Shown here piece after piece: positions 1 through 55,428 of a stretch of 55,428 bases of DNA. Under the pieces are notes generated by a model. The model saw only the letters and a list, made by a program, of their open reading frames with translations. It did no database searches and had not been told where the DNA came from. The translations under genes and the position numbers were made by a program. Numbering within the stretch: position 1 is the first letter of the stretch; each line of letters starts with the position of its first letter. The stretch covers positions 1 through 55,428 of the forward strand of contig JAABUD010000316.1 in assembly GCA_011389555.1 (NCBI GenBank), in the 5' to 3' direction. The DNA is from Desulfotignum sp. (lineage in GTDB: Bacteria; Desulfobacterota; Desulfobacteria; Desulfobacterales; Desulfobacteraceae).

Positions 1-1076
1 ATGAGCAGCGGGGCGGTTTCTCCTAACGCCTGGGCCATGCCGATGATGGTGCCCGTGAGCATGCCCGGCAGGGCCAGGGGCAGCACATGGTGCATCACCA
101 TCTGGTTTCTGGACGCCCCCACCCCCAGGGCCGCCTCCCGGATGGAAGGGGGCACGGACTTCAATGCGGCCCGGCTGGCAATGATGATGGTGGGAAGCGT
201 CATCAATGTCAGCACCAGTCCCCCCACCAGGGGCACGGACCGGGGCAGGCCGAAAAAATTGAGAAACACGGCCAGTCCCAGCAACCCATAGACAATGGAC
301 GGCACGGCGGCCAGATTGTTGATATTGACCTCGATGATATCGGTCCACCGGTTTTTGGGGGCAAACTCTTCCAGGTACACGGCAGCGGCCACGCCAATGG
401 GGAATGACAGCAGCAGGGTCACGATCAGCGTATAGAAAGACCCGGCTACGGCCCCCTGGATTCCGGCCAGTTCCGGCTCCCGGGAATCTCCGGCCGTGAA
501 AAAGGTCATGTTGAACCGTTTTTCCAGCCGGTCCCGGGCCTGGAATTCATCGATCCAGGCCATCTGATTGTCTTTGACCCGGCGTTCCGCTTCCGGCACG
601 TCCCGCCGGATATGGCCTTTGATCACCATGTCCACGTCATCGTCCGCCGGCACCCAGATCTGGATCACGGACCCGATCCGGTTCTGATTTTTCCGGACAA
701 AATCCTGGAGCTGATACGCGGCCCCGTTGCTGACCATGCCATACAGCTGCCGTTTTTCCTTTCGGGTTGTGACTTCCGGAAACATGTCGGCCAGGGACCG
801 TTTGACCAGGCCCTGGTAATTGGCATCAGCCAGAGAACCGGTATCCAGCATCTCGGGATCCAGATGGATGTCCAGCTGAACAAAAGTCTGCTGAAACGCC
901 GTGTATCCATTGGCGGAGATGCTGATAAACAGAAACAGCAGAAAGATCATGGAAAGAATAATGGCGATGATGCCGTAAAACCGGAACCGTTTTTCCGCCC
1001 GGTACCGCCGGGCCAGGCCCTGGTTCACGATATCCATTGTCCGGGCCGTCAACTGATTTGAATCGGGATTATTCAT
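1..1076 (-). CDS. pstA: Phosphate ABC transporter permease PstA (3' end cut by window edge)
   Basis: Inner-membrane permease half of the PstSCAB high-affinity phosphate importer. 358 residues are visible. An N-terminal membrane segment near residues 38-60 is followed by a long periplasmic region to about residue 215, then the MetI-like transmembrane core. The core carries an EAA-type loop (REAALGVGAS) that docks on PstB, and the visible end reads GETAPLL, typical of PstA. The long periplasmic insert marks the extended PstA type found in many proteobacteria. The ATG at 1076 overlaps the pstC stop by 8 nt, implying translational coupling. pstB and phoU would be expected beyond the left edge. 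The identity is secure; the C-terminus is simply outside the window. Confidence 0.93.
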   Translation of the reverse strand, partial: MNNPDSNQLTARTMDIVNQGLARRYRAEKRFRFYGIIAIILSMIFLLFLFISISANGYTAFQQTFVQLDIHLDPEMLDTGSLADANYQGLVKRSLADMFPEVTTRKEKRQLYGMVSNGAAYQLQDFVRKNQNRIGSVIQIWVPADDDVDMVIKGHIRRDVPEAERRVKDNQMAWIDEFQARDRLEKRFNMTFFTAGDSREPELAGIQGAVAGSFYTLIVTLLLSFPIGVAAAVYLEEFAPKNRWTDIIEVNINNLAAVPSIVYGLLGLAVFLNFFGLPRSVPLVGGLVLTLMTLPTIIIASRAALKSVPPSIREAALGVGASRNQMVMHHVLPLALPGMLTGTIIGMAQALGETAPLL

Positions 1077-2460
1077 ATTGCTCTCTGTATTTGCGCACCA
1101 CCACCAGGGCGATGACATTGAGGATGAGGGTAATGACAAACAGAACCAGGCCCAACGCGAATGCGGCCAGGGTCTTGGGACTGTCGAACTCCTGGTCTCC
1201 CACCAGCAGCGTGACGATCTGGACCGTCACCGTGGTCACGGTTTGCAGCGGATTCACCGTGAGATTGGCAGCCAGTCCGGCGGCCATGACCACGATCATG
1301 GTCTCGCCGATGGCCCGGGACACGGCCAGCAGCACCCCGCCCACAATGCCCGGAAGCGCTGCGGGCAGCACCACCAGACGGACGGTTTCACTGTGGGTGG
1401 ATCCCAGGCCCAGTGCCCCGTCCCGCAACGACTGGGGCACGGCATTGATCACGTCATCGGACAGGGAAGACACAAAGGGAATGATCATGATCCCCATGAC
1501 CAGGCCGGCCGCCAGGGCACTTTCCGAGGACACGTCCAGCCCCAGGGTGACACCGGCGTTCCGGATCATGGGGGCCACCACCAGGGCCGCAAAAAATCCA
1601 TACACCACCGTGGGAATCCCGGCCAGGATCTCCAGCAACGGCTTGGCCAAGGCCCGGACCCGTCTGTCTGCATATTCCGACAGATAAATGGCGGACATCA
1701 GCCCGATGGGTACGGCCACACACATGGCAATGGCGGAGATGAGCAGGGTCCCCATGAATACGGGGATGGCACCGAACGCCCCGGAAGATCCCACCTGGTC
1801 CGCCCGGATGGCCATCTGGGGGCTCCAGTCCAGACCGAACAGAAACTCATGGACGGGAATGACTTTGAAAAACCGGATCGCTTCATACAGCACGGACAGC
1901 ACAATCCCGATGGTGGTGAAAATGGCGATGGAGGCACAGGCCACCAGCAGGTATTTCACCAGGGTTTCCACATGGTTTCGGGCCCTTAGTACCGGGGTCA
2001 TCTTTTGTTGGATCCACAGGATTCCGGCGATGCCCACAACCAGGACCAGCACGGCCAGTGTGGCATGACTGATGGTTTCAAGCCGGGTGTAATGATCGGC
2101 CGCCGCCCGGATGGCCGGATTGATATCACCGGACATAATGTTGCCATGCACCAGGTTTTTGATATCATTCATCACCAGCCCGAGACGCTCGGAAGGCAGG
2201 GCCTGGAGATCGGACGGCAAACCGGCGATCACCAGCTGGGTGATCAGCGTGGATTCAAAGATCTGCCAGAAAAAATATACCACCAGGGCCGGAATGGCAC
2301 ACCACAGGGCGGCCAGGGCCCCGTAATAGGTGGGTCTGGAGTGCAGAATCCGCTGTCCTTTGCCCGTGGCTTCTGCCACGGCAAATGCTTTTCTCCGACC
2401 CAGGTAATAACCGGCCGTCGTAAGCATCAGCAGCACCAGCAGCAAATTGGAAGAAGACAT
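1069..2460 (-). CDS. pstC: Phosphate ABC transporter permease PstC
   Basis: Partner permease of PstA in the phosphate importer. 463 residues from the chosen ATG at 2460, which has an AAGGTG ribosome site 4 nt upstream. An in-frame GTG at 2493 would add 11 residues but lacks such a site. Two N-terminal membrane segments (residues 4-20 and about 45-65) precede a periplasmic loop of over 100 residues. The BPD_transp_1 core follows, with an EAA loop (RDGALGLGSTHSE) and the GETMIVVMAAG motif shared by PstC proteins. No pstS precedes it; the upstream neighbour is the end of the mla operon, so the phosphate-binding protein is encoded elsewhere or beyond the left edge. Confidence 0.93.
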   Translation of the reverse strand: MSSSNLLLVLLMLTTAGYYLGRRKAFAVAEATGKGQRILHSRPTYYGALAALWCAIPALVVYFFWQIFESTLITQLVIAGLPSDLQALPSERLGLVMNDIKNLVHGNIMSGDINPAIRAAADHYTRLETISHATLAVLVLVVGIAGILWIQQKMTPVLRARNHVETLVKYLLVACASIAIFTTIGIVLSVLYEAIRFFKVIPVHEFLFGLDWSPQMAIRADQVGSSGAFGAIPVFMGTLLISAIAMCVAVPIGLMSAIYLSEYADRRVRALAKPLLEILAGIPTVVYGFFAALVVAPMIRNAGVTLGLDVSSESALAAGLVMGIMIIPFVSSLSDDVINAVPQSLRDGALGLGSTHSETVRLVVLPAALPGIVGGVLLAVSRAIGETMIVVMAAGLAANLTVNPLQTVTTVTVQIVTLLVGDQEFDSPKTLAAFALGLVLFVITLILNVIALVVVRKYREQYE

Positions 2461-2539
2461 GGTCACCTTGTCATAAAAAAAGGGGTTATTCACTGAACTG
2501 ACCGTGAAAATACCCCTCTTTTACAAGGATTGTTTTACC

Positions 2540-2575
2540 AAATGATGAGCAGAATGTTAGAAAATGATGAGCAGA
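2540..2575. promoter_or_regulatory. 14-bp direct repeat, 22-bp period, between mlaC and pstC
   Basis: The string AAATGATGAGCAGA occurs perfectly at 2540-2553 and 2562-2575, a 22-bp period. On the minus strand this reads as 11-bp phased units beginning CTGCTCA just upstream of pstC. PhoB boxes are built from 11-bp direct repeats, so a Pho-box role is possible, but the match to CTGTCAT is imperfect. The second copy abuts the mlaC stop codon. An operator role is inference. Confidence 0.4.
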
Positions 2576-3184
2576 TCATCCATTGGGATCTGTTTTTTTC
2601 TCAAGCGTCTGAAGCAGCGATTCAAACGAGTCCGATTCCAGCATCCGGGTGAACTGGGACCGGTAATTGGCCACCAGGCTGACCCCTTCCACCACGATGT
2701 CATAGACCATCCATTGACCGTCACCGGTCCGGTACATCCGGTAATCAATGGGAATTTCAACATTGTCCGTGACAATGATCGTATCGATCTGGGCTTTGTC
2801 GTTCCGGACCTGTTCCTTGACGTACATCACCTGTTCATCCGTATAGTCTTCGATTTTCCCCACATAGGTGTTTTCCAGCAGCTGTGAAAACAATGTGACA
2901 AATGCCTGCCGTTCTTCCGGCGTTTTATCCCGCCAGTGACGGCCCAGGCTGAACTGGGACATTTTCTCGAAATCGAAGCGCTCATAGATCTTTTTCCGCA
3001 GGGCCTCGCGCCTGAGGGCGGTGTTGGCCTCCCCTTGGAGGGAATCATCTTTGAGGATCGCCAGGATGGCATCGATGCTGGTTTGAAGCGGGTCCTGGGG
3101 CGAAGAAGTCCCGGCATGCACGACCGCCGGAACCAGCAGCAGACAAAACGTCAATACAAAAAATCTGGGTATCACATGTTTCAT
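2576..3184 (-). CDS. mlaC: MlaC-family periplasmic phospholipid carrier
   Basis: 202-residue MlaC/Ttg2D-type protein. A signal peptide spans residues 1-24 (cleavage after VVHA). The mature domain has the family pattern: an N-terminal helical stretch with RREALRKKIYERFDF, FSLGRHWRDKTPEERQ, then the beta-rich half with VEIPIDYRMYR and WMVYDIVVEGVSL. MlaC shuttles phospholipid between the outer membrane and the MlaFEDB complex in the inner membrane. It is last in the operon mlaF-mlaE-mlaD-STAS-mlaC, starting 3 nt past the STAS gene, the usual gene order of Mla/Ttg2 operons. Confidence 0.9.
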   Translation of the reverse strand: MKHVIPRFFVLTFCLLLVPAVVHAGTSSPQDPLQTSIDAILAILKDDSLQGEANTALRREALRKKIYERFDFEKMSQFSLGRHWRDKTPEERQAFVTLFSQLLENTYVGKIEDYTDEQVMYVKEQVRNDKAQIDTIIVTDNVEIPIDYRMYRTGDGQWMVYDIVVEGVSLVANYRSQFTRMLESDSFESLLQTLEKKTDPNG

Positions 3185-3187
3185 GGG

Positions 3188-3571
3188 TCACTCTTCTTTC
3201 ATGGGGTTTCGGGTTATGGCCTCAAATGCCCGGGCCGCATTTTCATGAATGGTGAACACATGGTCCAGCTTGGTCAAAGACAGGGCATTGAACACGGTCT
3301 CCCCCAGCCCGGCCAGGATGAACTGCCGGTCATTCTTCCGGCTCCACTGCAGTCCCTCCACCAGGGTGGCAATGCCTGAACTGTCCATAAAGGAAACCTC
3401 TGACAGGTCCACCACAATGGCATCCACCTTTTTGTCGAAAAAGGGCACCAGGGTATCCCGCAGCCCCGGTGAAGTATACATGTCCACCTCTCCGGTCACC
3501 CGGACCATGGCACTGTTTTTCTTTCTGACGGTTTCAACGTGAAATTCCACGGCCGCCCCCTTATTTGTCAA
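3188..3571 (-). CDS. STAS-domain protein in the mla operon (MlaB-like / anti-sigma antagonist-like)
   Basis: 127-residue single STAS domain with the motif DSSG at residues 63-66, the position phosphorylated in SpoIIAA/RsbV antagonists. It overlaps mlaD by 11 nt and precedes mlaC by 3 nt, so MlaB, the STAS subunit that binds MlaF, is the contextual reading. However it is longer than typical MlaB, and its intact DSSG plus GEVDMYTSPGLRD opening look like classical RsbV-type antagonists. An RsbU-like phosphatase and RsbW-like kinase lie 2.2 kb away on the other strand, so it could be their third partner. Both roles are possible and the sequence does not decide. Confidence 0.82.
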   Translation of the reverse strand: MTNKGAAVEFHVETVRKKNSAMVRVTGEVDMYTSPGLRDTLVPFFDKKVDAIVVDLSEVSFMDSSGIATLVEGLQWSRKNDRQFILAGLGETVFNALSLTKLDHVFTIHENAARAFEAITRNPMKEE

Positions 3572-3998
3572 ACAGGTATTTGTTGATCAACTCTTCGATA
3601 CTGATGGCCGATTCCGTGTCCATGAGCAGGTCCCTGTCTTTGAGGTAATCCTCTGACCAGCCCGGGGACAGCTTGATGAATTTGTCACCGATAATCCCCT
3701 TGGTCCGGATGGATGCAATGGTGTCATCGGAGATCCGGGTAGTGTTTTCGATCTCCATCACCACCTGGGCATCGGTTTCCTCCAGGCGGATCTGTGTCAC
3801 CTTTCCCACGGGGACCCCGGCGATCTCCACGGACGCTCCGGGTTCCAGACCTTCCACGGACTTGAAGGCCGCTTCAATGGTATAGGTGTCAGTCCCGAAC
3901 AGGGTTATCCCGCCCAGATTGACGGAAAGATACACCAGGCAGGCCATCCCCACGATCATGAGCAGCCCCACGGATATTTCTGTTTTTCTGCCGTACAT
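3561..3998 (-). CDS. mlaD: MlaD-family MCE-domain lipid-transport protein
   Basis: 145 residues. One N-terminal membrane anchor (about residues 9-29) is followed by a single MCE domain (about 38-115) containing VEGLEPGASVEIAGVPVGKV and the TKGIIGDKFIKLSPG segment of MlaD proteins. A short C-terminal tail follows (SAISIEELINKYLF). MlaD hexamerises on the periplasmic face of MlaE and receives or delivers phospholipid. Length and architecture match the family. It starts 16 nt after mlaE and overlaps the STAS gene by 11 nt. Confidence 0.92.
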   Translation of the reverse strand: MYGRKTEISVGLLMIVGMACLVYLSVNLGGITLFGTDTYTIEAAFKSVEGLEPGASVEIAGVPVGKVTQIRLEETDAQVVMEIENTTRISDDTIASIRTKGIIGDKFIKLSPGWSEDYLKDRDLLMDTESAISIEELINKYLFDK

Positions 3999-4014
3999 GA
4001 CTGCGTATTACATC

Positions 4015-4788
4015 CTATAGCAATACAGATGTCAAGATATAATCCACCACCAGGATGGACACGGATGTCACCACCACTGCCTGGGTGGTGGCCCGGCTCA
4101 CCCCTTCCGTGGTGGGTTCGGCACTGAACCCGATAAAACAGGAGATCCAGGCGATCAGCAGCCCGAAACTCAGGGATTTGATCACCCCGCCATAGATATC
4201 GGCAAAGGTCACGGCAGCGATCATTTTCCCGAAATAGGCCCCTTCATTCACCCCCAGCAGCGGCACCCCCACCAGGTATCCGCCCATGATCCCCACCACG
4301 TCGAAAAACGCGGTCAGCAGGGGCAAAGACAGGATGGCCGCCAGAATCTTGGGGCTGATCACGAACTTGACCGGTTCGATGGCCATCATCTCCAGGGCCG
4401 GGAACTGGTCCGTGATTTTCATGATGCCGATCTGGGCTGCCATGGCGGAACCGGCCCGGCCCGTCACCATGAGGGCGCACAGTACCGGCCCCAGTTCCCG
4501 GATGATGGACAGGGCCACGGCAGATCCTAAAAGTGCCTGGGCACCGAACTGGGTCAGGGTATGATATCCCTGTAATGCCAGAACCATGCCCGTGAACAGG
4601 GCCGTGACAAACACGATCAAAAATGACTTGGATCCGATGAACTCCATTTCCCGGATGAGTCTGTGAACCCGGAATGGCGGCACAAACGCCTGAAGCACGG
4701 CCAGAACCAGAAACACCCCGCTTCTTCCCAGTATCTGGACCCGGTTCAGTGTCACCCGGCCGACGAGGGCTGGCGCATCCAGGTTCAT
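4015..4788 (-). CDS. mlaE: MlaE-family lipid ABC transporter permease
   Basis: 257-residue MlaE (YrbE) permease: an amphipathic N-terminus, then about five hydrophobic segments. Family hallmarks are FIGSKSFLIVFVTALFTGMV, the REGLPV-equivalent IIRELGPVLCALMVTGRAGSAMAAQIG, and FGLLIAWISCFIGF near the C-terminus. It forms the membrane core of the MlaFEDB complex. The start codon overlaps the mlaF stop by 4 nt (ATGA), indicating translational coupling. Confidence 0.93.
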   Translation of the reverse strand: MNLDAPALVGRVTLNRVQILGRSGVFLVLAVLQAFVPPFRVHRLIREMEFIGSKSFLIVFVTALFTGMVLALQGYHTLTQFGAQALLGSAVALSIIRELGPVLCALMVTGRAGSAMAAQIGIMKITDQFPALEMMAIEPVKFVISPKILAAILSLPLLTAFFDVVGIMGGYLVGVPLLGVNEGAYFGKMIAAVTFADIYGGVIKSLSFGLLIAWISCFIGFSAEPTTEGVSRATTQAVVVTSVSILVVDYILTSVLL

Positions 4789-5597
4789 CTTTGGTTTCCT
4801 TTTGCTTTTCCGGTGTCCGTCAGCAAATCCTCCAGATAATTGCCGTCTGCCCGGGTAAAGGGAATCGGCCCCTCGGGTGACCCGGTGATAAACTGCCGGA
4901 CCCGGTCATCCTCGCTGTGTTGAATCTCGTCCACGGTTCCCTGGGCGATGATATCCCCGAAAAAAAGAATGATGATTTTATCGGCCATCTTGAAACTGGA
5001 GGCAATGTCATGGGACACCACCACGGAGGTGATGCCCAGCTTGGTGTTCAAATCCCGGATCAGTCTTCCGATCACCCCCGTGGAGATGGGGTCCAGCCCG
5101 GAGGTGGGTTCATCGTAGAAAATCACCCGGGGATCCATGACAATGGCCCGGGCCAGTCCCACCCGTTTCATCATCCCGCCGGACAGCTGGGAGGGCATCA
5201 ATTCTTCGGTTCCCCGCAATCCCACCATTTCCAGTTTCATGGTCACGATGTTTTTGATGACGCTGTCTGCGAGTTTCGTGTGCTCCCGAAGGGGAAACGC
5301 GATGTTTTCAAACACGTTCATGTCATTGAACAGGGCGGATCCCTGAAACAGCATCCCCATTTTTTTTCTTTTTTCAAACAGCTTTTTTCTGGAAGCACGG
5401 CTCAGGTCCAGGCCGTCAAACAGCACCGACCCGCTGTCCGGACGTTCCAGGCCGGTAAGCTGCCGCAGCAGCGTGCTTTTCCCGGACCCGCTCCCCCCCA
5501 GGATCACGGTGACTTTCCGGTCCTCGAACCGGCAGTTGAGCCGGTTGCAGGCCACGGTCTTTCCATACGTCTTTACAAGGTTTTCAACCCGTATCAT
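4785..5597 (-). CDS. mlaF: MlaF-family lipid ABC transporter ATPase
   Basis: 270 residues when started at MIRVEN (ATG 5597); upstream in-frame ATGs at 5606 and 5621 are possible. Walker A is GGSGSGKST (about residues 34-42), the signature is LSGGM, Walker B runs VIFYDEPTSGLDP, and a downstream VVSHD contains the switch histidine. It powers phospholipid movement through MlaE. It is first gene of the operon. A consensus-like promoter at 5606-5634 would start transcription only a few bases before ATG 5597, which argues against the longer starts and suggests a nearly leaderless message. Confidence 0.92.
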   Translation of the reverse strand: MIRVENLVKTYGKTVACNRLNCRFEDRKVTVILGGSGSGKSTLLRQLTGLERPDSGSVLFDGLDLSRASRKKLFEKRKKMGMLFQGSALFNDMNVFENIAFPLREHTKLADSVIKNIVTMKLEMVGLRGTEELMPSQLSGGMMKRVGLARAIVMDPRVIFYDEPTSGLDPISTGVIGRLIRDLNTKLGITSVVVSHDIASSFKMADKIIILFFGDIIAQGTVDEIQHSEDDRVRQFITGSPEGPIPFTRADGNYLEDLLTDTGKAKGNQR

Positions 5598-5605
5598 AAC
5601 TGGCA

Positions 5606-5634
5606 TACATAGCCCAGCCATGCCGGGGTGTCAA
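5606..5634 (-). promoter_or_regulatory. Candidate sigma-70 promoter for the mla operon
   Basis: On the minus strand, TTGACA (5634-5629), a 17-bp spacer and TATGTA (5611-5606). The predicted start point (about 5599) lies at the mlaF ATG. The prediction rests on sequence only. Confidence 0.5.
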
Positions 5635-5677
5635 CGAAAATTCCCCTGCATGGAACCGGTCGGGTCACAGGGCATGA

Positions 5678-5706
5678 TTGACAAATCAGCCCCGGACAGG
5701 TACGAT
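5678..5706 (+). promoter_or_regulatory. Candidate sigma-70 promoter for the RsbU/RsbW pair
   Basis: TTGACA at 5678-5683, a 17-bp spacer and TACGAT at 5701-5706, 45 bp before the ATG at 5751. It is divergent from the mla promoter in the same 150-bp gap. Confidence 0.6.
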
Positions 5707-5750
5707 ACACAGAAAAATCCGGGGCAGCCCCCACAGCATGTCAGGAAAAA

Positions 5751-7046
5751 ATGATATTTCACCCTGCCAGAGATTTAGACACCTGCAATGAAAAAGTCAA
5801 GCAGCTGACCCACTGCATTGACATTGCCAACCTGATCAACTCGGAACTGGATATCGACCGGCTCCTGACCCATATCATGGCCACCACCCGGCACGCATTC
5901 AACGCGGATGCCGTCAGTCTGCTGCTGACAGATGAAAAAACCGGGGACCTGATCTTTCATGTGGCTCTGGGAAACAAAAGTGACGAGATCAAAGAGATGC
6001 ACCGGGTGAAAAAAGGCCGGGGTATTGCCGGTCATGTGGTCCGCACCGGGATCCCATTGAACCTGGAAGATGCGTATGACCATCCGGATTTCTCGGCTGA
6101 ACATGACCGGACCACTGGATTCAGGACCCGGGCCCTGATGTGCGCCCCCCTGGTCACCCGGGGCAGAACCCTGGGGGTGATCCAGATTTTAAACAAACTG
6201 TCCCCCCCCGGCGTTTTCACCAAAGAAGAGCTGGACATGCTGGTCACCATCAGTGCCAGTGCGGCCGTGGCCATCGATACGGCCCAGATGCATCAGTCCA
6301 TTCTTCAAAGAGAGACCCTGGAACGGGACCTGAAACTGGCCAGGGAAGTCCAGCAGAGCTTTCTCCCCGCCGGACCGCCGGATATCCCGGGATATGCCTT
6401 TGCCGGACGGACCCGGCCGGCCCTGGGTATCGGGGGGGATTTTTACCACTATTTTCATCTCACGGACCACCGCCTGGGAATCGTTGTGGGGGATGTTTCG
6501 GGAAAAGGGATATCCGCCTCGCTGTTCATGGCCAGACTGATCAGTGACCTGCAATACCACTGTCTGCTGTATCCGGAACCCGGGCAGCTGTTGACACGGA
6601 TGAACACCCTTTTGTCAGCCCGAACCCGCCGGGGCATGTTTGTCACCCTGATATATATGGTACTGGACACCCGGACCCGCCGGATGGCCATGGCCAATGC
6701 CGGTCACCCGGCCCCGGTCCTGATCCGGGGAAAAACCGTCCGGCTTCTGGAAAATGACGACGTGGAAGGCCCTCCCCTGGGAATTGTACCGGATCTGAGT
6801 TATGAACAAACGGTCTGCCAGCTGAAAGCCGGAGACGGCATCCTTGGTTTCACAGACGGGATTACGGAAGCAAAAGACCCGGACAGGCAGTTGTTTGGTA
6901 TGGACCGGCTTCTGAAAACCATCCGGCAGCACCCGGGCCGTGATCCTGAAAAACGGGTACACGATATTGTGGATGCCGTCGAACGGTTCAGCCGGGGCCA
7001 TGACCTGGAAGATGACCTGACCCTGGTCGGGTTTCAGGTCGAATAA
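5751..7046 (+). CDS. GAF-domain PP2C-type protein phosphatase (RsbU/SpoIIE-like)
   Basis: 431 residues: a GAF sensor domain (about 25-165), a short linker helix (168-195) and a SpoIIE/RsbU-type PPM phosphatase domain (about 205-430). Metal-binding motifs are visible: GGDFY (228-232), GDVSGKG (247-253), FTDGITEA and EDDLTLV near the C-terminus. Such enzymes dephosphorylate STAS-domain antagonists to start partner switching; the GAF domain would sense a small ligand or redox cue. The gene immediately downstream encodes a matching RsbW-like kinase. The ATG has AGGAA at 6-10 nt upstream. The substrate is unknown; the STAS protein at 3188-3571 is the only candidate in the window. Confidence 0.88.
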   Translation: MIFHPARDLDTCNEKVKQLTHCIDIANLINSELDIDRLLTHIMATTRHAFNADAVSLLLTDEKTGDLIFHVALGNKSDEIKEMHRVKKGRGIAGHVVRTGIPLNLEDAYDHPDFSAEHDRTTGFRTRALMCAPLVTRGRTLGVIQILNKLSPPGVFTKEELDMLVTISASAAVAIDTAQMHQSILQRETLERDLKLAREVQQSFLPAGPPDIPGYAFAGRTRPALGIGGDFYHYFHLTDHRLGIVVGDVSGKGISASLFMARLISDLQYHCLLYPEPGQLLTRMNTLLSARTRRGMFVTLIYMVLDTRTRRMAMANAGHPAPVLIRGKTVRLLENDDVEGPPLGIVPDLSYEQTVCQLKAGDGILGFTDGITEAKDPDRQLFGMDRLLKTIRQHPGRDPEKRVHDIVDAVERFSRGHDLEDDLTLVGFQVE

Positions 7047-7062
7047 AGGACCCGTGCCTGCC

Positions 7063-7506
7063 ATGAGCAACCCAGTGACCCATGACCCCGACCACCTGAG
7101 ACTGAGTATCCCTTCTCATCCCAAATACCTGCAGCTGGTACGCAGGATGGTGGAAACAATCACGGCCATCACGGGCATATCAAAAAAAGACGCGGCCGGC
7201 ATCATCCTTGCTGTTGACGAAGCCTGCGCCAACATTATCCGGCATGGGTATCCAGACCAGCCCCATGGCACCATCCACCTGTATTTTGATGTTCACCAGA
7301 CCGAACTGGGCATCACCATCGAGGATTTCGGCAGTCCATGGGATCCTGAAACACTGCCGCCCAGGGACCTGGACGAGGTCCGGACCGGGGGACTGGGGAT
7401 CCCGATGATGCAGTGTGTCATGGATTGTGTCGACTTCGACTGCGGTTCCGGTGCCCGGAACCGGGTGACAATGATCAAGCGGTTCCAGCCCTGTGAAAAA
7501 CCATGA
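7063..7506 (+). CDS. RsbW-like anti-sigma serine kinase (GHKL ATPase)
   Basis: About 147 residues of a stand-alone HATPase_c_2 domain. The N box is DEACANIIRHGY, the G1 box EDFGSPWDP, and a G2-like RTGGLGIPMMQ follows. These bind ATP and Mg for phosphorylation of a STAS antagonist. It lies 7-16 nt after the phosphatase gene and is probably co-transcribed. The start is ambiguous: GTG 7054 sits 3 nt after AAAGGA, and ATG 7063 sits 12 nt after it. No sigma factor gene is adjacent, so the controlled target may be another output protein rather than a sigma factor. Confidence 0.87.
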   Translation: MSNPVTHDPDHLRLSIPSHPKYLQLVRRMVETITAITGISKKDAAGIILAVDEACANIIRHGYPDQPHGTIHLYFDVHQTELGITIEDFGSPWDPETLPPRDLDEVRTGGLGIPMMQCVMDCVDFDCGSGARNRVTMIKRFQPCEKP

Positions 7507-7552
7507 TCCGGCTATCTCCGGACCATGGTAGGACATCGAACAGGCGCCGGGG

Positions 7553-8104
7553 TTACTGTTTTTTCTGGGCGAGTATCGTTTCTATGACGTGCAGGGAAAA
7601 CGGCGGGGAGATGTTTTTGGTTTTACCGGCACCGGATTTCTGGTTGGGTTTGTGGCTGGCACCGCTGTAGGTGGTGAGGGTCTTGTCACTGAACTGAATC
7701 TGATAATTGGGGCGGATCCCTTTTCCCGTGGTACCCAGACACACGGCCGCATTGTCATCCGCCCCCATGTTCTGTACCATTTTTTCCAGAAACAGGGTAT
7801 CCAGGTCGGCCAGACGGGCCTCATCCCAGACAATACCCGCTTTGCCGGCCTTCCGGGCGCCACCGGATTTGGGCTTGAGTTTATGGATCAACGTGGACAG
7901 ATTTTTCAGCTTGATTCCCAGATTTTTTACCGACCGTTTCTGAATCTCCCCTTCTGCCTGGGGTTTGAGTATTTTCAACTGTTCATTCACCTTTTCATAC
8001 CCTTGTTTGGACTCTTCCAATGCCTTTTGGTCGATCAGCGAATGAACATTTTTGCACATGCGGTTTATTTCCTGTCTGGATTCTCTGAATTTATCAGGCT
8101 CCAT
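7553..8104 (-). CDS. Hypothetical charged, helical protein
   Basis: 183 residues, not recognised. The first ~90 residues are rich in Lys, Glu and Leu with heptad-like spacing, suggesting a coiled coil. The centre holds a basic stretch (LKPKSGGARKAGKAG). The C-terminal half has a sequence reminiscent of small beta domains (KGIRPNYQIQFSDKTLTTYSG) followed by a basic tail. There is no signal peptide or membrane segment. AAGGAG lies 9 nt before the ATG and a promoter-like sequence lies upstream. It converges with the RsbW-like gene and is probably monocistronic. No function is proposed. Confidence 0.65.
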   Translation of the reverse strand: MEPDKFRESRQEINRMCKNVHSLIDQKALEESKQGYEKVNEQLKILKPQAEGEIQKRSVKNLGIKLKNLSTLIHKLKPKSGGARKAGKAGIVWDEARLADLDTLFLEKMVQNMGADDNAAVCLGTTGKGIRPNYQIQFSDKTLTTYSGASHKPNQKSGAGKTKNISPPFSLHVIETILAQKKQ

Positions 8105-8176
8105 GCTGTTGTTCTCCTTGTCAAAGTTGGGTGAATCATACCCGGGTCAGGTTCAGACTTTCGGGTCAATGAAAGT

Positions 8177-8205
8177 ATCATACACTGATTTAGCACCAAA
8201 TTCAA
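8177..8205 (-). promoter_or_regulatory. Candidate promoter for the 183-residue hypothetical gene
   Basis: Minus-strand TTGAAT (8205-8200), a 17-bp spacer and TATGAT (8182-8177). The -35 touches the last bases of kbl, so this gene can be expressed separately from kbl-tdh. Confidence 0.5.
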
Positions 8206-9434
8206 GGAGTTGAAAAAAAAGCCGCCAGCAGATCCAGGACCTGATCGATATCGGCAGGAGTATGGCACGCATTGATCTGAAACCGGATGGTCTCATCCCC
8301 TTTGGGCACTACCGGAAAGGTCAGTCCCACCACCAGGACCCCGTGGTCATACAGATAAGATACCAGTTCATGGGTTCTGCCAGTATCCCGGACCATGAGC
8401 GGCACCACGGGGTGGGGACCGTCAATGGATTCCAGGCCCAGGCGATCCAGACCTTTCCGGAACCGCTTTGTCTGGGCGGCCAGGTGTTCGAGAAGGGCCT
8501 GTCCTTCCGGGCTGTCGCAGATCTCCAGGGCCTTGACCGCTGCGGCACAGTCCGCCACGCTCAGGGGGTTGGTATAGATATAGGTGTCGGCCTTCTGGCG
8601 CACCGCTTCGATGAGAGTCCGGCTGCCGGCAATGAATCCGCCGTTGACCCCGAAGGCTTTGCCGAACGTACCCACCACCACATCCGGCCAGGCCCCGGCA
8701 TATTCCGGCGTACCCCGGCCGGTAGCCCCGAACGCGCCAATGCCGTGGGAATCATCCACCACCGTGATCACCCCGTCCCGGAATTTGTCGTCATACTCAC
8801 GGCAGATCTCCACAATATCCCGGATGGGGGCATAATCGCCCCGCATGCTGAAGATCCCGTCAAAAATTACCACCACCCGGTCCATGTCCGGAGTCACCGC
8901 ATCCAGGCATCGTTTCAGGTCAGCCATGTCATTATGCTGGTAAATGCCCTTGTTCTGACTGGGCACATTGCTGATGCGCATGGCCCGGATAATGGAGTTG
9001 TGATTGAGCTGATCCCCGATCCAGTGGGTCTTTTTGCCGGAAATGGCCAAAGCCAGGCCGCAGTTGGCCGTATAGGCGGAATTGAAGATCTTGGCGGCCG
9101 GTTTGTCCACAAACCCGGCAATCCGTTCCTCCAGCCTCACATGGTGGATAAAGGTGCCGTCTATGAACCGCACCGCCCCGGGTCCCACCCCGAATTCCCG
9201 GGTGGCCTCGTCCGCTGCCGCAATCAGATCCGGGTGGTTGGACAACGACAGGTAGGCATTGGAATTGAACCGCATGTATGCCTGGTCGGAGCCCACCAGC
9301 CGGTACCGGGGGCCCCGGTCTTTTTCAGGCGGCACATACGCCTGAATGATCCGTTCCGATGATTTGGCCCGGCCTTCTTGTTTCAGGGCCGCCAGTTCCA
9401 GTTCCAGGCTGCTGTCCAGTTTCTCTGTACTCAT
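8202..9434 (-). CDS. kbl: 2-amino-3-ketobutyrate CoA ligase (glycine C-acetyltransferase)
   Basis: 410-residue PLP-dependent alpha-oxoamine synthase. It cleaves 2-amino-3-oxobutyrate with CoA to glycine and acetyl-CoA, the second step of threonine catabolism. Visible motifs: VVDDSHGIGAFG (226-237; Asp and His contact the cofactor ring) and GTFGKAFGVNGG with the Schiff-base lysine at 259. The function is pinned by the threonine dehydrogenase gene just upstream; by sequence alone it could be another acyl-CoA:amino acid C-acyltransferase. AGGAGAGGA lies upstream of the ATG. It is about 12 residues longer than E. coli Kbl, mainly at the N-terminus. Confidence 0.9.
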   Translation of the reverse strand: MSTEKLDSSLELELAALKQEGRAKSSERIIQAYVPPEKDRGPRYRLVGSDQAYMRFNSNAYLSLSNHPDLIAAADEATREFGVGPGAVRFIDGTFIHHVRLEERIAGFVDKPAAKIFNSAYTANCGLALAISGKKTHWIGDQLNHNSIIRAMRISNVPSQNKGIYQHNDMADLKRCLDAVTPDMDRVVVIFDGIFSMRGDYAPIRDIVEICREYDDKFRDGVITVVDDSHGIGAFGATGRGTPEYAGAWPDVVVGTFGKAFGVNGGFIAGSRTLIEAVRQKADTYIYTNPLSVADCAAAVKALEICDSPEGQALLEHLAAQTKRFRKGLDRLGLESIDGPHPVVPLMVRDTGRTHELVSYLYDHGVLVVGLTFPVVPKGDETIRFQINACHTPADIDQVLDLLAAFFSTP

Positions 9435-9473
9435 CTGTTCCTCTCCTGTATGATTTTGAGGCCATGCCTCATT

Positions 9474-10520
9474 TTATTGGGTCCGGGTCCAGTCCAGGAT
9501 CACTTTGCCGGATTGGCCCGACCGCATCACTTCGAACCCGTGTTCAAACTGCGTATAGGCAAACCGGTGGGTGATCAAAGGCGTGATGTCCAGGCCGGTC
9601 TGGATCATGGCGGTCATCTTGTACCAGGTTTCATACATCTCCCGGCCGTAGATCCCCTTGATGGTGAGCATGTTGAACACCACCCTGTTCCAGTCGATGG
9701 GGGTCTGGTCCGGCATGAGGCCCAGCAAAGCAATCTTGCCCCCGTGGCACATGTTGTCCAGGATCCCTGCCAGGGCCGCGGGATTGCCCGACATCTCCAT
9801 GGCCACGTCAAACCCTTCCTTCATGCCCAGTGTTTTCTGTGCTTCTGCAATGGTTTGCCGGGAGACATCCAGGGTCAGGTCGGCACCGGCGGTTTGTGCC
9901 AGGTCCAGTCGGTAAGGATTGACATCCGTGACCACCACATACCGGGCCCCGCTGTGTCTGGCAATGGATGCAGCCATGCATCCGATGGGGCCGGCCCCGG
10001 TGATCAGCACATCCTCGCCCAGCACGTCAAAGGACAGGGCCGTATGGGTGGCATTGCCCAGGGGATCGAAACAGGCCAGGGTTTCCAGAGGAATGTCCGG
10101 ATCACAGTACCAGGCATTGGTCACGGGAATGGCCAAAAACTCGGCAAAGGCCCCGGACCGGTTCACGCCCACCCCCTGGGTGTCTTTGCACAGGTGCCGC
10201 CGGCCGGCCAGGCAGTTTCTGCAGTGACCGCACACCAGGTGCCCTTCCCCGGACACCAGGTCCCCTTTTTTGAAATCCTTCACATGGGACCCCGTTTTTT
10301 CAATGGTGCCCACAAACTCGTGGCCGATATGCATGGGAACGGGAATGGTTTTGGCGGCCCACGCATCCCAGTTGTAGATATGGACATCCGTGCCGCAGAT
10401 GGCCGTGCGCAGAATCCGGATCAGCACCTCGTTGTGGCGGATCTCCGGCACGGGCACATCCTGGAGCCACAGTCCCTGCTCCGGTTTTGCCTTGACAATC
10501 GCTTTCATGGTTTGTTTCAT
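9474..10520 (-). CDS. tdh: L-threonine 3-dehydrogenase
   Basis: 348-residue zinc-dependent medium-chain dehydrogenase that oxidises L-threonine to 2-amino-3-oxobutyrate with NAD. Catalytic-zinc ligands Cys42 and His67-Glu68 are present, as are the four structural-zinc cysteines (97, 100, 103, 111) and a Rossmann GAGPIG motif near 170. The segment [14 protein letters not shown] is characteristic of Tdh. It lies 39 nt upstream of kbl, the standard two-gene threonine-to-glycine route. GGGAG precedes the ATG. Confidence 0.94.
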
Positions 10521-10540
10521 GGGTATCTCCCTGTCGATCC

Positions 10541-10576
10541 GGAGGGGTCCGGCCGGTATCCGTGCCGGTCCCCTCC
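10541..10576 (-). other. Intercistronic stem-loop between mttB-like gene and tdh
   Basis: GGAGGGG (10541-10547) pairs with CCCCTCC (10570-10576) and CCGGC (10549-10553) with GCCGG (10564-10568), leaving one T-T mismatch and a 10-nt loop. There is no U tract on the minus strand, so it is more likely an RNA-processing or stability element than a terminator. Confidence 0.6.
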
Positions 10577-10589
10577 CTGGATTGGGTTA

Positions 10590-10617
10590 CACGTCAATTC
10601 ATTCACGTCAATTCATT
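10590..10617. repeat. Perfect 14-bp tandem duplication at the mttB-like stop
   Basis: CACGTCAATTCATT is repeated head to tail at 10590-10603 and 10604-10617; the second copy reaches the TAA stop of the methyltransferase gene. It looks like a simple slippage duplication. Confidence 0.8.
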
Positions 10618-12065
10618 TAAGGATACAAGGGCAACGCATCCGGGTCCACCCCTTTTGTCCGCATAAACGTGTCCATGGCACCGAGCACATCCGGAGCGAT
10701 CCGGGGCGGTTCATACCGGGCCAGCATCCGGTCCCGGGTATCCTGAATATTTTTGAGCAGTTTTTCATGGGGGGACATGCCGGCCAGGTGGCCCCGCAAC
10801 GCCACACAAGGATTCCAGGTATGGGACCGGCATTTTTTCATGGTGTCCATGGTGGTGAGAAACAACCCCCCCGGCCCCACGGATTCAATGAGATCGAAAT
10901 TCAGGGTGGTGTCGTCCACAATCATGTCATCCATGTAGAACCGGATCATCTGAATGATCTCCAGGTCCATGATGAATTTTTCAAAAGACAGGGCGGCAAA
11001 ACTGTCCAGGATGCCGGCACTGTGGACGATCAGGCTCACCTGGTTATGCAGGGCCGTGAACATGGACAGCATGCTTTCATACCCGGCCGGGGCAGACAGG
11101 CTTTTTGCATCGCTGACCGATCCCCCGGCCCGGCTGGGCAGGCCATAATACCGGGCCAGGGCTGCGCAGTACTTTGCCTGGAGCGCATAGGCCGGGGACC
11201 CGATGGAGATGTTGCCGGTTTTCATGTCCGACCCATAGCACTGGATACCGAAAACCACGGGCGTGCCGGGATGCAGGACCTGGGCCATGCAGATGAGGCC
11301 TAAGGCTTCGGCCGTGGCCATGGCCACGTTGCCGGCCAGGTCGATGGGACCGGTGGTACCGGCCGCCACCCCCGGAGACAGAATCACGGGCTGACGGTAT
11401 TTTCCCGCCACATCCAGGGCACACAGTCCCGTGTCATCCACCTGCAGCGGGCTCACTGGGCTGATCATGGTCAGAACCCGGGGAGTCCGGGCGAACGCTT
11501 CCTTCCCGCCCGTGCGGATGGCAGCCAGGGTCATGATATCCTCCATGTGCGGCCGGCTGCCCGGTATCCCGAAAACACATTTGTCCGAATAGATCAGGGT
11601 TGCATACATCATGGCCAGGTGACTGACCCCGGCGGCCACATCCGACGGCTGGGCCAGAATGCCGCCGTTGATGTGAAACAGCTCACTGACGTGCACCAGT
11701 TTCAAAAGATCCACATGATCCTGGAAGATCGCGCCTCTGATGTTGCCGGCCGGATCCATGATCGATGCGCATCCATATCCGGCAGCCACGCTGGAGGATC
11801 CATCCCCCAGGATGACGTCATGTTCGGGCGCGATCCCGTGCAGGGTGAATTGCGCCGGGGCCCGGGCCAGCAGTTCATCCACCCGGTCGGAAGAGAACAC
11901 CACCCGGTCGGATTGAACTGTCACCCCTTTTTCCTGCAACAGATCCAGAAACGGCCGGCTTAAAACCCGGATGCCGATTCGAGAGAGTATCTGCCGGGCC
12001 ATATGGTCCAGCTTTTCCAGGTTTTCTGTGGCCGGTTCCTGTGTTACCGGCAAAATTCGGGTCAT
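10617..12065 (-). CDS. MttB-family (trimethylamine methyltransferase-like) corrinoid methyltransferase, non-pyrrolysine
   Basis: 482-residue member of the MttB superfamily, TIM-barrel enzymes that move a methyl group from a quaternary or tertiary amine to a corrinoid protein. The open reading frame has no internal UAG, so it is the non-pyrrolysine type that includes the glycine-betaine methyltransferase MtgB. Recognisable stretches are GYGCASIMDPAGNIRGA, FGIPGSRPHMEDIMTL and GIQCYGSDMKTGNISIGSP. AGGAG precedes the ATG. No corrinoid protein or MtgA-like partner is adjacent; instead it sits 96 nt upstream of tdh-kbl in the same direction, suggesting a shared amino-acid or betaine catabolic theme. 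The substrate cannot be read from the sequence. Confidence 0.85.
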   Translation of the reverse strand: MTRILPVTQEPATENLEKLDHMARQILSRIGIRVLSRPFLDLLQEKGVTVQSDRVVFSSDRVDELLARAPAQFTLHGIAPEHDVILGDGSSSVAAGYGCASIMDPAGNIRGAIFQDHVDLLKLVHVSELFHINGGILAQPSDVAAGVSHLAMMYATLIYSDKCVFGIPGSRPHMEDIMTLAAIRTGGKEAFARTPRVLTMISPVSPLQVDDTGLCALDVAGKYRQPVILSPGVAAGTTGPIDLAGNVAMATAEALGLICMAQVLHPGTPVVFGIQCYGSDMKTGNISIGSPAYALQAKYCAALARYYGLPSRAGGSVSDAKSLSAPAGYESMLSMFTALHNQVSLIVHSAGILDSFAALSFEKFIMDLEIIQMIRFYMDDMIVDDTTLNFDLIESVGPGGLFLTTMDTMKKCRSHTWNPCVALRGHLAGMSPHEKLLKNIQDTRDRMLARYEPPRIAPDVLGAMDTFMRTKGVDPDALPLYP

Positions 12066-12307
12066 TTTATTCTCCTGTCAACCGGCCGTCCGTTCTTTTC
12101 CCCCGGTATCGCCGGCACGGGTGCCGGGCATTCTTCCGTTTCACTCTTCCGGCAATACCATAAAAACAGTGGCAGTGCCAGACCATGGCAGTGATTTTTT
12201 TCCATTTTTCGGGACAGTCGGGTCCAGCAGCGCAGCCCCGGGGCGGCACCTGTGATACCCTGTTTCATGACTTTACAGCATGCTTCAAAGCCGGTATAGT
12301 GCGGCCC

Positions 12308-13003
12308 ATGAAATATTACGCTGTCGCTGCCGGTCGTACCACCGGCATATTCACCTCCTGGCCCGCGGCCAAAATCCAGGTGGAGGGGTTTCCCGGGGCT
12401 GTCTACAAAAGCTTTACAACCCGGGAACAGGCCGAGGCTTTTCTGGCGGACCCGGTGTTGGGCAACGGGCGAAAAAAAACCGGGTCCAGCCGGAAACCCC
12501 GGAACAACGGCCCCGATGGGTCAGACACGGACTGGCCTGACGGCACCATTGTGGTGTACACGGACGGCAGCGCCATCGGCAATCCCGGCCCGGGTGGATA
12601 CGGGGTGGTGATCCAGAAACATCCGGACGGGCCAGCCACAGAGTTGTCCGGCAGCTACGAACACACCACCAACAACCGCATGGAAATGACCGCCGTGATC
12701 AAGGCCCTGCAAGCTCTGCAAAGGACCGATTCCCCCGTGGTGGTGCATTCGGATTCCCGGTATGTGGTGGATGCCCTGACCCAGGGATGGGCCAGGGGAT
12801 GGGAGAAAAGAGGCTGGAAACGATCCAACGGCCAGCCGGCCCTGAACCCGGACCTGTGGGAACAGCTGCTGCCCCTGGTCCGGTCCATGGATGTCCGGTT
12901 TGTCTGGGTCCGGGGCCACAGCGGCAATCCGTTGAACGAACGGTGCGATGAGCTGGCCAACACGGCGGCCCGGAACAGGACTCTCCGCGACGACACAATG
13001 TAA
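12308..13003 (+). CDS. rnhA: Ribonuclease HI with N-terminal RNA/DNA-hybrid-binding domain
   Basis: 231 residues from ATG 12308; the longer reading from 12185 adds unrelated sequence. Residues 1-45 match the small hybrid-binding (viroplasmin-like) domain of eukaryote-type RNase H1 (KYYAVAAGRTTGIFTSW, GFPGAVYKSF). A 30-residue linker follows, then the catalytic domain with Asp86 (YTDGSAIGNPGPGG), Glu126 (NNRMEM), the HSDSRYVVDAL aspartate and the CDELAN aspartate. A basic-protrusion segment (WARGWEKRGWKRSNG) is present. It removes RNA from RNA:DNA hybrids. It is divergent from the mttB-like gene and stands alone. Confidence 0.93.
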   Translation: MKYYAVAAGRTTGIFTSWPAAKIQVEGFPGAVYKSFTTREQAEAFLADPVLGNGRKKTGSSRKPRNNGPDGSDTDWPDGTIVVYTDGSAIGNPGPGGYGVVIQKHPDGPATELSGSYEHTTNNRMEMTAVIKALQALQRTDSPVVVHSDSRYVVDALTQGWARGWEKRGWKRSNGQPALNPDLWEQLLPLVRSMDVRFVWVRGHSGNPLNERCDELANTAARNRTLRDDTM

Positions 13004-13026
13004 TCCATGATATTCGAGCCGTTACG

Positions 13027-13063
13027 GTAAGATATGTCGAAGCGGCAGTTCAAAATATCTTAC
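13027..13063. terminator. Candidate bidirectional stem-loop between convergent rnhA and metal ATPase gene
   Basis: GTAAGATAT (13027-13035) is perfectly repeated in inverse as ATATCTTAC (13055-13063) with a 19-nt loop. The right arm includes the ATPase stop codon. There is no long U tract, so terminator function is tentative. Confidence 0.4.
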
Positions 13064-14904
13064 AGCACGTCGTCTGAAACCATCCGCAAAGATGCCCCCA
13101 GGGCCACCACCAGGATGGATCCGGCATTGTGCATCACCGCCCCCCACATCGGGGTGAGCAGCCCGGCGGCCCCGGCGGCCACGGCCGCAAAATTCAGGGC
13201 AAAGCTCAAGGCGATGTTGATTTTGATCACCGCGGTCATGCGGCGGCTCAAATGGATCAGAAACGGCAGCCGGGTCAGGTCATCGGTCATCAGCACCATG
13301 TCCGCTGTCTCAAGGGCGATGTCGGATCCGCCGAGTCCCATGGCAATACCGGCATCCGCCGTTTTCAAGGCCGGCGCGTCATTGACACCGTCCCCCACGT
13401 ACACCAGAGGATCCTCTTTATGCTGTGTCAGAAAATTGAGCTTGTCTTCCGGGGACCGGGCCGCTTCCCACCGGGAAATACCCACGGCCCGGGCGATCTT
13501 TTCCACCGGCCCTTGCTGATCCCCGGACAGAATAATGATATCCGAGATGCCGGTTTTCCGGATAGCGTCAACCGCTGCGGCGGCATGGTCCCGGGCCGGG
13601 TCTTCCAGCCAGATATATCCCAGCAGCCGGCCGTCCGATGTCACGGACACGGCCGTGACCCCCTGGTTCCTGAACCGGGGGGTGGTCATGATCTCAATGG
13701 TCTCTTTGCCCACCCGGCCGGAGATGCCTCTGCCCGGCTCAGACCGGATATCCTCGGCTGTCAGACCGGCACATCCCGAGGTATCGGCCTTTTCCACAAT
13801 GGCCCGGGCCAGGGGATGCAGGCTCTTTTTTTCCACGGCCGCAGCCAGGGCCAGTATCCGGGATTCGTCCTGATCCGGTTCACACAGGATTGTCACCACT
13901 TCAGGTTTTCCCGTGGTAATGGTGCCGGTCTTGTCAAAACAGACCGAGGTGGCCCGGGCCAGGATTTCCAGGTACTGTCCGCCCTTCACCAGTATCCCGG
14001 CCCGGGCGGCCCGGCTGATGGCCGCCACCGTGGTCACGGGCCCGGCCAAAAGAAACGCGCAGGGACATCCCACAATCAGCACGGTGATGGCCCGGGTCAC
14101 ATCCTGTGTCACCAGAAAAGTGCCCAGGGCCGCCGATAAAATCACGGGTGTGAACCAGGCAGCATATCGATCCACAATCCGGGTGCTGCGGGTTTTGGAC
14201 TGTTCAGCCGCCGTGACCATCTCGATGATCTTTCCCATGGTGGTATCGCTGCCCACCCGTGTGGCCCGGATCTCCAGGAACCCGTCCACACACATCGTGC
14301 CCCCGTGGACCAAGTCTCCTTTATGCCGGTCCACGGGAATGGATTCCCCGGTAATGGCGGCCTGATTCACGGCAGCGGCCCCGGCCGCCACCTCCCCATC
14401 CACGGGGATCACCTGACCCTGCCGGACCAGAAGCAGATCCCCGGCCCGGACCACAGACACGGGCACGGTTTTTTCCTGTCCCTGCTCCAGGAACACGGCC
14501 GTGTCCGGGGTCAGTTCCACCAGTTTCTGAATGGCATGGCGGGCACTGTCGCTCACGGCCTCTTCCACCATACTCCCGGCCTTCATGATGGCCGAGACCA
14601 CGGCCGCTTCCAGAAAGTTTCCGGTGAGCACGCAGGCCATCACGGCAATGCTCACCAGTTCATCCACATTCATCTGTTTTCTGAGAACGCCCCGGACCGC
14701 TTCCTTGACAATGGGCAGGCCGTTCACCAGGATGGATGCGGCCAGCAGCAGATGGGTCAAAGAGATTCCCGGGACCACTGCCACGCTCATGGGGGCAACC
14801 ATCAGGGCCGCGGGGATCAGCCCTGTGCCCAGGGCCACTTTCAAAAAATCGTCTGAGTTGAAAATCTGTTTGTATACACGTAAATTGGCATATCTTCCGA
14901 TCAT
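13060..14904 (-). CDS. P1B-type heavy-metal translocating ATPase (CPC type)
   Basis: 614 residues. There is no N-terminal HMA metal-binding domain. The P-type core is complete: TGES in the actuator domain, the intramembrane metal site CPC (GCPCAFLLAGP), the phosphorylation motif DKTGTITTGKPE, the HP dipeptide (SLHPLARAIVEKA) and the hinge GDGVNDAPALKTADAG. The last helix pair carries MHNAGSILVVAL. It probably exports a soft divalent metal (Zn, Cd, Co or Mn); the final helix does not clearly match one subgroup, so no gene name is given. A divergent MarR-family gene and paired operators suggest metal- or stress-controlled expression. Confidence 0.9.
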   Translation of the reverse strand: MIGRYANLRVYKQIFNSDDFLKVALGTGLIPAALMVAPMSVAVVPGISLTHLLLAASILVNGLPIVKEAVRGVLRKQMNVDELVSIAVMACVLTGNFLEAAVVSAIMKAGSMVEEAVSDSARHAIQKLVELTPDTAVFLEQGQEKTVPVSVVRAGDLLLVRQGQVIPVDGEVAAGAAAVNQAAITGESIPVDRHKGDLVHGGTMCVDGFLEIRATRVGSDTTMGKIIEMVTAAEQSKTRSTRIVDRYAAWFTPVILSAALGTFLVTQDVTRAITVLIVGCPCAFLLAGPVTTVAAISRAARAGILVKGGQYLEILARATSVCFDKTGTITTGKPEVVTILCEPDQDESRILALAAAVEKKSLHPLARAIVEKADTSGCAGLTAEDIRSEPGRGISGRVGKETIEIMTTPRFRNQGVTAVSVTSDGRLLGYIWLEDPARDHAAAAVDAIRKTGISDIIILSGDQQGPVEKIARAVGISRWEAARSPEDKLNFLTQHKEDPLVYVGDGVNDAPALKTADAGIAMGLGGSDIALETADMVLMTDDLTRLPFLIHLSRRMTAVIKINIALSFALNFAAVAAGAAGLLTPMWGAVMHNAGSILVVALGASLRMVSDDVL

Positions 14905-14947
14905 TATTTCCTTGATCCTTTTTTCCGGTTCATATTTTTATGCCCGT

Positions 14948-14976
14948 AATATAAAGAAAAAAGCTTTGACTGTCAA
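14948..14976 (-). promoter_or_regulatory. Near-consensus sigma-70 promoter of the metal ATPase gene
   Basis: Minus-strand TTGACA (14976-14971), exactly 17 bp, then TATATT (14953-14948). The -35 lies inside one of two palindromes, so a bound repressor would block it. Confidence 0.75.
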
Positions 14977-14993
14977 CATATTTGATCATCAAA
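14965..14993. promoter_or_regulatory. Paired palindromic operators, probably for the MarR-family regulator
   Basis: Two similar odd palindromes: TTGAC-T-GTCAA (14966-14976) and TTTGAT-C-ATCAAA (14981-14993). Their centres are 16 bp apart and both have the form TTTGAY-N-RTCAAA. They lie in the 152-bp gap between the ATPase and MarR genes, covering and abutting the ATPase -35 element. Operator function is inferred from position and symmetry. Confidence 0.6.
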
Positions 14994-15056
14994 ATATATA
15001 TTGGTTTTGCTTTACCGCCCGGGTGTGGTATGTAATTTTCTGCAAACGGTTCTAAA

Positions 15057-15518
15057 ATGATGACACATGGATCTTATGACAAGGCAAAACCGATGACAGC
15101 ACCTGTGGAACTGACCCGGTTGTCCAAAAAAATTGTGGAGTTTTACGAACGCCTGTCCTCCTGGGAAGACTCCGTGGTGCGCGATTCCGGGTTGACCACG
15201 GCCCAGGCCCACACCATCGAGATGGTGGGACACAGCAGCGCCATCAAGATGAAGGACCTGGCGGAAAAGATCGGAATCACCACGGGCACCCTGTCCGTTG
15301 CCGTGGACCGGCTGGAAAAAAAACACCTGCTCAAACGCACCCCTCACCACACGGACCGGCGGGCCTTTCTCATCGAACTGACCCCCGAAGGCGAGGCCTG
15401 TTTCCGGGAACACCATGAATTTCACTTGAAAATGACCCGGAAAATCGTCTCCGGCCTCACCCCGCAGGAACAGCAGACCTTTGCCGGTGTCATCGAAAAA
15501 ATTCTGAAAAAAACCTAA
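15057..15518 (+). CDS. MarR-family transcriptional regulator
   Basis: 153 residues from ATG 15057, or 141 from ATG 15093, which has AAGG at a better distance. The winged helix-turn-helix includes LTTAQAHTIEMVG, MKDLAEKIGITTGTLSVAVDRLEKK (recognition helix) and the wing RTPHHTDRRAFLIELTPEG, the DRR wing signature of MarR proteins. Amphipathic end helices form the dimer interface. It is divergent from the metal ATPase gene over a gap with two matching palindromes, so it probably represses that gene and itself. There are few cysteines or histidines, so metal sensing is not obvious. Confidence 0.88.
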   Translation: MMTHGSYDKAKPMTAPVELTRLSKKIVEFYERLSSWEDSVVRDSGLTTAQAHTIEMVGHSSAIKMKDLAEKIGITTGTLSVAVDRLEKKHLLKRTPHHTDRRAFLIELTPEGEACFREHHEFHLKMTRKIVSGLTPQEQQTFAGVIEKILKKT

Positions 15519-15538
15519 CCTGAGGAGCGTTGCCGCCA

Positions 15539-15751
15539 ATGATGACACACCGCACTGTCCGCCTGCTGTAACAGATCCTTCCCCTGCTGTGCCTAAGCGG
15601 GGACCATGCCGTCACCTATCCCGTGATCCAGGCCTCATTCATCGTGGGGGCGGACCTGGTGGAATTCAATCCCCGGCAGGACTCATCCGGACGGACGGCC
15701 ATGGTGGCTGCCAAACTCATGAAAGCGCTGATGGGGCGGATGCTTTCCTGA
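15539..15751 (+). pseudogene. Agmatinase / ureohydrolase remnant (internal deletion plus stop)
   Basis: Conceptual translation from ATG 15539 meets a TAA at 15569. The same frame then reads SGDHAVTYPVIQAS, matching the metal-binding GGDHS-(V/I)T-PV motif of agmatinases, followed directly by IVGADLVEFNPRQDSSGRTA and MVAAKLMKALMGRML, the family's C-terminus. In a complete enzyme (about 290 residues) these are separated by well over 100 residues holding the second set of metal ligands, all absent here. The remnant therefore shows a large internal deletion and a nonsense codon. It follows the MarR gene directly, with a GAGGAG site in front, so a former MarR-agmatinase transcription unit is possible. 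Confidence 0.75.
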
Positions 15752-15757
15752 CATTCA

Positions 15758-15825
15758 CGGGAAAATATCAATAAATGCTATATATGGCGTTGCTGATATT
15801 TTCAATGCTATCCATAATTTTCCCG
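15758..15825 (+). other. Overlapping alternative stem-loops upstream of the Lrp-family gene
   Basis: GAAAATATCA (15761-15770) pairs perfectly with TGATATTTTC (15794-15803). CGGGAAAAT (15758-15766), overlapping the same left arm, pairs perfectly with ATTTTCCCG (15817-15825). The two stems are mutually exclusive. The second could end transcription of the agmatinase remnant; no U tract follows either. The rest of 15826-15976 is AT-rich leader with a TATAAT at 15942-15947 and a TTGACT at 15911-15916 whose spacing is not canonical. Confidence 0.5.
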
Positions 15826-15976
15826 GATCAACATTGCCCGTTTTTTCAAAGCGTGGCGGTTTCACCCTTGGTTAAAAATCAAGATACAGGTTTATATTAA
15901 TAAAAAATTATTGACTTTAATTTTTATAACTGTAAAAAATATATAATGTTAATTTTAAAATTTAGAACTTTCCTAC

Positions 15977-16459
15977 ATGAAAAACAGAGAAATTGATCAG
16001 ACAGACCGGCGCCTTATCCAACTTTTGGCCGGGGACGGAAGAAAGCCGGCCAGAGAACTGGCAGAGGAACTTGATGTCTCCATTCCCACGGTTCAGTCAA
16101 GGATGAAACGGCTGATCACCGGTGGGGTCCTCAAAGTGGCAGGCCTGGTCAACACCTTTAAGGCCAAAGGGACCCTGACCGCCATTATTGCCATCCGGGT
16201 GGATGATGTTTCCAAAATGGCCAGGGTCTTTGATCAACTCGGCGAATTTGATCGGGTGGTCTGGGCTTCTGCCGTCACCGGACAGTACGACATCTTTGCT
16301 GAAATCATCATCACCGAGGGCATCGAAAGCATGTTTGATTTTTATGTGGACGAGATCTCTAAACTGGAGGGGGTGACCCATTCCGAGTCTTTTATGGTGA
16401 CCAAAACAAAGCGCAATTGGGTCCTGCTCCCTCCGGATCTAAAGGGATGGATTAAGTAA
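15977..16459 (+). CDS. Lrp/AsnC-family transcriptional regulator
   Basis: 160 residues: an N-terminal helix-turn-helix (DQTDRRLIQLLAGDGRKPARELAEELDVS and SIPTVQSRMKRL, residues 6-46) and a C-terminal RAM ligand-binding fold (about 65-150; LTAIIAIRV, WASAVTGQYDIFAEIII). It is the first gene of a run of seven co-directional genes, 9 nt before the epimerase gene, so it is the likely local regulator responding to an amino acid such as glutamate. No Shine-Dalgarno sequence is visible before the ATG and the leader is very AT-rich. Confidence 0.9.
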   Translation: MKNREIDQTDRRLIQLLAGDGRKPARELAEELDVSIPTVQSRMKRLITGGVLKVAGLVNTFKAKGTLTAIIAIRVDDVSKMARVFDQLGEFDRVVWASAVTGQYDIFAEIIITEGIESMFDFYVDEISKLEGVTHSESFMVTKTKRNWVLLPPDLKGWIK

Positions 16460-16468
16460 GCGTGGAAA

Positions 16469-17539
16469 ATGAAAATACATAACATTCAAATCTGGAAAGA
16501 AAACCTGGAACTTACCCGGCCTTATGCCATTGCCTATGAGCGGATTGAGGCGGTTGAAAATGTATTTGTCCTTATTGAGGCGGATACCGGGCTCACCGGC
16601 ATTGGCGCAGCCTCCCCATCTCCTGAAGTCACGGGCGAGACCATCTCGCATTGCCAGGAACGTCTTGAACAGGTGCTTGCACCCGTCTTGACTGGTGCGG
16701 ATCTTCGACGGTTCAAGTCCCTGCTCCGGCAGCTGGGCAACACCCTGGCCTCTGCCCCCGGGGCCCTGGCCGCGGCGGACATCGCACTGCACGATCTTGC
16801 AGCCAAGGCGCTGGATCTTCCCCTGGTGACCCTGTTGGGCCAGGTCCATGAGGGCCTGCCCACCTCGGTGACCATTGGCATCCTCCCTTTGGAAGAGACC
16901 CTTGATGAGGCAAAAGAATTTATCGGAAACGGCTTTCACATCCTCAAAATTAAAACCGGAATTGACCTGGATGAGGATATCGAACGGATGGTCAAACTCC
17001 GGGAAGCCCTGGACAGACGGGTGATACTCAGGGTCGATGCCAACCAGGGATACTCGCCTGCGCAGTATCAAACATTTTACCATCAGACCCGGAATCTAAA
17101 CCTTGAATTTGTTGAACAGCCGCTGAAGGCTTCGGACATCTCAGGCATGTGCCGCCTGCCAAAAGAGATCCGGGACTGGACGGCCGGGGATGAAACCATT
17201 CTTGATCCCGCCTCTGCTGTCAGCTGTCTGGGAGATCCCCGGCCATTCGGGATTTTTAACATCAAACTGATGAAATGCGGAGGGGTTGCACCGGCCATGG
17301 AAATTGCGGCCATGGCCGTCCATGCCGGTATTGATCTGATGTGGGGCTGCAACGATGAAAGTATCATCAGTATCACGGCTGCCCTTCATGCCGCCCTGGC
17401 CTCTCCGACGACAAAATACCTGGACCTGGATGGGAGCCTGGACCTGGCCCGGGATGTGGTGGACGGCGGTTTTCTGCTCAGGGACGGCTGGCTCTATCCA
17501 AATGAACAGCCGGGCCTGGGGGTCCACAGACGAGCGTAA
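16469..17539 (+). CDS. Enolase-superfamily epimerase: dipeptide epimerase or N-acetyl-D-glutamate racemase (DgcA-like)
   Basis: 356-residue muconate-lactonising-enzyme subgroup member. The catalytic set is complete: KxK at 160-162, metal ligands Asp190, Glu216 and Asp241, and general base Lys266 within NIKLMKCGG. A DxD pair lies at 319-321, which in Ala-Glu epimerases binds the free amino group of the dipeptide. The next gene encodes a DUF1611 protein. That pairing is known from the DgcA-DgcN route, in which D-glutamate is N-acetylated and then racemised to N-acetyl-L-glutamate. Retention of DxD keeps L-Ala-D/L-Glu epimerisation possible. The fold and catalysis are certain; the substrate is inferred. 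Confidence 0.88.
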   Translation: MKIHNIQIWKENLELTRPYAIAYERIEAVENVFVLIEADTGLTGIGAASPSPEVTGETISHCQERLEQVLAPVLTGADLRRFKSLLRQLGNTLASAPGALAAADIALHDLAAKALDLPLVTLLGQVHEGLPTSVTIGILPLEETLDEAKEFIGNGFHILKIKTGIDLDEDIERMVKLREALDRRVILRVDANQGYSPAQYQTFYHQTRNLNLEFVEQPLKASDISGMCRLPKEIRDWTAGDETILDPASAVSCLGDPRPFGIFNIKLMKCGGVAPAMEIAAMAVHAGIDLMWGCNDESIISITAALHAALASPTTKYLDLDGSLDLARDVVDGGFLLRDGWLYPNEQPGLGVHRRA

Positions 17540-17565
17540 AAAAAGCGTATCAAGGACAAGGTAAA

Positions 17566-18678
17566 ATGAACGATCAGAATTGTATGATGGGCACGGCTTG
17601 TGTATTTACAAACGGCAAACTGGACCGGCCCGATGCCAAAACCGCACACGGACTGATCCGGGGAACGGAACGCTTTGATATCATCGGAGTGGTGGACCAC
17701 TGCCATGCTGGAAAAGATGCCGGAGAGTGTCTGGACGGCCGGCACCGGGAGATCCCGGTTCACAACTCCGTGTCAGATCTCATTAACAAAACCGGAAAAA
17801 AACCGGACTTCGGCATCATTGGGGTGGCCATTTCCGGGGGCAGACTGGATGCTGCCTGGCAGGAACTGATTCTTGATGCCATGGCACATGGCCTTTCCAT
17901 TATCAACGGGATGCATATGCTGCTCACCGAGATCCCCAGGTTTCAAAGGGCAGCCGCGACCAACGGTGTGGAACTCATTGACATTAGAAAACCCAAACCC
18001 TTTGATCAGCTCAAAGCCTGGACCGGTGAGATCTATTCCGTGGCAGCCCCCAGAATTGCGTTCCTGGGCTCGGACTGCGCCCTGGGCAAGCGGACCACGG
18101 CAAGAATGGTTGAAAAGCTTTGCCTCAGGGCCGGTATAAAGGCGGAGATGATTTATACCGGCCAGACCGGATGGCTTCAGGGCTATACGTACGGCTTTAT
18201 TTTCGATGCCACCTTGAACGATTTTGTCAGTGCCGAGGTGGAGAATGCCATTGTCCAATGCAGCAGAAATAGGGCCCTGGATCTGATTCTGATAGAGGGG
18301 CAGTCTGCCCTGCGCAACCCATTGGGACCCTGTGGGGCTGAAATTGTGGTTTCAGGTAATGTCAAAGGGGTGATTCTGCAGCATGCTCCCTTTAGAAAAT
18401 ATTTCGATGACCTGGATCATGTGGGGTGCCTGCTGCCGGATCTGGAAAGCGAGATCCGGCTTGTCGAGATGTACGGTACTTCTGTGCTGGCCGTTACCCT
18501 GAATGGAGAGGGTGGATCTTCTGAACAACTCACAGACTACGCTGTCCAGACTCAGGAGCAGACCGGTATCCCAATGATCCGGCCCATAGAAGAAGGGGTG
18601 GATCGCCTGCTGCCCATTGTGGAAAAGTTCATGGCTGCGCATGACGATTTGTCAGATGTCACCCGAATTGACCGTTGA
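17566..18678 (+). CDS. DUF1611 protein, candidate D-glutamate N-acetyltransferase (DgcN-like)
   Basis: 370 residues. The N-terminal half is a Rossmann-like DUF1611_N domain (FDIIGVVDHCHAGKDAGE, PDFGIIGVAISGGRL). The C-terminal half has a P-loop-like GSDCALGKRTT near 168-178, QTGWLQGYTYGFIFD and IEGQSALRNP. The family was long annotated as NAD-dependent epimerase; members called DgcN acetylate D-glutamate using acetyl-CoA. It lies 26 nt after the DgcA-like gene and 64 nt before the transporter genes, consistent with uptake followed by conversion of D-glutamate or D-Glu-containing peptides. Family assignment is firm; the reaction is inferred from context. Confidence 0.85.
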   Translation: MNDQNCMMGTACVFTNGKLDRPDAKTAHGLIRGTERFDIIGVVDHCHAGKDAGECLDGRHREIPVHNSVSDLINKTGKKPDFGIIGVAISGGRLDAAWQELILDAMAHGLSIINGMHMLLTEIPRFQRAAATNGVELIDIRKPKPFDQLKAWTGEIYSVAAPRIAFLGSDCALGKRTTARMVEKLCLRAGIKAEMIYTGQTGWLQGYTYGFIFDATLNDFVSAEVENAIVQCSRNRALDLILIEGQSALRNPLGPCGAEIVVSGNVKGVILQHAPFRKYFDDLDHVGCLLPDLESEIRLVEMYGTSVLAVTLNGEGGSSEQLTDYAVQTQEQTGIPMIRPIEEGVDRLLPIVEKFMAAHDDLSDVTRIDR

Positions 18679-18742
18679 TTCAAAGGGACCGGGATCAACC
18701 ACGTGCCCGGAATATATATCAACCATTAATTTTGGAGGAGAA

Positions 18743-19552
18743 ATGAAAAAAAATCTTGTGTTAATGATGACAGGGATGGTGTTCATTTTACAACTGGCCT
18801 GCGGAACGGCCTTTGCCGCAGATGAGGTAGTTACTGTCTGTGTGGATACGGAATATCCGCCCTGGACCTGGGTCGAAAAGGGTGAGGTCAAGGGCTTTGA
18901 CTGGGAATTGTGGCAGTTTATTGCCCAGGACAATGGATTTACGATCAAGCCCTCATTTGTGCCCTGGCCCCAGAGCCTGATTGCCGTGGAAAAGGGACAG
19001 GCCGATGTCCAGGCCGGCGGGGTATCTTTTACCTGTGACCGGGCTGAAAAACTCAGCTTTGCAAAACCCTACTGGCGCCACAGCTTTTTTGCCCTGGTCC
19101 GGGCCGATTCCGACCTGAACGGGGTGACCGCCCTGAGCATGGGCGCCAAGGTCGGTTCTCTGATGGGCACCAGCCTGATGTGGCTGGAAAACAACCTCAA
19201 AGCAAATGGCGTGGATGTGACCCTCCAGGCTTATGACAGTACGGACCTGGGAATGAAAGACCTGGAAAACGGCAGGATCGATACCATGTTTGTAGACGGC
19301 CCGACTGCCAAGTCCTTTATTGAAAAGGGCAGGAACGTCAAAGCCGTCGGACAGGGGTATGGATATGATTTTACCGCATATTCCGTGCCCAAGGGAGATC
19401 CTAAAAACCTGATTCCCAAGATCGAAAAAAGCATCAAAAAGGCCTATGAATCCGGCAAATGGGCTGAACTGGTGGCCAAATACCTGCCCGGTTCCCCGGT
19501 GGTGGACGTCCCCATGGACGTGGATTATGACAAGGATATCTGCATGAAATAA
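18743..19552 (+). CDS. Polar amino-acid ABC transporter substrate-binding protein
   Basis: 269 residues from ATG 18743, chosen for its GGAGGAG site and signal peptide (residues 1-25, cleavage after AFA). Family 3 solute-binding protein: VCVDTEYPPWTWVEKGEVKGFDWEL opening, QADVQAGGVSFTCDRAEKLSFAKPYW hinge region and a C-terminal lobe ending in YDKDICMK. It captures a polar amino acid in the periplasm for the two permeases and ATPase downstream. Context suggests glutamate-like or D-Glu-containing ligands. The cysteine near the signal-peptide end does not fit a lipobox. Confidence 0.9.
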   Translation: MKKNLVLMMTGMVFILQLACGTAFAADEVVTVCVDTEYPPWTWVEKGEVKGFDWELWQFIAQDNGFTIKPSFVPWPQSLIAVEKGQADVQAGGVSFTCDRAEKLSFAKPYWRHSFFALVRADSDLNGVTALSMGAKVGSLMGTSLMWLENNLKANGVDVTLQAYDSTDLGMKDLENGRIDTMFVDGPTAKSFIEKGRNVKAVGQGYGYDFTAYSVPKGDPKNLIPKIEKSIKKAYESGKWAELVAKYLPGSPVVDVPMDVDYDKDICMK

Positions 19553-19570
19553 GGATGCGGACCTGATGCA

Positions 19571-19595
19571 GCCCGGAAATTTTCCTTTTCCGGGT
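19571..19595 (+). other. Stem-loop between binding-protein and permease genes
   Basis: CCCGGAAA (19572-19579) pairs with TTTCCGGG (19587-19594) around a 7-nt loop; flanking bases extend it slightly. Hairpins here commonly protect the binding-protein message and reduce permease expression. There is no U tract. Confidence 0.6.
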
Positions 19596-19616
19596 TGCCA
19601 AGGTAAAGGATACGTT

Positions 19617-20279
19617 TTGGATATTGTCTACACATTGATCGGAGAGCTGCCCCAGTTTGGCAAAGGCGTGCTGGTGGCACTGCAGCTGCTGGCAGGCCTG
19701 ATGACCCTTGGCATGATTCTGGGACTGGTCCTCGCCGCTCTGGAGGTGTTCGGCAGTCCGGTGTTGAAGTTTGTTGCCGGCTGGATCAGAAAACTGCTCT
19801 GGGCGGTCCCTCAGCTGGTGCTCTTATCCATTGTCTTTTATCTGCCATTTAACCTGAATCCCATGGTGGCGGCCATCTGTGCCCTGGGACTCTGTTCCGC
19901 TGCATTCCAGTCCCAGATTTTCAGAGGCGCTATCATGGCCATCCAGCCCGGTCAGCTGGAAGCGGCGAAAGCCATGGGTTTGGGACAGGCCAAAACCATT
20001 ATCTACGTGATCCTTCCTCAGATGGTGAGGCTGTCCATCGGCGGGTGGACCAATGAACTGGCCTCGGAACTCAAGGATACCTCTCTGGCCTATGTGGTGG
20101 GGGTGATGGAAATCATGCGCCAGGGTAAATCCATCATCTCCTATACTTTTGGCAATTCCCTGGTTGTGTATTTTTTTATCGCCTGTATTTATTTCTGCTT
20201 GACCCGGACCGGGACCTATATTTTTTACCGGCTTGAAGACCGGCTTTGGGTGCCTGGATTTGAGAAAAGAAAGGACTAA
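19617..20279 (+). CDS. Amino-acid ABC transporter permease (HisM/GlnP family)
   Basis: 220 residues from TTG 19617, preferred because AAAGGA lies 6 nt upstream and the intercistronic hairpin stays outside the gene; ATG 19566 would add 17 poorly conserved residues. Four to five hydrophobic segments with the permease signature QPGQLEAAKAMGLGQAKTIIYVILPQM, whose EAA loop contacts the ATPase. It forms a heterodimer with the second permease at 21034. The interleaved order permease-ATPase-permease is less common than adjacent permeases. Confidence 0.9.
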   Translation: MDIVYTLIGELPQFGKGVLVALQLLAGLMTLGMILGLVLAALEVFGSPVLKFVAGWIRKLLWAVPQLVLLSIVFYLPFNLNPMVAAICALGLCSAAFQSQIFRGAIMAIQPGQLEAAKAMGLGQAKTIIYVILPQMVRLSIGGWTNELASELKDTSLAYVVGVMEIMRQGKSIISYTFGNSLVVYFFIACIYFCLTRTGTYIFYRLEDRLWVPGFEKRKD

Positions 20280-20288
20280 GGGTCTGAT

Positions 20289-21023
20289 ATGTTATTGAGA
20301 GTTGAAAATCTGCATAAATCCTTTGACGGCCTGGATGTGTTAAAAGGGATCTCATTGGGTCTTGAAAAAGGCCAGGTGACTGTGGTGATCGGTTCTTCCG
20401 GTTCGGGGAAAAGCACCCTGCTCCGCTGCATCAACTGCCTGACCCCTCCGGACAAAGGGCAGGTCTGGCTGGAAAACCTGGAACTGACTGCCAAAGACGC
20501 AGACTTGAACCAGGCCCGTTCAAAACTGGGATTTGTGTTCCAGGACTTTAATCTGTTTACTCACCTGACCGTGCTGGAGAATGTCTGCTTCGGTCCTTTG
20601 CGTGTGAACAAAAAATCGAAGGAAGAGTCCAGGCAGATCGCGTTAGAGGAAATTGAGAGAGTGGGGATGCTGGATAAACTGGATGCCTATCCTGCACAGC
20701 TCTCCGGCGGCCAGCAGCAGCGCATTTCCATTGCCCGGGCCCTGGCGCTCAAACCCCAGTTGATCATGTTTGACGAGCCCACCTCTGCGTTGGACCCGGA
20801 GTTGACCGGTGAAGTACTCTCTGTCATGTCCGGGCTTGCAAAGGACGGGATGACCCTGCTGGTGGTGACCCACGAAATGGGATTCGCAAGGTCTGTGGCT
20901 GACCGGATTATCTTTATGGAAGGGGGCACCATCCTGGAACAAGGGCCGCCGGAGCAACTTTTCACGGCGCCTGAGAATGAACGGACCCGTTACTTTTTAC
21001 AAATGATATCCCAGCTGGAATAA
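20289..21023 (+). CDS. Polar amino-acid ABC transporter ATP-binding protein (GlnQ/HisP family)
   Basis: 244 residues. Walker A is GSSGSGKST, the Q-loop VFQDFNLFTHLTVLEN, the signature LSGGQQQR, Walker B LIMFDEPTSALDPE and the H-switch VVTHEMGFA. All are typical of the GlnQ subfamily that energises polar amino-acid uptake. It lies 9 nt after the first permease and 10 nt before the second. Confidence 0.95.
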   Translation: MLLRVENLHKSFDGLDVLKGISLGLEKGQVTVVIGSSGSGKSTLLRCINCLTPPDKGQVWLENLELTAKDADLNQARSKLGFVFQDFNLFTHLTVLENVCFGPLRVNKKSKEESRQIALEEIERVGMLDKLDAYPAQLSGGQQQRISIARALALKPQLIMFDEPTSALDPELTGEVLSVMSGLAKDGMTLLVVTHEMGFARSVADRIIFMEGGTILEQGPPEQLFTAPENERTRYFLQMISQLE

Positions 21024-21033
21024 GGGGGCTGCT

Positions 21034-21705
21034 GTGGAAGATTTTTTGACGTATTCATGGACCATTCTGCCTTCCCTGCTGGAGGGCACCGTGATTACCC
21101 TGGAGTTGTCCGCCATCTGCATTGTCGTGGGGCTCGCAGCCGGCTCTATGATCGGCCTGGCCCGGGTGTACGGCAACAAACCCGTCTACCGGATCGCCAC
21201 CATCTATGTGGAGGTGGTGCGGGGTACCCCGCTGATTACCCAGGTCTTTTTTATCTACTTCGGGCTGGGGGATATCGGCATCCTGCTCAAACCGGTGGTT
21301 GCTGCCGGCCTGGCACTGGGGATCAATACCGCTGCCTACCAGGCCGAATATTTCAGAGGAGCGATCCGTGCCATCAAACCCGGCCAGGTGACGGCTGTTC
21401 AGGCCATGGGCGGCACAAAATTCGACGCGATCCGCTACGTGATTATACCCCAGATGTTCCGCATCGTTATCCCTTCGGCCTCCAACGAAATCATCTATAT
21501 GGTCAAATGCACTTCCATCGCTTTTACCGTCGGGGTTCCGGAGCTGATGTTCAAGGCCAACAGGGAGGGACTGATGCACTTCAAATACGTGGAAACCTAT
21601 ATCCTTGCCGCATTGATTTATATTGTCATTATCCTGACTTTGGCCCAGATACTCAAATTCGTGGAGCAAAAAATTGCTATCCCCGGCCTGGGGCTCAAAG
21701 CCTGA
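21034..21705 (+). CDS. Amino-acid ABC transporter permease (second subunit)
   Basis: 223 residues from GTG 21034, preceded by AAGGGGG. Signature segments are TLELSAICIVVGLAAGSMIGLARVYG, EVVRGTPLITQVFFIYFGLG and the EAA loop KPGQVTAVQAMGGTKFDAIRYVIIPQ (the usual EAA is altered to TAV). It is the last gene of the operon beginning at 15977; the AT-rich repeat region starts directly after it. Confidence 0.92.
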   Translation: MEDFLTYSWTILPSLLEGTVITLELSAICIVVGLAAGSMIGLARVYGNKPVYRIATIYVEVVRGTPLITQVFFIYFGLGDIGILLKPVVAAGLALGINTAAYQAEYFRGAIRAIKPGQVTAVQAMGGTKFDAIRYVIIPQMFRIVIPSASNEIIYMVKCTSIAFTVGVPELMFKANREGLMHFKYVETYILAALIYIVIILTLAQILKFVEQKIAIPGLGLKA

Positions 21706-21710
21706 TCGCA

Positions 21711-21780
21711 TATCCCTGATTGACAGACCTTTCCGTACCATTTCAAACCAACTGTACTGGAAATGCAACATTTTGCTGCC
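21711..21780. repeat. Repeat copy 1 (degenerate, no closed hairpin)
   Basis: It begins TATCCCTGATTGACA and ends with GGAAATGCAACATTTTG 48 nt later. This aligns over about 70 nt with the copy at 21953, including a shared CTTTC and CAAA in the middle. The right-hand arm that closes the hairpin in the other copies is missing. Confidence 0.6.
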
Positions 21781-21952
21781 GGCAGAAAAAGCATAGTCCA
21801 TCATGTTCACTTCCACGGTCCAGGTTTTTCACTGTAAAGACCTCATGATTTGTGTTGGTATCCTTCAAGAAATTCAAGTCTGAAGCCTTTTGGTTGATAA
21901 TTGATCCTTGACGGGGAAATTATCGGTACTGTCATAAAATCTGGCAGCCCGT

Positions 21953-22032
21953 ATATCCCTGATTGGCAACACTTTCATCGCCCTTGCAAAAAAAATTATC
22001 AGAAATGCAAAATTTTGTATTTCTGATAATTT
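21953..22032. repeat. Repeat copy 2 with a 40-nt perfect hairpin
   Basis: It starts TATCCCTGATTGGCA. The hairpin at 21993-22032 has 14-bp perfect arms (AAATTATCAGAAAT / ATTTCTGATAATTT), one G-T wobble, then CAAAA/TTTTG, giving 20 paired positions with essentially no loop as DNA. The core GAAATGCAAAA...TTGTATTTC is shared with copy 3. Confidence 0.8.
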
Positions 22033-22217
22033 CAAAAACAGATCTTAGAATAAATACTCTTAAATCACTGCCAGTCAAGTGATTTCAGGTTTTTCGAAAA
22101 GGTTCATGAAACATGATCCCACTGATATTTTTTCATCCACCCAAGGCATGGGTCTTTTTGTCAGCCCGTCAAAAAAACGGCAAGGGCATATTTCTGGCAG
22201 AAACTCCCTTATATCAA

Positions 22218-22293
22218 CTGTTTCCAGCCTTATCAGATGGTTGATGAAAACAGGAGTGTCGGAAATGCAAAAAATTGTATTTCCGACACTCCT
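22218..22293. repeat. Repeat copy 3 with a 42-nt hairpin and different outer arms
   Basis: The hairpin at 22252-22293 has 15-bp perfect arms AGGAGTGTCGGAAAT / ATTTCCGACACTCCT, the same G-T wobble and CAA/TTG core as copy 2, and a 4-A tip. The outer arms differ from copy 2 in sequence but remain fully complementary. The upstream part resembles copy 2 more weakly. Confidence 0.75.
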
Positions 22294-22699
22294 CAAATGA
22301 TACATGCCGGTATCCCGCCATGGCAAGGAGATTCGCTGGAAATATACAATCTGACATGCCCGACAATTCCGCCCGCAAATCTGTAACTGATTCTTCTGGC
22401 AATCTCAAAATTATTGCGGAACATGCTCCTGGTTGAATCTTTTCCGGAAACAGGCCCGATTCCCGGCATATGTTCTAAACTCCTTTCCAGTGGGACAACA
22501 CACCACCCTGCTGAAAACTTTTGCATAATTCTCGTCCCAATGTTTTGACATTTCATTACGATCAACATAAGGATAAATATCGGTATTCTTGATTTTTCAG
22601 AGCCGTGAATACTCTCCTTTCGGATAATTATGGTAAAGAAGGGAAAATTGATAACGCTTGATTCAGCATCATTTGCAATCAATTGTTGTGCTTTTATCT

Positions 22700-23194
22700 T
22701 TATTTCAATATCTTAGCAATTTCGGTATGAAATCGTTTTTGTTGACCGCTTGAAGGGAATGGAACTATAATTCCTTCGTTTAAAACACGAAAACCCTTTA
22801 ATTTCAGTTTATCTTCAAGCAATCGACAAATATTTGCTTTAATCAAAATTAACTGGGATTTTTTCCCATTAATGCCCACAAGATCATCAATTAAATTGTT
22901 AAAGTCTGAAAGGATTGTAGTCTCTCGTTCTTTATCCTTAATTTTATCGACTGGTTTGTAAGTTGAATCAACCAAGAAAAACCCACGATTCTTAAAATAT
23001 TCAAGCCCATCTTTCTTATCAACAGGTTTATAATGAAGAGCCTTCATCATCTCATTGTATAAAGGCTCAGTCGTTGATCCCGTTTCATCATAAAAATATT
23101 TGCCAGATGCAGGAGGTGATTCTAAAATGAAAATAATCCTCAAGATTTCTGGCAAGTATTTGTTTCTTAATTTCAGATAATATTCTTTATCCAT
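22700..23194 (-). CDS. Hypothetical protein, possible uracil-DNA-glycosylase-fold family
   Basis: 164 residues, Lys/Ile/Asn-rich and from an AT-rich gene unlike its GC-rich neighbours. The motif IFILESPPASGKYFYDETG (residues 21-39) resembles the (G)ESPP-x-SG-x-(F)FY motif of uncharacterised proteins with a uracil-DNA-glycosylase-like fold; PLYNEMMKAL follows. The C-terminal half contains SQLILIKANICRLLEDKL. There is no signal or membrane segment. It stands alone in a region that looks horizontally acquired. The fold assignment is tentative, and no enzymatic role should be assumed. Confidence 0.7.
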   Translation of the reverse strand: MDKEYYLKLRNKYLPEILRIIFILESPPASGKYFYDETGSTTEPLYNEMMKALHYKPVDKKDGLEYFKNRGFFLVDSTYKPVDKIKDKERETTILSDFNNLIDDLVGINGKKSQLILIKANICRLLEDKLKLKGFRVLNEGIIVPFPSSGQQKRFHTEIAKILK

Positions 23195-23276
23195 TGCTTA
23201 TTCCGGTATCTGAATAACAACGTCTGGGATCTGGCACGGCTATTTTTCCGTCGCCTGCCTCCGGCTTGTTGGGCGA

Positions 23277-23717
23277 TCACTCGTCGTCTTGAGGCGCCCG
23301 CTCTCTCCACTCCAGTCGCGCCAGCATCTCAAGGTTTTCGATCTTGACATCTTCAACCAGGACAAATGGCGAGTATGCGTTCCACATCTGATGAAATGGG
23401 TAGTGAACAGGAAACGGCTCGATGGATTCCAGGTGACGGGATATCAAGAAGCAGTGACTATGGTGAGATTGCCCTGTTCTCTGCGTCAGATCTTCAACGA
23501 TATGGTTCATTTGGATCGCAAATTGGCGTGAGGCTTTGATTCTGTCTTCAGATAGCAATGGAAAAACCTTAGCTTCCGCCTGATTCTCGGTCGCCTCGAC
23601 CCAGAATGAGTCAACAGAGTCCCCTCCCCATCTTCCATTCAGAAAAACACAGTCTGGCCAGACCCATCGCACGATCAATGACCGAGTCCTCCGGAGAATG
23701 TTCTCGATTTCACCCAA
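23277..23717 (-). CDS. Hypothetical protein
   Basis: 146 residues from TTG 23717; not recognised. It is rich in Trp, His and acidic residues (WVWPDCVFLNGRWGGDSVDSFWVEA, SHHSHCFLISRHLES). There is no signal peptide or membrane segment. The first ~15 residues overlap a better-initiated 52-codon frame at 23675-23833, so the two may be one frameshifted gene, or this gene may start further in. Composition is intermediate between the AT-rich segment and the chromosome. Confidence 0.5.
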   Translation of the reverse strand: MGEIENILRRTRSLIVRWVWPDCVFLNGRWGGDSVDSFWVEATENQAEAKVFPLLSEDRIKASRQFAIQMNHIVEDLTQRTGQSHHSHCFLISRHLESIEPFPVHYPFHQMWNAYSPFVLVEDVKIENLEMLARLEWRERAPQDDE

Positions 23718-23833
23718 CGGATATTATTGCTATTTTTCACCTCCCACATTGAATGTGTACTTTCATAAATCCAAGTTGACACATTGTCTTCAAACTCAAT
23801 TATTTTACTTTGGTTTGATTGAATCTTTGACAT
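23675..23833 (-). CDS. Small ORF (52 residues), possibly the broken 5' end of the next gene
   Basis: ATG 23833 with AAAGGAA about 9 nt upstream encodes a 52-residue peptide beginning MSKIQSNQSKIIEFED and containing STWIYESTHSMWEVKNSNN, then TGA at 23677-23675. It overlaps the start of the 146-residue ORF in another frame. The good ribosome site and non-random composition suggest it is or was translated. A single frameshift could join it to the downstream frame. Confidence 0.4.
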   Translation of the reverse strand: MSKIQSNQSKIIEFEDNVSTWIYESTHSMWEVKNSNNIRWVKSRTFSGGLGH

Positions 23834-23931
23834 ATTTGCCTATTCCTTTACGGTGTATAAATTTTGTAGCAAATAACGGCTGCGATCACCGGAAAATCGG
23901 CCGCAGGCTAATTCCCCAGTGAATTGCATGG

Positions 23932-24609
23932 TTAAGTGCTTTGTTTCAGTCCTTTATTGAATCCATACATATCAATGACCTTTGACTTAGTGTACGTAAT
24001 GCCTGAGTCATGTCCTGTGGCAAATTTTTTCACAAATATTTTTGAAGAATACTTGTCAATCTCTTCACTGTTATCGATATAGAATTTTTTGATACAGTGC
24101 AAGGATTTTTGGTTTACACTTCGAAAGCCACATATACCTTTAAATATATCCCTAAAAGTATTTCCAAAAAAATTGTCATAAGCAGGAATAAAACCAAAAA
24201 CACCAAGCATAATTTTGGTGACAAGGGTCAGGTGAGTGTTTCCGTTATTTACAATAATATGTTGAATTTCTCGATAGATGGAGCATATTTTTCTGATGTT
24301 TTCGTCAGAATATTGATCTACATCTATATCCCAAACAGAATGGTCTAAGCCGGCAATGAATCGAATAAGTGGCTCATAATATTTTACGCTTTTATTTAAT
24401 AAGAAACTCGAACCACGCAACATCCCCCAGCTTGCAAGATAAAACCCAAGTGATAGACAACTTTTTTCCATTTCCCCCAATAGATCGTTAGCTGTGGTGG
24501 GGTGAAAGTAGTGGTAGCAATAATCAAACGAAGCATACCGATCTGTAGGGGAATTCTCCAATTGGAATTCCGCAACCATTTTCGAAATGTCAGTTTGATG
24601 GTACTTCAT
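23932..24609 (-). CDS. Hypothetical protein of an AT-rich island
   Basis: 225 residues from ATG 24609 (a GTG at 24624 would add five). Not recognised. It is aromatic-rich with short conserved-looking blocks: YASFDYCYHYFHP, LGFYLASWGMLRGSSFLL, KYYEPLIRFI, WDIDVDQYSDENI, TLVTKIMLGVFGFIPAYDNFF. No signal peptide; the hydrophobic stretches are too short to be clear membrane spans. It stands alone between the small orphans and the giant hairpin, with codon use matching acquired DNA. Confidence 0.7.
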   Translation of the reverse strand: MKYHQTDISKMVAEFQLENSPTDRYASFDYCYHYFHPTTANDLLGEMEKSCLSLGFYLASWGMLRGSSFLLNKSVKYYEPLIRFIAGLDHSVWDIDVDQYSDENIRKICSIYREIQHIIVNNGNTHLTLVTKIMLGVFGFIPAYDNFFGNTFRDIFKGICGFRSVNQKSLHCIKKFYIDNSEEIDKYSSKIFVKKFATGHDSGITYTKSKVIDMYGFNKGLKQST

Positions 24610-25152
24610 GATTGTCTCATCCACACTTAAAAAGCTATTGTGTGGTTCGGTTCATCATGGATATTTGGATGATATCTGACCATATAGCCAATTATTAAGA
24701 TCTCATTATAGTGGTATCCAACATCCAACCATATTGCAACAAATCTTAATTCCCTAAAACCTCAACCATAGTTTCGTTATCATGAAGTCTGCCAAAACAC
24801 AATTATAAATTTTCCAACCTCAAGTTTGTTGCAACAAAACTTTTCCGGACCCAGGCAAACACCAGGATGGTGTATCCTCAGGCGATGTGATGCACCAGGT
24901 TCTGTTTTGTGGTCGGGTCCAGGATTGTGATAGACTATGATTCCCGGTGCAGCTGGGACACCGGCAGATGAGGGAAATTGTTTCCACCTCCTTGCCGATG
25001 CTGTGGTGGTGCCGGGGCAAAAGGACTTTCAACCGGGTGTCCATGCGGTATTTACTTACATGGTTCCAGGATGCCCCGGTAAATAAAGATACTGAATGTG
25101 GAAGAATCAGGCCCGGGATTTCATCCCCGCTCACCGCTGCCGTCAGCGACTA
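24610..25152. other. Intergenic stretch, no supportable gene
   Basis: 24610-24835 is AT-rich with nothing recognisable. 24836-25150 shifts to higher GC and has a 104-codon minus-strand frame (24820-25134) resembling no family I can name, with competing open frames on the other strand. It may be decayed coding DNA, but its origin cannot be assigned. Confidence 0.5.
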
Positions 25153-25343
25153 GTGCCGGGGGGTTCCTGTGGGTTGAATCCCATTCTGACGCGTTTGCTA
25201 CAGGGAGTTGGGCATGGCGAAGCGTCAAGAACGGCAAATTGTTTGAGGACACACCTGCCCGCAGTTTTTGCCGTTCAGCGCAGCCATGCCCTACTCCATG
25301 TCAAACGCGGCAGAGGGTGAAACCCACAGGGACCCCCCGGCAC
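25153..25343. repeat. 191-nt imperfect palindrome (MITE-like element or structured RNA locus)
   Basis: The outer arms GTGCCGGGGGGT (25153-25164) and ACCCCCCGGCAC (25332-25343) pair perfectly. The stem continues to 23 bp with one G-T pair (to 25175 / 25321). Inner stems follow in register: GCGTTTG/CAAACGC (25191-25197 / 25302-25308), GGAGT-T-GGGCATGGC / GCCATGCCC-T-ACTCC (25204-25218 / 25283-25297) and GAACGGCAAA/TTTGCCGTTC (25229-25238 / 25267-25276). The apical loop holds a small CTGC-CC-GCAG hairpin. No open reading frame is conserved across it. It lies 25 bp beyond the 3' end of the YkgJ gene. Confidence 0.85.
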
Positions 25344-25368
25344 GGGTCTGATGACCCGGCAAAAAAAT

Positions 25369-26151
25369 TCAGCTTTTCTTTGCCTGAAAATTTTCCTGGC
25401 CTGCATAAAACAACGTGGCTTTGAGCCATTCAAAACCAAATTGCAGCAATTTTACATCATCCTCCCGGATGTCAGCCACTCGGTCTTCAGGGATGTCATA
25501 CCGCTCCAGAAAAGAGGTCTTGAACACAAACTCCCTGAATTTATCGATATTGTAACAGACCATGAAAAATATTTTTTTGCTCTCTTCCGACAATTTCATG
25601 CTGGAAGGCAGCGACTTTTTCCGGACCATGAGATCCATCCACCCCTCGTTCACCGCGTCCCGCAGATCGATGCCCTGGTCCTGGCGCCACTCGGCCACGG
25701 TCCACTCCTTGTCCTCTTCAAATCCCAGGCAGTGAGCTTCTTTGACGGTAAAGAAAAACTCGTCCTTGTCCCCCTGTTCCCCGGAATAACTCAGGGCGCC
25801 CACCCCGATGGGATAGTACCGGCAGGTGGTGGGGCGGTCCTCATAAATCACGCACCCGTCTTTTTCCTCCACAAACGGACACGAGTTGCGCGCATCATCC
25901 AGCAATTTGAGGGTCACCACGGGCAGGTCCGCTTTTTCCAGTATCCTGGGTTCGGTAAATACCGCCAAAAACTCTTCAGAGGTCAAATCCAGTTTCCGGC
26001 GCATGGTCAGAATATCATAGGGGGTGAGCATGATATCGATGCCCCGGCAGCAGTCGGTGAAACATTTGACGCCTTTGTGGCACCGGAATTTGAACCGGGT
26101 GTCGAGGCTCATCTGCTGGGGAGGGATTTCCGAAATTTTCTGATCGTTCAT
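25369..26151 (-). CDS. YkgJ-family cysteine-cluster protein
   Basis: 260 residues of the YkgJ/CxxCxxCC zinc- or iron-chelating family. The N-terminal cluster has Cys24, Cys30, Cys34 and Cys35. A second set follows in SCPFVEEKDGCVIYEDRPTTCRYYP, the family's C-P-F...G-C-x-I-Y-x-x-R-P-x-x-C-R signature. A helical C-terminal extension (about 150-260) is longer than in minimal members. It probably binds a metal or Fe-S centre; the molecular role of the family is unknown. It is divergent from galU. Confidence 0.87.
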   Translation of the reverse strand: MNDQKISEIPPQQMSLDTRFKFRCHKGVKCFTDCCRGIDIMLTPYDILTMRRKLDLTSEEFLAVFTEPRILEKADLPVVTLKLLDDARNSCPFVEEKDGCVIYEDRPTTCRYYPIGVGALSYSGEQGDKDEFFFTVKEAHCLGFEEDKEWTVAEWRQDQGIDLRDAVNEGWMDLMVRKKSLPSSMKLSEESKKIFFMVCYNIDKFREFVFKTSFLERYDIPEDRVADIREDDVKLLQFGFEWLKATLFYAGQENFQAKKS

Positions 26152-26293
26152 CTATTTCATCCTTTTGATTGAAGGGTCACCATATGGGCAAAGCGTTGGA
26201 TGTTAAAAAAAAACCATAATAATGTCAAGCGGATACAATCGCACGCCCGTTGCATGCTTCATACCGGTGAAAGAAAAAAACCTGAGAATTGAT

Positions 26294-26322
26294 TTGACAC
26301 GGCCCCGAATCCCCATTATGAC
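26294..26322 (+). promoter_or_regulatory. Candidate sigma-70 promoter of galU
   Basis: TTGACA (26294-26299), a 17-bp spacer and TATGAC (26317-26322), 57 bp before the galU ATG. Confidence 0.6.
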
Positions 26323-26379
26323 AAAACAGACAGCTTGACGGACATTGACCCCAACATACAGACACGTAAAGGAGTCTCC

Positions 26380-27252
26380 ATGAAAATAAAAAAAGCGGTT
26401 TTCCCGGTCGCGGGACTGGGCACCCGGTTCATACCGGCCACCAAGGCCATGGCCAAGGAGATGCTTCCGGTGGTGGACAAGCCCTTGATCCAGTATGCCG
26501 TGGAAGAAGCGTTCCAGGCGGGCATCGAACAGATTGTCTTTGTGACGGGCCGCGGGAAAAAGGCTTTGGAAGATCATTTTGACCGGTCCTTTGAAATCGA
26601 GATCGCCCTGGAACAAAAAAAAAAACACGACCTGCTCAAACAGATCCGGGAACTGGTCCCCCCCACGGGCACCATCATCTACACCCGTCAGCATGAACCC
26701 CTGGGACTGGGACATGCCATCTGGTGCGCCAGGGACATTGTGGGGGATGAACCGTTTGCCGTGCTGCTGGCCGATGACCTGATCCAGACCGACAAACCGG
26801 TTCTTTCGGAAATGATCAAGAAATTCGACCGGCTCAGGGCCAGCATGGCCGCAGTGATGGAGGTCCCCCGGGACCAGACGGACAAATACGGAATCCTGGA
26901 TGCCACGGCCGTGGAGGAGGATATCTTTCGCGTCAATGACATGGTGGAGAAACCGGCCCCCGATCAGGCCCCGTCCAATCTGGCCATTATCGGCCGGTAT
27001 ATCCTGATGCCCAAAATCTTCGATTTGCTGGGAAAAAAAAGCAAAGGGGCCGGAAATGAGATTCAACTCACCGATGCCATGAAAACCCTGCTCAAGGAAC
27101 AGCCTGTTTTCGGATATAAATTTCATGGCAACCGGTTCGACTGCGGCGACAAGGTGGGATTTCAGATGGCCAACCTGGCCTTTGCCCTGGAACGGCCGGA
27201 CATGAAAGACCGGCTGGTGGAATTCATTCAATCGATCCGGATCGGTTGCTGA
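26380..27252 (+). CDS. galU: UTP--glucose-1-phosphate uridylyltransferase
   Basis: 290 residues from ATG 26380, with AAAGGAG upstream. Nucleotidyltransferase fold with GLGTRFIPATKAMAKEMLPV at the N-terminus (nucleotide loop), the EPLGLGHAIWCA segment, LLADDLI with the metal-binding aspartate and VEKPAPDQAPSNLAIIGRYI. It makes UDP-glucose for envelope polysaccharides and sugar interconversion. It is a single gene between convergent and divergent neighbours. Confidence 0.95.
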   Translation: MKIKKAVFPVAGLGTRFIPATKAMAKEMLPVVDKPLIQYAVEEAFQAGIEQIVFVTGRGKKALEDHFDRSFEIEIALEQKKKHDLLKQIRELVPPTGTIIYTRQHEPLGLGHAIWCARDIVGDEPFAVLLADDLIQTDKPVLSEMIKKFDRLRASMAAVMEVPRDQTDKYGILDATAVEEDIFRVNDMVEKPAPDQAPSNLAIIGRYILMPKIFDLLGKKSKGAGNEIQLTDAMKTLLKEQPVFGYKFHGNRFDCGDKVGFQMANLAFALERPDMKDRLVEFIQSIRIGC

Positions 27253-27262
27253 GGGTCGCGTT

Positions 27263-27835
27263 TTACGCCCCGTTGTAGCGATTGTAAAGCGCCATCACTT
27301 TGCGCACATACTCCCGGGTCTCTTTGAACGGGGGGATCTGCCTGTATCTGTCCACGGCCTCGGGTCCGGCATTGTAAGCAGCCAGGGCCAGGGGAATCTG
27401 CTGCTGATACCGCGCCAGCATCTGCTTCAAGTACCGGGTGCCGGCCATGATATTCTGGGATGGATCAAATGGATCGGTCACAGACAGCGCATCGAAATTG
27501 GCCGGCATGATCTGCATCAACCCCCTGGCCCCTTTGGGGGATACGGCTGTGGGTTTGAATGCCGATTCCACCCGGATCACGGCTTTGATCAGGGAAAAGG
27601 ACACCTTGTATCGGTCGGCGGCGCTTTGAATCAGATCATCATAGATGTCTGGATCCGTCAAACGGCTGTCAAATTTTTTATTTTCCCGCATGTAAAGCAC
27701 ATATTCCGGTGAAGACGGGGTGTTGGTAAAATGCACCACCCCGTTTTTATCCACATATCGATAAATATCACTGTGCACGGGTCCGGGCAGCATCAGCCCG
27801 GCGGCGGCCCAGAAAAAAAATACCTGCCGGATCAT
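27263..27835 (-). CDS. Lytic transglycosylase (SLT domain) with DUF4124 N-terminus
   Basis: 190 residues. A signal peptide (1-22, cleavage after VHS) is followed by a short DUF4124 segment (DIYRYVDKNGVVHFTNTP) and then a soluble lytic transglycosylase domain (about 65-185). The catalytic Glu90 is in RVESAFKPTAVSPKGARGLMQIMP, and LALAAYNAGPEAVDRY completes the fold. It cleaves peptidoglycan glycan strands in the periplasm. Its ATG overlaps the stop of the helicase gene (TGATG), so it is translationally coupled to an unrelated DNA-repair protein. Confidence 0.93.
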   Translation of the reverse strand: MIRQVFFFWAAAGLMLPGPVHSDIYRYVDKNGVVHFTNTPSSPEYVLYMRENKKFDSRLTDPDIYDDLIQSAADRYKVSFSLIKAVIRVESAFKPTAVSPKGARGLMQIMPANFDALSVTDPFDPSQNIMAGTRYLKQMLARYQQQIPLALAAYNAGPEAVDRYRQIPPFKETREYVRKVMALYNRYNGA

Positions 27836-30800
27836 CAGAACAGCTCCAGTTGAACGGGCGGTTGTTTTTTGTCCGGCACGGCTCGACCCAGGGTCTCGTG
27901 ACGTGTCAGGCGGGTTTCAATATCCGTGATAAACATCGAGGGCTGCATCTTCCGGCGGGTCCCGAACATCTGTCTTTTCCGGGCATACGTCAGGCAAAGC
28001 AGGTCTTTGGCCCGGGTCATGGCCACATAGAACAGCCGGCGCTCTTCCGCCGGATTGTCACAGGTGCCCCCGGTTCTGGCAAAAGGGATCACGCCCTGTT
28101 CACACCCGGTCACGAACACCACGGGAAACTCCAGCCCCTTGGCTGCGTGCATGGTCAACAGAGACACTTTTTCCACCCCGTCCACCAGCCGGTCGGAATC
28201 CTGGTCCAGGGCCAGACGGTTCATCCATTCATCCGGGTCCTCATATGCCCGGGCCAGTGTCTGGATCCGGGCATACGCTGCAGCAGCCAGCGGATCTCTG
28301 GAAACGGGCGTTTCGATCTTCAGAAACCGGGCCAGCACCGTCAACTGATCATGAGCGGATTTCTCCCGGACCGAATCCCACACCGGTCCCAGAATCCGTT
28401 CCGGCTGGATTTGCTTGGTTTCCGACGGTATCTGAGACTGAAAATGGGTGGACAGCCGATGGACATCCTGGGCACCCGCCCGCCGGGTCAGAAGCCGGAA
28501 ACAGCTCAGCAGCAGCTGAATCTCCATCCGGTCGAACCCCGCCTTTCGGTCGGCTGACTGAAAAGGGATGCCATGCTTTTGAAACACGTTGGCAAACACA
28601 TCGCCCTGCCGCCGGGTGCGGTACAGCACGGCAACGTCGGAAAACCCATAGGCCGCATCTTCGCCGTCTGGTTCTTTCCGGGTGTGGATGGCATCCAAAG
28701 ACATCCCGCCCATCACGGCTTCAATCAGTTTCCCCACAGCCACGGCTTCAGCGGTTTCTGTGGCGGTTTCCTTGATGATCAGTTTTCGGGTGCCGTTCAC
28801 CTGGGAAAAAATTTTCTGCGTATTCTGCGTATCCTGATCGGGCCTGGATTTTGATATCATCTGAAACGATGCATCTAAAATCGTCTGGGTGGACCGGTAG
28901 TTTTGGGTGAGAACCATCGGGTCACACCCGGGATAGTCGCTGGCAAACCGATGGAAGAACCGGTGGTCCGATCCCCTGAAGCCATAAATGGACTGATCCG
29001 GATCCCCGATGACAAACAGACGGCTGTGCTGTGCAAGCAGCTTGACCAGTTCGTACTGCCCTGAGTTCAAATCCTGGTATTCATCCACAAAAATATGGGC
29101 GAACCGTTCCTGTACAAGGGTTCTGATCGGTTCAGACCGGGTGAGCAATTGATAAAACCGGACAATCAGGTCCTCGAAATCCATGTCGCCGTGATCCTGC
29201 ATTCCCTGCTGGTACGCCGTATACACCTGTTTGAGCAATACCGGGTCCGGCCCGGCTTCAGACAGATCATCCTCAGGTCCCAGCAGCCGCTGTTTGCACA
29301 AACTGATCTGCAAATCCATGTCATCAGCCAGCCGGGACAGCCCGGTTGTTTTTCCTGTGACTTGTGCCAGGGCGGTTTTCACGCGTTCTTTTCTGGCTTC
29401 ATCTTCAAGAATCCGGTCAGTGAGCTTGTCATGGGTCTTGAGCATGGACCGGCAGAACCCGTGAAATGTGGCCGCGGTCACACAAGCGTTACCCTGTGGC
29501 CACACGGTTTGAATCCGGTCCTGGATCTCTTTGGCCGCTTTGTTGGTAAACGTCAGCGCCAGAATCCGGTCGGGAGACACCTGTTTTTCCGTGAGCAGAT
29601 ACGCGATCCGGGCCGTCAGGGTCCGGGTCTTTCCCGTGCCCGGGCCGGCGGTGATCAGAATTGCGGATGCCGTGGACGTCACGGCCCGGTGCTGGGATTC
29701 ATTCAACCCGGCAAGAATTCCCGGGTCCGTGTCAGGTGCGGCATCGGGCGGCGACAAGGCCGGCTCCGGGCGTTTTACCGGCGCTTGCCGGGGATCCCCA
29801 CCGGTTTCAGGACCGGTTTGTGAAGCGGAGATCTCTCCAATGGGTGCACCTTTCAGGGTCATTTTCAATGGCGGCTCCCCTTTGAACCGTGCCAGTTCAT
29901 CCGGAGTGAACACCTGGACCCTGCCGTATTCCCCGTCATAACCCGGAGACACGTGAATCCGGCCGGACCGCATCCGTTCCACGGCCTCGGCCAGCAACGG
30001 CACCCCGGCCGTCCGGATCCGGTCATACGAATACCGGGTCAGAATATCCAGTTCCGGCCCCAGGGCCTGAATGGCTTTGTCATAATACCGGCCGACTTTC
30101 TTGGTTTTGGGTCCCACCTGACACATGTCGGACAGCATGTCTGCCAGCGGGATGATACTGGTATATCCATGGCGGTTTTCCGGCACAAACCCCGAAGGCC
30201 GTTCCGCCAGTTCCCGGACCCTGTGTAGCACCCCCAGCGTCAGGGGGCGGCCGCATACCGGACAGGTTCCGTCCAGCCGGGCGGTCTCGTCCGGATCCAG
30301 ACTGACGCGGCATTTCCGATGGCCGTCAAAATGGTATTTTCCCTGATCCGGATACATATCCAGGGTCCCCTGATACCCTTCCAGATCCAGGGTTTCCAGG
30401 GATTTTCTCATGGCAAAATAGTCCAGTTTCGTGTTGAACACACAGGCATTGCGGCCCAGGTACCCCGGTGAATGGGCATCGGAATTGGACATGAGCCGGA
30501 CATGATCCAGCTCCGCCACCCGCCAGTTCATGGGCGGATCGGAAGACAAACCGGTTTCCACGGCAAAAATATGGGAAGCCAGGTCCTGGAAACACTCGCC
30601 AATATGGTCAAATCCCGATTTGGACCCGAACATGGAAAACCAGGGGGTCCAGATATGGGCCGGCACGAAAAACCCCTGATCATTGACTTCCAGCATGATT
30701 TCCAGCAGGTTTCTGGCATCCAGCCCCAGAATGGGGCGGCCGTCGGACGAAATATTGCCGATGGCATCCAGCCGGGCATTAAATTTTTTTACACTGGCCA

Positions 30801-31146
30801 AATCCGGAAAATAGATGATATTATGATTTTTACGGACCCGACCGGCTTTTTTATAGATATTGGAAATCTCCACCTGGAGCATGAAACGCACCGGCTTCCG
30901 GCAGGAAACCGGTACCTGGGCATCGATTTTGTCGGCAAGCGTTTTTTTCAATGCAAACAGACCGGGTTCCGCCGGTTCCAGCCTGGATGCGATCTCTTCC
31001 ACCCAGGCCGGGTGGGTAAAGTCCCCGGTTCCCACGACGGTGAGGCCTTTCACCCGGGCCGCATGGTAGATGTTTTCCAAATCCAGGTTCCGGGCCGTGG
31101 CCCGGGAGTATTTTGAATGAATGTGAAGGTCTGAAAAAAAAGCCAT
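27835..31146 (-). CDS. Fusion of an EndoQ-like PHP endonuclease and a UvrD/Rep-type helicase
   Basis: 1103 residues. The N-terminal part (1 to about 430) is an endonuclease Q-type PHP domain: HIH at 8-10, GTGDFTHP at 39-46, HIWTPW at 164-169, SNSDAH at 220-225 and a zinc-finger-like element with CPVC at 295-298. A Pro-rich linker (about 440-475) leads to a complete superfamily 1A helicase: Walker A GPGTGKT (501-507), motif II VDEYQD (687-692), motif III GDPDQSIYGFRG, NYRST, TMHAAKGLEF and RRLFYVAMTRAK. EndoQ nicks DNA 5' of deaminated bases; a 3'-5' helicase could unwind from that nick. Domain calls are firm; the combined function is inferred. Confidence 0.9.
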   Translation of the reverse strand: MAFFSDLHIHSKYSRATARNLDLENIYHAARVKGLTVVGTGDFTHPAWVEEIASRLEPAEPGLFALKKTLADKIDAQVPVSCRKPVRFMLQVEISNIYKKAGRVRKNHNIIYFPDLASVKKFNARLDAIGNISSDGRPILGLDARNLLEIMLEVNDQGFFVPAHIWTPWFSMFGSKSGFDHIGECFQDLASHIFAVETGLSSDPPMNWRVAELDHVRLMSNSDAHSPGYLGRNACVFNTKLDYFAMRKSLETLDLEGYQGTLDMYPDQGKYHFDGHRKCRVSLDPDETARLDGTCPVCGRPLTLGVLHRVRELAERPSGFVPENRHGYTSIIPLADMLSDMCQVGPKTKKVGRYYDKAIQALGPELDILTRYSYDRIRTAGVPLLAEAVERMRSGRIHVSPGYDGEYGRVQVFTPDELARFKGEPPLKMTLKGAPIGEISASQTGPETGGDPRQAPVKRPEPALSPPDAAPDTDPGILAGLNESQHRAVTSTASAILITAGPGTGKTRTLTARIAYLLTEKQVSPDRILALTFTNKAAKEIQDRIQTVWPQGNACVTAATFHGFCRSMLKTHDKLTDRILEDEARKERVKTALAQVTGKTTGLSRLADDMDLQISLCKQRLLGPEDDLSEAGPDPVLLKQVYTAYQQGMQDHGDMDFEDLIVRFYQLLTRSEPIRTLVQERFAHIFVDEYQDLNSGQYELVKLLAQHSRLFVIGDPDQSIYGFRGSDHRFFHRFASDYPGCDPMVLTQNYRSTQTILDASFQMISKSRPDQDTQNTQKIFSQVNGTRKLIIKETATETAEAVAVGKLIEAVMGGMSLDAIHTRKEPDGEDAAYGFSDVAVLYRTRRQGDVFANVFQKHGIPFQSADRKAGFDRMEIQLLLSCFRLLTRRAGAQDVHRLSTHFQSQIPSETKQIQPERILGPVWDSVREKSAHDQLTVLARFLKIETPVSRDPLAAAAYARIQTLARAYEDPDEWMNRLALDQDSDRLVDGVEKVSLLTMHAAKGLEFPVVFVTGCEQGVIPFARTGGTCDNPAEERRLFYVAMTRAKDLLCLTYARKRQMFGTRRKMQPSMFITDIETRLTRHETLGRAVPDKKQPPVQLELF

Positions 31147-31287
31147 GTGTTGCCGCCTGAATGATCTGTTTACGGTCTGATTTTTATGTTATTTACATGA
31201 TTTCATGGAAATTGGAAACCCGGTTTCTGATAAAAGCGTGAAAGAAACCCTGCCCGTTTTCACCTTGACCCCAGCAAAGGAATTCCC

Positions 31288-32928
31288 ATGACCGCCACGA
31301 CGTACCACGCATTGATCCTAGCATCCACAGACACGGTCCAGGTCGTCCATGACGTCTTGAACGACGTGTCGGAACTGTTTTTCATCCAGGCAGAATCCAC
31401 GGACGATGCCCTGTCCCACATCGGTGCCCGATCTTTGGCATTCATTGTGATGGATCTGTCACTGCCGGACCTGGATCCGGCCTCCGTGGCCGCGGGTCTG
31501 ACCGGGTTGCCCCGGACCCGGATGCCGCCGTTGCTGCTGATCACGGATGATCCCTTTCGGCCGGACCTGTACGATCGGGTGCCTCCCCTGCTCATCGATC
31601 ATGTGGTCAAACCCCTCGATCCAACCCTGATCCGGGCCAAACTGTTGTTTTTTTCCGCTTTTTTCCGGCACCGGATTGCCATGGAACAAAGCATCGAGGA
31701 GCTGGAAAAAGTCTATGACCGGTTCATGGAACAGCATCAGACGGTGTTGTCCCAGACCAGCGCCAGAAAAGAGATGCTGGCATCGTTATCCACATTCATC
31801 CATCAGGTCCGCCCCTTTTTGTCCCGGATCCAGGCCGGCACCTTTTTTCTGCGCCAGGCCCCGGATCTTCCCCAGCGACTGCATCAGAGCGTCAGCCAGA
31901 TTCGAACCGCCGGAAAACAGATGAACCGAACCATCCAGAACCTGCAGCGATTCCGGAGCCGGGAAACCGACCCGCCCGCTCTTTTCACGGATCGGAACGG
32001 TCGGACCCGGGCCGGCAGAATTCTTTTTGCCACCCCTTTTTCCGATGATTTCATGATTGTTCACCATCATCTGAACAATCGGATCAACGCGACCCTGTTT
32101 CAGGCGGAATCCACGGATCAGGCCATGACGGTTGTGGCGGACGTCCGGCCGGATCTCATCTTGATTCACCATCAATTGAGTGACGGATCCGGACTTCACC
32201 TTCTGGACAAGCTGGTCCGGATCGGCACCCGGGCGCCGCTGATCATCACTGTGGACCGAAACCACACCGATGCCGGCGCTGCCGCCGTTGCCTCGGGTGC
32301 CCGGACATTTCTGATTCTGGAACAGACGTCGGCCCTGGATCTGGCCGATACCATTCAAGGGACGCTGGAACAGGCCAGGATGACCCATAAAGTCCAGGGC
32401 GCCCTGAACCGCATCGAACTGATTTCCCAGAAAGACCGACTGACCCAGCTGTTGAACCGCAGTGGATTCAATCAGACACTGGCCGTGGAAATGGCCAGGG
32501 CCCGACGGTACCATCTGCCGCTTTCCATCATTCTGGCCCGGATCGATCATTTCAAAAAATTGAACGACACCTATGGACACAGGGCCGGAGACGATATTCT
32601 GACGGCCTGCGCCGCCCGGATCAAAGCCATGATCCGGGACGAAGACGTGGTATGCCGGTTTGCCGCAGAAAAATTTGCCGTCGTGCTTCCCAACACCGGC
32701 TCGGACCGAATCCGGATTCTGGCGGAACGTATCCGGCTGCACATCTTTGAAAATCAGCTGCAGATCGGTACCCGGACGTTTTACCTGACCGTGAGTATCG
32801 GCACCGCCAGTTTCACAGGAGACACGGCCCCGGATGACGAGACATTGACTTTACCCGCGCTGGTCGGTCAGGCCATACATGCACTGGATCGTTCCGTAAA
32901 AAAAGGAGGCAACCAGATCCAATCATGA
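31288..32928 (+). CDS. Double receiver-domain protein with degenerate GGDEF domain
   Basis: 546 residues. Receiver-like domain 1 (about 7-115) keeps a phospho-acceptor candidate Asp56 (IVMDLSLPD). A helical linker (about 130-225) precedes a second receiver-like domain (about 240-370) in which the acceptor region reads LILIHHQLSDG, with no aspartate at the usual place. The C-terminal GGDEF fold (about 380-540) has LTQLLNRSGF, IDHFKKLNDTYGHRAGD and a signature changed from GGEEF to AAEKF (459-463), so cyclic-di-GMP synthesis is unlikely. It may serve as a scaffold or nucleotide-sensing output. The stop overlaps the next ATG by 4 nt. Confidence 0.85.
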   Translation: MTATTYHALILASTDTVQVVHDVLNDVSELFFIQAESTDDALSHIGARSLAFIVMDLSLPDLDPASVAAGLTGLPRTRMPPLLLITDDPFRPDLYDRVPPLLIDHVVKPLDPTLIRAKLLFFSAFFRHRIAMEQSIEELEKVYDRFMEQHQTVLSQTSARKEMLASLSTFIHQVRPFLSRIQAGTFFLRQAPDLPQRLHQSVSQIRTAGKQMNRTIQNLQRFRSRETDPPALFTDRNGRTRAGRILFATPFSDDFMIVHHHLNNRINATLFQAESTDQAMTVVADVRPDLILIHHQLSDGSGLHLLDKLVRIGTRAPLIITVDRNHTDAGAAAVASGARTFLILEQTSALDLADTIQGTLEQARMTHKVQGALNRIELISQKDRLTQLLNRSGFNQTLAVEMARARRYHLPLSIILARIDHFKKLNDTYGHRAGDDILTACAARIKAMIRDEDVVCRFAAEKFAVVLPNTGSDRIRILAERIRLHIFENQLQIGTRTFYLTVSIGTASFTGDTAPDDETLTLPALVGQAIHALDRSVKKGGNQIQS

Positions 32929-33893
32929 AACCATCGGACATCCGAAAAGCAGCCGACTGGGCCGCATCACAGACCCGGTCCCATACCCTTTTTCTGTCTG
33001 AGACCCGTCATCCCGGACAACCTGCATTTGATGCGTTTGCATCGGAACTGACCCGGACCGCCCCGTGTGTCCGCGTCACCCCGTCCGACCGGCCGTGTCA
33101 GATTCCCGCTTTTTTTATTGCCGACAATATCCGTTTCAGCGCGTTGCCCCTGGAAAAAGAACTGGCCCCGTTTCTGGAAGCCCTGGGTTTTCAGGCCCAT
33201 CCTTCGCCTTTGCCGGAAAATATCCAGGCGCAACTGGCACAGCTGTCCACCCCCTGTCGTCTGACCCTGTTCATCGCCGTCCAATGTCCGCATTGTCCGG
33301 ACATGGTCAGACGTCTGGTTACGCTGGCCGTTCACTCAAAACATATTTTTCTGGATATCATCGACGGCACCTTGTTTCCGGAAACGGCAGACGCACACCA
33401 GGTGCGGTCCGTGCCCTGCCTGATCCTTGAACCGGATTTCAGATGGACGGGCCGGGTCGATTCAGAAGAAATCCTGACACAGATGATTGAACGGGATCCT
33501 TCCCGGCTCAGTGCGGCCACGTTCAGACAGATTCTGGAACAGGGGGAGGCGGACTGGGTCTGCCGTCAGATGATTCAGGCAAACACTCTTTTCAAAGGAT
33601 TCACGGATCTGCTGCGGCACCCGGAGTGGTCGGTAAGGCTGGGCGCCATGGTGGTGGTGGAAAACCTGGCCGAACAGGCCCCGCAACTGGCAGTCCACCT
33701 GGGTCCGGTTCTGATGCAGACCTTTGACGATGTGTCTGACATTTCCATACAAGGGGATCTTCTTTACGCACTGGGAGAGGTGGGGGATCCGGAAACCCGG
33801 GCCTGGATCGAAAACAGATTGCCCGGCCTGACACATTCGGACCTGAAGGATGCGGCCGAAGACGCCCTGGCAGCCATTGAAGACCGCGTGTGA
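32925..33893 (+). CDS. Thioredoxin-fold protein with C-terminal HEAT-like repeats
   Basis: 322 residues. The region to about 90 may be a first, motif-less thioredoxin fold. Residues about 110-200 form a clear one with active-site CPHC (121-124) and the cis-proline segment RSVPCLIL, an arrangement like the paired thioredoxin folds of AhpF/PDO proteins. Residues about 205-320 are helical repeats of HEAT type (HPEWSVRLGAMVVVENLAE, ISIQGDLLYALGEVGDPETRAWIE). There is no signal peptide, so it is cytoplasmic. It overlaps the receiver-GGDEF gene by 4 nt, so the two are co-expressed and may act together, for example in redox-linked signalling. That functional link is inferred. Confidence 0.8.
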   Translation: MKPSDIRKAADWAASQTRSHTLFLSETRHPGQPAFDAFASELTRTAPCVRVTPSDRPCQIPAFFIADNIRFSALPLEKELAPFLEALGFQAHPSPLPENIQAQLAQLSTPCRLTLFIAVQCPHCPDMVRRLVTLAVHSKHIFLDIIDGTLFPETADAHQVRSVPCLILEPDFRWTGRVDSEEILTQMIERDPSRLSAATFRQILEQGEADWVCRQMIQANTLFKGFTDLLRHPEWSVRLGAMVVVENLAEQAPQLAVHLGPVLMQTFDDVSDISIQGDLLYALGEVGDPETRAWIENRLPGLTHSDLKDAAEDALAAIEDRV

Positions 33894-33950
33894 TCTTCTG
33901 GTTCACGCCTTCCGGTTGACACAACTTCTTGTTTGGGGTATCACCTTGTC

Positions 33951-34412
33951 ATGGAAAATCTGATCGCTCGATTCAATCTGGCCCCTCACCCGGAAGGCGG
34001 ATTTTTCCGGGAAATCTACCGGTCCGATCAGCAGGTGTGGTCCGGGACCGCATCGAGTGACCGGGCTGCTGCCACCCATATCTATTTTCTGCTGCCCAGA
34101 GGACAGGTGAGCCGGTTTCACCGGGTGATCCATGATGAAATCTGGCACATTTACCAGGGAGACCCGCTCCGTCTCATTCAATTTGACGGAATCCGGGTGA
34201 AAGAAACCTGTATCGGCACAGGCTGTCCGGATTTTACCACGGTGGTGCCGGCAGGTACCTGGCAGGCCGCCGCCAGCACCGGCACGTCTACACTGGCCGG
34301 CTGTACCGTGGCCCCGGGATTCGACTTCACCGATTTCAGCTTTCTGGCGGATCACCCGGCGGATCTATCAAAATTCAAGGAGATTGGCAGCGGACTGGAC
34401 TCATTTCTATAG
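33951..34412 (+). CDS. DUF985-family cupin protein
   Basis: 153 residues from ATG 33951 (upstream TTG 33933 is unlikely). Cupin-5/DUF985 hallmarks: LAPHPEGGFFREIYRS, ATHIYFLLPRGQVSRFHRV, DEIWHIYQGDPL, VPAGTWQAA and TLAGCTVAPGFDFTDF. The fold is a small beta barrel; some members bind metal or sugar-like ligands, but no general function is established. It lies 57 nt after the thioredoxin-HEAT gene. Confidence 0.9.
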   Translation: MENLIARFNLAPHPEGGFFREIYRSDQQVWSGTASSDRAAATHIYFLLPRGQVSRFHRVIHDEIWHIYQGDPLRLIQFDGIRVKETCIGTGCPDFTTVVPAGTWQAAASTGTSTLAGCTVAPGFDFTDFSFLADHPADLSKFKEIGSGLDSFL

Positions 34413-34435
34413 ATTGATTTGTTGAGGAGTAAAAA

Positions 34436-36079
34436 ATGACACCCCGCACCACGCCCCGTTTATCCGATGTTTCTTCGTTACTGCGTACCTGTGTCGGCTC
34501 TGACGGCCGATTCCGGGTAGGCCGGCACCGGCCGGATTTTGAGGTGGCCAATCTTCGAAAAAAAGATTTCATCTCCCGGCTCGGTCAACTGCCCGACGGC
34601 ACCCCGGTCTGGAATCACGCCAATTTTCCCGAAACCGACATCCGGGAACCGGCCGCAGACATCATTTATGAAATCCCCAACCCCCTGCCGTTCAGAGGCA
34701 CCACGTTCATCAATTCCGCCTGGGCCGATGGTAAAGCCGGGCATCCGGAAAAGATACGCATGTCAACACCGCCCCCTTGTTCTCTGTTTGACAGCCTGGA
34801 AACGGTCCAGCCGAAGATGGCGGATAAAGATAAATTCCGGCTTTTGACCGCACTGCCCCATCCTTTGAAGATCGCTTTGGCACAGGAATCCACCGATCCA
34901 AAAGAACTGTGCATACTGGCCGGCCTCGCCTGCACCCTGGTGTTCGACCCCGGCAGTGACCTTCCCCGGGGCATGGGATTTCAAAGAAACCGACACGGGA
35001 AACCGGTGCCGGACATAGCGTTTCCGGATCTTTTCGAAGTGCTGGTGAACAATCCCCATCTGCCGGATGCGTACAAAACAGTCATGGTGCTGCGCCCCGG
35101 CATCCAGGGAAACAGTGAAATCATCGGGGAATACACGGGCCGCAACACCCATGTGTTTGAATATCTGCGCCGCAATTCCTATATCCCCTGGGGCCATTTT
35201 GCCGCCAACATGGCCCATGACTGCATCCGATACCGGGCCCGGGATCTGACTGTCGCAGATATGCAAGGGTTGCGCCATCTATATTACCAGCGGGCCTACT
35301 GCCGGGTGGCCGCCCAGCTGGACCTCCCCCTGCCTGACCACGGGAATCCCCTGTGTGTCAAAGATCTGGAAACCCTGCGGCAGGCCATTGTCAAGGCCCT
35401 GGAAAGCGGCCGGGGTCCGGAGTTGTCATTCAACGGGGCATTATGGGGGTGGAACTTCGGGTTCGGGGCCGCACCGTCCGGACACCGGCTCCACGCCTCC
35501 CACCAGATGATCCACCAGCAAAACGCCTTGATTCCCAGACAGGTGGAAGACGACCATGGCGAGTGGATGCCGTGCTTTGCCTGCGGTGACCTGGTGACCG
35601 ACTTTATTCGGCATTTTGAAAAGATTCATGACAAACCCTTTTTCGATGCATATGTTGAGGCCATGACACACAACCGCCGCACAGATGGGAATGACCGCAA
35701 AGAGACCTCTTTGATCATCCATGAAGATGATCATGTGCGCCTGTTCGTTCCCAAGGCCCAGGTGAACGAATGGGAATTGCAGGTGATGACCCGGTCCCGG
35801 ATTCCTCATATCCTGGCGGCGGATACAGCGGTGAGAGAGGCGTTGGACCTGGCCATTGTAAAAGCGGTGCAGGCGCTGGAAACACTGGGGGCACAGATGG
35901 TGACCGGAATCGAATTGTCGGCCCGGTTCGATACATCCTGTGTGAATCAGCATATGATCTACAGTTTCATCCCCCGGCTGCCCTATGCCCCGCCCACTTT
36001 TTCCGAAGCCCAGCTGCGGTGGATCAGCGGCGTGTATCCGGAAGACCTGGCCCGGGCCTGCCGCCATATCGTGACCTGA
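34436..36079 (+). CDS. Large hypothetical protein, possibly HIT/GalT-superfamily nucleotidyltransferase-like
   Basis: 547 residues. GAGGAG lies 6 nt before the ATG. The middle contains GHRLHASHQMIHQQ (about 349-362), loosely like the His-rich active-site strand of GalT and Ap4A-phosphorylase proteins. The last third (LFVPKAQVNEWELQVMTRSR, MIYSFIPRLPYAPP) resembles the second lobe of such enzymes. A possible metal site is MPCFACGDLVTDFIRHFEKIH (C-x2-C with H-x5-H spacing). There is no signal or membrane segment. The GalT-like reading is tentative because the canonical H-x-H-x-Q/H triad is not exact. It is followed 22 nt later by a small orphan, probably in one operon. Confidence 0.6.
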   Translation: MTPRTTPRLSDVSSLLRTCVGSDGRFRVGRHRPDFEVANLRKKDFISRLGQLPDGTPVWNHANFPETDIREPAADIIYEIPNPLPFRGTTFINSAWADGKAGHPEKIRMSTPPPCSLFDSLETVQPKMADKDKFRLLTALPHPLKIALAQESTDPKELCILAGLACTLVFDPGSDLPRGMGFQRNRHGKPVPDIAFPDLFEVLVNNPHLPDAYKTVMVLRPGIQGNSEIIGEYTGRNTHVFEYLRRNSYIPWGHFAANMAHDCIRYRARDLTVADMQGLRHLYYQRAYCRVAAQLDLPLPDHGNPLCVKDLETLRQAIVKALESGRGPELSFNGALWGWNFGFGAAPSGHRLHASHQMIHQQNALIPRQVEDDHGEWMPCFACGDLVTDFIRHFEKIHDKPFFDAYVEAMTHNRRTDGNDRKETSLIIHEDDHVRLFVPKAQVNEWELQVMTRSRIPHILAADTAVREALDLAIVKAVQALETLGAQMVTGIELSARFDTSCVNQHMIYSFIPRLPYAPPTFSEAQLRWISGVYPEDLARACRHIVT

Positions 36080-36101
36080 AAAAACCGACAGGGAGAAGGC
36101 C

Positions 36102-36509
36102 GTGATTCTTCATGATTTCACCTATGAATGGGACGGAAAAAGCGATTCCGGGAAAAAACCGATTTCCTGGTGGCCCGGCTGTTACCGGGTGAGGATCCTC
36201 CGGCTGGGACAGGAAGATGGCACTGTCAAATTCATGTTCCCGAATGCCGTGGTGTTCCGCCCCGTCCAGACCCGGGCCGTGATGAACACCTCTCTGGAAA
36301 ACTATATCCACTATTTTGCCGAAGAGATCAGCCGGCAATACCAGCTGGACCTGACCAAAGTCCTGTGGATAAAACTGGGGGACCCGGTGACCGTGGCCCG
36401 GCTGACACCGGAAAGAAAACTGTCGGATGAGATCTTTTATGCCGTTTCCTGGCGGCCGGTCCGGCCCAATGAAATGGCTGCCATCGAGCCGGACATTGCC
36501 GATTTCTGA
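36102..36509 (+). CDS. Hypothetical protein
   Basis: 135 residues from GTG 36102, which has GGGAGAAGG just upstream; an internal ATG at 36112 is out of frame. Not recognised. It is a mixed alpha/beta, soluble, acidic protein with aromatic blocks (YEWDGKSDSGKKPISWWPG, YRVRILRL, IFYAVSWRPV). It follows the GalT-like gene by 22 nt and converges on gdhA with no gap. No function is proposed. Confidence 0.7.
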   Translation: MILHDFTYEWDGKSDSGKKPISWWPGCYRVRILRLGQEDGTVKFMFPNAVVFRPVQTRAVMNTSLENYIHYFAEEISRQYQLDLTKVLWIKLGDPVTVARLTPERKLSDEIFYAVSWRPVRPNEMAAIEPDIADF

Positions 36510-37859
36510 TTACACCACCCCCTGATCCATCATGGCATCCGCCACTTTGACAAACCCGGCGATATTGGCCCCGTTCACGTAATTTCCCGGTGTGCCGTAT
36601 TCTTCGGATGCCGCCAGGCTCTCGCGATGAATATGCTGCATGATATTGCTGAGCCGTTCTTCCACTTCCTGGCCGGTCCACTTGATGCGCATGGCATTCT
36701 GCGCCATTTCAAGTCCGGATACGGCCACCCCCCCGGCATTGGCTGCCTTGCCCGGCGCAAACAGGATTTTGCGGTCCAGAAAAATATCGATGCCTTCCAG
36801 GGTCGTGGGCATGTTGGCCCCTTCGCAAACCACCTGTACGCCGTTGTTGACCAGATTCTGGGCATCGACCTCATTGATTTCGTTCTGGGTGGCGGACGGA
36901 AACGCACAATCTGCCTTGTGATCCCACAATGGACTGTGATCCGCCGCCGGAATGAATTCCGTGTACACCGCGTCTGAATATTTTTGTGCATATTCCTTGA
37001 TGCGGCCCCGCTTGACGTTTTTCAGATACATCACATAAGCCAGTTTTTCCACATCGATGCCCTTTTCATCATAGATGTATCCCATGGAATCAGACAGCGT
37101 GACCACTTTGCCGCCCAGATGAATGATTTTTTCCGTGGTATACTGGGCCACGTTTCCGGAGCCGGATACCAGACAGATCTTGTCTTTCAGGGTTTGTTGC
37201 CGGGTAGCCAGCATCTCCCGGGCAAAATACACGGCCCCGTATCCCGTGGCTTCCGGCCGGATCAGGCTGCCGCCCCAGTTGAGACTTTTGCCGGTGAGCA
37301 TGCCGCTGAACTCGTTTTTCAGTTTTTTATACATGCCGAACATATATCCGATCTCCCGGCCCCCGACCCCGATATCGCCTGCCGGAACATCCCTGTCCGC
37401 GCCTAAGTGCCGGAACAGTTCCGACATGAAGCTCTGGCAGAACCGCATCACTTCATTGTCGGACTTGCCCTTGGGATCGAAATCCGCGCCCCCTTTGGCA
37501 CCCCCCAGGGGCAGGGTGGTCAGGGCGTTTTTGAACACCTGTTCAAAGGCCAGAAACTTGAGAATGGACAGATTCACGGAAGGGTGAAACCGCAGTCCGC
37601 CTTTGTAGGGACCGATGGCGGAGTTCATTTCAACCCGGAATCCCCGGTTCACCTGGACCCGGCCCTGGTCATCCGACCAGGGAACCCGGAACTGGATGAT
37701 CCGCTCCGGCTCCACCATACGTTCCACAATACCGGCATGACGGTATTCAGGATTCCGGTCCAACACCAGCTTCACCGATCCGACCACCTCGGTGACCGCC
37801 TGATGAAATTCCTTTTCATGGGGATCCCTGCCACTGATAATATCCATGATTGTCGTCAT
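36510..37859 (-). CDS. gdhA: Glutamate dehydrogenase, hexameric (NADP-type, GdhA family)
   Basis: 449 residues, the usual length for the small hexameric enzyme. Active-site and substrate motifs: NRGFRVEMNSAIGPYKGGLRF, PLGGAKGGADFDPKGKSDNE with the catalytic lysine, and PAGDIGVGGREIGYMFGMYKK. The Rossmann domain has VSGSGNVAQYT. It interconverts 2-oxoglutarate plus ammonia and glutamate; the family is mostly NADP-linked and assimilatory. It lies 34 nt downstream of a large NAD-type glutamate dehydrogenase gene in the same direction, an unusual pairing. AGGAG precedes the ATG. Confidence 0.95.
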   Translation of the reverse strand: MTTIMDIISGRDPHEKEFHQAVTEVVGSVKLVLDRNPEYRHAGIVERMVEPERIIQFRVPWSDDQGRVQVNRGFRVEMNSAIGPYKGGLRFHPSVNLSILKFLAFEQVFKNALTTLPLGGAKGGADFDPKGKSDNEVMRFCQSFMSELFRHLGADRDVPAGDIGVGGREIGYMFGMYKKLKNEFSGMLTGKSLNWGGSLIRPEATGYGAVYFAREMLATRQQTLKDKICLVSGSGNVAQYTTEKIIHLGGKVVTLSDSMGYIYDEKGIDVEKLAYVMYLKNVKRGRIKEYAQKYSDAVYTEFIPAADHSPLWDHKADCAFPSATQNEINEVDAQNLVNNGVQVVCEGANMPTTLEGIDIFLDRKILFAPGKAANAGGVAVSGLEMAQNAMRIKWTGQEVEERLSNIMQHIHRESLAASEEYGTPGNYVNGANIAGFVKVADAMMDQGVV

Positions 37860-37893
37860 TTTGCTTCTCCTGTGTTCTTGAATTTTTAAAACG

Positions 37894-40800
37894 CTATGCT
37901 TTTTTATCCGCCGGTTCGAACAATGCCTTCATGGCCGGAACAAACGCTTTCCGGGTGGATGCCACATACGCATCCCACTCGCTGCCATGCCGGTAAAATG
38001 CCGTGGACGCAATTTTCTTGGTGACAATGGCATTGCGGTAAGCCTGCAGTTTTTCCGCATTCATGATGCCCAGAATCGCTTCTCTGCCCAGAATTTTCAC
38101 CAAAACCCGGGGAATATAGGCGGCCATCACCTGCCAGAGCAGGTCTTCATCCGCCAGAATCGTATCCAGGGCATCCGCCACCTGGTTCTGGAAAGCAAAG
38201 ATCTGTTCACTGGTCTGTTCCGACAGGACAAACAGCGGTGTTTCCGGATTTTTTTCATGAATTTTCAACAGCATGGCTGTCTCGTTGCTGGCGTGGTTCC
38301 GCACCAGGGTCAGCATATCCCGGATCAGAGCCCACCGGGTGGAGACATCTTCCAGAAGGCGTTTTTCATACTCGTCTTCAAACAGAAACGCGGTGAGCAC
38401 TTCCGCCACGGCGGATGAAAACACCCCGCCCTTGTTGGCCGAAGAGTCCTTGACCTGGAGAATACCGGTGTTTTTGGCGATATACCGACGGGCCGCATCA
38501 TCGAAAAACACATTGGCCCCTTCCACGATGAACCGCAGTTCCTTGAACAGGGACGTAAACGCCTTGACATTGCGCTGGTTGATGGTGTCCTTGAATCCGC
38601 CGCAGGGGATGAAGGCCTGGATATCGGCCTGTTCAATGAATTTCCGGTTGGCCGGGTCCGTGATGAAGTTGCGGTGAAACATGGCGCCGTCTGCCACAAA
38701 GGTCCCGTCCGGCAATGTGATGTTCTTGCCTTTCAGCGGCACCCGGAACCCGTTGGGACTGAGTTTTTCCTCGGGAAACGCCATGGAATTGTTCCGGGGA
38801 TGGGTATGGCGCATGAACGCGATTTTCATCAGGGTTTCCCTGTCCAGCCCTTCCGGGTCGAACAGAATGGACCCGCCGTCTATCACCAGACAGATCTTTC
38901 CCTTATAGCACTGGATTTCATTGCTGCCCAGATCCCCGTCCGGTCCGCCGGTTATCATCAGGTTCAGATCTTTTTCTCTGGCATCGCTGTGGGCGATCAG
39001 GGTCCGGAATGCTCCCATCACGGAGGTGGTGGTCATGCCGCTGGTGTCCACCTGTCCGCCGATATGTTCGTAAATCCGGTCCATCTCCGTGGTGGTGACC
39101 ACGGAATCCCCGTTAACGAGCAGTTCCGTGCCGGATTTTCCATGGGGTACCAGCCCGAACAGGTCCTGATTTTCGAGCATCCCATAGGTGTCGTGGGGAA
39201 TCCCAAAGCTTTTGCCCGTGGTAATGGTCCGCCAGTAGGCATATCCGCGTTCCTTTGCCCGGAAAGCCACGGCATCCATCAACGGGGCCGTGCCTTCATC
39301 CGGCCCGAAAAACACCATCTCCGGCCGGCCGTAATAATCTTTGACTTGAGAATCCGCCAGCATCAGGTCCATGATGCCTTCGGTATAATCAAACAACGCA
39401 TCCATGCTGTAATGGGCATAGGTGAAATGGGGCACCACCACCCCTTTGGAACCGCTCTCACAGATATCCTTGTGTTTGAGGCGCTGGGCCTTGGGACCCA
39501 GCGCATAGTTGAGAAGCACGGCGTTGTCCAGTTCCGTGGCGTGGTTGGCCGTGGTCACCCGGATCAGGCGCAGGCCCCCTCTGGCAATGTCATCGGCCCG
39601 AAGATGGGTCCCTGTGGAATAATGGCCATTGACAAAGAACAGCCCGTAGACAAACTGTTTGAATACCAGCGGATCCAGCACCTGATGGGTCAGACGGAAT
39701 GAGAACGAGCGTTTTTCCGGTTTGTAGAAATTGGTCTTCAGGCAGCAGGATATCAGTTTGAACATGAACTTGAACACATCATACCCCAATGGATCGTCCA
39801 TGAACCGCACGGCCAAAAGCTGCTCGAATTCCACGGATTTCATTTCCAGCCGTTCCCCGGTTATCTCCCCGGGACTGGCCGGATTGAATCGGGCATCGAA
39901 CAATTCAAACAGAAACCGGATCAGATCCGGATGGTCCATGGCCGTATCCAGGATCACGTTGGAGACATAGGTGAATTTATTGGACTCGTGAATCCGGGCG
40001 GAAAACGCTTCCTGGTGATCCACGGAATCCAGACTTTCCATGATCTCCCGGTCGGTGCGGGTGCCTTGTTCCTTGTAAATGAACAGATGGGTGAAATCCA
40101 CGGCATTGCCGGCAAACAGCATCTCCTGAAAGCTGAGAATTCCCTCCACGTACAGCTGGGTGATCCGGCTGATGCGAAAACTCAAAAAAGCCTGAAGATC
40201 GGCAATCAGAGGGGCCTCCTGGTTTCTTGACAGCTCGCCGGACACATACAGTGAGCAGATGGATGTCGCCACCCGGGTCTCGGTGAAATACGGCTCCCAG
40301 TATGCCCGGGTAATGGTCAGGCCGTGATCGGCAAACAGTTTTCTCAACACCGGCAGCTGCGGCCGTTCAAAATCTGAATTGAACATGAACCGGATTTCAC
40401 CGATATCCGACAGGTTGAACACTTCCACAAACGGGGTGACATGCTGGCTGACCTGTGTCAGAAACTTTTCATACCGGTTCCGGGTCAACCGGGGGATGGC
40501 AGTGAAATCCAGGTTCCGGTTGAACAGGAAACGCGATTCCATAAAATCGGAATCCGGATAATCCATCACGGTTTCCGGTCGGTACACATAGGTATAATAG
40601 GATTTTTCCGGATTGTAGTAATATTCTCGTCTGTGACCGGCCAGCATTTTGTCCAGAATCCGTTCCATGCGGTCCCGGGTGTCTTTTGTCGCAATTCGTA
40701 TCCGCTGGACATTGCTGTCCTGGGTCAGGTCGAAATCGATATCCGCCACCCAGGAATGGAGAACGCCTTTGTTTTCACTGAAATAGATGCCTTTGGCAAT

Positions 40801-41043
40801 GGAGGATAGAATACTTTTCAACGATTCTTTGGTGATGGTTTCAAAAAAATAAACAGGGAACCCCAGATCATTGAGAAGGATGCCGGCTGCCAGGTTGATA
40901 CAGTTGGCAGTGATCAGACCTTCCGATGACAGATCGATCACGGCCTCGTACAGCAGGCTGGGATTCAGGTTCACGTGTTTTGCTTTTTCGATGATGTGAG
41001 CCCCTGCGGAGGAGCCCTGGCCACCGTCGGTTGTAATATCCAT
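37894..41043 (-). CDS. Large NAD-dependent glutamate dehydrogenase (about 1050-residue family)
   Basis: 1049 residues. A long N-terminal regulatory part (to about 480) without named domains precedes a C-terminal Glu/Leu/Phe/Val dehydrogenase core. Core motifs: THLRADDIARGGLRLIRV, KGVVVPHF, the nucleotide-binding segment LMITGGPDGDLGSNEIQ, FIPCGGFKDTINQRN and RFIVEGANVFFDDAARRYI. The large NAD enzymes usually act catabolically, releasing ammonia from glutamate. GGAGAG lies upstream of the ATG, and a promoter-like sequence at 41088-41116 probably drives it together with gdhA. Confidence 0.9.
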   Translation of the reverse strand: MDITTDGGQGSSAGAHIIEKAKHVNLNPSLLYEAVIDLSSEGLITANCINLAAGILLNDLGFPVYFFETITKESLKSILSSIAKGIYFSENKGVLHSWVADIDFDLTQDSNVQRIRIATKDTRDRMERILDKMLAGHRREYYYNPEKSYYTYVYRPETVMDYPDSDFMESRFLFNRNLDFTAIPRLTRNRYEKFLTQVSQHVTPFVEVFNLSDIGEIRFMFNSDFERPQLPVLRKLFADHGLTITRAYWEPYFTETRVATSICSLYVSGELSRNQEAPLIADLQAFLSFRISRITQLYVEGILSFQEMLFAGNAVDFTHLFIYKEQGTRTDREIMESLDSVDHQEAFSARIHESNKFTYVSNVILDTAMDHPDLIRFLFELFDARFNPASPGEITGERLEMKSVEFEQLLAVRFMDDPLGYDVFKFMFKLISCCLKTNFYKPEKRSFSFRLTHQVLDPLVFKQFVYGLFFVNGHYSTGTHLRADDIARGGLRLIRVTTANHATELDNAVLLNYALGPKAQRLKHKDICESGSKGVVVPHFTYAHYSMDALFDYTEGIMDLMLADSQVKDYYGRPEMVFFGPDEGTAPLMDAVAFRAKERGYAYWRTITTGKSFGIPHDTYGMLENQDLFGLVPHGKSGTELLVNGDSVVTTTEMDRIYEHIGGQVDTSGMTTTSVMGAFRTLIAHSDAREKDLNLMITGGPDGDLGSNEIQCYKGKICLVIDGGSILFDPEGLDRETLMKIAFMRHTHPRNNSMAFPEEKLSPNGFRVPLKGKNITLPDGTFVADGAMFHRNFITDPANRKFIEQADIQAFIPCGGFKDTINQRNVKAFTSLFKELRFIVEGANVFFDDAARRYIAKNTGILQVKDSSANKGGVFSSAVAEVLTAFLFEDEYEKRLLEDVSTRWALIRDMLTLVRNHASNETAMLLKIHEKNPETPLFVLSEQTSEQIFAFQNQVADALDTILADEDLLWQVMAAYIPRVLVKILGREAILGIMNAEKLQAYRNAIVTKKIASTAFYRHGSEWDAYVASTRKAFVPAMKALFEPADKKA

Positions 41044-41087
41044 TTAACTCTCCTGTCTGATGATTATAAACCCGTGCTACGGGGTTG

Positions 41088-41116
41088 CTAGTATACTCTT
41101 ATTTCGCCGGGGTCAA
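41088..41116 (-). promoter_or_regulatory. Candidate promoter of the two-gene glutamate dehydrogenase operon
   Basis: Minus-strand TTGACC (41116-41111), a 17-bp spacer and TACTAG (41093-41088); TATACT two bases earlier is an alternative -10 at 15-bp spacing. Confidence 0.5.
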
Positions 41117-41194
41117 CCCAAATTGCCTGTTTTTTACCCAATCAAAAAAAATACCGACGGCCGGCCGGGGCCGAACGCCATCTCGATTCGCGTA

Positions 41195-41223
41195 TTGACT
41201 TCAGTGAGAAACAAGGATATTTT
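41195..41223 (+). promoter_or_regulatory. Candidate promoter of the MaoC-like gene
   Basis: TTGACT (41195-41200), a 17-bp spacer and TATTTT (41218-41223), 40 bp before the ATG at 41263. Confidence 0.5.
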
Positions 41224-41262
41224 GCAGTTTTTACAAATAATTCTGATGATGATTTGACACAT

Positions 41263-42204
41263 ATGAGCCCAGAGATCCAGCCGATTCCAGTAACGGAAAA
41301 CATCCATTCCGTTCATTTGACCCATTTGCCGCCGATGCCGGCCATCTTTTGCAAACTGCTGATGTCAGCGGTCGGAAAACAAACACGAATCCCCTTTCAT
41401 GGCCGGGTAACAAAAGGGCGGCTGTGTCTGCACAAGGTGTCTTTCGATCCGAACCGCGTGCATCGATACCGTCAGGTATGCGGATTTTCCCATGCGCCTG
41501 AAGATCCCGCAGTGCCTCCCGGTTACCTCCAGACCCTGTTCATCGGGTTGCTGGGCCGGTACATCACTTCGGATTTCTTTCCCATCAACCCCATGGGGCT
41601 GATTCAGACCGGCCAGCAGTTCGAATCCAGATGTCCGGTCCTGATCTCTGATACCCTGGATCTGTTCTGCACCCTCCAGGACATGACATTGACGGCAAAA
41701 GGGATCTCCACCCGGTTTCTTCTGGAAATATATCGAGACGACAAACAGGTATGGCAGGGAATCTCCACCTACCTGACCCGGACGTCCAGATCGAAAAGCA
41801 CGTCCAGAACAGTTCAGGACCGGCCTTTGCCGGCACGAATGTCCCTTGAGGTGCCTGCGGGTACCGGCCGCGGATATGCCCGGGTCTCCGGGGATTACAA
41901 CCCCCACCACCTGTCGAATGTCACGGCCCGCATCATCGGATTCAAGCAGGCGATGGTCCACGGCATGTGGAGTCTGGCCCGGACCCTGGCCTGCCTGGAA
42001 CAAATCACGCCGCTGGTCCCCCCCTATTCTGTGGATGCCGCATTCAAGCTGCCGATCTTCATGCCCGCCACATTACGTCTGGGATATGAACAGGTGCTGA
42101 ATGGCCGCACATTCCACCGGATTTTTTTCGATCTCCGGGATGCCGCCACTCTGGGACCGCATCTCAAAGGCCACATCACGCACCGGAAAAAAAAGGGGTC
42201 ATAA
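41263..42204 (+). CDS. MaoC-like hot-dog-fold protein (acyl dehydratase family)
   Basis: 313 residues from ATG 41263. The C-terminal half is a MaoC-like hydratase domain: YARVSGDYNPHHLSNVTARIIGF carries the Asp-x4-His catalytic pair of R-hydratases, followed by MVHGMWSLARTLACLE. The N-terminal half is probably a second, degenerate hot-dog repeat (FPINPMGLIQTGQQFESRCPV), giving the double-hot-dog architecture. The natural substrate would be a 2-enoyl-CoA, but this is not certain. It lies 3 nt before an EamA transporter gene. Confidence 0.85.
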   Translation: MSPEIQPIPVTENIHSVHLTHLPPMPAIFCKLLMSAVGKQTRIPFHGRVTKGRLCLHKVSFDPNRVHRYRQVCGFSHAPEDPAVPPGYLQTLFIGLLGRYITSDFFPINPMGLIQTGQQFESRCPVLISDTLDLFCTLQDMTLTAKGISTRFLLEIYRDDKQVWQGISTYLTRTSRSKSTSRTVQDRPLPARMSLEVPAGTGRGYARVSGDYNPHHLSNVTARIIGFKQAMVHGMWSLARTLACLEQITPLVPPYSVDAAFKLPIFMPATLRLGYEQVLNGRTFHRIFFDLRDAATLGPHLKGHITHRKKKGS

Positions 42205-42207
42205 CCC

Positions 42208-43098
42208 ATGATGGGATCTTTGTTTGCCCTGGGCTCCGCTTTTTTCTGGGCCTGTGCCGTCATTTTGTTCAAAAAAAGCGGGGAGACGTTTTCCCCCATT
42301 TCCCTGAACATTTACAAAAGTCTGGTGGGCCTGTTGCTGGTCAGTGCCACCATGCTGCTGCTGGGCATCCCGTTTTTTCCGGATCAGCCATTGAACAGCT
42401 GGCTGCTTTTGTCATTGTCCGGATTTCTGGGCATCACCCTGGCAGACCTGTTTTTTTTTATGGCTCTGAACCGTCTGGGAGCCGGCATGGCGGCCATTGT
42501 GGAATGCCTGTACCTGCCCAGTGTCCTGTTTTTTTCCTATCTGCTCTTAGACGAGCATCTGGGAGCGGGTGGAATCATCGGCGGTCTGCTGGTACTGGCC
42601 GCAGTGCTGGTGGGATCTTTACGAAAAAAAGACCTGCCCCTGACCCCGGGGATCCCTTCCGCCTCCCGGGTACCCGCCATCATCGCCGGTGTTCTGGCCA
42701 TGATTTTTCTGGCGCTGGGCATTGTGATCATCAAAGAGCTCCTGGCATATACCGATGTGTTCTGGGCCACCCTGGTGCGGTTGAGTGCCGCCATTGTCAC
42801 CCTCATGATTCTGGTGGCGTGCCACCCGGGAAGAAACCGGTTTCTTTCAGAACTCAAATGGTCCAAATCCTGGCTGGTGGCCCTGCCGGCATCCATCTGC
42901 GGCAATTACATCGCCCTGATTCTGTGGGTGGCCGGCATGAAATACACCACGGCGTCCCGGGCCGCGATTCTCAACCAGATGTCCACAATTTTCATCTTCA
43001 TTCTGGCGGCCGTTTTTCTCAAGGAAAAAATCACGGTCAACAAAGGAACCGCCATTGTCATGGCCATATCCGGGGCATTGCTGACCATTTTCACGTGA
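42208..43098 (+). CDS. EamA-family (DMT) transporter
   Basis: 296 residues with ten hydrophobic segments forming two EamA repeats of five helices. The first repeat includes LGSAFFWACAVILFKKSG and VECLYLPSVLFFSYLLLDE; the second includes YTTASRAAILNQMSTIFIFILAAVFLKEKIT. It is a drug/metabolite exporter of unknown substrate. It is coupled to the MaoC-like gene (3 nt gap) and its 3' end overlaps the convergent GGDEF gene by 8 nt. Confidence 0.9.
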   Translation: MMGSLFALGSAFFWACAVILFKKSGETFSPISLNIYKSLVGLLLVSATMLLLGIPFFPDQPLNSWLLLSLSGFLGITLADLFFFMALNRLGAGMAAIVECLYLPSVLFFSYLLLDEHLGAGGIIGGLLVLAAVLVGSLRKKDLPLTPGIPSASRVPAIIAGVLAMIFLALGIVIIKELLAYTDVFWATLVRLSAAIVTLMILVACHPGRNRFLSELKWSKSWLVALPASICGNYIALILWVAGMKYTTASRAAILNQMSTIFIFILAAVFLKEKITVNKGTAIVMAISGALLTIFT

Positions 43099-44080
43099 CA
43101 GAGACGGTATCGGCCGGATCCGCTTCAACGCCGGCACATATCACCTGGTTCCGGCCCTGTGTTTTCGCTTGATACAACGCCTGATCCGCCTGATGGACGA
43201 GGATTTCAGGGGTATTTGCATGCATGGGAAATCCGGCAACACCCAGTGATGCCGTGATCGAGCCCACCGACTGCCCCTGCCAGTGAATATCCAGGTCAGC
43301 GATCTGTTTTCTCAGATCTTCGGCCCGTGCCAGGTAATCTTGGATGGTTCCCCCGGTCAAGAGAATGAAAAACTCCTCTCCCCCGAACCGGCAGACCGTG
43401 TCTTCGGTTCTCACCGCGTCGATCAGGGTGCGGGCAAGCGTCTTGAGCACCTCATCGCCGGCATCATGTCCCAGGGTGTCATTCAAGCGCTTGAAATGAT
43501 CCAGATCCACCATGATGCCCCCCAGGGCCGCACCGGCCCGCCGGGATCTGGGGATCTCCTTTGCCAGGGCCGCATCCATGTACCGGCGGTTGTAAAGACC
43601 GGTCAAAGGATCTCTGAGGGTCAATTCGTAAAGCTGGTCGTGAAGCCGGAGATTGGACAGGGAAAGGGCCAGATATTCCGCAGTGATCAACGCCAGTTTC
43701 CGATACTGCCCGGAAAGCGGCTTCCGGTGATCTCCCAGACACAATGCCCCGATCACGCTGGATTTGTCCTTGAAAGGCACACAATACGCGCAACAGGTCA
43801 GTGCCGCCTGCCGGGCGGACACGGGAAGTCCTTTGTCCAGTACATCACAGTTCCGGGGTGTAGGATTTTCCTTTTTCCGGGATGATGTTCCCCATTCAAA
43901 GACCCGGGTCACCGTGGGCGGGTTGGATTCCTTCAGACAAATCCGCCCGGAAACCTCTGAAAAGAGCTCGGGCAGATACCAGTAGATCACGTCGAACAAC
44001 TCCGTTTCCCGGGTACAGCTTTGCAGAAGCATGGCCATGCCCGACAGCAACGTGAGTTGACGGGTATGGGGATCTGTCAT
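43091..44080 (-). CDS. Diguanylate cyclase (GAF-GGDEF)
   Basis: 329 residues from ATG 44080, chosen for its AAGGAG site; the frame extends upstream to 44167 without one. An N-terminal GAF-like sensor (about 25-165) has several cysteines (LTCCAYC). The C-terminal GGDEF domain (about 170-325) has LTGLYNRRYMD, DLDHFKRLNDTLGHDAGDEVL and an intact GGEEF. The inhibitory-site motif RTED lies five residues before GGEEF, so product inhibition by c-di-GMP is expected. It makes cyclic-di-GMP. This contrasts with the inactive-looking GGDEF protein at 31288. Confidence 0.92.
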   Translation of the reverse strand: MTDPHTRQLTLLSGMAMLLQSCTRETELFDVIYWYLPELFSEVSGRICLKESNPPTVTRVFEWGTSSRKKENPTPRNCDVLDKGLPVSARQAALTCCAYCVPFKDKSSVIGALCLGDHRKPLSGQYRKLALITAEYLALSLSNLRLHDQLYELTLRDPLTGLYNRRYMDAALAKEIPRSRRAGAALGGIMVDLDHFKRLNDTLGHDAGDEVLKTLARTLIDAVRTEDTVCRFGGEEFFILLTGGTIQDYLARAEDLRKQIADLDIHWQGQSVGSITASLGVAGFPMHANTPEILVHQADQALYQAKTQGRNQVICAGVEADPADTVSVT

Positions 44081-44173
44081 CTCACAACTCCTTTTTTTCG
44101 TTTTCCGGTCGGAAACTGGCCATGAAAAACCGGTGATGATCATGGCCGTCTGTTTGTGTTTACACATAAATGC

Positions 44174-44203
44174 TTGACTATTTCAATGGTTTTCGTCTAA
44201 ATA
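44174..44203 (+). promoter_or_regulatory. Candidate promoter of argG
   Basis: TTGACT (44174-44179), an 18-bp spacer and TAAATA (44198-44203), 35 bp before the argG ATG. Confidence 0.5.
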
Positions 44204-44238
44204 AGCCCATAAAATTCTAAATACAGTAAGGAGTTTCC

Positions 44239-45462
44239 ATGTCAAAAGAAAAAGTGGTTCTGGCATATTCCGGCGGACTGGACACCTCGGTCATCCTGAA
44301 ATGGCTGCTGGAACAGGGATATGAAGTGTTCGCATATATGGCCGATATCGGCCAGCAGGAAGATTTTGAAGCGGCCCGTGACAAAGCCCTGACAATCGGG
44401 GCCTCGGAAGTGTTCATCGAAGATATGCGCAAGGAGTTTGTCACGGAGTATATTTTCCCGGTGTTCAAGGCCAATGCCCTGTATGAAGGCCGGTATCTGT
44501 TGGGAACCGCCATTGCAAGGCCCCTGATCGCCAAAAAACAGATCGAAATTGCCAACAGGGTCGGTGCCGCGTATGTGTCCCATGGTGCCACCGGCAAAGG
44601 GAACGACCAGGTCCGGTTTGAGCTGTCCTATTTTGCTTTGAATCCGAAAATCAAGATCATCGCCCCCTGGAAAAACAAGGCGTTTCTGGCGGCGTTCAAA
44701 GGCCGGACCGACCTGCTGGCCTACGCGGAAAAATACGGTATTCCCACCAAGCAGACGGCTTCCAAACCCTACAGCGAAGACGACAACCTGCTGCACATCT
44801 CCCATGAGGCCGGCATTCTGGAAGATCCGGCCCATGAATGTGACGAATCCATCTATTCCCACACGACAGCCCCGGAAAACGCCCCGGACATCCCCACCCG
44901 GATCCGGATCCGGTTCAAGGACGGTATCCCGGTCCAGGTGGAGAATTTAGGGGACGGCACCCTCAAGACCGATGCCCTGGCGCTGTTCGAATACCTGAAC
45001 CGGCTGGGAAGCGAAAACGGTATCGGACGGCTGGACATGGTGGAAAACCGGTTTGTGGGCATCAAATCCCGGGGGGTCTATGAAACCCCCGGCGGCACCA
45101 TTCTCCATGAAGCCCACAAGGACATCGAAGGCGTGGCCATGGACCGGGAAGTGATGCGGCTGCGGGACATGCTGGCTGCCAAACTCGGAGAGCTGGTGTA
45201 CAACGGATTCTGGTTCAGCCCGGAGATGGAATTCATCATGGCCGCCATGGACAAGAGCCAGGAACTGATCGACGGGGACGTGTTCCTCAAACTGTACAAA
45301 GGCACGGCCTATCCCGTGGCCCGCACCAGCCCGTCTTCTCTGTACAACCAGGACCTGTCCTCCATGGATATCGAAGGCGGTTACAACCAGGAAGATGCCG
45401 AAGGATTCATCCGCGTCAACGCCATCCGGCTGATGGCCCACAAACAGATCACCAATCAATAA
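44239..45462 (+). CDS. argG: Argininosuccinate synthase
   Basis: 407 residues, standard length. ATP pyrophosphatase motif AYSGGLDTS (residues 9-17), [15 protein letters not shown], and aspartate/citrulline-binding segments around [10 protein letters not shown] and [19 protein letters not shown]. It joins citrulline and aspartate to argininosuccinate in arginine biosynthesis. TAAGGAG lies 9 nt before the ATG. It is a single gene converging on pspF with only 14 bp between them. Confidence 0.97.
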
Positions 45463-45476
45463 CCGGACCCCTTGAA

Positions 45477-46508
45477 TCAGATTTCCAGGCGTTTTTTGAT
45501 CCCCCTGAACTGATCATAGGACAGGCCCAGTTGAGCCGCCGCTTTTTTCTGATGGAACCGGGTTCGCTTCAACGCGTCTTTGACCCGAAGGATTTCCAGG
45601 GTCTGAACCGCTGCTTTCAAAGGCAGGGTCATCAAATCCGCCACGGGGGGATCCGCCACGGGTTCCGGCATTTGAACCATTTCCGGCCGGGTTCGGGCCG
45701 GTTCCCCGGGTTTTTTTGCTTTTTCCGGATCCTTGAAAGGATCTTCAAACGGATCAAAACAGATCTCATCAATTTTTTGGATGTCACTTTTGTAGACCGC
45801 CCGCTCCACCACATTCTTCAACTCCCGGACATTGCCCGGCCACGGATAGGACATCAAATCGTTTTCAGCAGCATCCGTCAATTCCGGCATCTGTTCCCAT
45901 CCCAGCTCAAACGCCATGCGGGAGGCAAAATGCCGGGCCAGCACCAGAATGTCCTCCTGGCGGCACCGCAGAGGCGGCACATGGATCACCTCGAAACACA
46001 GCCGGTCTAAAAGATCCTGTTTGAATGTGCCGTTTCTTGCCATGGCCGGCAGGTTCGCATTGGTGGCGGCCACGATGCGCACATCCACCTGCACCGGCCG
46101 GCTGGACCCCACCCGCTCGAAGGCACCATATTCGACAACCCGCAGAATTTTTTCCTGAACATCCATGGGAATGGTGCCGATTTCATCCAGAAACAGGGTC
46201 CCGCCGGCTGCCTGCTCAAACCGGCCGGCCGTTCGGCTGCCCGCCCCGGTAAACGCCCCTTTTTCATACCCGAACAATTCCGATCCGATCAGTGTCGGGG
46301 TCAAGGCCGCGCAATTGAGAGTCACCAGCGGTTTTTTCCATCTTCTGGATAAAAAATGGATCCGGGATGCTGCCAGCTCCTTGCCGGATCCCCGCTCCCC
46401 GATGATCATGACCGAACGTTCCACCGGCGCCACCCGGGAAATCTGCTCTTGAAACGCAATGAACGCCTCAGATTGACCAATGACCTCATATGTGGTGTAT
46501 TCAACCAT
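45477..46508 (-). CDS. pspF: PspF-type sigma-54 enhancer-binding activator
   Basis: 343 residues: a AAA+ sigma-54 interaction domain (about 8-235) and a C-terminal Fis-type helix-turn-helix (about 300-343; HQKKAAAQLGLSYDQFRGIKKRL). There is no N-terminal sensory domain, as in PspF. Walker A is GERGSGKE; the sigma-54 loop GAFTGAG is intact; LFLDEIGTIP, the NANLP segment and WPGNVRELKN complete the core. The linker (about 245-290) is Pro/Glu-rich. It is divergent from pspABC, and PspA binding normally holds PspF inactive until membrane stress. Confidence 0.93.
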   Translation of the reverse strand: MVEYTTYEVIGQSEAFIAFQEQISRVAPVERSVMIIGERGSGKELAASRIHFLSRRWKKPLVTLNCAALTPTLIGSELFGYEKGAFTGAGSRTAGRFEQAAGGTLFLDEIGTIPMDVQEKILRVVEYGAFERVGSSRPVQVDVRIVAATNANLPAMARNGTFKQDLLDRLCFEVIHVPPLRCRQEDILVLARHFASRMAFELGWEQMPELTDAAENDLMSYPWPGNVRELKNVVERAVYKSDIQKIDEICFDPFEDPFKDPEKAKKPGEPARTRPEMVQMPEPVADPPVADLMTLPLKAAVQTLEILRVKDALKRTRFHQKKAAAQLGLSYDQFRGIKKRLEI

Positions 46509-46532
46509 AAAAAATAGATATCTTCCAGTTTA

Positions 46533-46547
46533 TGGTCGATATTACCA
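46533..46547. promoter_or_regulatory. Candidate upstream activating site for PspF
   Basis: TGGTCGATATTACCA, a TGGT-N7-ACCA inverted repeat 70 bp upstream of the sigma-54 promoter of pspA and 25 bp before the pspF start. This is suitably placed for enhancer binding and pspF autoregulation. Confidence 0.5.
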
Positions 46548-46615
46548 CTATGCCTGTTTTTTGTCAAGCTGGACAACCCTTTGGAATCAAACGAAATACG
46601 TTCAGAATTTTTTGC

Positions 46616-46631
46616 TGGCACGCTTTCTGCT
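46616..46631 (+). promoter_or_regulatory. Sigma-54 promoter of the psp operon
   Basis: TGGCACGCTTTCTGCT matches the -24/-12 consensus TGGCACG-N4-TTGCW at all key bases but one. GG lies at 46617-46618 and GC at 46629-46630, exactly the required distance. It lies 81 bp before the pspA ATG and faces away from its activator gene pspF. Confidence 0.88.
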
Positions 46632-46711
46632 GTATTTTCCTATTCAGATACACAATCAATTACAGCATTTGTTTGAACCCGCACATTATTACTACGCAAA
46701 GGAGATCGATC

Positions 46712-47395
46712 ATGGGAATTTTTACACGATTCAGAGACATTGTGTCTGCCAACCTCAATGCCATGCTGGACCGGGCGGAAGATCCGGAAAAACTGATCAG
46801 GCTGATGATCAGAGAAATGGAAGACACGCTGGTGGAACTTAAATCCGCCTGTGCCGGCACCATTGCCAGCCGGAAAAAGGTCACCCGGCTGCTGGAGGAA
46901 ACCTGTGACAAAGAAGCGTTCTGGGACCGGAAAGCGTCTATGGCAGTATCCAAAGGCAGAGATGACCTGGCCCGGCAGGCCCTGATGGAAAAAAGGCGGT
47001 TTTCCCAGAGATGTGAGGCCGTGGAAGAAGAACTGGCCGAGCTCCAATCCATTGTGGGTCAGTATCAGGATGATATCCAGGAACTGGAGAACAAACTCAA
47101 GTCTGCCAGAGAAAAACAGCGCATGCTGGTGCAGCGCCATATCCGGGCCCAGCGAAAGAAAAAAGCCCACGAAGAGATCCGGCGCATGGATTCCGCCCAG
47201 GTCGTGCAGCGATTCGATGAAATGGAATCCCATATCGAGCACATGGAAGCGGAGGCGGATCTGGTGAACTTCGGTCGAAAATCCGGCCTGGAAGAAGCGT
47301 TTGAAGAATTGTCCGCTGACGATGATATCGAAAGTCAGCTTCAGGAATTAAAATCCTCCCAAACCCGGCCCAAAAATGATACAGTCAGCGAATGA
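46712..47395 (+). CDS. pspA: Phage shock protein A (PspA/IM30 family)
   Basis: 227 residues from ATG 46712, with AAAGGAG upstream; the frame running back to 46532 is non-coding leader. It begins MGIFTRFRDIVSANLNAMLDR, the conserved PspA opening, with LIRLMIREMEDTLVELK following. The rest is long coiled coil (about 25-190) with few hydrophobic gaps. It is an ESCRT-III-like peripheral membrane protein that stabilises the inner membrane and inhibits PspF. It is the first gene of pspA-pspB-pspC. Confidence 0.95.
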   Translation: MGIFTRFRDIVSANLNAMLDRAEDPEKLIRLMIREMEDTLVELKSACAGTIASRKKVTRLLEETCDKEAFWDRKASMAVSKGRDDLARQALMEKRRFSQRCEAVEEELAELQSIVGQYQDDIQELENKLKSAREKQRMLVQRHIRAQRKKKAHEEIRRMDSAQVVQRFDEMESHIEHMEAEADLVNFGRKSGLEEAFEELSADDDIESQLQELKSSQTRPKNDTVSE

Positions 47396-47423
47396 ATGTT
47401 CACCCCGAAGGAGATGATTGATA

Positions 47424-47669
47424 ATGAATGGTTTGCTGATCCTGGCCATGATTGTGGGAGGCATTGTTCTGGTGGTGATCACCATCGGGCTGATGGCCAT
47501 CGCCGTCATCCGGGCCCTCAGAACCGGCGGCATCTTTAAAAAGGACCGCCAGACATACAATGACGAGACCCGGATGATCCAGGACATTTACAATGGGCTG
47601 TCAAAAATGGAAAAAAGGGTGGAAGCGCTGGAAACCATCCTGATCGAACGCAAACGAAAGGACGGATAA
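47424..47669 (+). CDS. pspB: Phage shock protein B (PspB-like)
   Basis: 81 residues from ATG 47424, with AAGGAG 10 nt upstream. One N-terminal membrane segment (about 3-30), then a basic patch (RALRTGGIFKKDR) and a short coiled coil (DIYNGLSKMEKRVEALETIL). Size, topology and position between pspA and pspC identify it. With PspC it relieves PspA inhibition of PspF. Confidence 0.85.
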   Translation: MNGLLILAMIVGGIVLVVITIGLMAIAVIRALRTGGIFKKDRQTYNDETRMIQDIYNGLSKMEKRVEALETILIERKRKDG

Positions 47670-47673
47670 TCAA

Positions 47674-48114
47674 ATGAGACATCATCATAAACGAAGGCAC
47701 CATGCATCCGGATTCGCCCGGCAAAACAGACCTTACCGCGGCTTTCGAGACCGGTTCGATGACATCACCGGCGATCGGCGCTTCTACCGTTCCCGAAGAG
47801 GGATCCTTCTGGGGGTGTGCCGGGGATTGGCCGAGCATTTCGGCCTGAGCGTGTTCTGGGTGCGGGCGGCGGTGTTGTTGATCTTTGTGTTCACCGGGTT
47901 CTGGCCCATCGGCGTGATCTACATCATTGCCGGCCTGCTTTTGAAACCGGCACCCGTGGTTCCGCTCCAGAACCAGGACGACCAGGAGTTCTACGAATCC
48001 TATACCGCTTCCCGGGAATCCGCTCTCCAGCGACTCAAACGCAAATTCGAGAATATCGACCAGCGGATCCGGCGCATGGAGCACACGGTCACCTCACGGG
48101 ACTTTGACCGGTAG
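47674..48114 (+). CDS. pspC: Phage shock protein C (PspC-domain protein)
   Basis: 146 residues. A His/Arg-rich N-terminus of about 35 residues (unusual) is followed by the PspC domain with RSRRGILLGVCRGLAEHFGLSVFWVRAAVLL, membrane segments at about 60-95, and a C-terminal coiled coil (about 120-140). It is the membrane sensor partner of PspB. Its stop lies 1 nt from the stop of the convergent LysE gene. Confidence 0.9.
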   Translation: MRHHHKRRHHASGFARQNRPYRGFRDRFDDITGDRRFYRSRRGILLGVCRGLAEHFGLSVFWVRAAVLLIFVFTGFWPIGVIYIIAGLLLKPAPVVPLQNQDDQEFYESYTASRESALQRLKRKFENIDQRIRRMEHTVTSRDFDR

Positions 48115-48115
48115 T

Positions 48116-48733
48116 CTATAGCAAACCCAGCAGGGTCAACCCGTCTTTGACCAGCACCAGTGCCAGCAGGCACAGCACCACGCCCAGGCCCCGCATGATC
48201 ACCACATAGGTCCTGCCCTTGATGACTGACCGGGACCGGGCCACCAAAAGGGCCAGGACCACCTTGGATCCCACCAGGAGCAGATAGAACCCTGTGATAA
48301 ACGCCCCGGCCGCGGCCATGTTCACGGCCAGTGCCCGGTGCACCAGAGGCGCCCCCACCGATATCCAGAACAGATAGGGGTGGGGGCTCAGCACATTCAC
48401 CAGCACCCCTTTGGCCAGTGCGTTATGACTGGACATCGCCGGATCGATGATCAATGCCCGGGTCTTCACCGCATGAATCCCCATGCGGAATACCACCGCA
48501 CCCCCCACCAGGGAAATACCGCCCAGCACCGCCTCGAAACCGGCCATGGTGGACAAAATCCCCACCGACACCAGCACAATGGGCAGATCACTGATCAACG
48601 GTGCCAGGGCCACCCGGATCCCGGCTCCCACATGATACCGCAGGGTCTCCGACACCACCAGCGTCAGCAGCGGTCCCGGCGCCAGACCGGCGGACAGGCC
48701 CAGCACCAGGCCCATGACCAGAAAATGGATCAT
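48116..48733 (-). CDS. LysE/RhtB-family exporter
   Basis: 205 residues with about six hydrophobic segments. The N-terminal LSAGLAPGPLLTLVVSETLRYHVGAGIRVALAPLISDLP carries the family's GPG and G-x3-G-x-APL-x2-D motifs, and VNVLSPHPYLFW follows. It probably exports amino acids or derivatives; the substrate is unknown. Monocistronic. Confidence 0.88.
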   Translation of the reverse strand: MIHFLVMGLVLGLSAGLAPGPLLTLVVSETLRYHVGAGIRVALAPLISDLPIVLVSVGILSTMAGFEAVLGGISLVGGAVVFRMGIHAVKTRALIIDPAMSSHNALAKGVLVNVLSPHPYLFWISVGAPLVHRALAVNMAAAGAFITGFYLLLVGSKVVLALLVARSRSVIKGRTYVVIMRGLGVVLCLLALVLVKDGLTLLGLL

Positions 48734-48762
48734 TTGCTGAAATCAGCCATGTTTGCACTTCT

Positions 48763-48795
48763 GGACCCAAGCAGGGTCCGGAGACTGTCTTTTTT
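48763..48795 (+). terminator. Candidate stem-loop with downstream T run
   Basis: GGACCC (48763-48768), a 5-nt loop, GGGTCC (48774-48779), then a gap of about ten bases and TTTTTT. The stem is short and the T run distant, so termination is only possible. On the plus strand it would catch transcripts leaving pspC. Confidence 0.35.
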
Positions 48796-49084
48796 CTTTT
48801 TTTCAGATCTCTCCACGGTTCCTTCTTATCCGCTCCCGGTTGTGGCCATTATGCAAGACGGGCCCCGATTTTCTGCCCAACATCCACCGGAAGTTGATCC
48901 GGGCAAGGAATTTTGTATCAGCATCTGTTTTCCATGTAAAGACCTTTCACCGACCCCTGCCGGTCAGACAGGGACCTTTGTTTTTCAGATTGATTTTTGA
49001 TCCAGATGGGCATCAGGAAAAAAATTGATTTATTTATTTTCAGATGGTGATATTCTTCCAGCAGGCCGAAGGGTCAGATAAAAC

Positions 49085-49114
49085 TTGACAAAACCGCAAA
49101 TCTATTCCTAAATA
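49085..49114 (+). promoter_or_regulatory. Candidate promoter of the lipoprotein gene
   Basis: TTGACA (49085-49090), an 18-bp spacer and TAAATA (49109-49114), 29 bp before the ATG. Confidence 0.55.
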
Positions 49115-49143
49115 TTTGTTCAATCTCAGACAAGGAGAAAAAA

Positions 49144-50292
49144 ATGAAAAAATTGCAGGTGTTGATCCCAATTATACTGGCGTTTTCTTTCCTGACAGCG
49201 TGTGGAACCGTTACCAGGGATTCTCTTCACCCGGTGGTCCGGTCGGCCGATCTGGGAAATGAAAAAACCATCGTCATTCTCCCGTTTGCCGATTATACAC
49301 CGACAGATGCGCCGGTGGCATACTGGCGTCGTAACATACTGATCATGGAAGCACTGCAGGATGAAATCATCCGCTTTGGGTACGTTCCTGCCGTCAATGA
49401 GGATGTTTTGGCCTACCTTTCCAGCCACAAAATCATCCAGACAGATGCTGGATTTCAAGGTGACTCGACGGCCAATGCCGTATTAAAAGCGGAGCTGGCA
49501 AAAGACTGGTCCGACAGCATGAAAGCAGAAATTGCCGGGGCCCTTCAATCCAATCTGGAAACGGCTCATCAAAAAGCCTCATATAGTCAAGATCCCGGCC
49601 CCAAATCCATCGCGCTGGATCATGCTGCAATTCAAGACATCGGCACCTTTTTCAATGCTGACTATGTTGTCAGAGGCCGAATCATGGTATTCCAGCACGG
49701 CAGGGAAGACAGTTTCAATCCATTGCAGACCGGTGTATTGCCTTTTGTCTTCAATTTCGGTTCCCGCACCCTGTTCGGCATTGCGGAATCCGATAAATAT
49801 GAGATGATCGATAAAATGGCCATCGGTGGTCTGGTTGGACCGGCCGTTGCAATGAGTGACTGGCCCAGAGATGAACACACCGATTTCAACCGCGCCATAT
49901 GGGGTGTTGGCGGTGCCGGTCTGGGGTACCTGGCTCACAAAGGCGGACGAGTGGACAATGCCACAGTCCAGCTTCGGATGGTGGTCCAGGACACGAAAAC
50001 CGGAAAAATCATATGGACCAACCGTGCCGAAGCCATCGCCATGACCCAAAGTGCATACAGCAAAAAAGATCCGGATATTTTGATGGCACAAGCGATACAG
50101 CAGGTATGTCAACGGCTTTTCGACAATTTTGCGGCCACGGATGCAAACCGCCGAATTGTCCGCAAGTATGACGACGGCACTCTTTATGTCACACCTGCCG
50201 GCGGACTCAATGCCCCTGTCCATACTCTGGCGCCGGTTTATGTGGATTCGCCGGCCGGAGTGGCGGAAAAAAGAAAACAAATACTGCCATAG
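49144..50292 (+). CDS. Putative lipoprotein, function unknown (CsgG/GNA1162-like fold possible)
   Basis: 382 residues. The signal peptide ends in the lipobox LTAC (Cys20), so it is a lipoprotein. The mature region begins with TIVILPFADYTPTDAP, and residues 50-180 have the ILPF...G-Y-x-P and ADYVVRGRIMVF blocks seen in CsgG- and GNA1162-like envelope lipoproteins. A Gly-rich hydrophobic stretch (about 225-260: IGGLVGPAVAM, GVGGAGLGYL) is unusual. Then comes LRMVVQDTKTGKIIWTNRAEA, typical of that fold. It has its own promoter and terminator. The family match is tentative. Confidence 0.75.
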   Translation: MKKLQVLIPIILAFSFLTACGTVTRDSLHPVVRSADLGNEKTIVILPFADYTPTDAPVAYWRRNILIMEALQDEIIRFGYVPAVNEDVLAYLSSHKIIQTDAGFQGDSTANAVLKAELAKDWSDSMKAEIAGALQSNLETAHQKASYSQDPGPKSIALDHAAIQDIGTFFNADYVVRGRIMVFQHGREDSFNPLQTGVLPFVFNFGSRTLFGIAESDKYEMIDKMAIGGLVGPAVAMSDWPRDEHTDFNRAIWGVGGAGLGYLAHKGGRVDNATVQLRMVVQDTKTGKIIWTNRAEAIAMTQSAYSKKDPDILMAQAIQQVCQRLFDNFAATDANRRIVRKYDDGTLYVTPAGGLNAPVHTLAPVYVDSPAGVAEKRKQILP

Positions 50293-50340
50293 GTCACCCG
50301 AAAGATCATTGTCCGGGGGCTGGCGGATGCTGGAAAATAA

Positions 50341-50378
50341 TCAGCCGGCCACGGACGCTGACTGGCCGGCTGAGTTTT
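50341..50378 (+). terminator. Rho-independent terminator after the lipoprotein gene
   Basis: TCAGCCGGCC (50341-50350) pairs perfectly with GGCCGGCTGA (50364-50373) around a 13-nt loop, followed by GTTTT. Confidence 0.7.
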
Positions 50379-50439
50379 CATATCTGATTCTTCCATGAAA
50401 AAACGAGACCTGTTCTTTCATGGCAATTTTGCCCGGCCG

Positions 50440-50649
50440 TCAATCCTGGTACTTGAAGGACAGGCGGATGTTGGTGCGGAACTGGGCCGGTTTGCCGTCC
50501 TCGATTTTGATGTCCAGTTTCTTCACTTCTGCGATGCGCAGATCCCGCAAGGACCCGGAAGCCTTGGCAATGGCCTTGTTGGCCGCTTCTTCCCAGGATG
50601 TGGTGCTGGCACCCACCAGATCGATGATTTTGTAGACACTGTCGCTCAT
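50440..50649 (-). CDS. Dodecin family flavin-binding protein
   Basis: 69 residues from ATG 50649, with AGGAGG just upstream; the frame reaching 50754 is leader. The sequence matches dodecins: YKIIDLVGASTTSWEEAANKAIAKAS, then LRIAEVKKLDIKIEDGKPAQFRTNIRLSFKY. It is a dodecameric flavin storage or buffer protein. Single gene. Confidence 0.93.
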   Translation of the reverse strand: MSDSVYKIIDLVGASTTSWEEAANKAIAKASGSLRDLRIAEVKKLDIKIEDGKPAQFRTNIRLSFKYQD

Positions 50650-50813
50650 GATTTCCTCCTTTGCTTGAAATGTAAAAAAAAGATCGCGTGAGAGTTCAAA
50701 ACCAAAAGCAGGGTAACGTCCGTCCAGGATGAGATTCAACACAGATGATCTCATTATATAAGAATCCGCCTGGATGTCAAAACCTTTTTCCCATCATCGG
50801 GCCGGTCATTTTT

Positions 50814-51125
50814 TCATCCCATCAGGGCCAGCATCAGCCAGGAAATACCCACCGCCCCGAGCACGGGCACGATAATGCCGCCCCTGAACAGCCCGTAAAT
50901 CAAAGTGAACCCCATGCCTGCCAGGGCTGCGGCCGGCAGATCCGGTGTGGCGGTCAGTACCCCGGGTACGATCAATGCCCCGATGGCTGCCACAGGAATG
51001 GCTTTTAAAAACGCGTTCACCCTGTGGGGAATGCGCAGGCGGTTGAGCAGCAGAAACGGCATGAGCCGGGGGATATAGGTAACGGCGGCCATTCCGAAAA
51101 TCAAGGGGATCAGGGTGTCATTCAT
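50814..51125 (-). CDS. azlD: AzlD-family branched-chain amino-acid exporter small subunit
   Basis: 103 residues with three to four hydrophobic segments (TYIPRLMPFLLL, AIPVAAIGALIVPGVL, ALAGMGFTLIYGLF). It overlaps the end of azlC by 8 nt, the usual azlCD arrangement. It acts with AzlC in branched-chain amino-acid export. Confidence 0.9.
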   Translation of the reverse strand: MNDTLIPLIFGMAAVTYIPRLMPFLLLNRLRIPHRVNAFLKAIPVAAIGALIVPGVLTATPDLPAAALAGMGFTLIYGLFRGGIIVPVLGAVGISWLMLALMG

Positions 51126-51846
51126 ACACGGTCTCCTTTTTTTCCGGTGTAATCAGGGCCCCTGTAAACGCCACCACCAGGATGCAGACAATAAGGGTCC
51201 ACCCGTCCGGCAGCAGATTCAGCCAGATCAGCAGCGTATTCAGCACAGCCGACAGCACGGCCAGAAACACCGTTTGTCTGGACGTCTTGAGGGCCGGCAG
51301 CAGGATGGCCAGCAGCAGGGCGTACAACGCCACCCCCATGCTCTGGGTCAGGATGTCGGGCAGAAACCCGCCCAGAACATATCCGCACACCGTCCCCGAT
51401 ACCCATCCGGCCCAGGACGACAGTTCCAGGAAAAATACAAACCGGGGGGTCAACTTTTCTTTATGAAACGACAGCACGGAAAACACTTCATCCGTTACCC
51501 CGAAAGCCAGCAGAAAATAGGTCTTATGGGCCAGGTTTTTAAGCCGGGTGGACAGATATGCGCTCATGAGAAAATGTCTGAAATTCACCAGCAGCGTCGT
51601 CAGAATGATACCGGCCGGTCCCATGCCGGTCATCAGCAGGTTCAAAGCAATGAACTGACTGGCGCCGGCAAACACCACCGAGGAAAACAAAACCGCTTCC
51701 ACAAAGCTGGTGCTGCATCCTTTTGCCAGGATGCCAAAAGCCACGGCCGCCGGAAAATAGCCGATGAAAATCGGTATCCCGGCCTGGACGGCACGACGGA
51801 TTTCCATCTTCTGGTTGAAACCGTGTTTTTCCGAAGCCGTTGTCAT
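51118..51846 (-). CDS. azlC: AzlC-family branched-chain amino-acid permease
   Basis: 242 residues, about six to eight hydrophobic segments. Family hallmarks: GIPIFIGYFPAAVAFGILAKG, SSVVFAGASQFIALNLL, LLVNFRHFLMSAYLS and FGVTDEVFSV. The start overlaps the stop of the upstream hydrolase gene by 4 nt. It is the large subunit of the AzlCD exporter. Confidence 0.93.
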   Translation of the reverse strand: MTTASEKHGFNQKMEIRRAVQAGIPIFIGYFPAAVAFGILAKGCSTSFVEAVLFSSVVFAGASQFIALNLLMTGMGPAGIILTTLLVNFRHFLMSAYLSTRLKNLAHKTYFLLAFGVTDEVFSVLSFHKEKLTPRFVFFLELSSWAGWVSGTVCGYVLGGFLPDILTQSMGVALYALLLAILLPALKTSRQTVFLAVLSAVLNTLLIWLNLLPDGWTLIVCILVVAFTGALITPEKKETVYE

Positions 51847-52688
51847 TTTTCCGGATGCGTTGTCAACCGATCGGACCCGGGGTGCTCCAGGGTATTTTCC
51901 AGAAATGTATTCACTGAATCGAAATAGGTTTCAAACGCAGAAATGGTATTATGGCCGGCCCCATGGACCGGCACCAGCTGTTTGGGGCCGGTCAGGCATT
52001 CATACAGGCGGAGGGTATGCCGATTGGGAATCACTTCGTCATTCGGGGCCACCAGTACCAGGGTCGAACTGGCGATCCCGGCGGCAAAGTCGATGGTCCG
52101 GTGCCGGTCCTCCAGCACCAGATTCACCAGCCAGGAAGGGTAATATGCGCCGGCCACCGCCTGAATACTGTCAAAAGGGCAGGTGAGAATCAGTTTGCCC
52201 AGATTTCGCTCCAGTGCCAGAAAGGCGGCCATGGAAGACCCCAGGCTTCGGCCCCAGGCAACACACCGGGCCGGATCAAGCGGGTACTGTTTTGCCATGT
52301 GATCATAGATCGCCAGGGCATCTGACTTGAGACGCGCTTCTGTGGGAGATCCTTCGCTCTGGCCGTATCCCCGGTAGTTGACTAAAACGGCATTGGCGGA
52401 CAACCGGGTTGAAAAATCCGCCAGGTTCACGGACACCTCTTCGGCATTGCCCCCGAAATAAAATACCGTGGGCAGGCCGGCCCAGTCTTTTTTCAGCAGC
52501 CACCCATGAAGTTCAATGCTTTTTCCCACATGAATCCGGATCTCTTCCGCCTCCGGGATCCGGGCCGTTATCTGTGCCAGCTGCTTTGAATCGATAGACA
52601 CCGGAAAATACAGGATTTTTCTGGAAATCACATACCGTGTGAGCAGAAAAACCAGCACAGCGATGACCACGATAACCGGAATTCTCAT
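51843..52688 (-). CDS. Membrane-anchored alpha/beta hydrolase
   Basis: 281 residues. An N-terminal membrane anchor or signal (about 3-20) is followed by an alpha/beta hydrolase fold. The sequence NYRGYGQSEG lies before the nucleophile elbow GRSLGSS (about residues 145-151). An acid candidate lies in VLVAPNDEVIP, and the catalytic His in HGAGHNT. It belongs to the BEM46/YqkD-like group; the substrate is unknown. First gene of an operon with azlC and azlD. Confidence 0.87.
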   Translation of the reverse strand: MRIPVIVVIAVLVFLLTRYVISRKILYFPVSIDSKQLAQITARIPEAEEIRIHVGKSIELHGWLLKKDWAGLPTVFYFGGNAEEVSVNLADFSTRLSANAVLVNYRGYGQSEGSPTEARLKSDALAIYDHMAKQYPLDPARCVAWGRSLGSSMAAFLALERNLGKLILTCPFDSIQAVAGAYYPSWLVNLVLEDRHRTIDFAAGIASSTLVLVAPNDEVIPNRHTLRLYECLTGPKQLVPVHGAGHNTISAFETYFDSVNTFLENTLEHPGSDRLTTHPEK

Positions 52689-52870
52689 GTCTTCCTCCTT
52701 AAAGGATCTGATGGTTTGTCCGGGTAAAATATAACAGAACGCGGATGAATAAAAGCAAAATCCGGTAACCCCGTTTGATCCGCTTGATTTGGAACGTCTT
52801 TTTTAGTAGTAGAGGGGATCGGAAAACCGGTAACCGGAAACAGCCGGTACCTGAACAAAGGAGAAAAACA

Positions 52871-53305
52871 GTGAGTTTCATTTATCTGGTCATCATTGCC
52901 GCCATCGGCGGCATTGCCGTGGCCCTTCAGGCACAGCTGATGGGCGGTATTGACAGACAGGTGGGGACCCTTGAAAGCGTGTTTGTCACCTATGGCGGCG
53001 GCGGATTTCTCATCGGCATCATCATGATTCTGCTGCGGGGCGGAAACCTGTCCGGCCTGGCCCAGGTACCCGGGTATACCCTGCTGGCGGGCCCCATGGG
53101 CCTGGTGCTCATCGCAGCCATCGGTTACAGTGTGCCCCGGCTGGGGCTGGTGCCGGCCTTCACCATTCTGGTGGCGGCCCAGTTCATGACAGCGGCCCTG
53201 ATCGACCAGTTCGGCCTGATGGGGGCCGAAATCCGCCAGATCAGCCTGTCCCGGATGGCCGGCATGCTGGTGATGCTTTTCGGCATCTGGCTGACCCTGC
53301 GGTGA
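52871..53305 (+). CDS. DMT-superfamily small membrane protein (DUF606/YdcZ-like)
   Basis: 144 residues from GTG 52871, chosen because AAGGAG lies about 8 nt upstream and the longer frame from 52775 adds a charged non-conserved leader. Five hydrophobic segments (LVIIAAIGGIAVALQAQLMGG, GGGGFLIGIIMILL, LAGPMGLVLIAAIGY, PAFTILVAAQFMTAALIDQFG, MAGMLVMLFGIWLTL) match the DUF606/YdcZ half-size DMT protein. It would need to dimerise to form a transporter. Substrate unknown. Confidence 0.85.
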   Translation: MSFIYLVIIAAIGGIAVALQAQLMGGIDRQVGTLESVFVTYGGGGFLIGIIMILLRGGNLSGLAQVPGYTLLAGPMGLVLIAAIGYSVPRLGLVPAFTILVAAQFMTAALIDQFGLMGAEIRQISLSRMAGMLVMLFGIWLTLR

Positions 53306-53420
53306 ACGGCTGTTTGCTGTGATACCCCGCTGCCCCCCCATCCGGTATTCCTGCTGGAAAAACAGGTGGCATTGCCCGGAGTTTATCTTTGGATCCAGTC
53401 GGATCACAAGAGAAGAGGAT

Positions 53421-53807
53421 TTAATTTGTTTGGAGGGCGACAGGAGGAACGAATTTTCTGACAAGGTCGAACAGATCCTTCAAGAGATAGGGCTTGGCAA
53501 GCACTGCATCAAACCGGGTGTCATCCATGAGCCACGGGGTGCCTGACATGGCTATGACCGGCAGACGGTCCCCTTTCAATTGCCTGATTTCCCGAAGTAC
53601 ATCATCACCGGTCAACTTTCCCATTCTCATATCGGTGAGAACCAGGTCGTACTCCTCAATGTGTACTTTTTCCACTCCTTGTTCTCCATTTTCCGCCGTA
53701 TCCACTTCATAGCCTTTTCTGGACAATGCCATCGCCAACATTTTCAAGATCGCACTCTCATCATCGATCACAAGCACTCTGGGACGAACGGATGTTGATT
53801 CAGACAT
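53421..53807 (-). CDS. Stand-alone response-regulator receiver domain
   Basis: 128 residues. Receiver domain with VLVIDDESAILKML (acidic pair), phospho-acceptor Asp in LVLTDMRMG, IAMSGTP and the conserved lysine in LAKPYLLKDL. There is no output domain, so it is CheY/Spo0F-like and must act by protein contact. No histidine kinase is adjacent. Confidence 0.92.
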   Translation of the reverse strand: MSESTSVRPRVLVIDDESAILKMLAMALSRKGYEVDTAENGEQGVEKVHIEEYDLVLTDMRMGKLTGDDVLREIRQLKGDRLPVIAMSGTPWLMDDTRFDAVLAKPYLLKDLFDLVRKFVPPVALQTN

Positions 53808-53823
53808 GTTTTATCATCTCCAT

Positions 53824-53852
53824 CCAACGGGTTGTCCTGTCAACCCGATTGG
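53824..53852. promoter_or_regulatory. Inverted repeat in the leader of the receiver gene
   Basis: CCAACGGGTTG (53824-53834) and CAACCCGATTGG (53841-53852) are complementary except for one bulged base, with a 6-nt spacer. The repeat lies 17 bp upstream of the ATG at 53807; it could be an operator or leader hairpin. Confidence 0.45.
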
Positions 53853-53943
53853 ATTGTTTTATCCATATTTGCCAGGCCAGTTGGCTGGATCTTACGCTAC
53901 CGGACAAAAAACCGCAACAACTAAAATCCAGGCAGGGGGGATG

Positions 53944-54966
53944 TCAGGTCATATCCCACCCTTCCTCCACCCCGTGACAGGACACAAAACTGCCGTTGGG
54001 CAGTGCATTGAGGCGGGGGAATTCCTGCCGGCACCGGTCACGGGCAAAGACGCACCGGTTGTGAAACACGCACCCTGACGGCAGGTTCACCGGTGTGGGC
54101 ACCTCGCCCTTGAGTTTGATGTGCTTGGCCTTTTTTTCCCCCACCTTTGGGATGGCGGACAAAAGGGCCCTTGTATAGGGGTGCCGGGGTTCGTTGAAAA
54201 GGTCATTGGCCGAGGCCAGTTCACACAGGGTTCCCAGGTACAGCACGGCCACCCGGGAGCTGATGTGGTGCACCACAGACAGGTCATGGGTGATAAACAG
54301 ATAGGTCAGGTCATGTTTTTCCCGCAGATCCATGAGCAGGTTCAGAATCTGGGCCTGGATGGAGACATCCAGGGCAGACACCGGCTCGTCTGCCACGATA
54401 AAATCAGGATCCAGTACCAGTCCCCTGGCAATGGAGATGCGCTGGCGCTGCCCCCCGGAAAATTCATGGGGGTGCCGGGCGATCCAGGCCGGGTCCACCC
54501 CCACCTGTTCCATGACATAGTCGACCTTGTCCCTGGCTTCCTGGGAGGTCATTTTCGGGTTGTGGAACCGCAATGGTTCTTCCAGGGTCTGGCGCACGGT
54601 TTTTCTGGGATTCAATGACGCATAGGGGTCCTGGAAAATCATCTGCATTTTTCTGCGATAGGGAAGCCACTGCTCATGGGAGAGGGTATCGATGCGCTGG
54701 CCGCCGTAAAAAATCCTGCCGGCATTGGGCCGGTACAGCCCCAGGATGACCCGTGCCAGGGTGGATTTACCACACCCGCTTTCCCCCACCACGCTCAGGG
54801 TTTCACCTTTGTTGACAAACAAAGAGACGTTGTTCACGGCCTTGACAGTGGTTTTTTCCAGGTGCATGCCGCCTTTGAAACGCAGCTGATCCAGAAATCC
54901 GCCGGAAATATCAAAATGCTTGACCACATTCTCTACAGTCAATAAAGGGGTCTGTTTTGTTGTCAT
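53944..54966 (-). CDS. Oligopeptide/dipeptide ABC transporter ATPase (OppF/DppF type)
   Basis: 340 residues. Walker A is GESGCGKST, the Q-loop MIFQDPYASLNPR, the signature FSGGQRQR, Walker B FIVADEPVSALDVS and the switch ITHDLSVV. The C-terminal oligo_HPY region has a Cys-rich motif (GCVFHNRCVFARDRC) typical of Opp/Dpp ATPases, where some bind an Fe-S cluster or zinc. It is the second ATPase of a peptide or nickel importer, 16 nt after the OppD-like gene. Confidence 0.93.
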   Translation of the reverse strand: MTTKQTPLLTVENVVKHFDISGGFLDQLRFKGGMHLEKTTVKAVNNVSLFVNKGETLSVVGESGCGKSTLARVILGLYRPNAGRIFYGGQRIDTLSHEQWLPYRRKMQMIFQDPYASLNPRKTVRQTLEEPLRFHNPKMTSQEARDKVDYVMEQVGVDPAWIARHPHEFSGGQRQRISIARGLVLDPDFIVADEPVSALDVSIQAQILNLLMDLREKHDLTYLFITHDLSVVHHISSRVAVLYLGTLCELASANDLFNEPRHPYTRALLSAIPKVGEKKAKHIKLKGEVPTPVNLPSGCVFHNRCVFARDRCRQEFPRLNALPNGSFVSCHGVEEGWDMT

Positions 54967-54982
54967 GGGGTTTGCTTACCTC

Positions 54983-55428
54983 TTATTTCATATGACAGGC
55001 TGCCATAATGCCGTTTTGTTTTTCTTCCAGCACCGGGGTCTGCCGGGTACAGATATCTGCTGCAAGTTCGCACCTGGGATTGAATGCACACCCGGGCGGG
55101 ATATTGGTAAGGGTGGGCATCATGCCCGGAATCTGCTTCAGGTCTTTGCCCGGTTCAATGAAGCCGGGAATGGATCCGATGAGCCCGATGGTATAGGGAT
55201 GCACCGGATGGTGCACCACGGTTTCCGTGGGGCCGTATTCAATGATCTTGCCCGCATACATCACCGCAATCTTTTCGGTCACCTGGGACACCACCCCTAA
55301 GTCATGGGTGATGAGGATCAGGCCCATTTTCTCATTCTCACACAATTCCTGGAGCAGGTCCATGATCTCGGCCTGGATGGTGACATCCAAAGCGGTTGTG
55401 GGTTCGTCTGCAATGATAATGGCCGGGT
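54983..55428 (-). CDS. Oligopeptide/dipeptide ABC transporter ATPase (OppD/DppD type), 5' part beyond window
   Basis: The C-terminal ~147 residues are visible, beginning inside Walker B (IIIADEPTTALDVT), then ITHDLGVV, YAGKIIEYGP, the HPYTIGLIGSIP oligo_HPY signature and the Cys motif GCAFNPRCELAADIC. The gene continues past 55428. It pairs with the OppF-like ATPase; permeases and the binding protein would be expected upstream. Confidence 0.92.
   Translation of the reverse strand, partial: PAIIIADEPTTALDVTIQAEIMDLLQELCENEKMGLILITHDLGVVSQVTEKIAVMYAGKIIEYGPTETVVHHPVHPYTIGLIGSIPGFIEPGKDLKQIPGMMPTLTNIPPGCAFNPRCELAADICTRQTPVLEEKQNGIMAACHMK

Follow-up and report, generated by a model that had tools for sequence, protein, structure and literature searches.

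Seven co-directional genes in the window (the whole analysed stretch of 55,428 nucleotides) may import a positively charged D-amino acid, D-ornithine being the most likely one, and invert it to its L form with no PLP racemase involved, a reading to which we assign a probability of about 0.43. The substrate, the acyl donor, the direction and the regulation of this pathway are proposed on the basis of gene content, protein families, gene pairing, importer orthology and residue pattern. The importer would bring in the free D-amino acid, and the DUF1611 protein, by analogy with DgcN, would acylate its alpha-amino group with either acetyl-CoA or an ATP-activated amino acid as donor. The epimerase would then remove the alpha proton from this substrate, N-acylated or dipeptidyl, and re-protonate it to the L form, while Asp296, and perhaps Glu24, would contact the cationic side chain. 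N-acetyl-L-ornithine could be passed to ArgJ as its ordinary substrate and L-ornithine to ornithine aminotransferase, and the Lrp regulator may sense the amino acid.

Gene run and host organism

The preliminary description had reported seven co-directional genes between 15977 and 21705; all seven reading frames were confirmed there on the + strand, and Pfam and NCBIfam searches confirmed the families described (Table 1). The intergenic gaps amount to 9, 26, 64, 13, 9 and 10 nt. For the binding protein, the most likely start is the ATG at 18743, which is preceded by GGAGGAGAA, and the upstream TTG at 18617 is disfavoured. Since scans for promoters (7 vs 5.9) and terminators (6 vs 8.5) stayed at chance level, co-transcription is argued from the spacing.

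Table 1. Genes of the run, with positions in the window and the evidence for each assignment
Feature	Position	Strand	Evidence
Lrp/AsnC-family regulator, operon gene 1	15977..16459	+	Pfam HTH_AsnC-type 47 bits, AsnC_trans_reg 36.4
Enolase-superfamily dipeptide/N-acyl-amino-acid epimerase, Methylococcus 3rit clade	16469..17539	+	MR_MLE_N/C; tree; residues
DUF1611 protein, predicted D-amino-acid N-acylating enzyme; P-loop domain, Walker A intact	17566..18678	+	Pfam DUF1611_N/C
Periplasmic binding protein, SBP family 3; predicted ligand ornithine or other cationic amino acid, D or L	18743..19552	+	SBP_bac_3 91 bits
Importer permease 1	19566..20279	+	BPD_transp_1; HEQRo 3TM 47.2 bits vs cut-off 42.2; 68% to L092 orthologue
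Importer ATPase	20289..21023	+	ABC_tran; GlnQ model 299 bits, below cut-off 379; 66% to L092 orthologue
Importer permease 2, GTG start	21034..21705	+	BPD_transp_1; HEQRo 3TM 104 bits vs cut-off 42.2; 59% to L092 orthologue

The two glutamate dehydrogenases (36510-37859 and 37894-41043) and argG (44239-45462), which had been brought into connection with the operon, are indeed present in the window, but they lie 15-24 kb away and therefore give no evidence of a linkage. A dsrA match in the genome of the window organism, cut by a contig end, reached 401 bits and thereby exceeded the cut-off of 392.85, which was passed by none of the 14 control genomes. The organism is probably a sulfate-reducing bacterium, and the anaerobic life presumed for it before is plausible in view of this match.

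Epimerase and DUF1611 protein

All catalytic residues that had been announced for the epimerase were present in the alignment (K160, K162, D190, E216, D241, K266 and the DxD at 319-321), and with its Lys-x-Lys motif, the metal ligands Asp/Glu/Asp, the second Lys and the DxD the protein is of the MLE type of the enolase superfamily. The best PDB sequence match was 3rit (367 bits, 52.6% identity), the dipeptide epimerase of Methylococcus capsulatus (PDB 3rit, 3ro6), and both proteins fell into one clade with 100/100 support. The single DgcA row in the tree joined E. coli YcjG, likewise at 100/100, outside this clade. With the DgcA model NF042940 the epimerase scored 132.5 bits (cut-off 400), and with two models of Ala-Glu epimerases 193.7 bits (cut-off 500) and 87.1 bits (cut-off 343).

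The DxD had been taken to favour dipeptides as substrates, an argument that falls since DgcA and YcjG carry this motif too. Judged by the residue pattern, Asp296, which corresponds to position 298 of YkfB, appears to be the better marker. Asp is found at this position in 31 of the 33 epimerases clustered with DUF1611 and also in 3rit; YkfB, YcjG and DgcA have Ile or Leu, and Asp is absent from both haloarchaeal epimerases adjoining DUF1611. These counts come from a residue table compiled without the truncated sequences L003, L008, L010 and L017 and without the L052 copy. YkfB and YcjG, the L-Ala-D/L-Glu epimerases, share the catalytic Lys-Lys pair, the metal ligands and the DxD with the window epimerase but differ from it at positions 24 and 298. 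The window epimerase combines E24 with D296, compared to the pocket residues R24 and I298 in YkfB, and the YkfB pocket is accordingly not found. This disfavours L-Ala-D-Glu, which had been named earlier as a possible substrate; YcjG has Gly at position 24, so that R24 is missing there too. An acidic residue stands at position 24 in 15 of the 18 rows from the phylum of the window organism, and Lys or Arg in 8 of the 13 others. As the sole specificity marker this position was set aside, since it varies between E, D, Q, G, K, R, N and Y and is Arg in 3rit, compared to Glu in the window.

By its clade and by Asp298, the window epimerase groups with the cationic dipeptide epimerases represented by 3rit; for the 3rit enzyme, a PNAS study of 2012 reportedly described a cationic specificity. 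Cationic-type dipeptide epimerases are not known to have an assigned physiological role, and the pathway proposed here would provide a testable one. Among the articles covered by a full-text search, none joined 'cationic dipeptide' with 'epimerase' or named 'L-Arg-D-Lys', and those mentioning DUF1611 were judged not relevant by title and opening of the abstract. Differences in specificity between dipeptide epimerases have been predicted (PMC13338154).

The DUF1611 protein reached 116.5 bits with the DgcN model NF041892, which has a cut-off of 480. In a midpoint-rooted tree that holds only two DgcN rows and a long branch beside a haloarchaeal row, the two DgcN rows stood outside the other 49 DUF1611 rows with 100/100 support. 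Between the DUF1611 group found with epimerases and the two DgcN rows, 36 differences were fixed, and the Walker A residues are kept in all DUF1611 groups compared. The structure model (pLDDT 87.7) matched 2obn, 2g0t and 7xrj (DgcN) in Foldseek, followed by BioD at a TM of 0.36. Since the Walker A is kept and, apart from DUF1611/DgcN structures, dethiobiotin synthetases have the most similar fold, though at this low TM, DUF1611 proteins of this clade could conceivably be ATP-dependent ligases joining an L-amino acid to the cationic D-amino acid and so yielding the dipeptide of the adjacent epimerase, which we consider improbable. Were this the case, the two enzymes together would make up an amino-acid racemase that is driven by ATP, needs no PLP and uses an amino acid as its tag in place of an acetyl group.

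The pairing of epimerase and DUF1611 is not due to chance. Of the 21 database loci of the DUF1611 relative, 17 have the epimerase adjoining it, with four of them truncated at a contig end, and the same holds for all 13 same-order loci with more than 50% identity and for all five further same-family loci examined (L143-L147). The distance matrices of the two genes, compared for 30 pairs, correlated with an r of 0.946, which none of 2000 permutations reached and to which shared ancestry contributes. An Lrp gene was found by tblastn near the pair in 7 of the 13 same-order relatives.

Importer and its link to ornithine genes

With an SBP_bac_3 protein, two HEQRo-type permeases and an ATPase, the importer is of the polar amino-acid ABC type. 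Its permeases scored 47 and 86 bits with the GltK model (cut-off 318). In an alignment read by eye, the binding protein shows an Asp where GltI has Arg, and the GltI-type residue is thus absent. The same Asp is common to ArgT, HisJ and GlnH and absent from the arginine-binding ArtJ, and it does not separate ornithine from lysine, histidine or glutamine. An Arg and an Asp for the amino-acid ends are conserved in this alignment, residues which presumably bind the free alpha-amino and alpha-carboxyl groups.

A comparison of gene neighbourhoods in relatives had been suggested as a check on D-glutamate, and the epimerase-DUF1611 pair does recur there, but the importer orthologues of three out of five genomes adjoin ornithine genes and lend D-glutamate no support. 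Among the 85 other genomes of the family, five carry orthologues of the importer. In three of these five (G020, G406 and G378), the importer is directly followed by genes for a PLP racemase of the Orr family, an ornithine aminotransferase and an Lrp regulator; the aminotransferases scored 557-561 bits with TIGR01885 (cut-off 378.4). The three loci (L092, L118 and L120) resemble the window in the importer, with identities of 47-68% (47-48% for the binding protein), and in the Lrp-family regulator, but contain the PLP enzyme and the aminotransferase where the window has DUF1611 and epimerase. In the window, this pair takes the place of the racemase beside the importer. No Orr gene adjoins the importers of G028 and G033; in G033, the trio of racemase, aminotransferase and Lrp genes lies on another contig than the importer.

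The importer was present in all four genomes with a close Orr (at least 67%) and in 2 of the 82 others (Fisher 7e-6), a test in which the threshold was set after seeing the list, the query came from G020 and the species are related. The two genomes with importer and without a close Orr (G000, which is the window genome, and G028) yielded no gene of the ornithine-racemase family at E 1e-40, and both carry epimerase-DUF1611. The window genome encodes two strong ornithine aminotransferases, a third just over the cut-off, and also ArgJ. A search for lysine aminomutase gave no match in any control. Since the six Orr-family racemases of relatives that were scored reached 359-396 bits and thus stay below the cut-off of the Orr model NF040742 (480), the assignment to ornithine depends on the neighbouring aminotransferase. 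In G020, G033 and G378, Orr and epimerase-DUF1611 occur together, so that they may act on different substrates.

For the same-order neighbourhoods, 13 stretches of 5.5-19 kb of which some stop at a contig end, a tblastn comparison with all four importer genes revealed no similar binding protein or permease, the importer-type matches being distant ATPases of at most 35% identity. Among these neighbourhoods and the window, the arrangement of epimerase, DUF1611 and importer was found in the window only.

Other substrates and related systems

It is possible, if on balance doubtful, that cationic dipeptides are scavenged instead, with the epimerase acting on L-Xaa-D-Xaa from peptide or murein fragments, DUF1611 acting on the free D-amino acid or in a side step, and the importer taking up released amino acids or small peptides. 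The solved dipeptide epimerase in the epimerase clade would fit, as would the surroundings of the pair in relatives, where an oligopeptide/opine-type importer with variously amidohydrolases or an M20 hydrolase occurs at 6 of the 13 same-order loci, a protein clustering with a tested member of the D-aminoacylase family at 11 of the 21 database loci and an M55 D-aminopeptidase at one locus. However, the window importer is of the polar amino-acid type with the presumed residues for free amino-acid ends, Pfam detected no peptidase among the seven genes, and the tight pairing with DUF1611 would be left unexplained.

A different D-amino acid (D-Lys, D-Arg, D-Gln or D-His) taking the same two-enzyme route seems unlikely. 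The Asp shared with ArgT, HisJ and GlnH would agree with it, as would a LysE-type exporter gene two genes downstream of the DUF1611 gene in L054 and a like gene in L055, but an ornithine aminotransferase accompanies all three loci in which Orr follows the importer.

The DgcN-DgcA system (EC 2.3.1.312, 5.1.1.25) likewise comprises adjacent genes for a DUF1611 protein and an enolase-superfamily racemase, which N-acylate and then racemise; the window epimerase is only 27% identical to one DgcA, and in the window an importer and Lrp adjoin the pair. Of the DgcA-DgcN route put forward in the preliminary description, the operon-like run, the two-enzyme architecture and the importer with Lrp are retained, while D-glutamate as substrate is rejected. 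The same two superfamilies in one run, some NCBIfam DgcN/DgcA signal and the Foldseek TM of 0.69 to DgcN 7xrj (355 alignment columns for 370 residues) speak for this substrate, and the frequent Lys/Arg at position 24 leaves some room for acidic substrates in the Bacteroidota-side epimerases. Scavenging of D-glutamate or L-Ala-D-Glu is nevertheless very unlikely, since both curated cut-offs are missed by far, the clades are separate with the fixed DUF1611 differences, Glu24/Asp296 replace the Arg/Ile of YkfB, and the importer is not GltI-like and is orthologous to those beside ornithine genes.

If the proposed inversion of a cationic D-amino acid holds true, the known D-glutamate trick would be extended to a new amino-acid class and the DUF1611-epimerase module separated from D-glutamate. 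It would also point to a way in which a sulfate reducer might exploit D-ornithine, or D-amino acids like it, that other bacteria release.

Racemases of the Orr family are also neighbours of DUF1611 on two plasmids of Vibrio and one of Phaeobacter and in G054, G060, G340 and G402, and the neighbour of DUF1611 in L069 is an Orr-family racemase (43%). Since the racemases beside DUF1611 thus belong to at least two unrelated kinds (enolase-superfamily and PLP), it would be misleading to assign the DgcN/DgcA function to every one of them. When plasmids were searched with the binding protein of L092, the matches listed, 15 of 1097 records, had 26-29% identity.

Gene run and genomic context

The preliminary description had claimed a run of seven co-directional genes, and all seven were confirmed on the + strand of the window with intergenic gaps of 9-64 nt. 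Since scans for promoters and terminators showed no excess over shuffles, the inferred single operon is based on spacing and direction. A partial dsrA match above the cut-off in the window genome makes a sulfate-reducing anaerobe plausible as host. A block just downstream of the operon showed a lower GC content of 0.40 and 0.46 (2-kb steps) compared to 0.51-0.60 elsewhere, and the lone ORF tested in it gave no Pfam match.

Features of the window and of related loci
Feature	Location	Assignment
Putative seven-gene operon	window 15977-21705 (+)	Lrp/AsnC; MR_MLE enolase superfamily; DUF1611_N + DUF1611_C; SBP_bac_3 (profile matches)
Importer parts		two BPD_transp_1 permeases with HEQRo-type domain, one ABC ATPase (profile matches)
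Binding-protein start	window 18743	probable
Lower-GC block	window 22001-26000	
ORF in lower-GC block	window 22700-23194	
Methyltransferase gene	window 10617-12065 (-)	Trimethylamine methyltransferase (MttB) family; 227 bits, pyrrolysine-type model cut-off 525
ATPase gene, end of window	window 53944-54966 (-)	Oligopeptide/dipeptide-type ABC ATPase, possibly a component of a peptide importer
DUF1611 + racemase, Vibrio/Phaeobacter plasmids	L070:5884-8198; L071:5944-8195; L069:5878-8132	alanine/ornithine-racemase-family PLP enzyme
Run with Orr-family racemase	L122:7844-14228	Lrp, M20-like hydrolase, TRAP importer genes (both by eye), racemase

Comparison with the DgcN-DgcA route

The DgcN-DgcA route is described in passages of PMC12363236 and PMC10845958, and the activities of the two enzymes are given in a passage of PMC11747546. 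The match to this route claimed before did not hold, as DUF1611 reached 116.5 bits with the DgcN model (cut-off 480) and the epimerase 132.5 bits with the DgcA model (cut-off 400). The epimerase showed 27% identity to Vibrio tritonius DgcA compared to 52.6% to 3rit, the Methylococcus capsulatus dipeptide epimerase, which we take to be a member of the cationic-dipeptide group. In the epimerase tree, DgcA and E. coli YcjG grouped together (100/100), while 3rit, 25 other DUF1611-linked enzymes and the window protein formed one clade (100/100). Likewise, the two DgcN rows fell outside the other 49 rows of the DUF1611 tree (midpoint root, long branches) and differed from the epimerase-type DUF1611 group by 36 fixed differences. 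Based on the failed cut-offs, the separate clades in both trees and these differences, DgcN-DgcA proper was rejected.

The DxD motif, formerly thought to favour dipeptides, is non-diagnostic because YkfB, YcjG and DgcA all carry it. Asp296 of the window enzyme corresponds to YkfB position 298, which is Asp in 3rit and in 31 of the 33 epimerases found in a cluster with DUF1611, Ile in YkfB, Leu in YcjG, DgcA and both haloarchaeal epimerases, and Glu in the Enterococcus enzyme. Position 24 is acidic in the window enzyme and in the majority of rows from its phylum (15/18); it is weaker evidence, since Lys or Arg occupies it in 8/13 rows from outside the phylum and Gly in both YcjG and DgcA.

The epimerase-DUF1611 pair and other partners of DUF1611

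In the genome contigs scanned, DUF1611 relatives were encoded at 21 loci, for the most part from Bacteroidota. An epimerase adjoins DUF1611 in 17 of them, four of which are truncated where the contig ends; the remaining loci are L001, L002 and L004, with DUF1611 close to a contig end, and L021. DUF1611 matched in 19 of the 78 genomes searched as relatives (window genome counted), and all 13 other genomes with more than 50% identity showed a neighbouring epimerase, seven of them with an lrp gene nearby. The pair also adjoins in five further family loci (L143-L147). Since matches occurred in just 7 of 297 sampled genomes of the phylum, the window genome among them, the module is patchy. Distances of epimerase and DUF1611 correlated with an r of 0.946 (30 pairs, 0/2000 permutations), to which shared ancestry contributes. 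No description of the module was met in the titles, abstract starts or passages of the searched literature.

DUF1611 also adjoins racemases of the PLP ornithine racemase (Orr) family on two Vibrio plasmids and one Phaeobacter plasmid, and in the genomes G054, G340, G402 and G060, in the last as a fragment where the contig ends. Gene clusters near DUF1611 included one in 11/21 database loci, whose tested member belongs to the D-aminoacylase family, and one in 8/21 with an APC permease as tested member. This variety of partners argues for general D-amino-acid handling and against a single substrate for all DUF1611 loci. A four-gene cluster recurred at L056, L057, L058, L076 and L077, comprising a threonine-synthase-like PLP enzyme, DUF1611, an Asp298 epimerase and a protein of about 800 aa that has a creatininase/MftE-type domain at its C-terminus and no Pfam match in its N-terminal part. 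The M20-like hydrolase of L122 had no NCBIfam match at E 1e-20.

By analogy with DgcN, DUF1611 should acylate the alpha-amine; in that case ArgJ could take N-acetyl-L-ornithine as one of its usual substrates. The window genome encodes ArgJ (461 bits, cut-off 298) and three ornithine aminotransferases, two with strong matches and one barely over the cut-off. Pfam assigns the C-terminal half of DUF1611 to a P-loop domain, with Walker A residues kept in every group compared, DgcN among them. The structure model of DUF1611 was rated good (pLDDT 87.7); beyond DUF1611 proteins and DgcN, the nearest solved folds were dethiobiotin synthetases, with a TM of 0.36, which is low. An ATP-dependent amino-acid ligase, as alternative to DgcN-like acylation, seems improbable.

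The importer and ornithine genes

Uptake and inversion of D-ornithine or another cationic D-amino acid is, tentatively, the best explanation of the data. In an alignment with E. coli binding proteins, read by eye, the Arg and Asp residues that presumably bind the alpha-carboxylate and alpha-amine are retained in the window protein. Its ligand position (by eye) is Asp, as in ArgT, HisJ and GlnH; GltI has Arg, ArtJ Ser and TcyJ Glu. The telling importer result is orthology to importers beside ornithine genes. Six of 86 family genomes carry the importer: the window genome, G020, G033, G028, G406 and G378. The four importer genes lead directly into genes for an ornithine-racemase-family enzyme, an ornithine aminotransferase and an Lrp regulator in G020, G406 and G378; G033 has this trio on a contig other than the importer's. 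G028 showed the importer without these neighbours, and an Orr search of the genome found none. The aminotransferases of the three loci pass the TIGR01885 cut-off of 378.4 with 557-561 bits, and the two racemases scored, those of G020 and G406, stayed below the Orr cut-off of 480 (378 and 391 bits). Passages of PMC8803604 place Orr in ornithine degradation.

The importer occurred in 4/4 genomes with a close Orr (67% or more) compared to 2/82 others (Fisher 7e-6), which overstates the case because of relatedness among the species, a 67% limit chosen afterwards and a query taken from G020. The two importer genomes outside this set showed no Orr at E 1e-40, and both carry the epimerase-DUF1611 pair. 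DUF1611 above 50% was found in 5/6 importer genomes, window genome counted (Fisher 0.002).

Counted against the reading of D-ornithine uptake and inversion is that G020, G033 and G378 each carry both Orr and the pair. The importer stands beside the pair in the window only, and a similar binding protein or permease was found in 0/13 same-order neighbourhoods of the pair. Six of the 13 (L043, L045, L046, L050, L051, L052) showed an oligopeptide/opine-type importer beside it and, variously, amidohydrolases or an M20 hydrolase. Further neighbours were an NhaC-type antiporter (L047, L053), a FecCD-type importer (L048, L049) and AraC and LysE genes (L054, L055).
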